Source: a bacterium
Lineage (GTDB): Bacteria; SM23-81; DAOVCL01
NCBI GenBank assembly: GCA_029932675.1
Contig: JAOZPP010000036.1
Location: forward strand, 1 to 30,277
Reading direction: 5' to 3'
Length of the DNA stretch: 30,277 bases
In this document: positions 1 to 30,277 of the stretch, piece by piece
How positions within the stretch are numbered: position 1 is the stretch's first letter
How the letters are laid out: each line of letters starts with the position of its first letter
Notes under the pieces: model-generated
What the model was told of the DNA's origin: nothing
Databases searched by the model: none
The model's input: only the letters and a program-made list of their open reading frames with translations
Position numbers and translations under genes: made by a program

Positions 1-20
1 TTAGCTAAATTCTTAGGCTG

Positions 21-869
21 TTGACGCTAAATAGAAAAGCGAAAGTCGGGTTAAGGGCTCTGGGAACTCCTTCCTCAACGATAACCTTTACCAAGGCCCC
101 GGGGATTGGTAGATGGGGTGGGATACAATTCAATCCCCAAAGCGACGACACGGCCTCTATTCTCAACTATTGCTGTGTGGAACTTGCTTATACAGGTATC
201 AGTTGCCAAAGCTCTTCACCTACGCTGAGACATAACACCGTCTGGGCTAATCAATACGGGATCACCTGCTCAGATACCGCTGGTTCCTTAATCGACAGTT
301 GCAGGATCAGCAACAATAGCAATACTGGGGTTTTGTGCCAAAATATGTCTGCACCCCTCATTCAGAGGTGTGACATCTACGACAATTCCAGTTATGGGGT
401 GCAGAACACCTGTGCCTCGGTTGTGGTGGATGCGGACAGCAATTGGTGGGGAGATGCCAGCGGGCCTAATGATCCCGGCGATGGGCCTCCGGACTACAAT
501 CCTGAAGGGAGAGGGGATAAGGTCTCTGACTGGGTGACCTACCGCCCCTGGTTAGAGGGCCCAGTGGTGGGGGTAACCGAACCTTTCTCCGAGAAATCTC
601 TTCCTCAAGACTTTGAGCTCCCCCAGAACTACCCTAACCCTTTCAATCCAGTGACTGAAGTCAAGTATTCCTTGCCGAGGAACTGCTGGGTGAGGCTAGA
701 GATTTACAACATCTTAGGCCAAAAAGTAGCGACTTTGGTGGATGGGAAGCAAAGGACTGGATATAAAACTGTGAGGTGGGATGCAGGGTCTCTTTCCAGC
801 GGGATTTACTTCTACCGGTTGCAGGCGGGGGATTTTGTGCAGATAAAGAAGATGGTGCTGATAAAGTAA
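21..869 (+). CDS. Truncated beta-helix protein with T9SS C-terminal sorting domain
   Basis: The product is the C-terminal part of a secreted right-handed beta-helix protein. Residues 15-140 show repeating short strands with 'SSPTLRHNT', 'AGSLIDSC' and 'SAPLIQRC' turns, and 'NWWGDASGPN' at 141-150 is typical of NosD-type beta-helix proteins. Residues 198-282 are a type A sorting domain ('LPQNYPNPFNP', then 'YNILGQKV', 'GIYFYRL' and a basic C-terminus), which in FCB-group bacteria directs export across the outer membrane by the type IX system. No signal peptide is present. The first residues already look like the middle of a coil ('RALGTPSSTITFT'), while an in-frame TAA lies at 6-8 and the TTG at 21 has no good Shine-Dalgarno. 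The gene is therefore 5'-truncated or frameshifted, or cut by the window edge. The family is clear; ligand and role are unknown. Confidence 0.75.
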   Translation: MTLNRKAKVGLRALGTPSSTITFTKAPGIGRWGGIQFNPQSDDTASILNYCCVELAYTGISCQSSSPTLRHNTVWANQYGITCSDTAGSLIDSCRISNNSNTGVLCQNMSAPLIQRCDIYDNSSYGVQNTCASVVVDADSNWWGDASGPNDPGDGPPDYNPEGRGDKVSDWVTYRPWLEGPVVGVTEPFSEKSLPQDFELPQNYPNPFNPVTEVKYSLPRNCWVRLEIYNILGQKVATLVDGKQRTGYKTVRWDAGSLSSGIYFYRLQAGDFVQIKKMVLIK

Positions 870-1051
870 AGCTGAAAGCCAAAAGCCGAGAGCTGAAAGG
901 AGAATCGGTACATCGTTGCTCGTAGATCAGGAAAAAGGCTAAGACCAGACAGAAACGGGAGACGCAAGGCGAAAATCGAAAACCAGAAAATGGAAAATGC
1001 GGTCGGCTATCAGCTTGAATGTATAGAAAATGCCATTTTTTGGACATGGTT

Positions 1052-1102
1052 GACGGGATGAATGGGATAAGATAAAAACCATGTAAATCCTGTTATCCTG
1101 TC
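1052..1102. repeat. Imperfect inverted repeat ('atcctgttatcctgtc' type)
   Basis: The left arm GACGGGATGAATGGGAT (1052-1068) and the right arm ATCCTGTTATCCTGTC (1087-1102) are imperfectly complementary around an A/T-rich loop. From memory, intergenic elements with 'aatcctgttaatcctgtc' wording are found in many unrelated environmental genomes. Whether this one is repeated elsewhere in this genome cannot be seen from a single copy. Confidence 0.4.
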
Positions 1103-1218
1103 AAAAAGCTCCGTCGCGGCGGTTGACCCGATCTATTCATAAATTCATAGTAACATCCTGAGTCATTAGAGACAACCCAATTATACCAGGCAAAGGAGCT
1201 ATGGAGGAGGTCTCAGGG

Positions 1219-1299
1219 ATGATGATTGTTACCTCCCGCAGGTGTGAGGTCTGCGGGAGGTTTCCTTTTGCCGAGATCAGATGTAACAAAATCCTTTGA
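1219..1299 (+). CDS. Possible 26-residue CxxC peptide (speculative)
   Basis: A small frame begins at tandem ATG codons, with an almost ideal Shine-Dalgarno (GGAGGAGG, 1203-1210) eight bases upstream. It encodes about 26 residues, with 'RRCEVCGRF' (CxxC) and one further Cys near the end. Its stop codon lies inside the -35 box of the HIT promoter. The frame also spans a strong hairpin, so the sequence may be structural RNA instead. An in-frame ATG at 1201 would give 32 residues but has its ribosome site too close. No known family is recognised. Confidence 0.2.
   Translation: MMIVTSRRCEVCGRFPFAEIRCNKIL
1231..1261 (+). terminator. 11-bp perfect hairpin, terminator- or attenuator-like
   Basis: ACCTCCCGCAG (1231-1241) and CTGCGGGAGGT (1251-1261) pair perfectly around a 9-nt loop and are followed by the pyrimidine-rich TTCCTTTTG. 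The left arm could also pair with the upstream GGAGGT (1206-1211), so two exclusive folds are possible. It lies about 35 bp before the HIT promoter. It could end transcription arriving from upstream, or it could be a leader element. Confidence 0.4.
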
Positions 1300-1324
1300 C
1301 AAGTCAGGGATGGATTGTTATAAT
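1296..1324 (+). promoter_or_regulatory. Consensus sigma-70 promoter for HIT-PilZ-DUF1858 operon
   Basis: TTGACA (1296-1301), a 17-bp spacer and TATAAT (1319-1324) match the housekeeping consensus at all twelve positions. Transcription would begin near 1331, leaving a leader of about 20 nt with AAGGAG just before the ATG at 1352. This supports 1352 as the start of the HIT gene, because longer reading-frame extensions would overlap the promoter. Confidence 0.85.
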
Positions 1325-1351
1325 GGGTGCTGGATTAACCAAGGAGCAAAG

Positions 1352-1873
1352 ATGGAGAGACTATGGGCCCCCTGGAGGATGAAGTATATCCTCAGCAGTA
1401 AACCAGAGGGCTGCATATTCTGTGAGAAAGTAGCAGAGGAGAGGGATGAGGAAAACCTGATCTTGTATAGAGGCAAGAGTTCCTTTCTCATCTTGAATAC
1501 CTTCCCTTATAATTGTGGCCACTTAATGGTCGTCCCTTATCGACATATCCGGGATCTAGAGAAATTAAGCGTTCCCGAGTCCACAGAACTGGTGAAACTC
1601 ACTCAGCTATCCGTCCAGACCTTGAAGGCAGTGCTCAAACCGGAAGGGTTCAACATAGGGATGAACTTAGGGAGGGTCGCCGGGGCAGGGGTAGAAGATC
1701 ATTTGCATATCCATATCATCCCCCGTTGGAACGGGGATACTAACTTTATGCCCCTTTTGGCAGATACGAAGGTTCTATCCGAGTCCTTGAACGAAACTTA
1801 CAAAAGAATTGTAGAGGGAATGAGAAATGCCCGAGATGCCGCTACCCTGCCTGATGCAGGCCATAGTCGTTGA
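1352..1873 (+). CDS. HIT-family nucleotide hydrolase / AP4A phosphorylase-like protein
   Basis: The 173-residue protein belongs to the histidine-triad family, which hydrolyses or phosphorolyses nucleotide phosphoanhydrides such as diadenosine tetraphosphate. The catalytic triad HLHIHIIPRW is at 117-126 (His117, His119, His121), preceded by 'GRVAGAGVEDH'. The N-terminus 'MERLWAPWRMKYI' and the C21-x-x-C24 pair are typical of the bacterial AP4A-phosphorylase-like subgroup. The start follows AAGGAG by six bases and lies just after a consensus promoter. The PilZ gene starts inside its last 47 bases in another frame, so the two are probably translationally coupled. Family assignment is secure. Substrate, and any link to nucleotide second messengers, are inference. 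Confidence 0.92.
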   Translation: MERLWAPWRMKYILSSKPEGCIFCEKVAEERDEENLILYRGKSSFLILNTFPYNCGHLMVVPYRHIRDLEKLSVPESTELVKLTQLSVQTLKAVLKPEGFNIGMNLGRVAGAGVEDHLHIHIIPRWNGDTNFMPLLADTKVLSESLNETYKRIVEGMRNARDAATLPDAGHSR

Positions 1874-2504
1874 CTACAAGGCCCACAAGGATCTGCGAAG
1901 CAAGATAGCCGATTTCACCGACACCGGGATACTCATCTATCCACCCGATCGGAAGGGGACCACCTTCAACCTCCCAGAGGGTGGAGAGGTGGCGGTGCGT
2001 TTCTTCGACGAGGAGTGTGCCTACGAATTCCAGGCCACCATCCTGGAGAAGGTTGAGGAACCCTTCCTCTCCTACTTACTCAGCTTTCCCCAGCAGGTGA
2101 ACGTCATCCAAAGGAGGAAGTTCTATCGGTTAAAGGTGACGAACTTAGAGCTCAATTACTGCCTGGTTTCCAAAAAGGAGGCAAAGGGGAAGGTTGATCC
2201 AGACAAGCTTCCGCCGAAGAATTATTTAAGGAGCAAGATATATGATATCTCTGGAGCGGGAGTCGCTTTTATTATCGGGGGAAGGGAAGATGTGGTTAAA
2301 CCACAAAAATACCTACACCTTCAGATTGACCTCCCCACCGTCTTCATTGAAACCTATGCCCAAGTGATTAGACAATTCTTTAAAGATAACAAGTCCTATG
2401 CTGGAACTGAGTTTATCGGGTTGGAGGAGAGGAAAGTTGATAAGATTGTGGCCTATATATTCAAGACCCAGCTCGCGGAGAGGAGAAAACTCTTAGGTTT
2501 ATGA
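1827..2504 (+). CDS. YcgR-like PilZ-domain c-di-GMP receptor
   Basis: This 225-residue protein has the two-part layout of flagellar-brake (YcgR-type) proteins. The N-terminal beta-barrel covers roughly residues 12-90 ('FNLPEGGEVAVRFF'), and the C-terminal PilZ domain runs from about 95 to 215. Both c-di-GMP contacts are present: R97-K-F-Y-R101 (RxxxR) and D140-I-S-G-A-G145 ([D/N]xSxxG). PilZ proteins of this kind bind c-di-GMP and act on flagellar motors or pilus functions. It overlaps the HIT gene by 47 bp and the DUF1858 gene by an ATGA. The ATG at 1827 has a modest site (GAGGGA); the ATG at 1854 is an alternative. The effector is unknown, but the pilus operon converges from the other side. 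Confidence 0.88.
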   Translation: MPEMPLPCLMQAIVVDYKAHKDLRSKIADFTDTGILIYPPDRKGTTFNLPEGGEVAVRFFDEECAYEFQATILEKVEEPFLSYLLSFPQQVNVIQRRKFYRLKVTNLELNYCLVSKKEAKGKVDPDKLPPKNYLRSKIYDISGAGVAFIIGGREDVVKPQKYLHLQIDLPTVFIETYAQVIRQFFKDNKSYAGTEFIGLEERKVDKIVAYIFKTQLAERRKLLGL

Positions 2505-2695
2505 TCACCGGGGAAACGAGGATAGAAGAGGTATTGGAGGAATATCCGCAAACGGTGAGGGTTTTCACTAAATTTGGCCTTCCCTGTTTTGTCTGTGGGG
2601 AACCAGCCTGGGGAACGGTAGGTGATATTGCTTCCCGCTATGGAGTAGACTTAGATGAGCTCTTGGTAGCCCTTAACCAAGCCAAAGGAGGCTAA
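2501..2695 (+). CDS. DUF1858 domain protein (CxxC)
   Basis: The 64-residue protein fits the DUF1858 family of small helical domains. These occur alone or fused to ScdA/hemerythrin and redox proteins. The family hallmark 'YPQTVRVFTKFGLPCFVCG' includes C29-x-x-C32, and the C-terminal 'DIASRYGVDLDELLVALN' is a short helix. The Cys pair may bind a metal or act in redox chemistry, but the role is not established. The ATG overlaps the PilZ stop (ATGA), making it the third gene of the operon. Its TAA overlaps the TAG of pilR on the opposite strand, so the two operons converge with no space between them. Confidence 0.85.
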   Translation: MITGETRIEEVLEEYPQTVRVFTKFGLPCFVCGEPAWGTVGDIASRYGVDLDELLVALNQAKGG

Positions 2696-4056
2696 GAGGG
2701 GGAAAGATTATACCTTTCGATCTTTCTATAAAGGGTAGAAGGATCAATCCCCAAGATCTCCGAGGCCCTGCTCTTCTGCCATTTGGTTTCCTTCAGCACC
2801 CAATAGATGTAAGCCTTCTCTACTGTCTCCATCGTGGGAAGGGCAGAGGTATCCTTCCTGACCAGTTGCGGCGGAGGAGGGTTCCGCAAACCCTCTGGCA
2901 GTTCATTGGGTTTAATCTCCTTGCCCTTGGCTAAAACTACTGCTCTCTCCAAGACATTTTCCAGCTCCCGCACGTTCCCTGGCCAAGAATAGCCCAACAT
3001 TAGCTGCAGAGCTTCTGGAGAGAGGCTCTTCACCTTTCCAGTGGCTTGCGCATACCTCTGGAGAAAGGCATTGGAGAGAAGTTCTATATCTTCTTTTCTT
3101 TCTCTCAAAGGGGGAATGTAAAGGGGTATCACATTAAGTCTGTAGAAGAGATCAGATCTGAACCTCCCAGTCTTTACCATTGCCTCTAAGTCCGCATTGG
3201 TTGCCGCGATCAACCGCACATCTACGGGGATTGGTTTTGTGCCTCCCACTGGGGTAATCTCCCTCTCCTCTAATACCCTGAGGAGTTTGACCTGAATGGA
3301 AAGGGAGGTCTCCCCTACCTCATCCAAGAAGAAGGTTCCCTTATCGGCCACCTTAAAGAGCCCCTCCTTATCCTTGACTGCTCCAGTAAAGGAACCCTTG
3401 ATATGCCCAAATAACTCACTCTCCAAGAGGTTTTCCGGGAGGGCGGCACAGTTTATAGAGACAAACGGCCCAGAGAACCTTCGGGAACAGTTGTGGATAG
3501 CCCTGGCGATAAGCTCCTTTCCCGTCCCGCTCTCTCCATAGATGAGCACCGTACTTTCGGTGAGGGCTATCTTCCGGGCAATCTCCTTTAACTCTATGGC
3601 TTTTTGGCTATTACCAATAAAATCGCTAAAATCAAAATCCTTTTTGATCCTCCTCTTTAGCTCCCTGTTCTCCTGGGTTAACCTCCTCCGTTCAATGGCC
3701 CTCTCCACGGCCAGCTTTACCTCTTCAACCTTAAATGGCTTGGTGAGGTAATCGTTTGCCCCCATCTTTAACGCTTCTATAGCCGTATCTAAGGAGGCAA
3801 AGGCGGTTAAAACTATAAAGCTGAGTTGGGGATCTAACTCACGCACTTTGGAGAGCAACTCCAACCCGCTCATTTGGGGCATCCGTAAGTCGGCAATTAC
3901 CAGATCAAATGGTGATTTTCCTAAGAGATTGAGGGCTTGGAGGCCATCAGAGGCCGTTGCTACCTCATAATTTTCCTTCTTCAAGGTGAAGGAGAGGACC
4001 TGCAGGAGGCTCTCCTCATCATCGACCACCAGTATCTTCCCTCTATTCCCGGACAT
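2692..4056 (-). CDS. pilR: Sigma-54-dependent response regulator, PilR-like
   Basis: This is an NtrC-family activator of sigma-54 RNA polymerase. From the ATG at 4056 the order is: receiver domain with phospho-acceptor Asp56 ('VIADLRMP') and 'TKPF'; AAA+ ATPase with Walker A 'GESGTGKE' (about 174-181) and a GSFTGA loop at 221-226 where most members have GAFTGA; and a Fis-type helix-turn-helix ('KSRASEILGIDPSTLYRKI'). ATG 4056 is preferred over ATG 4068 because it has AGGAG upstream. The gene overlaps the PilS gene. PilR classically activates pilus genes from sigma-54 promoters, and a consensus one lies upstream of this gene block (17224-17239). The symbol rests on context and architecture, not on sequence alignment. 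Confidence 0.88.
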   Translation of the reverse strand: MSGNRGKILVVDDEESLLQVLSFTLKKENYEVATASDGLQALNLLGKSPFDLVIADLRMPQMSGLELLSKVRELDPQLSFIVLTAFASLDTAIEALKMGANDYLTKPFKVEEVKLAVERAIERRRLTQENRELKRRIKKDFDFSDFIGNSQKAIELKEIARKIALTESTVLIYGESGTGKELIARAIHNCSRRFSGPFVSINCAALPENLLESELFGHIKGSFTGAVKDKEGLFKVADKGTFFLDEVGETSLSIQVKLLRVLEEREITPVGGTKPIPVDVRLIAATNADLEAMVKTGRFRSDLFYRLNVIPLYIPPLRERKEDIELLSNAFLQRYAQATGKVKSLSPEALQLMLGYSWPGNVRELENVLERAVVLAKGKEIKPNELPEGLRNPPPPQLVRKDTSALPTMETVEKAYIYWVLKETKWQKSRASEILGIDPSTLYRKIERYNLSPS

Positions 4057-5683
4057 CCCGCTCCTCATCTAAGGTGAGTATAAAAGTCGTCCCCTTCCCC
4101 ATCTGGCTCTTCACCTCTATCTGCCCACCATGTTCCTCCATAATCCTCTCCGCAATGGAAAGGCCCAATCCTGTTCCCCCTCTCTTGGTGGAGAAGAAGG
4201 GTTGAAATATCTTTTCCCTCACCGAGGGGGAGATCCCCCGACCATTGTCGCTTACCGCTAATCTTATCTTCCCATCCCTTGAATGGAGAGCTTCAAACCT
4301 CAACCATCCTTCCCCTTCCAAGGCCTCCAAACCATTTAGCCCAAGGTTGAAGAGGACCTGCTTTAACTGATCTTCGTCCCCCTTTACCCAAAGCGGTTTA
4401 TCCCCCAACTTTACCTCTATCCTCGGCTCTGGAGGTCTCACTGGTTCCTTCTTGAGAAGGGTAGCTACTTGATTAACTAATTCCCTTAGATCCAAGATCT
4501 CAAATTTTCCCTTACCCGGTCTGGCGAAGGAGAGAAAATCCTGGAGGATTCCATTTAGCCGATCTGACTCCTTTACGATGAGATCCATCAGCTTTCCTTC
4601 TTCGCCATCCAACTTGAGTTCGCTCTTTAAGACCTCTACCGATCCCCTAATGGAGGAGAGGGGATTTCTGATCTCATGGGCCACATTGGCTGAAAGCTGG
4701 CCCACAGCAGCAAGCCGATCAGCCTTCCTCATCTTCTCTTCCAGCTTCTTCACCTCGCTAAGGTCTTGAAATACGGCAATTACCCCTCTAATACCCTTCT
4801 GATTGTCCCTCAATACGGAGGTGTTTATCCCCACTGGTATCTGCCCCTTCTCCCCTTGGATAAGTAACTCCCCCCTTGATTCACCCTTTCCGCTATAGAG
4901 GGACTCCCTCATTAACTCTCCCAGTTCAGGAAAACAGGGGGAGATGACTTCTTCAAAACTCCTCCCCACCACTTCCTCCCTCTGCTTACCCAGGATCTCC
5001 TCAGCGGTGCGATTGAAATAGACTATCCTTCCACTCTGACCAAGAGTTATTAGACCACTCCTCATATGCTGGAGGATGTCATCAGTCTCTAACTTCGCCC
5101 TTTTCAACTGAAAGGAGGCACTCCTCAGCTCCTCCGCCCTCTCCTTCAACCTCTCAGCCAAAAACCCACTGAGAAAGGCAGCCAGAAAGAAAAAACAGAT
5201 ATAAAGGTAAAGGGCAAGGAAGATCTTGTCCACTGGATAGCTGATCGATCCTACTGGCTTAGCGAGTATGCCTTTGTTCTCCAGCCAGATGATCAGCTCA
5301 TAGAGCAAGCCAGCCCAGGTGGCCACAATGAGCCCCCCTCTCAATCCAAAGAGTATGCTTCCATTGATGATGGAAAAGATAAAGAGGAGGACGAAGGGGC
5401 TAGCCACTCCACCTGAGTAGTGGATTATCCCCCCCTCTAAGAGCACCTCAAAAAAGAGCTGAAAGCCCAGAAAAAAGGGATAAGGGGTCCCTTCCCCTAT
5501 CTTGCTCCCGCGACGGAGGGCAAAGAGGTAGACCAACGTCCCCAGGCCATAGAGGACTAAAAGCAGATAGAGGAGGCTCTCCTTACGGAGAAAGAGGAAG
5601 ATGGCTCCACAAATGAGGAGGAAGATCACCAGCCTGGAGACCAAAAGCCACTTGAACCTGCTTAAATCATCGTTCCTCTGCAC
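4043..5683 (-). CDS. pilS: PilS-like sensor histidine kinase (6 TM, PAS, HisKA, HATPase)
   Basis: This 546-residue membrane kinase should phosphorylate the adjacent PilR. Six hydrophobic segments fill residues 10-180, the layout of the PilS sensor module, which in Pseudomonas senses pilin in the inner membrane. A PAS domain follows at about 200-310 ('GRIVYFNRTAEEILG'). The HisKA domain carries the phospho-acceptor His336 in 'SANVAHEIRNPLSS'. The ATPase has 'NLGLNGLEALEG', 'DNGRGISPS' and 'GGTGLGLSIAERI'. The start is GTG with a weak ribosome site. It is the second-last gene of the block, 72 bp after pilC. The kinase class is certain; the PilS name depends on the six-TM module and the pilBTC neighbours. 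Confidence 0.9.
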   Translation of the reverse strand: MQRNDDLSRFKWLLVSRLVIFLLICGAIFLFLRKESLLYLLLVLYGLGTLVYLFALRRGSKIGEGTPYPFFLGFQLFFEVLLEGGIIHYSGGVASPFVLLFIFSIINGSILFGLRGGLIVATWAGLLYELIIWLENKGILAKPVGSISYPVDKIFLALYLYICFFFLAAFLSGFLAERLKERAEELRSASFQLKRAKLETDDILQHMRSGLITLGQSGRIVYFNRTAEEILGKQREEVVGRSFEEVISPCFPELGELMRESLYSGKGESRGELLIQGEKGQIPVGINTSVLRDNQKGIRGVIAVFQDLSEVKKLEEKMRKADRLAAVGQLSANVAHEIRNPLSSIRGSVEVLKSELKLDGEEGKLMDLIVKESDRLNGILQDFLSFARPGKGKFEILDLRELVNQVATLLKKEPVRPPEPRIEVKLGDKPLWVKGDEDQLKQVLFNLGLNGLEALEGEGWLRFEALHSRDGKIRLAVSDNGRGISPSVREKIFQPFFSTKRGGTGLGLSIAERIMEEHGGQIEVKSQMGKGTTFILTLDEERDVRE

Positions 5684-5755
5684 TTTCCTATCCGATGGCG
5701 GAAATGGGCCCTTTAAGGGTTCGAATAGCAGATTTTAAAGGGTTGGCAACTCTTA

Positions 5756-6955
5756 TCAGTGGATAGCCCCAATGAGATCAAACATGGGAAGGTACATCGA
5801 GATCAGGATGAACCCGATGACTATTCCCATAACCACTATCACCACTGGCTCTATTATAGAGGTGAGAGCACCCACGGCGGCATCAACCTCATCTTCATAG
5901 AAATCTGCTACCTTACCCAACATCTCGTCAAGGCCTCCCGTCTTCTCCCCCACAGAGATCATCTGGACTACCATTGGGGGGAATACCCCAGTATCCTTCA
6001 GGGGCTGCGCAATGGTATCCCCCTGGGCAATGGCAGTAACCGCCCGCCGGATGGCGTTGTAGATAACTTTGTTTCCCGCTGTTTTGGCGGTGATCTCCAA
6101 GGAATCCAGAATGGGAACCCCACTCTGTAAGAGCGTCCCCAAGGTGCGACTGAACCTGGCAATTATGCTCTTGCGCAGTAGATTCCCAATTATGGGGATC
6201 TTGAGTTTGAACCTATCGATGGCCAGCTTCCCAGAGGGGGTCTTATTGAGCCAGCGGAAACCTATCCCCAGTCCAATCAGGGCCACGATTCCGATGATGA
6301 AGTTAGACCTCAAGAAAGCACTTAAGCCCAAAACCATCTTAGTGGGAAGGGGTAGCTCAGCACCAAAACCTTGGAAGAGCTTGGCAAAAACCGGAACGAT
6401 AAAGGTAACCAAAAAGAGAGTAGCCCCGGTGGCCACCACGCTAATCACTGCTGGGTAGTACATCGCCCCCTTGATCTTCCTCCGAAGGGCATCGACCTTC
6501 TCCCTATAGGTCGCCAACCTCAAGAGGATCGTATCCAGAGCTCCCCCAACCTCCCCAGCTTCTACCATATTGATGAAGAGTTCATCGAAGATCTTCGGAT
6601 GCTTGCTCAGGGCCTCGGCCAAAGTTGAACCACTCTGCACCCTCTCCTTGACATTATTCAGGGCCTTCTTCAAACTAAGGTTCCCCGTCTGTTCGGAGAG
6701 GACATTCAAGGACTCCACCAAGGGGAGTCCAGCCTCAATCATTGTGGCGAACTGTCTGGCCATCCGAGAAATCTCCGTGGACTTAACCCCCCGACCAATA
6801 TGGATGTGGATCTCCTTGGGCTTAGCCCTGGCCTCGGTGACCAACACCCTCTTCTTCCTGAGAACCCTCCGCACCTCATCCTTGGAGCGGGCGGTTATCT
6901 CCCCACTCACTTCCACTCCGGAGAGGGTCTTTCCTACATATTCAAAAACAGGCAA
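5756..6955 (-). CDS. pilC: Type IV pilus inner-membrane platform protein PilC
   Basis: The 399-residue protein belongs to the PilC/GspF family, the inner-membrane platform that couples the PilB and PilT motors to pilin assembly. The N-terminus 'PVFEYVGKTLSGVEVSGEI' is the usual cytoplasmic lead-in. Two GspF repeats follow ('FATMIEAGLPLVESL' and 'FSRTLGTLLQSGVPIL'), with long hydrophobic segments after each, one at the extreme C-terminus. The start is TTG at 6955: the strong AAAGGAGGT lies five bases upstream, whereas the next in-frame TTG (6973) would place that ribosome site inside the coding region. It follows pilB and pilT, so the motor, retraction and platform genes are together. No pilin, secretin or alignment (pilMNOPQ) genes are in the window. 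Confidence 0.95.
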   Translation of the reverse strand: MPVFEYVGKTLSGVEVSGEITARSKDEVRRVLRKKRVLVTEARAKPKEIHIHIGRGVKSTEISRMARQFATMIEAGLPLVESLNVLSEQTGNLSLKKALNNVKERVQSGSTLAEALSKHPKIFDELFINMVEAGEVGGALDTILLRLATYREKVDALRRKIKGAMYYPAVISVVATGATLFLVTFIVPVFAKLFQGFGAELPLPTKMVLGLSAFLRSNFIIGIVALIGLGIGFRWLNKTPSGKLAIDRFKLKIPIIGNLLRKSIIARFSRTLGTLLQSGVPILDSLEITAKTAGNKVIYNAIRRAVTAIAQGDTIAQPLKDTGVFPPMVVQMISVGEKTGGLDEMLGKVADFYEDEVDAAVGALTSIIEPVVIVVMGIVIGFILISMYLPMFDLIGAIH

Positions 6956-7084
6956 GGCATACCTCCTTTTCAACTACTAATTGTAGAATCAGCTTGATCA
7001 CCGCGGGGTAGGCAGTGAGTCCTTTCCTTATACCCTCTCTAGTTAAATACTTGATCTGTAAGGCTCTGTATCTTATGGGTTAAC

Positions 7085-8152
7085 CTAAACTGCCCGCCTC
7101 CGCACCAACATCTCCTTTAGTTCCTGTGGATTTGTGGAACGAGTAAGTGCATCCTCTATGCTTATCTTCCGCGCCAGGTGGAGCTCCATTAGGGACTGAT
7201 TCATCGTCCTCATCCCATACTTCTGGCCTGCCTGGATGAGGCTGTATATCTGATGAATTTTGTCATCCCGGATCATCGCCCTTACCGCAGGGGTACAGAC
7301 CATCACCTCTGTGGCTAACACCCTTCCTCCCCCAATCCGCGGAATGAGCTGCTGAGAGACAACTGCCTGGGTCACAAAGGAGAGCTGTATCCTCACCTGC
7401 TCCTGCTTCTCCTTAGGAAATACATCGATTATCCTCTTAATAGACTCTATTGCCGAACCAGTGTGGAGGGTGGCAAAGGCCAGATGACCCGTCTCGGAGA
7501 TGGTCAAGGCCGATTCCATAGTCTCCAGATCCCTCATCTCCCCGATCATCACCACATCTGGGTCTTGCCTGAGGGCATACTTTAAGGCCTGGGCAAATGA
7601 CTCGGTATCCGCCCTAACCTCCCTTTGATTTATTAGGCAGTTGTTGTGTTTGTGGAGGTATTCAATGGGGTCTTCCACGGTAAGGATATGCAGTTTCCTT
7701 TCCCTGTTTATCCTATCCAGAATAGCAGCAAGGGTGGTGGATTTCCCTGATCCAGTGGGGCCAGTAATTAGGACAAGGCCATGAGGGAGGTAGGCAAGAT
7801 CAGCAACCTGCTTGGGGATTCCCAACTCCTCGAACGAGCCTATTTCAAAGGGAATCTGTCTGATGGCCGCGGCGACGCATCCCCTTTGCAAAAAGATGTT
7901 GCACCTAAACCTCGATTTGCCCTCCAGACCAAAGGAGAGGTCGAGTTCCTTGTTCTCCTCGAACCTCTGCTTCTGTTTTTCGGTCATCATACTGTAGGCA
8001 AGCCTCTTGGTATCCTCTGGGTTTAGAGGCGGGTATTGGGATCTGACCAGGCTTCCATCCACCCTAAACATCGGAGGAGCACCTACTGTGAGATGGAGGT
8101 CAGAGGCCTTAAGCCTAAACATCTCCTCCAGTAAGTCCCTTAAAGTTAACAA
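7085..8152 (-). CDS. pilT: Type IV pilus retraction ATPase PilT
   Basis: The 355-residue hexameric ATPase powers pilus retraction and so twitching motility. Visible elements are the N-terminal 'LLEEMFRLKASDLHLTVG', Walker A 'GPTGSGKS' (131-138), the Asp box around 'TVEDPIEY', Walker B 'DPDVVMIGEMRD' (197-208), the His box 'LAFATLHTG', and 'VRAMIRDDKIHQI', a variant of the AIRNLIRE retraction motif. Length is normal for PilT. The start is TTG at 8152 behind AAAGGAGGGA. It lies 67 bp downstream of pilB and 129 bp upstream of the chosen pilC start. In Myxococcus, PilT localisation is governed by MglA, whose homologue is encoded a few genes upstream. Confidence 0.95.
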   Translation of the reverse strand: MLTLRDLLEEMFRLKASDLHLTVGAPPMFRVDGSLVRSQYPPLNPEDTKRLAYSMMTEKQKQRFEENKELDLSFGLEGKSRFRCNIFLQRGCVAAAIRQIPFEIGSFEELGIPKQVADLAYLPHGLVLITGPTGSGKSTTLAAILDRINRERKLHILTVEDPIEYLHKHNNCLINQREVRADTESFAQALKYALRQDPDVVMIGEMRDLETMESALTISETGHLAFATLHTGSAIESIKRIIDVFPKEKQEQVRIQLSFVTQAVVSQQLIPRIGGGRVLATEVMVCTPAVRAMIRDDKIHQIYSLIQAGQKYGMRTMNQSLMELHLARKISIEDALTRSTNPQELKEMLVRRRAV

Positions 8153-8219
8153 TTAAACTCCCTCCTTTTCGGAATTTCTTAGAAATCCCCAAATGTTAAA
8201 ATATTGCCTTGCCGGGGGG

Positions 8220-9914
8220 TCATTGGTTGCTCGCCGTCTCCCCCAAGACCTCCTCCACCGTTGTTATCCCCTTCTTCAGCTTCTCTAAGGCCGCTTCCCT
8301 TAGGGTGAGCATCCCCTCTTCCCGCGCGGCTACCTGAATCTCCTGGGAGGACTTGCCTTCCAATATTAGCCTCTCTATCTTACCCGTTATCGGCATAACC
8401 TCATAGGCTGCCGTACGACCAGAGAAACCAGTATTATTACAGGCTGGACACCCCTTCCCCTTATAAAATTCCAACCCCTTCAGCTCTTCTGAGGAGAGGC
8501 CCAACCTCTGGAGGATCTCGTCGGAGACCTCCACCTTCTCCTTACAATGTTCGCATATCTTCCGGAAAAGCCTCTGGGCAATAATCATCCTCACCGATGA
8601 GGCAACCAGAAAAGTGGGAACCCCCATATCTACCAACCTATTGATCGTGCTGGGGGCATCATTTGTGTGGAGGGTACTAAAGACCAAGTGTCCAGTTAAG
8701 GCAGCCCGAATGGCGATTTCAGCCGTCTCTAAATCCCTTATCTCACCTACCATAATCACATCTGGATCCTGACGGAGGAAGGAGCGGAGGCTGGTGGCAA
8801 ATGTTAAGCCTATCTCCTGGTGCATCTGAACCTGATTTATCCCCTCGATATTGTACTCCACAGGGTCCTCTGCAGTCATTATGTTCACATCGGATTTGTT
8901 TAACTGGCTTAGGGCTGAATAGAGCGTAGTGGTCTTTCCACTTCCCGTGGGGCCGGTAACCAAGATCATCCCATAGGGCTGATGGATGGCGTAATCAAAG
9001 AGCTGCAACGAGCGTTCGGGGAAGCCGAGTTTGGTCAGATCGAGCATTAGGCTCTTCGGGTCCAAAATCCTCATCACTACCTTCTCCCCAAATATAGTGG
9101 GAATGGTGGAGACCCGTAAATCGATCTTCCGCCCCCCCACCTTCACCTTTATCCTCCCATCCTGAGGCCTCCTCCTTTCCGATATGTCCAAGTTAGCCAT
9201 TATCTTTATCCTGGAGACCACAGCAGCCCTCAATTTATAAGGGAGGGGGGCCATCTCCTGCAGGGTTCCATCTATCCTATACCTCACCCGCAGTCTTTTT
9301 TCATAGGTCTCTATATGGATATCACTTGCTTTCCGCTTTATGGCATCTGTAATCAGACCATCAACTAACCTCACTAAAGGTTTGTCCTCAATAGCCGATT
9401 TCAGTTCCTGCTCATCGAGGCTTTCCTCCTCCACAATCTCCAGGTTCTCCATATCGAGGTCCTCCATTAACCTGGAGAGGGACTCTGAGTCATCATAATA
9501 GTGATCTAAAGCGTTTTTTATATCATTTTCATTGCTAATGACCAGTTGCACATTAAATCCGGTGATGAACTTGATCATATCCATCACGAATATGTTCTCC
9601 GGATCCGATATGGCCACAATTAAGGTCTTTCCCAGTTTGCTAATAGCGATGACATTGAACTTGCGCGCTATATCCACAGGGATAAGCTTCACCACCTCGG
9701 GGTTAAGCTCGATCTCTGTCAGATTGAGACTACCGATATTTAGCTGACGCCCCAGAAATTCGGTAATGACGTTCTCATCCTTCACCGCCCCCATCTCTAC
9801 CAAGATCTGACCTATCTTCCCACCCTTCTCCTTCTGGATGGAGAGGGCCTTCTCCAGTTGTTCCTGGGTTATCTTCCCTGCCTTCACCAGCAGACTACCT
9901 AATTTGCTGGCCAA
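8220..9914 (-). CDS. pilB: Type IV pilus extension ATPase PilB
   Basis: This 564-residue GspE/PilB ATPase drives pilin polymerisation. The N-terminus is MshEN-like: two similar units at residues 4-27 and 33-57 ('KLGSLLVKAGKIT' and 'KIGQILVEMGAV') are separated by five residues, as in the c-di-GMP-binding MshE N-domain. Both begin with Lys where the MshE motif has Arg. The core has 'SDIHIE', Walker A 'GPTGSGKT' (321-328), Walker B 'DPDVIMVGEIRD' and a four-Cys zinc site (C454-x2-C457, C489-x2-C492). The TTG start at 9914 follows GGAGGAG. It lies after mglB, placing the polarity switch directly before the motor genes. Confidence 0.95.
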   Translation of the reverse strand: MASKLGSLLVKAGKITQEQLEKALSIQKEKGGKIGQILVEMGAVKDENVITEFLGRQLNIGSLNLTEIELNPEVVKLIPVDIARKFNVIAISKLGKTLIVAISDPENIFVMDMIKFITGFNVQLVISNENDIKNALDHYYDDSESLSRLMEDLDMENLEIVEEESLDEQELKSAIEDKPLVRLVDGLITDAIKRKASDIHIETYEKRLRVRYRIDGTLQEMAPLPYKLRAAVVSRIKIMANLDISERRRPQDGRIKVKVGGRKIDLRVSTIPTIFGEKVVMRILDPKSLMLDLTKLGFPERSLQLFDYAIHQPYGMILVTGPTGSGKTTTLYSALSQLNKSDVNIMTAEDPVEYNIEGINQVQMHQEIGLTFATSLRSFLRQDPDVIMVGEIRDLETAEIAIRAALTGHLVFSTLHTNDAPSTINRLVDMGVPTFLVASSVRMIIAQRLFRKICEHCKEKVEVSDEILQRLGLSSEELKGLEFYKGKGCPACNNTGFSGRTAAYEVMPITGKIERLILEGKSSQEIQVAAREEGMLTLREAALEKLKKGITTVEEVLGETASNQ

Positions 9915-9963
9915 ATCTCCTCCTCTAATAGTCTACCCGGCTAAAAATATTATCGACCAGTAA

Positions 9964-9980
9964 AGGGGCTATTAACCCCT
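9964..9980. repeat. Short AGGGG/CCCCT hairpin between mglB and pilB
   Basis: AGGGG (9964-9968) and CCCCT (9976-9980) can pair around a seven-base loop in the 125-bp gap. A similar hairpin, CCCCT-CTA-AGGGG at 10571-10583, follows mglA. Neither has an adjacent T-run on the coding strand, so they are not clear terminators. RNA processing or partial attenuation is possible. Confidence 0.3.
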
Positions 9981-10039
9981 GGCTATATTTTCTCTAACCT
10001 TACTCCACTATGAGATCCGTAGTGATGAACCCTGTTACC

Positions 10040-10516
10040 CTAATCCCCAAATATCTGGTCAAGCCTCTCCTCGGCTTGGTTGGCGAATCCAACCTCAATC
10101 CCCTCCCCCTCTTCAAACTTAGCAGTGAGTATCTCCTCCAATTCCCCTTGGGCTTCCCGCACATAAAGCCTGACCATCCCAATGGTTGTTCGGTCATCGA
10201 AGACAACGCCCAAAATGCTCCTTTCACCTACTAAAGAAACTAAAATGTTATCCTTCTTCCCTTCGTGGAAGAGAACACTAAACTCCGATTCTCCCAAGAG
10301 CTTGGCCATCTCCTTAGTGGAAGCGAAACTCCCAGCCAAGAGGGCGGCCAAACTGGTGGTATCCAGGGAGTGGGTGAAACCCTGTTTGGCGATCAGATAG
10401 CCATCCTTGTCAACCAGAAGTGAACACCTTGCCTCACTCTCCCGTAAAAGCTTCTTTAATACCCCGTTTATTCTCTCAAATTGCCCCTTATAGATAACCG
10501 ATATTCCCTCATTCAC
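10040..10516 (-). CDS. mglB: MglB-type Roadblock/LC7 protein (probable GAP for MglA)
   Basis: The 158-residue Roadblock/LC7 protein closely resembles Myxococcus MglB as I recall it. Shared features are 'LLVDKDGYLIAKQG', 'DTTSLAALLAG', 'AKLLGESEF', 'FHEGKKDN' and 'RTTIGMVRL', the same length, and an acidic C-terminus ending '-DQIFGD'. MglB is the dimeric GTPase-activating protein that stimulates MglA and marks the lagging pole. The start is GTG 10516, because GAGGAGG lies five bases upstream; the ATG at 10543 would put that site inside the frame. It follows mglA by 74 bp and precedes pilB. Of the seven Roadblock proteins here, it is the only one I can assign to a named subfamily. Confidence 0.9.
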   Translation of the reverse strand: MNEGISVIYKGQFERINGVLKKLLRESEARCSLLVDKDGYLIAKQGFTHSLDTTSLAALLAGSFASTKEMAKLLGESEFSVLFHEGKKDNILVSLVGERSILGVVFDDRTTIGMVRLYVREAQGELEEILTAKFEEGEGIEVGFANQAEERLDQIFGD

Positions 10517-10541
10517 TTTTGCCTCCTCTCTTGGACGTAGC

Positions 10542-10568
10542 ATTATAGGGATTAGAGCACCTCAGCAA
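10542..10568 (-). promoter_or_regulatory. Candidate internal sigma-70 promoter before mglB
   Basis: A perfect -10 box (TATAAT, 10542-10547 on the minus strand) lies about 25 bp upstream of the mglB GTG. The best -35 candidate, TTGCTG at 10563-10568, is poor and the spacer is only 15 bp. It could give extra expression of mglB-pilB-pilT-pilC, but this is weakly supported. Confidence 0.3.
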
Positions 10569-10590
10569 GTCCCCTCTAAGGGGTTACCCT

Positions 10591-11418
10591 TCATTTCTTA
10601 GATCTCCAAAACCTGAAGAGCCGCCAGAGGAAAAAACCCCTCCTCTGCGGGCTCTCTACTTGTTTCCTCACCGGCATGGGCTTCTGCGGGGGGTGAAAAC
10701 TCAAGGGGCTTATCCGGTGGGGATGTAATTCCTCACCCGGGGCCGCTCTGGCAACTGGAGAAGGGTGATGGGGCTCCACCTGTTTAGGGGAGACGGGTTT
10801 AGGAGGGGGAGGAGGACTGGGAGGGGGCATCGCATCCCGGTGAGTCGTCTTCTCTAAAACCAGCTTTGAAATGGATTTGAGGGTCTCAAAAACCCCCACT
10901 CCTCTGTTGGCCACCGCCTCAAAGAAGGGGACATCCCTCCAGTTGAGGAGTTTATTGAGCTCGTCTACAGATGCTCTATCCGGGAGGTCGCGCTTATTGT
11001 ATTGGAAAACCAGGGGAATATCCTCCAGCCTATACCCATATTCGCTCAGGTTTTCCTCTAAATTTTGCAGGCTTTCTAAATTCTCCTTTAGCTTATCCCT
11101 TTGCGAATCAGCCACAAAGACTATCCCATCAGCCCCCCGGAGGACAAGCCTCCGTGTAGCATTGTAGTAGACCTGTCCCGGGACGGTGTATAACTGAAAC
11201 TTGGTAGCAAAACCTTGAATTGAACCCAAATCTAAAGGGAGAAAATCAAAGTAAAGGGTCCTATCCTTCTCCGTAGCTAAGGAGATTAGCTCCCCCCGCC
11301 GCTCCCGGGGTATCTTCTGATGAACCCACTGGAGATTGGTCGTCTTCCCGGAAAGGCCGGGACCATAATAGACTATCTTACACGAAATCTCCCTAAAGGC
11401 ATAATTTATGGAGACCAA
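10591..11418 (-). CDS. mglA: MglA-type Ras-like GTPase with proline-rich, basic-aromatic C-terminal tail
   Basis: Residues 1-190 are a bacterial small Ras-like GTPase of the MglA family: P-loop 'GPGLSGKT' (19-26), switch I with Thr54 in '[11 protein letters not shown]', G3 '[12 protein letters not shown]' with Gln82 at the catalytic position known from Myxococcus MglA, '[12 protein letters not shown]', and G4 'NKRD' (141-144). MglA in the GTP state binds effectors at the leading pole and switches pilus polarity. Unlike the roughly 195-residue classical protein, this one is 275 residues. Residues 196-258 are rich in Pro and His, and the last 16 ('[17 protein letters not shown]') look like a basic, aromatic, potentially membrane-binding helix. 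Start TTG 11418 overlaps the preceding Roadblock gene by 13 bp, with GGGGAGGA upstream. Confidence 0.93.
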
Positions 11419-11771
11419 TTCTCTTCCTCCCCAAGTTTGGCATTTAGCCTCTGAAGGGTGTTCTTTAATTCCAGCCAGACAAGCCCCAAGTTGGCCTCCG
11501 GTTCAGTAAGTGCAACCAATAGCCCAAGCTCGGCCCCCACAAAGAGCACCCTCCCCCACTGACCAGAGACCATCCCTTTGATCACCGGCCCAGAATCCAA
11601 CTTGGAAAGGGATCTCTCTGCTGTCTTCAGAAGGGAAACCGTCTCCGCGGCAACGACCTCTTGGTCTATCCCCTCTTCCACCTCAGAGGCAATTACCATT
11701 CCATCTGTCCCCACGACCATGCTTCCCCTCACCCCACTTAATTTATTCAACTGTGCCAGAGCTTCTTCCAT
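11406..11771 (-). CDS. Roadblock/LC7 domain protein
   Basis: The 121-residue single-domain protein has the Roadblock pattern: an N-terminal helix '[14 protein letters not shown]', a strand pair '[16 protein letters not shown]', a central helix of small residues ('[14 protein letters not shown]'), then '[16 protein letters not shown]' and a final helix. It overlaps mglA, so the two are likely coupled in translation and perhaps partners. It begins two bases after the TPR-Roadblock stop codon (TAAA-ATG). Roadblock proteins dimerise and bind Ras-like GTPases as GAPs or scaffolds. Whether this one acts on MglA is inference. It is distinct from the MglB encoded on the other side of mglA. Confidence 0.85.
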
Positions 11772-11772
11772 T

Positions 11773-12546
11773 TTAACTCTTCCTCAAGGTTTCAATCGCC
11801 TTCCCCACCCTGAGTTTGAGGGAAGCGGGGGAAACATTCTTCTCGGTAAGGAGAACCAGATAGCCAAAGGAGGAGTCGAAAAGCCAGAGTCTATGGGCCA
11901 CAGTAGTGAGCTCTATCTCCTGCGTGGGCCCAAACTCCATCTTTTTCATCCCGTTCTCTGCGGAGTTGTAGATAGCTGCTCCGGCTACAGCCAACTCCTC
12001 GGGCCTCCCCTCCCCCCAATCTCCCCCAAAGAGGAGCCCCTCCCTATCCACCAAGGCCACCCCCTCTACCCCTGGCTCCTTATAGAGGCTGGCTATCACC
12101 TCAGCCATTAGCCTTCCCCCCTTCCTCTGGGACCTAACCCTCTCCTCAGCCACCCTGAGAAGTGCGATCACCTGCTCATTTGCGGGCTGAGAAAGGGAAA
12201 GCTCTTCCAATAACTCTTTGGCCTGCTCTATCTTACCCCTTTTGAGAAGGAGACTAGCCCTCAATAGACCCACACTTCCTGAGGGGAGACCGTGTTCACT
12301 GACCCAGTCGACCTCATATTCGGCCTCATCGAGAAGGTTCATATCCAAGAGTATCTTCGCCATAACTAAGTGGGCTAAGCCATAATGGGGGTGAACCTTA
12401 AGTCCTGCTTCACAGACCTTATGGGCTTTGTCCAGCATCCCCTTCTTTCGGTAGGCATCAGCCAAGGAGGCAAAGATCGTCGAGTGGGGATTTTGGGCTA
12501 AAATCCTCTGACAGGTAAATATCCTTTCTTCAAGCTCGTCCAACAC
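11773..12546 (-). CDS. TPR protein with C-terminal Roadblock/LC7 domain
   Basis: The 257-residue fusion has two parts. Residues 1-140 form about four tetratricopeptide-like helix pairs ('IFASLADAYRKKGMLDKAHKVCEAGL', cut here into 'ASLADAYRKKGMLDKA', and 'AHLVMAKILLDMNLLDEA'). Residues 143-257 form a Roadblock domain ('VEGVALVDREGLLF', 'AVAGAAIYNSAENGMKKM', 'FGYLVLLTEKNVS'). TPR repeats bind protein partners, so this could link the GTPase system to another component. The frame opens at GTG 12546; TTG at 12543 is a close alternative with better spacing from AAGGAG. It overlaps the HAMP gene by 17 bp and is followed immediately by the single-domain Roadblock gene. No partner can be named. Confidence 0.8.
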   Translation of the reverse strand: MLDELEERIFTCQRILAQNPHSTIFASLADAYRKKGMLDKAHKVCEAGLKVHPHYGLAHLVMAKILLDMNLLDEAEYEVDWVSEHGLPSGSVGLLRASLLLKRGKIEQAKELLEELSLSQPANEQVIALLRVAEERVRSQRKGGRLMAEVIASLYKEPGVEGVALVDREGLLFGGDWGEGRPEELAVAGAAIYNSAENGMKKMEFGPTQEIELTTVAHRLWLFDSSFGYLVLLTEKNVSPASLKLRVGKAIETLRKS

Positions 12547-13240
12547 TCGCTCCTTTCCCCAACCTCTCTAAGGCCGTTTGAAGGCTAATCCTCAGCCTAT
12601 CGGTTGCCTGGGCTAACCTTCCTATCTCATCTTCGGAATCTATGGTTATTCCCTCCTCCATACTCCCCAAGCTCACCCTCTCGGTAACCTGGGCCAACCA
12701 GAGGAGCCTCTTAGACAACCTCTGGGCAAAGAGGAAGATCAATATCCAAGAGAAGAGAAGGGCCCCTCCAAGAAACCCCATTATCCAGTAATCCATTGAT
12801 TTCTGAACCAGAGGAGAGAGGCCGAGATAAACGGTTCCCAAGGTCCCTTCCAGAATAGGGATGGTAAGCTCATATCTCCCTTTGGGGGTAACCTGGGAGC
12901 TACCCTCACCGTTCCCCTCGGTGATGAGTTCAATCCTCCTCTGATCCCGCAGGGTGTTGGCCCTGACCCTCCCTTGCTGATCCGTGATCAGGATATAGGA
13001 AACCCCCTTTATGGCGGCAAACCTTTCTACCAATTCCCTCAGTTCTATATCCGATCCTCGAACCAAGTATCCCTCGCTCTGTAGGGCCAGATCCTTCCCC
13101 AACACCACCCCCCTCTCCCGCAAATTTTCTGCCAATATCCTCTGGTGGGTGTATCTATATCCCACCAGACCAGAGAGGGCCACAAGGAAGGTTAAACCCA
13201 AACCAAGGAGGGTTATCTTTCCTCTTAGTCCTAATCTCAT
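12530..13240 (-). CDS. Membrane receptor with periplasmic sensor and HAMP, no output domain
   Basis: The 236-residue protein has a TM helix at about 8-28 and a periplasmic region of about 135 residues containing a Cache/PAS-like stretch ('GVSYILITDQQGRVRANTL' and 'IPILEGTLGTVYLGLSP'). A second TM helix lies at about 165-188, followed by a HAMP domain ('WLAQVTERVSLGSM', 'SEDEIGRLAQATDRL') at the C-terminus. It resembles the front half of a chemoreceptor or histidine kinase, but it stops right after HAMP. Output would then have to pass to a partner protein, plausibly the overlapping TPR-Roadblock product. ATG 13240 is chosen because it forms an ATGA overlap with the upstream stop; the frame is open further upstream to 13357, but that part lies inside the neighbouring gene. 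Confidence 0.83.
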   Translation of the reverse strand: MRLGLRGKITLLGLGLTFLVALSGLVGYRYTHQRILAENLRERGVVLGKDLALQSEGYLVRGSDIELRELVERFAAIKGVSYILITDQQGRVRANTLRDQRRIELITEGNGEGSSQVTPKGRYELTIPILEGTLGTVYLGLSPLVQKSMDYWIMGFLGGALLFSWILIFLFAQRLSKRLLWLAQVTERVSLGSMEEGITIDSEDEIGRLAQATDRLRISLQTALERLGKGASVGRA

Positions 13241-14370
13241 CTTTCTCTCCCGGAAAATTCTACCGGAATAGTGGTCCAAAACCTTACCCTCCTCCCCTGA
13301 TAACAACCAGGGGAAAACCTCCACCCCTTCACAAATTCCAGAGCTATACCAGCACATTTCTCATCAAGATTAGAGCTGAGCATAGCCGTCTCCGTAACTT
13401 TCCCTTCTTCATCGACCCAAGCCTTGACGATCACCTCCCCCTTACACCTTCCATCAATCGGAGCTGGCGGTTGCTCGATGACCCGGGGGAGGCTGTCTAA
13501 AATTCCCACGGCAACAGGGTCTGGCTCCTTCTCAATTAGCTCTGCGGACCCGGCAACTGAATCAGGTGAGAAGGCAAGGGAAACAAAGTCAACCTCCCCT
13601 GAATTGGCATCCTCTTCATCATCATATATCCTTTCATCGATCTGGGATGGTTGGTTTCCTGTCCAGAAGTTCCCTTTAGCCTGAATTTTAAGGGAGGAAA
13701 GGTTGTAAATATCATACTTGAGGTTATCGGAGATCAGATTGCCCCCATCTTCCCTTGAGGAACCAAGGAAAGGGCAAGATTGATCGAGGATGACAATCCC
13801 ATATGGGTTTTCCCTGACCTGACATCCCTTGACCACAGGGCGGGAGAGGTATTTGCAAATGATCCCTACCTCACCGTTTCCCCATATCTGGCAGCCTTCA
13901 ACTAAAGGGGCTGAACGATTAATACAGCTTATTCCACATCTTAAATTGTGACAGAAGCTGTCGTTTTTTAGCAAAGGGGAGGAGGCCAAACAATAGACTC
14001 CATAGTTGCCCCATTCAATTAAGCAGTTCTCTAAGACAGAGCCAGAATCTGAGGCCCTGAATTCAACCCCCCACCAATCCCCCATCTGAGGATTTGCCGA
14101 AGCGGAGGTAAAGCTAATCTTCTCTTTATTCCCCCCCCTGGCTATTAGCTTCCCCAGTACGAGTATCTTTAACCTCTCATCCTTAGGGACGAACTTGACA
14201 ACTGAACCAGGGGCTATCCGCAAGGTTACCCCTGAGGGTATAATTAGGGTGGACCCTAACACCACCTCACCCTTCCAGGCAGCATCTCCCCTTAATACCA
14301 TCGATCCCCCACTTCCTCCCCCCAAAAAAGCTATCAATAGGATACTACTAATCACCAGTGGCTTTCTCAT
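13237..14370 (-). CDS. Exported beta-helix protein with C-terminal TonB domain
   Basis: The 377-residue protein starts with a signal peptide ('MRKPLVISSILLIAFLGGG', possibly cleaved near 'GDA' at 28-30). A right-handed beta-helix follows at about 35-260, with 'GVTLRIAPGSVVKF', 'SVLENCLIEWGNYGV', 'SAPLVEGCQIWGN' and 'GNFWTGNQPSQI', resembling the T9SS gene at 21-869. An acidic/Pro linker then leads to a TonB C-terminal domain at 302-377 ('GEVIVKAWVDEEGKVTETAMLSS', shown here as 'VDEEGKVTETAMLSS', then 'GWRFSPGCYQGRRVRFWTTIPVEF'). TonB-C normally contacts outer-membrane receptors, but this protein lacks the usual TonB membrane anchor. It is joined by ATGA overlaps to the genes on both sides, so it belongs to the Roadblock operon. 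Function unknown; a periplasmic or outer-membrane role is inferred. Confidence 0.82.
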   Translation of the reverse strand: MRKPLVISSILLIAFLGGGSGGSMVLRGDAAWKGEVVLGSTLIIPSGVTLRIAPGSVVKFVPKDERLKILVLGKLIARGGNKEKISFTSASANPQMGDWWGVEFRASDSGSVLENCLIEWGNYGVYCLASSPLLKNDSFCHNLRCGISCINRSAPLVEGCQIWGNGEVGIICKYLSRPVVKGCQVRENPYGIVILDQSCPFLGSSREDGGNLISDNLKYDIYNLSSLKIQAKGNFWTGNQPSQIDERIYDDEEDANSGEVDFVSLAFSPDSVAGSAELIEKEPDPVAVGILDSLPRVIEQPPAPIDGRCKGEVIVKAWVDEEGKVTETAMLSSNLDEKCAGIALEFVKGWRFSPGCYQGRRVRFWTTIPVEFSGRER

Positions 14371-14948
14371 TCCAATCCTCTAAGGGTTCCCCTTATAAAC
14401 TCCTCCCTCTTCTCCGCGGTGGGGATCTCCTCGGAAATCTCCCTCACAATCCTTTCTCTCTCCTCGGAAGTGAGAGGCTCAGGCCAATTTTTCCTCTTCT
14501 CCTCCAAAATGTAGCCAGCTATGGGGCCCACTGCCCGTTTTAGTTCTTTTTCCAAGGTCATCCACCACTGAGCATCCCCAACCTCCAATACCTCCTTCTG
14601 GCTGACCTCTCCTTGGAACTGATTCCTCAAATCTTGAATCTGTAGCCCGGTGGAAAGCCTAAGGAGAACAGGGTTTATCTTTGGGGTGTGAAAAAGACAC
14701 AAAAACCCCCTTTCCAAGTTCTTGATGAGAGCCCTCTCCTTCCCGAAATTGATCTCTACTTCCTCCACCTTCTCCCCTATTCCCTCAAGACCAAAGATAG
14801 ACCTGGCCAAAATGGATGTGGCCTTAGCTACTTTACCTTCCCTTCCCCCCTCCCGCAGGGAGGAGGCCAAAAGCCTACCTTCCCGGTCACTGAGGAAGAC
14901 CTCAATTATCCCAGGAATGCTCCCTATTCTCTTTACTATCTCCTCCAT
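14367..14948 (-). CDS. Roadblock/LC7 protein with C-terminal 'GPIA' helical domain
   Basis: Residues 1-110 match the Roadblock fold ('MEEIVKRIGSIPGIIEVFLSD', shortened: 'RIGSIPGIIEVFLSDREG', 'AKATSILARSIFG', 'GFLCLFHTPKINP'). Residues about 125-193 form a second, helical domain with 'LEKELKRAVGPIAGYILEE' and 'EERERIVREISEEIP...KREEFIRGTL'. This resembles small C-terminal domains carrying a GPIA motif that occur on some bacterial kinases and cyclases, whose function is not known to me. ATG 14948 is preferred: AAAGGGTGA sits upstream and the start matches the sister protein at 11771. GTG 14957 is the alternative. The gene overlaps both neighbours. Role inferred only from context. Confidence 0.8.
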   Translation of the reverse strand: MEEIVKRIGSIPGIIEVFLSDREGRLLASSLREGGREGKVAKATSILARSIFGLEGIGEKVEEVEINFGKERALIKNLERGFLCLFHTPKINPVLLRLSTGLQIQDLRNQFQGEVSQKEVLEVGDAQWWMTLEKELKRAVGPIAGYILEEKRKNWPEPLTSEERERIVREISEEIPTAEKREEFIRGTLRGLE

Positions 14949-14949
14949 C

Positions 14950-16176
14950 TCATTCACCCTTTAAGAAGGTTCTCGCCTCTTCTTCCAACCTCCCCCTCTC
15001 AGCTCCTTCCTCAAGGAGGAGACCAAAATAGAGGCACCTCCCTTCCATGATGAGGAGCCTACCATCCTTTACCTCCACCCAGCAAGACTCTGGCTTGCCC
15101 AACTCCAGAAGATCGGAGGCCTGAGAGATCGCCCCCCCTAAATAGAGCGAAGTTGCCCCCCAGAGGTCGGTAAGGCGGGAGGAGTCTGGACCCTCTAAAC
15201 TTGACCCTAAGACAACTCCATCCTTGGCCACAACAACAGCCCCCTTTACCCCTTCTATTCCTTTGAGCTTATAGGAAAGGTCGGCATATTTGCTCCTCCC
15301 TTCCCCCTGAGGAAGACCTTCTGGCGGGGCTACTTCTCGAGGTGAAGGCTGTTGTTCGGAGGAGGGTTCCTTCTGGGGATCTCCCTCTATGGAGCGGTTC
15401 GGCTCATCTATGGTTGATTCCTCTATGTGAGGGGCCGCGTCTACCCTATCCTCTTCATACTTTATCTGCTCGGCTTTCATATTCTCATCAAGGATTTGAC
15501 TCCCCCGAAGAAGGAGGGCTTGCCAGTCAGCATAGATCGTCCTGGGGGGAGGCTGGAATTGATCCCTTGTCTCAAACTTACCCTCTTGCCAACCCAATAA
15601 CTTGAAGAATGCTTCCTCGCCCACCAATTCCCCACATCGGGCATGGGTTATCTCACCGCCCTGAAAGTAGATCTCCCCTTCCTCTCCATTAAAGGAGACC
15701 TTCAGGGCACAAGTAAGTTTCCCCAGACAGTTTATCTGGATTATGTCATTAAGTTGGAGGCCATTTCCCTTCTCTTGAATGGCCTTCTTAGATGGCCTTC
15801 TCTTCTTTAATGCCTTGTGAAGTAACTCCTCCATCTCCTCCATCTCAAATGGCTTCTCTATATAATAGAGCGAACCAGAGGTAACGGCTTTCTGCTGAAT
15901 CTGTGGGGATCCATAAGCAGTCATCACAATCACATCAATGGAAGGATAGGTAGCTTTTATCCTACTCAAGAGCTTCAATCCATCCATCCCCGGCATCCTG
16001 ATATCGGTGATCACCAGGTCAATTGGATTCTTCTCCAGGACCTCCAGCGCCTCATCGCCAGTGGTCGCCGTGAGGACTTCCAAGTTTCCATGGGCCTTGG
16101 AGAGGCTCTTAGACATCCCCCAAGTGAGCGTCTCCTCATCATCCACAATCAGAACTCTGTTTTTAGCCCTACTCAT
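14950..16176 (-). CDS. Response regulator: REC + DUF4388 + Roadblock/LC7
   Basis: This 408-residue protein combines three domains. Residues 1-125 are a receiver with acidic pocket 'VDDEE', phospho-acceptor Asp58 ('VITDIRMPGMDG') and 'MTAYG...EKPF'. Residues about 138-235 fit DUF4388/PatA-type ('LQLNDIIQINCLGKLT', 'GEIYFQGGEITHARCGELVGEEAFFKLLGW', cut: 'GEITHARCGELVGEEA'), a module found in gliding and heterocyst regulators. A charged, Pro/Glu-rich linker of about 65 residues leads to a Roadblock domain at about 305-405 ('GVKGAVVVAKDGVVLGSSL'). It could bring phosphorylation control to the GTPase/Roadblock complex, in a way analogous to RomR in Myxococcus but with different architecture. The start has AGGAGGGG five bases upstream. 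It follows the previous gene by 37 bp. Confidence 0.87.
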   Translation of the reverse strand: MSRAKNRVLIVDDEETLTWGMSKSLSKAHGNLEVLTATTGDEALEVLEKNPIDLVITDIRMPGMDGLKLLSRIKATYPSIDVIVMTAYGSPQIQQKAVTSGSLYYIEKPFEMEEMEELLHKALKKRRPSKKAIQEKGNGLQLNDIIQINCLGKLTCALKVSFNGEEGEIYFQGGEITHARCGELVGEEAFFKLLGWQEGKFETRDQFQPPPRTIYADWQALLLRGSQILDENMKAEQIKYEEDRVDAAPHIEESTIDEPNRSIEGDPQKEPSSEQQPSPREVAPPEGLPQGEGRSKYADLSYKLKGIEGVKGAVVVAKDGVVLGSSLEGPDSSRLTDLWGATSLYLGGAISQASDLLELGKPESCWVEVKDGRLLIMEGRCLYFGLLLEEGAERGRLEEEARTFLKGE

Positions 16177-16213
16177 CTATTCCCCTCCTAAACTTAGCCT
16201 TAAGGAGATGGCC

Positions 16214-16831
16214 TCAAACATAGACTTGAACCACATCTCCCTCTTTGGCACCTAACCTCCTGGCATCATGGGAAATCATTCTCACCACCTTTCCCAATCC
16301 CTTTTTATGCATAACCCTAAAAACCCTTACCTTCCCCCCCTTACGCACAGAGGCTCGGTGAACCTTTCCCTCCCCCTCCAGGCTCCACCCCTTTACTAGC
16401 TGTTCATCTACCCAGATCTGTCCCCCCTTCAGGGCCAAACCCTTCATATACTCCACCTTCAACTCCTGGGGCTCTATCCGGGGAGCCTTAGCCGATTCCA
16501 AGGACTGCTCTATCCTCTTGGCAGCCACATCTACAGTAAGGTTTAAAAGGGGGATGTTAATATCTTTACTGCACAATATGACTAACATCCCAGATCCAAT
16601 AACCCTAGCTATTACCCTCCCTTTGGCAAAGCAAAGGTCAAACTCCTCAGGGTTAACCTGGGCAAACCTCAGCGACCTCACCGTCTGAATTATCTCCCAG
16701 CTCACAGCCTTAAGGGACTCCTCGGGATAATTATTCTTGTCCACCGAGGAGAGTATTTCGCCTTTTCCATCGGCCACAAAGGAACCCTCCACCCCAACCA
16801 TAGCATTTATGTCCTTCAAGATCCCTTTCAT
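16214..16831 (-). CDS. Roadblock/LC7 protein with unassigned C-terminal domain
   Basis: The 205-residue protein begins with a Roadblock domain (1-115: 'MKGILKDINAMVGVEGSFVAD' type start, shortened 'DINAMVGVEGSFVADGKG', and 'GSGMLVILCSKDINIPLLNL'). The last 80 residues form a basic, beta-rich domain ('GKVHRASVRKGGKVRVFRV', 'GKVVRMISHDARRLGAKEGDVVQVYV'). The final 'ARRLGAKEGDVVQV' phrase recalls beta-barrel domains with an 'LGLKDGD-V' hairpin, as seen in AbrB-like and molybdopterin-dinucleotide-binding folds, but I do not assign it. It is joined by an ATGA overlap to the first gene of the operon. Binding partner and ligand are unknown. Confidence 0.78.
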   Translation of the reverse strand: MKGILKDINAMVGVEGSFVADGKGEILSSVDKNNYPEESLKAVSWEIIQTVRSLRFAQVNPEEFDLCFAKGRVIARVIGSGMLVILCSKDINIPLLNLTVDVAAKRIEQSLESAKAPRIEPQELKVEYMKGLALKGGQIWVDEQLVKGWSLEGEGKVHRASVRKGGKVRVFRVMHKKGLGKVVRMISHDARRLGAKEGDVVQVYV

Positions 16832-17163
16832 CTCCTCTCTTTACCTCCCATTCCTGCCTCGACCCGATCCTCTACAAGTGATAAGGATGCCTCAGGTTTG
16901 AGGGATAGGCCAAGGTAGTTTCCCTCCATATCATAGATCAACATCCTCCTGCCCGAGCCATGAAAGGATCCCTTTTCGAACTTCCCCAACTGCAACTTCT
17001 CCCCCACCTTTGAGGCCATCTGGGCAACAAATACAGCAAGTGCTGCCGTTTCTTCGGGATATCCCTTTCCACCTTGACCCAAAACAACTCCTTCCGGGGA
17101 GGAAAAGACCGTCTCCTTCACCTCCTCCAGTTGGGATAGGGATTGGGTTATCTTATCGAACAT
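16828..17163 (-). CDS. Roadblock/LC7-like protein, first gene of the operon
   Basis: The 111-residue protein shows the Roadblock outline: an N-terminal helix 'MFDKITQSLSQLEEVKETV', a beta pair 'FSSPEGVVLGQG', a central Ala-rich helix 'ETAALAVFVAQMASKVGE', a beta pair 'GRRMLIYDMEGNYLGLSLKP' and a final helix. It is divergent, so the assignment rests on length and pattern as well as on neighbours. AGGAGGT lies six bases before the ATG, and a consensus sigma-54 promoter lies about 60 bp upstream. Its stop overlaps the next start (ATGA). As promoter-proximal gene it would be the first translated component of the block. Confidence 0.75.
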   Translation of the reverse strand: MFDKITQSLSQLEEVKETVFSSPEGVVLGQGGKGYPEETAALAVFVAQMASKVGEKLQLGKFEKGSFHGSGRRMLIYDMEGNYLGLSLKPEASLSLVEDRVEAGMGGKERR

Positions 17164-17223
17164 TCCCCTACCTCCTCTCCTAATCTTCTTGTCCCCGTTA
17201 GCACCTTTCTTTTCCTTTATTTT

Positions 17224-17239
17224 TGCAAATTCTGTGCCA
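17224..17239 (-). promoter_or_regulatory. Sigma-54 (-24/-12) promoter of the Roadblock-MglA-pilus block
   Basis: On the minus strand the sequence is TGGCACAGAATTTGCA. It fits the sigma-54 pattern TGGCAC-R-N4-TTGCW at every defined position, with GG and GC exactly ten bases apart. The start site would fall near 17213, leaving a leader of about 50 nt before the ATG at 17163. Sigma-54 promoters need an NtrC-type activator; PilR, the last gene of the same block, is the obvious candidate. No activator binding site was identified upstream. Confidence 0.85.
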
Positions 17240-17357
17240 TTTCTCCATTTGGAGTCATTTAAATAAATCCCCTATTTTCAAGAGGATATAGAACCTCATC
17301 TGGTTTTCAAATCTTTCGCCTGATTGAAATTAGGCCATCTGCATAGGGGTATAAAAA

Positions 17358-17385
17358 GAAAATCCAGCTTAATAGCTGGATTTTC
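17358..17385 (-). terminator. Rho-independent terminator after comB
   Basis: GAAAATCCAGCT (17358-17369) and AGCTGGATTTTC (17374-17385) form a perfect 12-bp stem with a four-base loop. On the minus strand the stem ends in TTTTC and runs on into TTTTTAT. It lies about 50 bp past the comB stop and separates that transcript from the sigma-54-driven block. On the plus strand it also ends in TTTTC, so it could work both ways. Confidence 0.85.
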
Positions 17386-17434
17386 TGAAGGTTAAATGAA
17401 GGAAACCTTTCTGTGCGAAAATCGAACACTACCT

Positions 17435-18151
17435 CTACCGGGTCATCTTCACTAGCTTCCCCTCCTCCATTTTAGGAATTAGATTGACCGAATTGAGGCG
17501 ACCACAAAGGGAGACGTCCTCCTCGAAACCCAATTCAATGAGGTATCTGCCATGGCTTGAGTTACGCAACATACCCAATATGTCCTGAGAATACCTCTGA
17601 TAAAGTGCCTGGGCAGCTAAGGCTCCATCATTAAGCTCTTCTGCCTGCAGATGATCGACAAACATCCCTCCACCCACTGCATCCTCAACGGCAAACTTCC
17701 CCAATTTTCCGGCACAAACAATGGTTAGATCGGTATCGATTCTGGATAGATAGCGAAGCAACCCCTGGAAGTTAAGAAATGAGCCCACCACAAGGGTGCT
17801 TGCCCCTTGCGCTTGGGCAATTGCTTTCGATCCATTAGTAGTAGCGAAGATGAGGGTCTTTCCCTCTACCACGTTCCTCTTGAACTCCCGCGGAGAGTTG
17901 CCCAGATCGAACCCCTCAATCTTCCTCCCCCCTCTCTCCCCACAGAGCAGAACATTCTCCCTCCCCAAGGAGTGGGCCAGCTCTGTTGCCTCATCTGCAC
18001 TTTGAGTGGGGATTATCCCCCGTGATCCGTTCTTCAGAGCCCTAATTATAGAGGCACTTGCCCGCAGGATATCAACGACAACTACCGTCCTCCCGCTAAG
18101 CTCATCCTCAGAAACCTCACCCGGAGTAAAGTAGAGATCGATCCTTCTCAT
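17435..18151 (-). CDS. comB: 2-phosphosulfolactate phosphatase family protein (ComB)
   Basis: The 238-residue protein fits the ComB family. The founding member removes phosphate from 2-phosphosulfolactate in coenzyme M synthesis in methanogens, and homologues are common in bacteria without coenzyme M. Family marks are 'VVDILRASASIIRAL', 'CGERGGRKIEGFDLGNSP', 'ATTNGSKAI', 'IVCAGKLGKFAVEDAVGGG' and a C-terminal 'DVSLCGRLNSVNLIP'. The ATG overlaps the gcvT stop (ATGA), so the pair is co-transcribed from the promoter before gcvT. In this organism the true substrate is uncertain; a sulfolactate or other sulfonate route is possible. Confidence 0.92.
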   Translation of the reverse strand: MRRIDLYFTPGEVSEDELSGRTVVVVDILRASASIIRALKNGSRGIIPTQSADEATELAHSLGRENVLLCGERGGRKIEGFDLGNSPREFKRNVVEGKTLIFATTNGSKAIAQAQGASTLVVGSFLNFQGLLRYLSRIDTDLTIVCAGKLGKFAVEDAVGGGMFVDHLQAEELNDGALAAQALYQRYSQDILGMLRNSSHGRYLIELGFEEDVSLCGRLNSVNLIPKMEEGKLVKMTR

Positions 18152-19248
18152 CGATGGGATCCATAGGTGTAAAATGGCCGCTTCACAACCCTCCCCTCAA
18201 CCATCTTTCCCCTAACCTCCACCTGAACCTTTGTCCCCAAGGCTGAAGCTTCGGTGGGGAGGTAGCCCATAGCAATGCCAACGTTTAAAGAAGGGGAAAA
18301 GATGCCGCTGGTGATGGTCCCCTGTTGCTTTCCATCGAGCAAAATGGGATAGCCCTTGCGAGGAAAGGAGTTATTCTCCAATTCAATGCCCACTAACTTC
18401 CTCTTTATCCCCTTCTCCTTTTGGTCCAAAAGGGCCTCCTTACCAATAAAATCCTTGGCCTCTAATTTAGTTATCCAACCAAGCCCAGCCTCCAATGGAG
18501 TAGTGGTCCTATCTATATCATTCCCATAGAGGCAATAACCCATCTCTAAACGGAGGGAATCCCTCGCCCCCAAGCCTATCGGCTCTATCCCGTATTCCCT
18601 TCCTGCCTCGACCACCGACGTCCAAAGCTGGGAGGCATAGTGGGGGGGGAAATAGAGCTCAAAGCCATCCTCTCCAGTGTAGCCCGTGCGAGAGAAAAGC
18701 ATCCTCACCCCATCTACCTCCCCTTCGGTTGCCCAATAATAGCCTAACCCATTCAAATTGGCCTTTGTCAACTTGGCCAGAACATCCCTTGCCCTTGGTC
18801 CCTGAATGGCCAGAAGCGCGGTCTGATCGCTTCTATTCTTTACCTCCACATCCTCCTCCAGGTTTTCCTGTAACCACTGGAAGTCCTTCTCTATATTGGA
18901 GGCGTTAACTACAAATAGGAAACAGTCCCTTAACCTATAGACCAGAAGGTCGTCTACAATACCCCCGTTAGGATAACACATAGCTGAGTATTGTACCTGG
19001 TAGAGGGCAAGTTTAGAGGCATCGTTGGTGGTTACCTTCTGCACGAATTGCAGGGCCTCTGGCCCCCTCACCTCGATCTCCCCCATATGAGAGAGGTCGA
19101 ACATCCCCACAGAGGATCTTACCCTCCGGTGTTCGGCAACTATGCTGCGGTAGTAAATGGGCATAGCGAACCCCGCGAAGTTCACCATCTTGGCACCTAC
19201 CTTGGCGTGTAGCTCATAAAACGGGGTCCTCTTCCCCTTAGCTGACAT
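18148..19248 (-). CDS. gcvT: Aminomethyltransferase, glycine cleavage T protein
   Basis: The 366-residue protein is the tetrahydrofolate-dependent T protein of the glycine cleavage system. It releases ammonia from the aminomethyl-lipoyl H protein and forms methylene-tetrahydrofolate. Typical elements are 'GAKMVNFAGFAMPIYY', 'DLSHMGEIEVRG', 'NGGIVDDLLVYRL', 'VNASNIEKDF', 'GYTGEDGFELYFP', 'GLGARDSLRLEMGYCLYGNDI' (shortened: 'GARDSLRLEMGYCLYG') and 'TPLEAGLGW'. Length is usual. No gcvH or gcvP is nearby; in many bacteria they follow gcvT, but here comB does. The ATG is read from a sigma-70 promoter at 19366-19394. Confidence 0.96.
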   Translation of the reverse strand: MSAKGKRTPFYELHAKVGAKMVNFAGFAMPIYYRSIVAEHRRVRSSVGMFDLSHMGEIEVRGPEALQFVQKVTTNDASKLALYQVQYSAMCYPNGGIVDDLLVYRLRDCFLFVVNASNIEKDFQWLQENLEEDVEVKNRSDQTALLAIQGPRARDVLAKLTKANLNGLGYYWATEGEVDGVRMLFSRTGYTGEDGFELYFPPHYASQLWTSVVEAGREYGIEPIGLGARDSLRLEMGYCLYGNDIDRTTTPLEAGLGWITKLEAKDFIGKEALLDQKEKGIKRKLVGIELENNSFPRKGYPILLDGKQQGTITSGIFSPSLNVGIAMGYLPTEASALGTKVQVEVRGKMVEGRVVKRPFYTYGSHR

Positions 19249-19584
19249 CTACACCTACCCCCTGATTCCCTTCGCCCTTAAATCCTAACCAGCACAGAGG
19301 GGCTCAAACCCTCCCTAACATTCAGGAATTTCTGTAGAAAACCCAAATTTCCAGCCATCGGGGCAAATATAAGTGTCCTCTACCTTTCTGTCAAGGGATT
19401 TATAAGAGATCTGTTGGCGATATTATGGGATCCTTAAAGTGGGAAGAGGCTTAGCAGAGATTATTCCCTACAATCGGTACCAGCACCCTCAGAGTTAGTT
19501 TTTGCTGGTCTGGCAGAATGGGGACCCTAAAATTAAGGAAAGGTTTAGATAACGCTGGGCAAGAAGGGGGCCTATCTTCTCCCT
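19249..19584. other. Intergenic region between clc and gcvT
   Basis: This 336-bp gap holds the gcvT promoter and a leader of about 110 nt. The leader contains a small hairpin (GAGGG at 19297-19301 with CCCTC at 19309-19313). I looked for a glycine riboswitch and did not see its conserved cores. Nearer clc, ACCAGCA (19479-19485) and TGCTGGT (19503-19509) form a 7-bp stem without a T-run, a doubtful end signal for clc. No gene is seen. Confidence 0.6.
19366..19394 (-). promoter_or_regulatory. Sigma-70 promoter for gcvT-comB
   Basis: On the minus strand TTGACA (19389-19394), a 17-bp spacer and TATATT (19366-19371) form a near-perfect housekeeping promoter (11 of 12 positions). Transcription should start around 19359, about 110 nt before the gcvT ATG. 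Confidence 0.8.
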
Positions 19585-20952
19585 TCAAGGTTTGGCCGTG
19601 ATTGAAGTGTAGTCGTAGATGACCTTCGGCCGGCCAACCATATAACCGATTACCCCTCCTAAGATAGCCGGCAAACCAAAGTTAAAACCAAACATCTCTA
19701 TACAGATCACGATGCTCGCGATGGGAACATTTAGTATTGCCCCTAAGGAACCTGCTATCCCAACAACGATGAGAGCTAAGTGCATACCGGAATCGGTCAC
19801 CCCAAAGGAAGTAGCCACCAGATCACCGGCCAAAGCCCCCAGCATTATAGAGGGAAAGGTAAAGCCAGCGCTCCCCCCAGAACCAATGGTCAGGGCAGTA
19901 GTGGCCATCTTCCCCAGCACAAGAAGGACTATGGAGAAAAGGGCAAAGGTGGTAAACGTGGATCTTGGCTGGAGGATCTCCTTAAGGGTGTCAGCACCCA
20001 CCCCGATCACCTCTATCCCCACAACCAAACCAAGGAGTCCACAACCAATTCCCCCCAAGGCGGGCTTGAGGCCATCGCTGATCCTTACCCTCTCAAAGAA
20101 GGCAGATACCTTCTCGTAAATGGTGATAAAAAGGAGACCTATCCAACCACTGAGGATAGCGGCCAGCAAGAAGAGGGGGATCTCACTGGGGCGAAAGGAA
20201 AAAGGTCTTCTCCCCCAGGAAGGGCCAAAATCGGTAATCAAACCAAACATCGTGTACCCTAAAGCGCTGGATAAGATCGCTGGGAACAACTTCCGATAGT
20301 TTATGGAAGCAGCATAGAGTATCTCCACTGCAAAGATCCCACCCCCCAACGGGGCCTTCAACAGGGCCCCCAACGCTCCAGCTACCCCACACACTGTCGC
20401 TGTATCCAACTCCTCCTTCCTTAGGCTAAAAGGAGGAGAAAGGGTCTTTAGTTTCCTCGCCAAGAATGATCCAACCCCACCATTTACCAAGGCCATTGGG
20501 CCAACAAAACCTCCACTCCCCCCCAAACCAAGGGTAAATAGCCCAGCGAGGTATTTAAGAAGCGTAAGCCTCAGGGGGACAAACCCACCCTTTTCGTTGA
20601 CAGCGCGGATGTAGCTGGGTACTCCTTCACCCCTTGCCCCAGGTTCCATCCGATAAAAGAGCAGGCCTATTATTAGCCCTCCCAAAGCTGGCCCAGCGTA
20701 AACGAAGAGCTCCCGTGCTGGGAGCTGATAGAAAAAGAAGACGCCCCTCTTAAAAAGGTAAACCACCACTCCACTCGCCGTGCCAATGACGAAAGAGGTT
20801 AACGACCACCTCAGTATATAATTAAGGGTGCCTTCACCTTTTATCCCGAAAACATTCCACCGCTCACCAACGACTACATTCTTCATCGTGCGCATAAGGT
20901 GATACAACCCAATGGATGGCAAAAGAAGCGGGACTAAGGTCCTACCCTCCAT
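19585..20952 (-). CDS. ClC-family chloride channel/transporter
   Basis: The 455-residue membrane protein belongs to the ClC family of chloride channels and H+/Cl- antiporters. The selectivity-filter regions can be recognised: 'GLGGSGGFVGPMALVNGG' (the GSGIP-like and GREGP-like zone), 'KAPLGGGIFAVEIL', and 'GSGGSAGFTFPSIMLGA' (GxFxP region). Around ten or more hydrophobic segments are visible. No C-terminal CBS domains are present. The frame opens at ATG 20952, inside the end of the upstream regulator gene; ATG 20895 (residue 20) is an alternative. Ribosome sites are weak for both. Whether it exchanges protons cannot be told here. Its link with the kinase upstream may be only co-transcription. 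Confidence 0.9.
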   Translation of the reverse strand: MEGRTLVPLLLPSIGLYHLMRTMKNVVVGERWNVFGIKGEGTLNYILRWSLTSFVIGTASGVVVYLFKRGVFFFYQLPARELFVYAGPALGGLIIGLLFYRMEPGARGEGVPSYIRAVNEKGGFVPLRLTLLKYLAGLFTLGLGGSGGFVGPMALVNGGVGSFLARKLKTLSPPFSLRKEELDTATVCGVAGALGALLKAPLGGGIFAVEILYAASINYRKLFPAILSSALGYTMFGLITDFGPSWGRRPFSFRPSEIPLFLLAAILSGWIGLLFITIYEKVSAFFERVRISDGLKPALGGIGCGLLGLVVGIEVIGVGADTLKEILQPRSTFTTFALFSIVLLVLGKMATTALTIGSGGSAGFTFPSIMLGALAGDLVATSFGVTDSGMHLALIVVGIAGSLGAILNVPIASIVICIEMFGFNFGLPAILGGVIGYMVGRPKVIYDYTSITAKP

Positions 20953-22069
20953 TAGTAACTTCCCTCTCCGGCAAGTAAAGGGAGACCTTTGTTCCCTTGT
21001 TGACCTGGCTGGTTATCTCCAAAATTCCATCGTGTTCTTTAACGATGCGCTCCGCAACAGTAAGCCCGAGCCCCACACCCACCGTCTTTTTAGTGGTCAC
21101 AAAGGGTTCCTTGACAATGGGCAAAAGTTCCTTTGGGATTCCTCTCCCATTATCGCGGATCTCTATAAGTATATAGCCCCTCCCCCTTACAACTCCTCTT
21201 CTCACTTGAATCTGGATCTTACCCCCTTCTCCAATCGCTTCAAAGGAGTTCTGCAGGAGGTTCACCAAAGCCTGTTCAAGCCTATAGGGATCTCCATGAA
21301 CGATAAGGGACTCTTCTGGGAGGTGAAGAGAAACCGCCTCTGCTACCGACTTTTCACTTGCCCCAACGAGGGAAATCACCTGCTGCAAAACCGTTTGCAG
21401 GGAGATAAGTTCCTGCCCACTGGTATTGAAATCAGGACGAATATATTCATGGAGCAGTTTGGTAACCTCCTGCATCTGATGGGCAGCACTCCGCGCTTTA
21501 AGGAGGCCTCTGAGCACCGGATCACCTTTGTCAAGTTGACTGATGGCTAACTCAAGGTAACCAGTAACTCCAGTCAACAGGTTGTTAAAATTGTGGGCAA
21601 TACCTTTGGTAAGGGTTTTTATGCTTGTCGCCCGCTGGGACTCCAGAAGCGCCTGCTGATAGGAAAGGTTCTCCTCATAGAGGCTCTTCATCCTCAATTG
21701 AGTCCTCACCCTGGCAATAAGTTCACTGATATCAAAGGGCTTACCTACATAATCGCTGGCCCCAAGTTCAAGGCCAAGTAGTTTGTCCCTTTTTCCCGTC
21801 TTGGCAGTTAAAAATATCACCGGAACAAGTTTGAAGCGGGGATCATCCTTTATCCTTCGGCAGGTTTCGAATCCATCCATTCTAGGCATGATTACATCTA
21901 ACAAAAACAGGTCGGGAGTCTCCTCCTCAACAAGCTCCAACACCTGAATCCCATCTTTAGCTTCCAATATCCTATAACCCTCTTTCTGCAATGCTCTCCG
22001 TAAGAGAGTAAGATTGAGGGGCGAGTCATCAGCAACGAGGATTAACTGAGAATCACTATTTTCCGCCAT
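20942..22069 (-). CDS. REC-histidine kinase fusion (receiver first)
   Basis: The 375-residue soluble protein starts with a receiver domain (Asp58 in 'LFLLDVIMPRMDG', Lys in 'VGKPF'). A linker helix leads to a HisKA-type dimerisation region with His159 in 'KGIAHNFNNLLTGVTG', and then to an ATPase domain ('NLLQNSFEAIGEGG', 'DNGRGIPKE', 'GLGLTVAERI'). The HNFNN H-box marks the same kinase subgroup as the next gene. Receiver-kinase proteins without a DNA-binding output relay phosphate from another kinase or respond to it. The neighbouring V4R-PAS kinase, 98 bp upstream on the same strand, is a candidate partner. The start has AAGGAAG before ATG. It overlaps clc by 11 bp. Confidence 0.9.
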   Translation of the reverse strand: MAENSDSQLILVADDSPLNLTLLRRALQKEGYRILEAKDGIQVLELVEEETPDLFLLDVIMPRMDGFETCRRIKDDPRFKLVPVIFLTAKTGKRDKLLGLELGASDYVGKPFDISELIARVRTQLRMKSLYEENLSYQQALLESQRATSIKTLTKGIAHNFNNLLTGVTGYLELAISQLDKGDPVLRGLLKARSAAHQMQEVTKLLHEYIRPDFNTSGQELISLQTVLQQVISLVGASEKSVAEAVSLHLPEESLIVHGDPYRLEQALVNLLQNSFEAIGEGGKIQIQVRRGVVRGRGYILIEIRDNGRGIPKELLPIVKEPFVTTKKTVGVGLGLTVAERIVKEHDGILEITSQVNKGTKVSLYLPEREVTNGG

Positions 22070-22167
22070 ATCTTCCTTACCCCCTATACATACCTAAAAG
22101 TAGAGGTGGACAGAGCTAAAATCCACCAAAACAGATACATAATACCTCCTTCACCGGGAAAGAGGGG

Positions 22168-24813
22168 CTAACCATCCAAGACCTTCCTTACCTTCTTGGA
22201 TATCTCTTCTAAGGAAAATGGCTTATGGAGAAAGTCATTTACCCCTAAATCCAAAATCTCCTGAGCAGCCGCATCCCGGGAATAACCACTGGCCAGCAAT
22301 GTCTTCACCTTCGGGTTGATCTTCTTCAGCTCCTGGTAGGTCTCCCTTCCTCCCATCTTAGGCATTATCATATCCACAATCACCAGATCTATCTTCGCCA
22401 GATATTTCCGGTATAGCTCTATTGCCTCTTGCCCATCAGAGGCTAAGAGCACCTCGTATCCCAAATCCTCCAAAATCTCTTTCATCAGCTCGCGGAGGAT
22501 CTCCTCATCATCGACTACCAAAATGGATGCTGATCCAGTTACCATATCTATCTTCTCCTCTTGAAATTGGGGTGATTCCTCTGCAGAAAGGGGAAGATAA
22601 ATCTCAAAGGTGGTTCCCTTCCCCAACCTGCTATTACAGGAGATATACCCACCATGGTTCTTCACAATGCCATAGACCATGGATAGGCCTAATCCTGTAC
22701 CCTTGCCTCGTTCCTTTGTAGTGAAGAATGGATCGAAGATCTTGGCCTTAGTCTCCTCATCCATCCCCATACCAGTATCGGAGACGATTACACGCACATA
22801 GTCTCCGGGAGTTGAACCCAAATGTTCGGAGACAAACCTCTCATCCAAATGAATTATCTGGGAACAGATGGTCAACTCTCCGCCATCAGGCATAGCGTCC
22901 TGAGCGTTTACACAAAGGTTCATGAGAACTTGCCCCAGTTGACTTGGGTCCCCCTTGGTAATGAGTTTCTCCTCACATAGATCAGCGATGATTTTGATCT
23001 TCTTATCCATGGAGGCCACAAGCAGTTCCACCACCTCCCTGATTAGCTGATTGATATCCACGGGTTTGACCTCATACTTGCCTTGACGGGCAAACCCTAA
23101 CAGCCTGTTTACCAACTCTGCAGCTCTACTGCTTGCCCTCTCGATAAGCTCCACATACTTCCGATGGGGATCTTCTAAGGGCAATTTACTCAGGAGTAGG
23201 GAAGAGTAGCCAAGAATGCCTCCTAAAAGGTTGTTAAAATCGTGAGCGATCCCGCCAGCCAAAGTGCCAATAGCCTCCAATTTCTGGGCCTGGCGGAGTT
23301 GGCTCTCTAACCTATCCCTCTCCTTCTCTACCTGCTTGCGCTTGGTGATGTCCCGGTAGATGGCATAACCAGCCACCTGTCCACCGGTAAGCTTGATCGG
23401 CGTGCCCAGAATGGAGACATCCACCAGTGAGCCATCTTTCCGCCGACGCACACTCTCTAAGGCAATTTCTCCCCCGGCTAATACCTTTTTAGTCAAGGAG
23501 CAAGCCTCCCGACTAAGATCTCGCGGCGCGAGAAGCTCATCAATCCGTTTACCCAGTATCTCATCTGCTTCATAGCCAAACATTTTAGTAAACCCATTGT
23601 TTACCCTAAGTACTCGGCTCTCCCCGTCGACCACAACAATCGCCTCCGGGGATCCTTCAAATAGCTGCTCAAAATATGCCTTCTCTACCCGCAGCGCCTC
23701 CTCCATCCTTTTACGCTTAGTGATATCGGTCAATATCGTTCCAAACTCCCCCCTGCGGAGGGAGAAGACAGAGACACTGAAATATTTCTCCATGGGCGGG
23801 AAATATGCTTCGAACTTCACTGGCACCCCTGTCTTTGCCACCTGGGAATAGGTCTCCAGATAAGGAGCCTCCCTGGTGCCATAAAGAGCTGTTGCCCTCT
23901 GTCCGATAGCCCTCTCTCGCTTTATCCCCAAGATCGATTCAAATTGGGGGTTTACATCCCGGATGACATAATCGATGGGCTTCCTCTCCTTATCATAGAG
24001 GATTTCATGTAGAGCCACACCCTCGTTCATATTGTCAAACAGCGTCCTATACTTCTCCTCACTCTCCTTCACCGCATCGAGTTGGGTTTTTAATTGCTTC
24101 CGCAGATAAAGCGATGGAATTTCATACCTTCCAGCTACTTTAGTAATTTGATGATTTTCTCTTAGGTATTTTTTAATGTACCCTTCAATCTTCGTTGGGG
24201 GAGCCATAATGAATCGGCAATGGTCGTCGCCCTTTGCCCGGCACATAATCTCTGAGGCCACTAGTTCAAGGCCAAATGACTCCTCACACCAACCGGAGGA
24301 ATAACCGGCGTTCATTATACACACTGGGAAATTTACCTTCCTCCCTGATTTTATCCAGGAGTCGGCCTCAAAGGAATATGGATGGTCATAGATGAGGTAA
24401 TAATTCTCATTGGCAATTGGATGGGATTCAGGAAGGATGTCCACAAATGCCCAACCGGTATAGGAGAAATGGATAGGCCCGGCGGATAGCTTCTCCACAG
24501 GATTCTTCAGCCCCATCTTCTTATGGAACTCCTTCGCATCCGCCTTGCCGATGGAGTGAGCTATATCAAAGAGGAGGTTTCTGGCTATCTTCAGAGCATC
24601 TTCCCTTTCGTCGCCTTTATATAAGTCCTTTACAGTATCGAAAAACTCAACGGACATTGCCGCTGCACGGACCAATATATACCTTTGATCAAGAACACTG
24701 ATCCTCCCCTCAGAAGCCAACTCCCTCTTCTGGCTGAAATACCTCCTCACACACCCCTCGGCCTTTCTAAAGATAGGTTCCAGTTTCTGAGGGACCTTCA
24801 CTGTCTCCAGCAT
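22168..24813 (-). CDS. Hybrid histidine kinase with XylR-N/V4R, two PAS, HisKA, HATPase and REC
   Basis: The 881-residue cytoplasmic hybrid kinase has several domains in order. A XylR-N/V4R sensory region covers about 30-215; its V4R part has 'GWCEESFG', '[11 protein letters not shown]' and Cys176, Cys191 and Cys199. PAS domains lie at about 250-368 and 378-492. HisKA has His524 in '[16 protein letters not shown]', followed by a HATPase ('[14 protein letters not shown]', '[14 protein letters not shown]') and a C-terminal receiver ('[14 protein letters not shown]', 'HKPF'). V4R domains bind small hydrophobic molecules in DmpR/XylR regulators, so a chemical ligand is likely, but none can be named. 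The ATG follows GGAGGG. It is divergently placed against the PilZ-kinase-regulator operon. Confidence 0.9.
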
Positions 24814-24950
24814 CTTATTCCCTCCTCTAATCAGGGCCGATGGTTACTCCTATCCAGATCGAAGTCCCCATCCCGGCACACTCCCACTCACTATCCTTCC
24901 CCTATCCATATATCGGCAGATTGAAAGGAAACTTTAGCACTTTCTTCTCC

Positions 24951-24984
24951 TGAGGCATAGTGCCTCATGGGGAAAAAAGCCCCA
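24951..24984. repeat. Two adjacent palindromes, possible operator
   Basis: TGAGGCA-TAG-TGCCTCA (24951-24967) is a perfect 7-bp inverted repeat. It is followed at once by TGGGG-(7)-CCCCA (24968-24984). Placed between divergent regulator genes, they could bind a dimeric regulator or form tandem RNA hairpins. No cognate protein is suggested by the sequence. Confidence 0.4.
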
Positions 24985-25043
24985 CATTGAAGAAACCCCT
25001 TATAAAAAAACTAACTAACCAATTGGAGAATTTCTTTTGTAGC

Positions 25044-25073
25044 TTTTTGCCCCAATTATTTTGGAGGCAAAAA
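25044..25073. repeat. 12-bp hairpin with one bulge
   Basis: TTTTTGCC (25044-25051) pairs with GGCAAAAA (25066-25073), and the inner CCAA/TTGG extends the stem around a single bulged A and a 5-base loop. The stem ends are A/T-only. It lies 56 bp upstream of the sigma-54-like promoter, a range where activator-binding sites usually lie. It could also be a terminator for transcripts running in either direction. Confidence 0.35.
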
Positions 25074-25128
25074 TTTCCCTCCAGTGGTAAGTTATTGCCT
25101 ATCTGTAAATTATCATCCTAAAGGAACT

Positions 25129-25144
25129 TGGTATATTATTTGCT
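25129..25144 (+). promoter_or_regulatory. Candidate sigma-54 promoter for PilZ-kinase-regulator operon
   Basis: TGGTATATTATTTGCT matches the sigma-54 pattern at TGG, at the A of the CAC block, at R and at the whole TTGCT, with the required GG-N10-GC spacing. The two C residues of CAC are replaced by T. The ATG of the PilZ gene lies 91 bp downstream. The operon encodes a sigma-54 activator, so autoregulation is possible. Confidence 0.5.
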
Positions 25145-25234
25145 TAAAAACGATGATGAGGAAGCAATAATTCACTGGGTCAAGGAGCTACATCTACCTC
25201 ACCTACCCAAGAATTTGGGCGATGAGAAATCACA

Positions 25235-25903
25235 ATGACTGAAATGCTCGTGAAAGAGGGGAAAATGTTATTCAAACGTAATCAACTTCTCCTCATGGAA
25301 GTCGAGGGAAGGAACTATCCAGTGCGGGTAAAAGGGATAAACAAAGAGGGATTGAAGGTTACCCCCCCCTTCGAAAAGGGGAATCCAATTAGGGTGAAAA
25401 TGGGAGAAAAAATTAGGATTAGGCTTCTCACAAATAAGTCTGTCTGCCTCTTTCAAACAAGGGTATTAGATCTTAATTATCAAAATGAAAATCCGGCTAT
25501 TCTCCTCTCCATTCCTCAAGACTTCACGGAGAAAACAGTAACCAGGGGAGGGTTTAGGCTTCAGGAGAAGATAAACGTGCGTTGCTTTACCCCAAGGGGG
25601 GAGGCTTTAAAAACAAGTAAAGACATCAGCAATAGGGGAATCTTACTATTGGGATTCCATAAAGGAGAGATCAAGGAGGAGGAGAAGTTCAAATTAGAGA
25701 TACTCCTTCCCGAGGAAGAACCGATCCCTGCCCTGGGCCAGGTAAAGAGGCTCACAGGTCAAGATAAAAATGAACTGGCTGCTGCAATCGAGTTCTTAAT
25801 CATAACCCACAAGGACAGGGAGAGGCTTACCCACTGGCTTTTTAAACTCGACCGCCTACAAAGAAGGGCCAAACTTGCCTCAAGTAGTAAGGAAACTGAA
25901 TAA
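25235..25903 (+). CDS. YcgR-like PilZ-domain c-di-GMP receptor (second copy)
   Basis: The 222-residue protein has a YcgR-like N-terminal barrel (about 14-95) and a PilZ domain (about 100-210). The c-di-GMP motifs are intact: R104-G-G-F-R108 and D130-I-S-N-R-G135. It resembles the protein at 1827-2504 in layout, but the residues around the motifs differ, so it is not a recent copy. It is the first gene of an operon with a FleS/FlrB-like kinase, a FleR/FlrC-like regulator and, further on, flgB, so a flagellar brake role is plausible. ATG 25235 has a weak ribosome site; ATG 25265 has GAGGGG upstream and may be the real start. Confidence 0.87.
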   Translation: MTEMLVKEGKMLFKRNQLLLMEVEGRNYPVRVKGINKEGLKVTPPFEKGNPIRVKMGEKIRIRLLTNKSVCLFQTRVLDLNYQNENPAILLSIPQDFTEKTVTRGGFRLQEKINVRCFTPRGEALKTSKDISNRGILLLGFHKGEIKEEEKFKLEILLPEEEPIPALGQVKRLTGQDKNELAAAIEFLIITHKDRERLTHWLFKLDRLQRRAKLASSSKETE

Positions 25904-25928
25904 AAAATTAAGGGGAGGAATTTGCCCC

Positions 25929-26972
25929 TTGACCGAAGAGGGATATTTCACCCAGACCATCCTCCAGGAGTTGGAGAACGGCCTGGTCATTCTAAACCGG
26001 GAAGGACAGATAATCGAGTTCAACCCAGCAGCTCAAAGGATTACCGGTTACCAAAGGGAAGAGGTCATAGGAAGGTTTTACCGGGAGATCTGGGGGGTTG
26101 ACCCCCCACCTGCAACCCAGGAGAGGGAAACCTCAATTGGGAGCAAAAAGGTTTCCATAAAGTCAAAGATCTCCCCGGTTATCAACGAGGCAGGAGAACT
26201 CTTAGGGTGGGTAGACATATTTCAAGATCTCTCCCCAGTGCAGGAAAAAATGGCTTTAGCCGAGGTGGGAGAGGCTGCAGCACAAGTCGCCCATGAGATA
26301 AAAAACCCCTTAGGGGGGATAAAGGGATTTGCCAGTCTCCTTAAGAGAGAGGCAAGAGAGGAGTCCCAAGAGAGGTTAATAACCCATATAGCTGAGGGGA
26401 TAGCCAATATAGACAAGTTGGTAAATGACCTCCTGGACTTCACCCGCCCTCAACCCCAACCAAAACAGTTGGTCGATTTAAACTTAATAGCCCAAGAGGC
26501 ACTCACCCTCTTAGCTCAAGAGGCAGATCTAAGGAAGATAGCGGTAGAGAGCCAGATGAAGGGGAAAGGGATGAAGATAGAAGGTCATAGCCTAAAATTG
26601 AGACAAGCTATTCTCAATCTTCTCCTCAATGCAGTGCAGGCTATGCCCCAAGGAGGAAAGGTAGTAATAAAGACCTTCCGCAGAGGGGAAAGGGCCTCCA
26701 TCTCTATCTCCGATACTGGTTGTGGTATCCCTCCTCAGTTTAAGGACCAAATATTCAAACCATTCTTCAGCAAAAGAGAAGGGGGAACAGGGCTCGGACT
26801 GGCTTTAGTAAGAAGAATAGTATCAGCTCATCAGGGAGAAATATCCCTTCGGAGTAAGGTGGGAAAGGGAACAACTGTCTCCCTGTACTTTCCCCTTCCC
26901 TCTTCCTCTGAAAAAAGCCCCACAAAAATTAGGGATAGGTCTTCAAATCTCCGCTCCCGGAAGAACAAATAG
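25929..26972 (+). CDS. PAS histidine kinase, FleS/FlrB-like
   Basis: The soluble kinase of about 347 residues has an N-terminal PAS domain ('GLVILNREGQIIEFNPAAQ', 'RITGYQREEVIGR'), a HisKA domain with His122 in 'AAAQVAHEIKNPLGGIKG', and an ATPase domain ('NLLLNAVQAMPQGG', 'DTGCGIPPQ', 'GGTGLGLALVRRI'). It has no membrane segment. Size and domain order match the flagellar kinases FleS/FlrB, which phosphorylate FleR/FlrC; the next gene is such a regulator, 16 bp downstream. TTG 25929 has AGGGGAGGA about nine bases upstream and is preferred. TTG 25875, inside the PilZ gene, is the longer alternative. The flagellar link rests on the neighbours. Confidence 0.87.
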   Translation: MTEEGYFTQTILQELENGLVILNREGQIIEFNPAAQRITGYQREEVIGRFYREIWGVDPPPATQERETSIGSKKVSIKSKISPVINEAGELLGWVDIFQDLSPVQEKMALAEVGEAAAQVAHEIKNPLGGIKGFASLLKREAREESQERLITHIAEGIANIDKLVNDLLDFTRPQPQPKQLVDLNLIAQEALTLLAQEADLRKIAVESQMKGKGMKIEGHSLKLRQAILNLLLNAVQAMPQGGKVVIKTFRRGERASISISDTGCGIPPQFKDQIFKPFFSKREGGTGLGLALVRRIVSAHQGEISLRSKVGKGTTVSLYFPLPSSSEKSPTKIRDRSSNLRSRKNK

Positions 26973-26988
26973 TGAAAAGGAGGAAACC

Positions 26989-28356
26989 TTGGAACCCATA
27001 AATCTTCTTGTAGTTGAGGATGACCCTCTGATGAGGGAATTTATCTATCAGACCCTTTCACAGGGGTCCTACATTGTAGAGACCGCGTCCAAAGGGGGCG
27101 AAGCCAAGAAGATGGTAGAGAAAAAGCCGTACCATTTGGCTATTCTTGACATAAAGTTGCCCGATCTCAGCGGGCTGGAGCTGCTCTCTCATCTAAAGAA
27201 GATCTCCCCTTCTACAGAGGTAGTAATGATGACCGCCTACGCCACAATCGAGGGAGCTGTACAGGCAGTAAAGAAGGGTGCTTCAAACTATTTACGCAAG
27301 CCATTTTCCGCCGAAGAATTAGAAACAGCCGTTCAGATGTCCTTAGACTATCAGAGGCTAAGAGAGGAGAACAAAAGGTTGAGAGGCCAATTGAACCTCC
27401 AAGCGGGTTATGGAATGATGATAGGAAAAGACAAGAAGATGCAGGAGGTTTACAAATTGATTGACTTAGTCGCTCAGAGCCATTCCACCGTCCTTATCCA
27501 AGGGGAAAGCGGCACGGGAAAGGAACTGGTAGCCAGGGCCATTCACCAGGTAAGTCCTCGCCGGGAGAACCCCTTCATTAGCATAAACTGCGCTGCTGTG
27601 CCTGATAACCTCTTGGAGTCGGAGCTTTTCGGCCACGAGAAGGGGGCATTTACCGGGGCCATCTCCCGGCGGAAGGGTAAGTTCGAGCTAGCTGATGGCG
27701 GGACCATCCTCTTAGACGAGATCGGGGAGATGAGCCTCGGACTACAGGCGAAACTACTGAGGGTCTTGCAGGAGTTCGAATTCTACAGGGTTGGGGGTTC
27801 AGAGCCAATAAAGGTTGACGTGCGAGTAATAGCTACTACGAACCAGAACCTCAAAGAGGCGATAAAGGAAGGGAAGTTCAGGGAGGACCTCTTCTTCAGG
27901 CTAAATGTAGTGAAGATTAACTTGCCCCCACTGAGGGAGAGGAGAAATGACATTCCACTCCTCGCTGAATATTTCCTGAAGAAATACAGGGAACTATATC
28001 ACAAGGAGATGTCCTCAATCTCTAAGGAGGCGATGGAGATCCTTCTCAAATATGACTGGCCAGGGAACGTAAGAGAACTGGAGAACCAAATGGAAAGGGC
28101 CATTGTACTAAACTCAGTCCCGGAGGTGAGACCAGAACATCTTAGCCTTCACTATGACCTCCGCCTGGAGAAAACTAACTCATTCTCCGGATTAGTAGGC
28201 CTTTCCCTGAGGGAAGTAGAGAAGAATCTTCTCTTGAAGACCTTAGAGGCAGAGGGGGGAAACCGCACTAAGACCGCCAAGGTGTTGGGGATAACGGTGC
28301 GCACCCTGAGGAACAAGCTCAAAGAATATAGGGAGGAGGGGTGGAGGGGAAAATAA
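26989..28356 (+). CDS. Sigma-54-dependent response regulator, FleR/FlrC-like
   Basis: This 455-residue NtrC-family activator has a receiver domain (acidic residues Glu10-Asp11-Asp12, phospho-acceptor Asp54 in 'LAILDIKLPDLSG', 'RKPF'). Its AAA+ domain has Walker A 'GESGTGKE' (172-179), the sigma-54 contact loop GAFTGA (219-224) and 'RLNVVKINLPPLRERRNDIP' region. A Fis-type helix-turn-helix ('NRTKTAKVLGITVRTLRNKL') ends the protein. It starts at TTG 26989 behind AAAGGAGGA. The kinase just upstream is the likely partner. Downstream a sigma-54-like element precedes flgB, the usual kind of target for FlrC/FleR. It is clearly different from the PilR-like protein, whose loop is GSFTGA. Confidence 0.9.
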   Translation: MEPINLLVVEDDPLMREFIYQTLSQGSYIVETASKGGEAKKMVEKKPYHLAILDIKLPDLSGLELLSHLKKISPSTEVVMMTAYATIEGAVQAVKKGASNYLRKPFSAEELETAVQMSLDYQRLREENKRLRGQLNLQAGYGMMIGKDKKMQEVYKLIDLVAQSHSTVLIQGESGTGKELVARAIHQVSPRRENPFISINCAAVPDNLLESELFGHEKGAFTGAISRRKGKFELADGGTILLDEIGEMSLGLQAKLLRVLQEFEFYRVGGSEPIKVDVRVIATTNQNLKEAIKEGKFREDLFFRLNVVKINLPPLRERRNDIPLLAEYFLKKYRELYHKEMSSISKEAMEILLKYDWPGNVRELENQMERAIVLNSVPEVRPEHLSLHYDLRLEKTNSFSGLVGLSLREVEKNLLLKTLEAEGGNRTKTAKVLGITVRTLRNKLKEYREEGWRGK

Positions 28357-28457
28357 GACCGGGTGGAGGAAAAATTTACCCCCACCTCATACCCTATGAA
28401 GACTAGTATCTCTTCAGTTCCTCAACCCAAAAGGCCCCTTAGATCCGGCAACCATAT

Positions 28458-28473
28458 AGGTATGAATTTTGCA
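28458..28473 (+). promoter_or_regulatory. Candidate sigma-54 promoter upstream of flgB
   Basis: AGGTATGAATTTTGCA keeps the GG-N10-GC spacing and the TTGCA half of a sigma-54 promoter. Like the element at 25129 it reads GGTAT where the consensus has GGCAC. It lies in the 266-bp gap after the FleR/FlrC-like gene and about 150 bp before flgB. No better promoter was seen in this gap. Confidence 0.42.
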
Positions 28474-28622
28474 ATTCGACATAGAGGAACTGAGAAGGGG
28501 TTTTATTCCATCTCCTCTGATTGGAATGATCGGAAGGACAAAGATCAGTGCTATCACCCTCGAAGGATTTCCCCTGATCCATAGAAGTCGGTTTTTAACA
28601 ACTACTTAAAAAGGAGGTCAAT

Positions 28623-29033
28623 CTGGGTGATTTCATCTTCAATGATCCATCTATTCCCTCTCTAAAAAAGGGAATGGATGTTTATGCCTTGCGGCAAAAG
28701 GTAATCGCCAATAATATCGCTAACCTAACCACCCCCGGATTTCGAGCAAAGAGAGTCAAGTTTGAGGATATCCTCTCCTCTAAGCTCAAGAAGGGGAGGA
28801 AGCTCAAGGGAAGAAGGACTAACCTTCATCACCTACCCATAGGTCAACTGGATATACGAAAGGTAAAGCCAAAGATAGTGAATGCAGGAACCGGTTACTT
28901 CAACGGGATAAATGACGTCAACATCGACTTGGAGATGACCAATCTGGCCCAAACCACGATTAGCTACGATGCGGCGGCAAAGCTCCTCTATGTAAAATAT
29001 CAGATCCTCCAGAAAAGCATAAGAGGTAGGTAA
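28623..29033 (+). CDS. flgB: Flagellar basal-body rod protein FlgB
   Basis: FlgB is a proximal rod protein of the flagellar basal body. The conserved N-terminus 'MDVYALRQKVIANNIANLTTPGF' (here split as 'ALRQKVIANNIAN' and 'TTPGFRAKRVKFEDIL') and the C-terminal 'DVNIDLEMTNLAQTTISYDAAAKLL' zone ('LEMTNLAQTTISYDAA') are diagnostic. The FlgB-like lead 'GDFIFNDPSIPSLKKG' lies upstream of the ATG at 28674 and in frame. The true start is therefore probably CTG 28623, four bases after AAGGAGGT; the nearby GTG (28627) is out of frame. That gives about 136 residues, a normal FlgB length. flgC and fliE, which usually follow, are absent; a minus-strand beta-helix gene lies there instead. Confidence 0.88.
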   Translation: MGDFIFNDPSIPSLKKGMDVYALRQKVIANNIANLTTPGFRAKRVKFEDILSSKLKKGRKLKGRRTNLHHLPIGQLDIRKVKPKIVNAGTGYFNGINDVNIDLEMTNLAQTTISYDAAAKLLYVKYQILQKSIRGR

Positions 29034-29045
29034 GGGAATAGAAGG

Positions 29046-29074
29046 AGTTGTGCGGTTTAGGGGACAACTTTTTT
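29046..29074 (+). terminator. Possible rho-independent terminator after flgB
   Basis: AGTTGT (29046-29051) and ACAACT (29064-29069) can pair around a 12-nt loop, followed by a run of six T (29069-29074). The stem is short and A/T-rich. The same place could be read as a ribosome site (AAGGAG) and GTG of a lost flgC, so this call is tentative. Confidence 0.42.
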
Positions 29075-29144
29075 GTTACAGCCTATTAGAAACTACTTAA
29101 ATCCTTATCTAGCGAAATGGGGGCAAACCTTCTATTGGTTAATT

Positions 29145-30251
29145 TTATCTTATCAGCTCCAGTTTCTTCGTCGCCTGGAAACCATTCGTCTTCAGTTGAC
29201 AGAGATAGATACCTGATCTAATGCCTTTAGCATCCCAGACAATGGCATAGTCACCAACAACCTTGTAATCATTAGCAAGGGTTTTAACCAACTGACCACT
29301 TATGTTATAAATATGGATTGTGACACAACTTGGTTTACATAGGGAATATCTTATTGTGGTGGATGAATTAAACGGGTTGGGGTAATTTTGATATAACCTA
29401 AAATAGCTTTTTGTGTAACCAGAATAATTATCTTCAATTCCGGAAGTCTGGTCAAAGTAGAAAGCCCCCATATCAGTAACTGTACTATCGGGGTCAAGAG
29501 GAGAAGCAGGATCGCCTGCGTCTATACAAGGTGATCTTGTGCTGTCAGGCACTGGAAAGTTAGCCCAGGTAAGATTGAAATCGCCACCTGCTGGGTCTGC
29601 AAACAAAGGATCAGAATCGATACATCCCGTGCCAAACCATGGCTGGCCTGTTCCTCCTTCTATATCTGAATATGTTGCCACTACTGTTTGTTCTCCTGAA
29701 AAGGATAAAGCTGGTAATGAGCTATTGTAGAGGATATTATTATAGAAGTTAGCACTTGATGATGCATTGTCAAAGTATAGATAGACATCGCCACCATCGG
29801 CCCCAGTATTTCCATAAAAGGTGTTATTAAATATATTGAGAGTGCCAGTTGTTGTCGATAAGCATATCCCACCACCTGCTTCACCCGCTTCATTTTCATT
29901 AAAGACATTATGATCCAGCGTTGCAACGCCGTTATCAAGAAAGATATTCGCCGCTCCACCCGCTTGACCCGAGACATTGTTAGTAAATGTGTTATCAGAC
30001 ATATTGATCGTTCCACCATTGTTTGAAATCCATAGTGCTCCGCCCTGCCAAGCTGAGGTATTTGATGTATGAATATTACCTGAGAAGTTTATTGTTCCGG
30101 ATTCCATCTCGATGTATGTTCCTGCTCCACCACCAGCCGATGTTGATGAATTACCAATCAGCGTATTATTATGGTATTCCACTGTGGCACCACCAGCCGG
30201 GCATCTTATCCAGCAACCTCCACAAAGAGGTTGCTGAAAAAGTCGGCTCAT
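29145..30251 (-). CDS. Secreted beta-helix protein with T9SS sorting domain, 5' end disrupted
   Basis: This 368-residue frame encodes a repetitive beta-helix protein. Short repeats of the type 'GGTINMSDNTFTNN', 'GVATLDHNVFNENEAGEAGGG' (shortened 'ATLDHNVFNENEAGE') and 'GTLNIFNNTFYGNTG' recall polymorphic outer-membrane/choice-of-anchor-Q proteins. 'SPCIDAGDP' and 'TDMGAFYFD' follow, and residues 283-368 are a type A sorting domain ('LYQNYPNPFNSS', 'YNISGQLVKTL', 'SGIYLCQLK'). No signal peptide exists: the first 17 or so codons read through an IS-like hairpin (30211-30236), so the native 5' part is lost or beyond the window. The gene looks more A/T-rich than its neighbours by eye, hinting at a different origin. 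Cell-surface location is inferred from the sorting domain. Confidence 0.8.
   Translation of the reverse strand: MSRLFQQPLCGGCWIRCPAGGATVEYHNNTLIGNSSTSAGGGAGTYIEMESGTINFSGNIHTSNTSAWQGGALWISNNGGTINMSDNTFTNNVSGQAGGAANIFLDNGVATLDHNVFNENEAGEAGGGICLSTTTGTLNIFNNTFYGNTGADGGDVYLYFDNASSSANFYNNILYNSSLPALSFSGEQTVVATYSDIEGGTGQPWFGTGCIDSDPLFADPAGGDFNLTWANFPVPDSTRSPCIDAGDPASPLDPDSTVTDMGAFYFDQTSGIEDNYSGYTKSYFRLYQNYPNPFNSSTTIRYSLCKPSCVTIHIYNISGQLVKTLANDYKVVGDYAIVWDAKGIRSGIYLCQLKTNGFQATKKLELIR
30211..30236. repeat. 10-bp perfect hairpin resembling an IS end
   Basis: CAGCAACCTC (30211-30220) and GAGGTTGCTG (30227-30236) pair perfectly around six bases, followed by AAAAAGTCGG. 'GGTTGCTGAAAAAGTC' wording is reminiscent of the termini of some insertion sequences or small derivatives. 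The beta-helix coding pattern breaks off just here. No transposase is visible before the window ends, so the identity is unproven. Confidence 0.4.
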
Positions 30252-30277
30252 GAGAGAAGGGTTTAACCCCCTCGGGT

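Follow-up and report, generated by a model that had tools for sequence, protein, structure and literature searches.

What are seven Roadblock/LC7 proteins doing around one MglA GTPase, immediately ahead of a set of type IV pilus motor genes? The window analysed here is a stretch of 30,277 nucleotides from a bacterium of a candidate phylum, in which ORF and domain annotation gives a minus-strand run (17163 to 10040) of ten genes, mglA and nine others. Seven of the nine other products have a Roadblock domain; of the remaining two, one combines a beta helix with TonB_C and the other is a Cache-HAMP receptor. Our preferred reading, to which we give a probability of about 55%, is that this is a composite type IV pilus signalling operon in which two Roadblock heterodimer input cassettes have been grafted onto an MglA/MglB-pilus module. 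The features, from the upstream end, are as follows.

17357-17386, minus strand: terminator-like hairpin (13-pair stem and T run), between the cluster and the upstream 2-phosphosulpholactate phosphatase gene
16828-17163, minus strand: R10, stand-alone type-A Roadblock, first gene of the cluster, pair 1
16214-16831, minus strand: R9, type-B Roadblock with C-terminal basic beta domain, pair 1
14950-16176, minus strand: REC-PATAN(DUF4388)-type-A Roadblock, pair 2
14367-14957, minus strand: R7, type-B Roadblock with three-helix GPIA domain, pair 2
13237-14370, minus strand: right-handed beta helix and TonB_C protein (Beta_helix 9e-14, TonB_C 6.9e-10)
12530-13240, minus strand: Cache-HAMP receptor (sCache_3_2 2.4e-5, HAMP 1.4e-3, each below the Pfam cut-off)
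11773-12546, minus strand: TPR-Roadblock, polarity core (TPR_19 2.1e-11, Robl 1.4e-4)
11406-11771, minus strand: R3, stand-alone Roadblock directly before mglA, polarity core (Robl 6.3e-9)
10591-11418, minus strand: MglA GTPase with an 85-residue Pro-rich tail (M. xanthus MglA 6h17, E 1.7e-78)
10594-10644, minus strand: MglA C-terminal cationic-aromatic motif, 17 residues, putative membrane anchor
10040-10516, minus strand: MglB GAP homologue, GTG start with GGAGG ahead (6izw MglB, E 3.7e-34 over 151 residues)
8220-9914, minus strand: PilB extension ATPase (match to the conserved locus in 12 related contigs)
7085-8152, minus strand: PilT retraction ATPase (T2SSE 1.1e-49; conserved locus in related contigs)
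5756-6973, minus strand: PilC platform protein (T2SSF 3.3e-68)
4043-5683, minus strand: PilS sensor kinase (6TM_PilS 5.3e-10, HisKA, HATPase)
2692-4068, minus strand: PilR sigma-54 regulator (REC, Sigma54_activat 1.2e-70, HTH_8)

The first-pass annotation had pointed to overlapping starts and stops, and six junctions do overlap: by 4 nt at R10/R9, R7/beta-helix, and beta-helix/Cache-HAMP, and by 8-17 nt at REC/R7 (8 nt), Cache-HAMP/TPR-Roadblock, and R3/MglA. MglA and MglB (74 nt gap) and R9 and REC (37 nt gap) do not. The fixed stoichiometry suggested there is an inference from these overlaps only. The pilM gene is present elsewhere in the genome.

Pfam by itself would not have identified all seven Roadblock domains. 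With hmmscan, the curated gathering score of Robl_LC7 (23 bits) was reached by two of the seven, MglB (59.6) and R3 (35.9), with REC-PATAN-Roadblock (22.9), TPR-Roadblock (21.9), R7 (14.8), and R10 (12.8 bits) below it and no Robl match in R9; a six-frame Pfam search of the genome brought four of the seven above the cut-off. An independent Roadblock profile, built without sequences from the window or its sister species, recovered all seven: MglB 102.8, R3 63.1, TPR-Roadblock 53.6, R9 35.5, REC-PATAN-Roadblock 28.5, R7 27.1, and R10 11.2 bits. All of these lie above the shuffled background, in which 1000 shuffles each of R7, R9, and R10 gave a top score of 8.1 bits. R10 is the weakest of the seven, yet its orthologue scores 15.6 bits and matches Pfam Robl_LC7 at E=3.8e-4. 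Two of the proteins, R9 and R7, were modelled with AlphaFold as single chains. Both show the Roadblock order of elements, alpha-beta-beta-alpha-beta-beta-beta-alpha, and their matches to MglB, LAMTOR, and Asgard Roadblocks have Z of about 14-18.6; the best Z is 18.6 for R9 (Roadblock3/MglB at 17-18.6) and 17.2 for R7 (Roadblocks at 15-17). Profiles and models thus confirm the earlier count of seven predicted Roadblock/LC7 proteins among nine. An eighth, in the Cache-HAMP receptor, was rejected, since its weak match (12944-13036, 11.6 bits) scores just 6.7 bits with the independent profile.

R9 and R7 carry additional domains. The R9 beta domain has a low-confidence predicted fold (pLDDT about 46-60), and its two weak genome matches lie in Asp23-type-like and ATP-synthase-region-like stretches and were judged to be chance; kinship with the tails of type-B Roadblock proteins in genome G463 was too weak to accept (E 0.008, probability 5%). 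The R7 GPIA domain is common to one type-B protein of genome G178 (E 9e-5, probability 59%) and was not found when the tails of G133 and G151 type-B proteins were compared.

The genes nearest the pilus motor form a polarity core of MglA, MglB, R3, and TPR-Roadblock. Conserved P-loop, DRT arginine, TVPGQ, and NKRD motifs and a 267-bit match to 6h17 place the predicted product of 10591-11418 among the MglA small GTPases. The adjacent gene encodes a predicted MglB-type GAP homologue, which aligns with residues 6-158 of 6izw, the C-terminal part included. In 13 of 13 MglA orthologues, the cationic-aromatic motif is the top-scoring 20-mer of the protein's own tail; it resembles a membrane anchor, and the tail probably keeps MglA at the inner membrane. 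MglA ends of two named types were seen, Zixiibacteriota-type and Nitrospirota-type (KKRWFFFG).

By gene content and order, the predicted polarity core is joined to pilB-pilT-pilC-pilS-pilR, and this arrangement is conserved in Zixiibacteriota, so the proposed linkage to the pil genes, which directly follow, was borne out. Gene order across the whole cluster is conserved in another species of the genus (locus L038), and the core order is kept in eleven further related loci (L039-L049). In every Zixiibacteriota locus (L038-L049) the R3 orthologue immediately precedes mglA, and TPR-Roadblock orthologues are at the matching place. The Zixiibacteriota version mostly has four Roadblocks in the same order and ends with MglA-MglB-PilB-PilT-PilC; the full seven-Roadblock form was found in two species only, both of one genus. 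Roadblock matches occur in 77/80 genomes of the phylum of genome G012. A Pfam search of 145 diverse genomes gave no other clusters of at least four Roadblocks apart from that of the sister species and a Zixiibacteriota-type one in a single genome. Given this rarity and the full order conserved in L038, the clustering of Roadblocks is not due to chance. Across 1,611 surveyed prokaryotic genomes, the count of MglB-type Roadblocks per MglA did not go beyond two (PMC4316618), so the number here does exceed the one or two known partners, and the excess is conserved.

The seven Roadblocks are not one set. Three belong to the polarity core (MglB, R3, and TPR-Roadblock), and sequence, synteny, trees, and fold together establish that the remaining four are two tandem type-A/type-B pairs, R10 (A) with R9 (B) and REC-PATAN-Roadblock (A) with R7 (B). 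In the tree, type A is one clade (support 99/98) and type B another (97/93), each in 100% of bootstraps, and both are strongly distinct from MglB; with the G178 rows removed, the grouping of A with the A of G133 persists (99/96), as does that of R7 with R9 (86/91). A lies directly upstream of B in 9/9 loci found first and in 14/19 held-out loci, plus one partial, while 4/19 held-out loci have type-B hits lacking an A neighbour. Searching with the sequence of one G178 protein alone gave few relatives and a type-B profile performed better; high-GC loci confuse the longest-ORF caller, so later scans covered all frames. A-B loci span at least four phyla, with type B in all three genomes examined from the phylum of G151 and in some from the phyla of G178 and G463. 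Adjacency and co-conservation suggest that the two Roadblocks of an A-B pair form a heterodimer. PATAN is fused to or near the A-B pair in most loci; pair 1 has neither a PATAN nor a receptor of its own.

In the stretches examined around 28 A-B loci outside this genus, mglA was not found, so the A-B pairs are only putative regulators of MglA. One could therefore suppose that the A-B cassettes signal independently and just happen to share the operon, with only MglB, R3, and TPR-Roadblock acting on MglA, as the distance of types A and B from MglB would also suggest. We think this unlikely, given that order and overlapping frames are kept in both species of the genus and that the cyanobacterial PATAN regulators have documented pilus-motor partners, the motor genes here following directly.

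The same 28 loci bear on the first-pass proposal that all seven Roadblocks form one large hetero-oligomeric MglA platform that sums inputs and flips pilus polarity. Its hetero-oligomers are plausible once narrowed to the two A-B pairs. As a single platform of seven it would draw on the co-directional, partly overlapping genes conserved in the sister species and on the example of eukaryotic Ragulator, a multi-Roadblock assembly on a GTPase; we consider it quite improbable, with four of the seven coming from a cassette seen without mglA and Zixiibacteriota getting by with about four Roadblocks. Least probable is a pilus that takes up DNA or adheres instead of driving polar twitching, with Roadblock/MglA setting pilus number or assembly and not reversals: a comEC-like competence-domain gene lies directly upstream of the cluster in the two Zixiibacteriota loci tested, but the window's upstream neighbours are the 2-phosphosulpholactate phosphatase and gcvT genes, and its MglA and MglB closely resemble the M. 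xanthus polarity pair.

How the grafted cassettes of the preferred reading receive a signal is suggested by the predicted Cache-HAMP receptor, which stops about 20 residues past HAMP with no kinase or MCP output domain and is of a kind found beside A-B pairs elsewhere. As in the window, where one gene (beta-helix/TonB_C) separates it from R7, a receptor ending right after HAMP is encoded in 11/28 A-B loci, although 7 of these 11 belong to one family; none was present in 1.32 Mb of control DNA. These receptors have a conserved (D/E)RLRxS(L/M)xxAMxRLG-like tail. The beta-helix/TonB_C protein is probably exported and a putative envelope partner. REC-PATAN-Roadblock (Response_reg 1.3e-27, DUF4388 1.1e-18, Robl 7.2e-5; clade A) has intact receiver phospho-acceptor residues and, with DUF4388 and a predicted phosphorylatable receiver, fits the PATAN response regulators.

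We propose that R10-R9 and REC-PATAN-A/R7 would each heterodimerise in the manner of LAMTOR/Ragulator, and that the short conserved helix at the C-terminus of the HAMP receptor would hand an envelope signal directly to an A-B pair, with no phosphorelay. PATAN, gated by receiver phosphorylation, could act on PilB/PilC like the Synechocystis PATAN regulators, for which the available text of two papers describes binding to PilB1/PilC (PMC12288463, PMC7690835). Roadblock surfaces might couple the input to MglA-GTP/MglB, with the MglA tail keeping the GTPase at the inner membrane, and the place and timing of pilus extension would then be set by several inputs. More tentatively, and with less than even confidence, we suggest an undescribed multi-phylum system, in which a HAMP-tail receptor drives an A/B heterodimer and PATAN effector by an input free of kinase and phosphorelay; in this genus two pairs would have been captured by a membrane-anchored MglA for type IV pilus control, as a bacterial counterpart of Ragulator.

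Our literature search, which left most subscription journals outside, found no published description of a paired A-B Roadblock cassette, of PATAN/DUF4388 with Roadblock pairs, or of a Zixibacteria-MglA connection. If the proposal is true, some of the orphan MglB-family proteins, none characterised, in the survey cited above (PMC4316618) would gain a testable function from the A-B pair, which recurs with a PATAN effector and a receptor lacking a kinase. It would also offer a route from envelope signal to pilus motor without phosphorylation, a hint of the possible origin of GTPase regulators with several Roadblocks, Ragulator among them, and, in the MglA tail, a bacterial parallel to membrane-anchored Ras.

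Among the closest known systems is that of Myxococcus xanthus, where MglA, MglB, and MglC act with SgmX, FrzS, and RomR in polarity and T4aP control. The cluster has in common with it the MglA motifs and an MglB homologue, together with a further small Roadblock and proteins bearing TPR and receiver domains; here, in contrast, the TPR and receiver are fused to Roadblocks, the whole set lies in a single run of genes with pilB/T/C/S/R, the Roadblocks number seven, and MglA continues into a long tail whose end is cationic-aromatic. SgmX binds MglA through three C-terminal TPRs (PMC11580455). We rejected TPR-Roadblock as an SgmX effector because SgmX has 14 TPRs and an N-terminal activating part, whereas TPR-Roadblock has 257 aa with TPR matches only at residues about 5-138. 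Actinobacterial conservons (Cvn/Mfp) likewise encode a membrane sensor, Roadblock, and MglA-like GTPase together. The window's receptor lacks the histidine-kinase domain of CvnA-type sensors, with weak Cache/HAMP matches and an end after HAMP, several Roadblocks and PATAN are present, and a CvnC-type protein was not seen among the ten cluster gene products scanned; on these points the cluster departs from a conservon. The cyanobacterial PATAN-CheY regulators PixG, PixE, and LsiR also link REC and PATAN to the PilB/PilC motor, but the available text describes them without Roadblocks, whereas the window's protein is fused to a type-A Roadblock near MglA. LAMTOR/Ragulator, which supplies some of the best fold matches of the R9 and R7 models, similarly ties Roadblocks to a small GTPase, and the cluster has two candidate Roadblock heterodimers of its own; no p18-like wrapper was identified, and the partner GTPase is MglA rather than Rag.

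Ten genes fill the minus-strand stretch from 17163 to 10040. The first-pass annotation had placed seven Roadblock/LC7 proteins around one MglA, next to pilus motor genes, and the linkage to pilus genes holds; these come after mglB.

17386-17357: strong terminator-like hairpin, setting the ten-gene run apart from upstream genes
17163-10040, minus strand, in order: R10, R9, REC-PATAN-Robl, R7, a beta-helix/TonB_C protein, a Cache-HAMP protein, TPR-Robl (a TPR-Roadblock fusion), R3, MglA, MglB (R10, R9, R7 and R3 are Roadblock/LC7 proteins; PATAN is the DUF4388 domain)
Downstream of MglB, in order: pilB, pilT, pilC, pilS, pilR
21-869 and 29145-30251 (one at each end of the window): two beta-helix proteins, each with a Por-type sorting tail for secretion
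1827-2504 and 25235-25903: two YcgR-type PilZ proteins
20942-22069: REC-kinase, adjoining the next gene
22168-24813: hybrid kinase with a V4R/XylR_N-like domain, PAS domains and a C-terminal receiver

After the PilZ protein at 25235-25903 come a PAS kinase, a sigma-54 regulator and a flagellar rod gene; with this rod gene and the YcgR-type proteins, flagella and control by c-di-GMP are probable in the organism as well.

Pfam alone does not establish seven Roadblocks, with no Robl match for R9 and with R7 and R10 far under the cut-off, but a profile built solely from other genomes recovers all seven. The weakest is R10 at 11.2 bits (its orthologue scores 15.6 bits and matches Pfam Robl with E=3.8e-4), and no shuffled sequence (1000 per protein for R7, R9 and R10) scored above 8.1 bits with this profile. 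Structure prediction gives R9 and R7 a Roadblock topology, with Z of about 14-18.6 against Asgard Roadblock, MglB and LAMTOR chains. The highest number that we found in the literature is two MglB per MglA (PMC4316618). As a hypothesis, Roadblocks here may form a Ragulator-like assembly.

Gene order proved to be conserved in related genomes. The sister species of the same genus (L038, genome G001) has every gene in identical order, and the Zixiibacteriota-labelled loci L039-L049 have in common a core of a PATAN protein, TPR-Robl, a second Roadblock (with a hydrophobic N-terminal stretch in several loci), R3, MglA, MglB, PilB, PilT, PilC and PilS. Each stretch examined there holds three or four Roadblocks, mostly four. 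In the phylum of genome G012, 77/80 genomes have Roadblock matches, and the R3-MglB spacing recurs; among 145 diverse genomes, clusters of at least four Pfam Roadblocks occur only in the window genome, the sister species and G012. In two Zixiibacteriota loci, the gene immediately upstream of the PATAN/Roadblock/mglA cluster is a comEC-like competence gene (L043:4416-6713, L044:3908-6187). In another lineage (L139, genome G067), pilN-pilO-pilP-pilQ-like and aroC-aroK-aroB-like genes, named by reading the sequence alone, precede a TPR-Roadblock and a Roadblock.

In a tree built from 77 Roadblock domains, R10 groups with REC-Robl (type A) and R7 with R9 (type B), and each group also takes in one of two neighbouring genes from unrelated genomes. 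When the G178 rows, which had formed long branches, were left out, the A group and the A of G133 stayed together (99/96), as did R7 and R9 (86/91). Once nine loci were added, the 13 rows of type A and the 13 of type B each formed a single clade, with support of 99/98 and 97/93, and both clades recur in every bootstrap tree examined; deeper resolution is limited because the alignment has only about 110 columns.

The strongest type-B profile matches outside the genus are in G133, G178 (two), G270, G463 (two), G289 and G151. In these eight loci and one weaker G178 match, a type-A gene is always directly upstream of type B, and a PATAN domain is either fused to A or in the gene preceding it. Three of the nine had served as seeds (the A and B profiles drew on two), and the adjacency rule was tested on 19 loci fetched after it was set up: A is directly upstream in 14, a partial A in one, and four have no type-A gene upstream. 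About 14 of the 19 stretches contain a PATAN domain. Going by the phylum lists, at least four phyla have the A-B cassette, namely those of the window, G178, G463 and G151. The phylum of G151 has a type-B match in 3/3 genomes examined; there too a receiver begins the PATAN protein, giving a layout similar to that of REC-PATAN-A in the window, and a divergent gene for a PilS-like kinase adjoins it. A search for mglA in the 28 A-B stretches found none. In the literature searched, we came across no account of the PATAN/A-B cassette, which has a real chance of being a new kind of signalling system.

In the window's Cache-HAMP protein, about 20 residues follow HAMP before the C-terminus, and there is neither a kinase nor a chemotaxis output domain. 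Searching with a profile made solely from its tail and that of L038 gave 11 HAMP-terminal proteins across the 28 A-B loci, which span 0.36 Mb; other loci, 1.32 Mb in total, gave none. Seven of the 11 are from one family, so they amount to about five independent cases. Their common ending is (D/E)RLRxS(L/M)xxAMxRLG, with variation; the sensor parts are of various kinds, namely dCache, sCache, Tll0287-like or without a Pfam match. Between type-B Roadblock and receptor, this signalling operon also encodes a TonB C-terminal domain fused to a right-handed beta-helix (13237-14370).

The M. xanthus motifs are retained in the GTPase domain of MglA, whose Pro-rich tail ends in a 17-residue cationic-aromatic motif (10594-10644). 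Among the 13 Zixiibacteriota-type MglAs (L038-L049 and the window), tail length is hypervariable (83 to 457 residues), and in all 13 the last 20 residues are the tail's most cationic-aromatic 20-mer. We take this layout to resemble the Ras hypervariable region, and the end to resemble the MinD and FtsA membrane anchors; it is a putative anchor that would bind the membrane. In L059, L060, L061, L079, L083 and L097 (mostly Nitrospirota), the MglA tail terminates in KKRWFFFG or another basic-aromatic sequence of this sort, which may be the same putative anchor in an independent version. Acidobacteriota, Aminicenantes and deltaproteobacterial loci (e.g. L052, L056, L068, L112) have a different extension, with long tails whose ends often show a beta-strand-like pattern such as VNIILDVK or YRLDLAIKID.

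Alongside the domain content, synteny, clades, pair adjacency and receptor association observed here, a mechanism can be proposed in which the type A and type B of each pair (R10 with R9, REC-PATAN-Robl with R7) would form heterodimers, the HAMP-terminal receptor would signal to the Roadblock pair, and PATAN would act on PilB, as is known for PixG and PixE of Synechocystis (PMC12288463, PMC7690835). The input may be coupled to MglA-GTP via MglB, R3 and TPR-Robl; in M. xanthus, the TPRs of SgmX bind MglA (PMC11580455). The pilus encoded here is likely a type IV pilus, because a PilM gene is also present elsewhere in the genome. The cluster is not a conservon, whose kinase-type sensor is missing here, nor is it an SgmX system, as its TPR part is too short. 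We liken it instead to the M. xanthus MglA/T4P system, with the addition of built-in sensory Roadblock pairs.

Follow-up and report, generated by a model that had tools for sequence, protein, structure and literature searches.

In Pseudomonas aeruginosa and Geobacter sulfurreducens, the type IV pilin gene pilA is controlled by the PilSR two-component system together with sigma-54. The RpoN regulon of Geobacter sulfurreducens covers pilin and flagellar genes, and its consensus, TTGGCACGGTTTTTGCT, was reported alongside the sigma-54 consensus of the literature, mrNrYTGGCACG-N4-TTGCWNNw (PMC2725144). Pseudomonas aeruginosa PilSR also activates fleSR, and earlier work had implicated PilR, in Geobacter and Dichelobacter, in the control of genes outside the pilus system (PMC6058289). 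Because PilR control beyond pilA is thus known, the contrast drawn in the original prediction for the locus described here, with a classical PilR that acts on pilA and not on polarity genes, is too narrow. The second system of reference is the MglA-MglB module of Myxococcus xanthus, in which a Ras-like GTPase works with Roadblock proteins and is linked to type IV pili. The third is the flagellar sigma factor FliA (sigma-28), whose promoters have the form TAAA-N15-GCCGATAA.

The locus analysed here, from a Zixibacteria genome, resembles the PilSR-pilA systems in its PilS-type kinase, its NtrC-family activator and the sigma-54 sites before the pilin genes, with a motif nearly the same as the Geobacter consensus. 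Unlike in those systems, the predicted sigma-54 promoter also heads polarity and motor genes, and pilS-pilR stands at the end of the block. As in Myxococcus xanthus, a Ras-like GTPase lies beside Roadblock proteins and is connected with type IV pili, but the Roadblock-like proteins are more numerous (about seven) and the module is linked directly to pilB-pilT-pilC and pilS-pilR. In other Zixibacteria, the core operon follows a TAAR-N15-GTCGATAW site that resembles the FliA promoters, a site missing from the operon front in this genus. The kind of system is already known; its arrangement is new. A literature search for Zixibacteria with MglA and their regulation returned no paper. If the reading proposed below is true, the polarity switch and the pilus motors of an uncultured phylum would share their alternative sigma factor with the pilins, and the locus would offer a concrete case in which a conserved operon traded the sigma factor of one motility system for that of a second.

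The sigma-54 element and the genes behind it

The window, that is, the whole stretch of 30,277 bp that was analysed, carries the 16-mer TGGCACAGAATTTGCA on its minus strand, from 17239 to 17224. Compared with TGGCACNNNNNTTGCW, this element has no mismatch; it agrees with all defined positions of TGGCAC-N5-TTGCW and combines the GG at -24 and the GC at -12 of a sigma-54 promoter with the exact spacing. It is the only exact consensus match in the window, where 0.01 would be expected from 100 dinucleotide shuffles. Its 3′ end lies 60 nt from the ATG at 17163, which places the predicted +1 near 17213. The full fit to the -24/-12 consensus put forward in the original prediction is thus confirmed, and the predicted start agrees with the position given there (17213). 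Further upstream, at 17310-17283, a weak sigma-70-like match (9/12) is of a type whose frequency is that of chance.

Downstream of the element, 15 minus-strand genes form one block from 17163 to 2692, with gaps of -121 to +125 nt, in the order of a Roadblock-like front block, MglA with its Roadblock partners, PilB-PilT-PilC and PilS-PilR. The first gene (16828..17163), encoding a 111 aa protein, had been called a Roadblock gene about 60 bp behind the element. The distance is right, but the label is weakly based, since this protein has no Pfam match above a family cut-off: Robl_LC7 reaches E = 0.1, and hhalign gives a probability of 33% against the Robl family of the operon. The sister orthologue reaches E = 2.8e-4 with Robl_LC7. 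The Roadblock assignment is clearer for the second gene (16214..16831), which encodes a 205 aa protein with an N-terminal Roadblock-like domain (hhalign 96.9% against the Robl3 family), and for the 196 aa Roadblock-like protein encoded at 14367..14957 (hhalign 78% against Robl3; Robl_LC7 E = 0.024). Between these two lies a response regulator-DUF4388-Roadblock protein (14950..16176; Pfam PF00072, PF14332 and PF03259, the last at 22.9 bits, just under its cut-off). They are followed by a beta-helix/NosD protein with a TonB C-terminal domain recognized by Pfam (13237..14370), overlapped by the next ORF when this is called from its longest start, and by a membrane sensor-like protein (12530..13357) with a weak Cache match (PF17203, below cut-off) and an end that looks HAMP-like by eye.

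The core shared with other Zixibacteria begins with the TPR-Roadblock protein (11773..12546, Pfam). Next comes a Roadblock protein (11406..11771, PF03259) in the MglB-like position directly before the MglA-type Ras-like GTPase (10591..11418), which is recognized by the Pfam Ras and Arf families and is 58-77% identical to its Zixibacteria homologues; this adjacency of a Ras-like GTPase and a Roadblock protein characterizes the MglA/Roadblock polarity module. A further Roadblock protein (10040..10543, PF03259) precedes the pilus genes: the extension ATPase PilB (8220..9914; TIGR02538 above cut-off), the retraction ATPase PilT (7085..8152; TIGR01420 above cut-off) and the inner-membrane platform PilC (5756..6973), a T2SSF protein for which PilC models lead the NCBIfam matches, though without reaching their cut-offs.

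At the end of the block, a PilS-type sensor kinase (4043..5683; 6TM_PilS above cut-off, HisKA, HATPase) overlaps by 26 nt an NtrC-family sigma-54 activator of the PilR type (2692..4068; Receiver, Sigma54_activat, HTH_8). A sensor and a sigma-54 activator are indeed what the original prediction had placed there, and the adjoining 6TM_PilS kinase and receiver/AAA+/HTH_8 partner constitute a PilS-PilR two-component pair. The name PilR is taken from the position beside PilS, no NCBIfam equivalog scoring over its cut-off for this protein.

Between comB and the promoter, an intrinsic terminator (17357..17386, minus strand) with a 13-pair stem followed by TTTTT, also kept in the sister metagenome-assembled genome (MAG), sets the operon apart from comB. 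The genes for MglA/Roadblock, PilB-PilT-PilC and PilS-PilR are probably transcribed as a single sigma-54 unit. Around pilB, pilT and pilC the gaps measure 67-125 nt, with 125 nt between the last Roadblock gene and pilB and 111 nt between pilT and pilC, which leaves room for internal promoters. A sigma-28-like site in the gap between the last Roadblock gene and pilB (9957, minus strand) was considered and rejected, given its weak -35 part and its loss in the sister.

Conservation of the element and sigma-54 in the genome

In the sister MAG the order of all 15 genes is preserved, and the orthologous place holds an exact sigma-54 match, TGGCACAGATTTTGCA (G001:C32:18107-18122), one of only four in that genome. 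The element is identical at 15/16 positions, the sole difference being a spacer position, and the flanking DNA has diverged (65/100 identical upstream and 17/40 just downstream). The original prediction had named loss of the element from close relatives with a retained operon as an outcome that would count against it; since the sister keeps both the operon and the exact site, the prediction holds on this point. The sister leader is longer as called, with about 115 extra nt between element and start codon (L112, between 17930 and 18107). The extra stretch contains self-complementary parts, TGGTCAATGG...CCATTGATGATGG, and may be a mobile repeat of small size.

The genome (3.03 Mb, 116 contigs, 97% complete) contains one clear copy of rpoN (PF04552 at C108:69518-69985, E 1.3e-58). 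The genome-wide scan proposed with the original prediction, in which intergenic placement was judged from the individually examined loci, gave 95 sites when up to one mismatch was allowed, versus 23 for a reversed-pattern control. Together with the clear rpoN, this enrichment shows that the sigma-54 motif class is in use in this genome. Fourteen sites are exact, and 8/14 are followed after 10-250 nt by the start of a correctly oriented ORF of 60 aa or longer. Judged by sequence, exact sites lie 37 nt before a type IV pilin gene and 68 nt before the gene of a small heat-shock protein, and one-mismatch sites precede a flgG-like gene and the genes of two proteins with PEP-CTERM-like ends. The pilin genes are arranged in tandem, one with the exact site (C78:31164) and its neighbour with the one-mismatch site TGGCATACCATTTGCA (C78:30333).

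Any lone consensus match may arise by chance, and many of the sites with up to one mismatch fall within coding sequence, so that TGGCACAGAATTTGCA could in principle be a sequence devoid of promoter function. Such a coincidence is highly improbable here: against it stand the 0.01 matches expected in the window, the correct distance and direction relative to the first gene and the retention of the element at the orthologous place in the sister. The presence of rpoN, the genome-wide enrichment of the motif, the sister's gene order and exact site, the terminator upstream, the short gaps within the block and the sigma-54 sites of the pilin genes argue instead that TGGCACAGAATTTGCA is very probably the main promoter of the operon, and we hold with good confidence that it would act as a true sigma-54 promoter for all 15 genes. 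Because both tandem pilin genes have sigma-54 sites as well, polarity genes, pilus motors and pilins are plausibly under shared sigma-54 control, as one regulon.

Candidate promoters of the core operon in other Zixibacteria

Most or all of the genes for TPR-Roadblock, Roadblock, MglA, Roadblock and PilB were found at 14 further Zixibacteria loci, many with PilT, PilC and PilS after PilB. The front Roadblock block of the present genus is absent from all 14. The gap before the TPR-Roadblock gene was examined in 13/14 loci, and none of these gaps contains a sigma-54 site, even with one mismatch allowed. TAAR-N15-GNCGATAW occurs there in 7/13 loci (shuffle mean 0.007) and GTCGATAW in 10/13 (shuffle mean 0.096); the seven include close relatives and so represent fewer than seven independent cases. 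In the present genus, TAAR-N15-GNCGATAW was found neither before 17163 nor in the sister. FliA scored above cut-off in each of the ten MglA-operon genomes searched and in neither of the two phylum members that lack MglA. These two genomes (G002 and G003), which lie outside the genus, had been considered as promoter controls and were set aside, both being without MglA.

Flagellin scored over its cut-off in only 4/10 Zixibacteria genomes, and TAAR-N15-GNCGATAW was not seen in those flagellin upstream regions that could be read. These regions gave no confirmation of the motif; FliA is the presumed reader of the core-operon site in other Zixibacteria, given that the motif has the form of a FliA promoter and given the distribution of FliA. 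As separate observations, a one-mismatch sigma-54 site, TGGCATTAAAATTGCA, precedes a flagellin gene in another Zixibacteria genome (L239), and sigma-28-like sites TTAA-N15-GNCGATAA lie just before pilT at three Zixibacteria loci (L150, L159 and L160).

None of the five Zixibacteria loci that reach past pilS has pilR after it, and a pilR homologue of 57-62% identity is encoded elsewhere in the genome in 7/8 Zixibacteria genomes searched. The predicted sigma-54 promoter, the front Roadblock block and the operonic pilR are thus combined in this genus, and none of the three was seen at the other Zixibacteria loci as far as each could be examined. Coming from a single lineage, the co-occurrence of the predicted promoter and operonic pilR supports a functional link and does not prove one. 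Since the sigma-28-like site is the more widespread, it would have come first and the sigma-54 site later. It is conceivable, if somewhat doubtful, that the genus swapped a sigma-28-type for a sigma-54 promoter and gained the Roadblock front block and the operonic pilR, which would yield a single positive-feedback switch for polarity, motors and pilin supply.

Candidate activators of the operon

In the explanation that we infer, transcription would start from TGGCACAGAATTTGCA and produce a single transcript. RpoN-RNA polymerase would bind the -24/-12 parts of the element and wait for an upstream-bound activator, whose identity is likewise a matter of inference; once bound, this activator would turn on polarity control, the pilus motors and the PilS-PilR pair together. 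It would plausibly sit at a conserved dyad, CCTAATT-TC-AATCAGG (17319..17334, minus strand), whose centre lies 87 nt from the -24 element on its upstream side. The dyad lies mostly inside a well-conserved intergenic block and is partly conserved in the sister; it is a candidate activator-binding site. A palindrome beside the -24 element, CTCCA-TT-TGGAG, was also considered as an activator site and discarded, being absent from the sister. Even with one mismatch allowed, the genome holds no second copy of the dyad, pilA included, so the dyad provides no link to pilA, and the search for a PilR-type site common to the operon and pilin promoters yielded none.

The likeliest single activator is the PilR encoded at the operon end, which would close a feedback loop. 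This candidacy stems from the place of PilR in the operon, and we give it a little less than even chances. The original prediction of one regulon with positive feedback through PilR is accordingly upheld in part: the promoter, the operon and the pilin sites speak for shared sigma-54 control, while the PilR loop is a possibility, with about 26 strong sigma-54 activator domains encoded in the genome and the dyad not found at pilA.

The uniqueness of the dyad, absent near the pilin promoters and elsewhere in the genome, would also suit a PilR that acts on the pilin genes only, the operon promoter then answering to a different signal and supplying the motors as well as PilS-PilR, with no feedback. 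We regard this arrangement as unlikely; the missing common motif is weak evidence.

The window also encodes, beyond the operon, a PilZ-kinase-sigma-54 activator-FlgB block whose activator is of the flagellar type (FlrC/FleR-like, 26989-28356). About 90 nt before this block, on the plus strand, lies the sigma-54-like sequence TGGTATATTATTTGCT (25129-25144, 2 mismatches). On the minus strand, a close fit to a FliA promoter, TAAAGTTT-N11-GCCGATAT (24890-24936, with the -10 part from 24917), is found about 100 nt before a hybrid histidine kinase gene (22168-24813).

This flagellar-type activator, or another of the about 26, is the alternative to PilR at the operon promoter, which would then belong to a late branch of a flagellar or surface hierarchy and not to a PilR self-loop. 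The nearby block with its own sigma-54-like site, the sigma-28-like site before the same core genes in other Zixibacteria and the distribution of FliA, which follows that of the MglA operon, all favour such a branch. The operon, however, itself encodes PilS-PilR, and activators often adjoin their targets, as noted for Geobacter (PMC2725144). We consider control by a flagellar-type or other activator a tentative but real possibility.

Among the sigma-54 activators of this genome, one type recurs as a cassette in at least seven copies (contigs C9, C18, C46, C104, C108, C109 and C111; loci L246, L247, L249 and L251-L254), for which no match to any known system was identified. Its core is an activator of 930-1030 aa; the one copy that was checked has TPR and GAF domains. 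A sigma-54 site lies about 190-290 nt past the activator stop in most copies, and a conserved leader comes next. Several copies continue with a basic/acidic protein of 53-59 aa ending in DW, and a secreted-looking protein often follows. Small proteins resembling that of 53-59 aa are also encoded near sigma-54 sites in the sister (L117 and L119).
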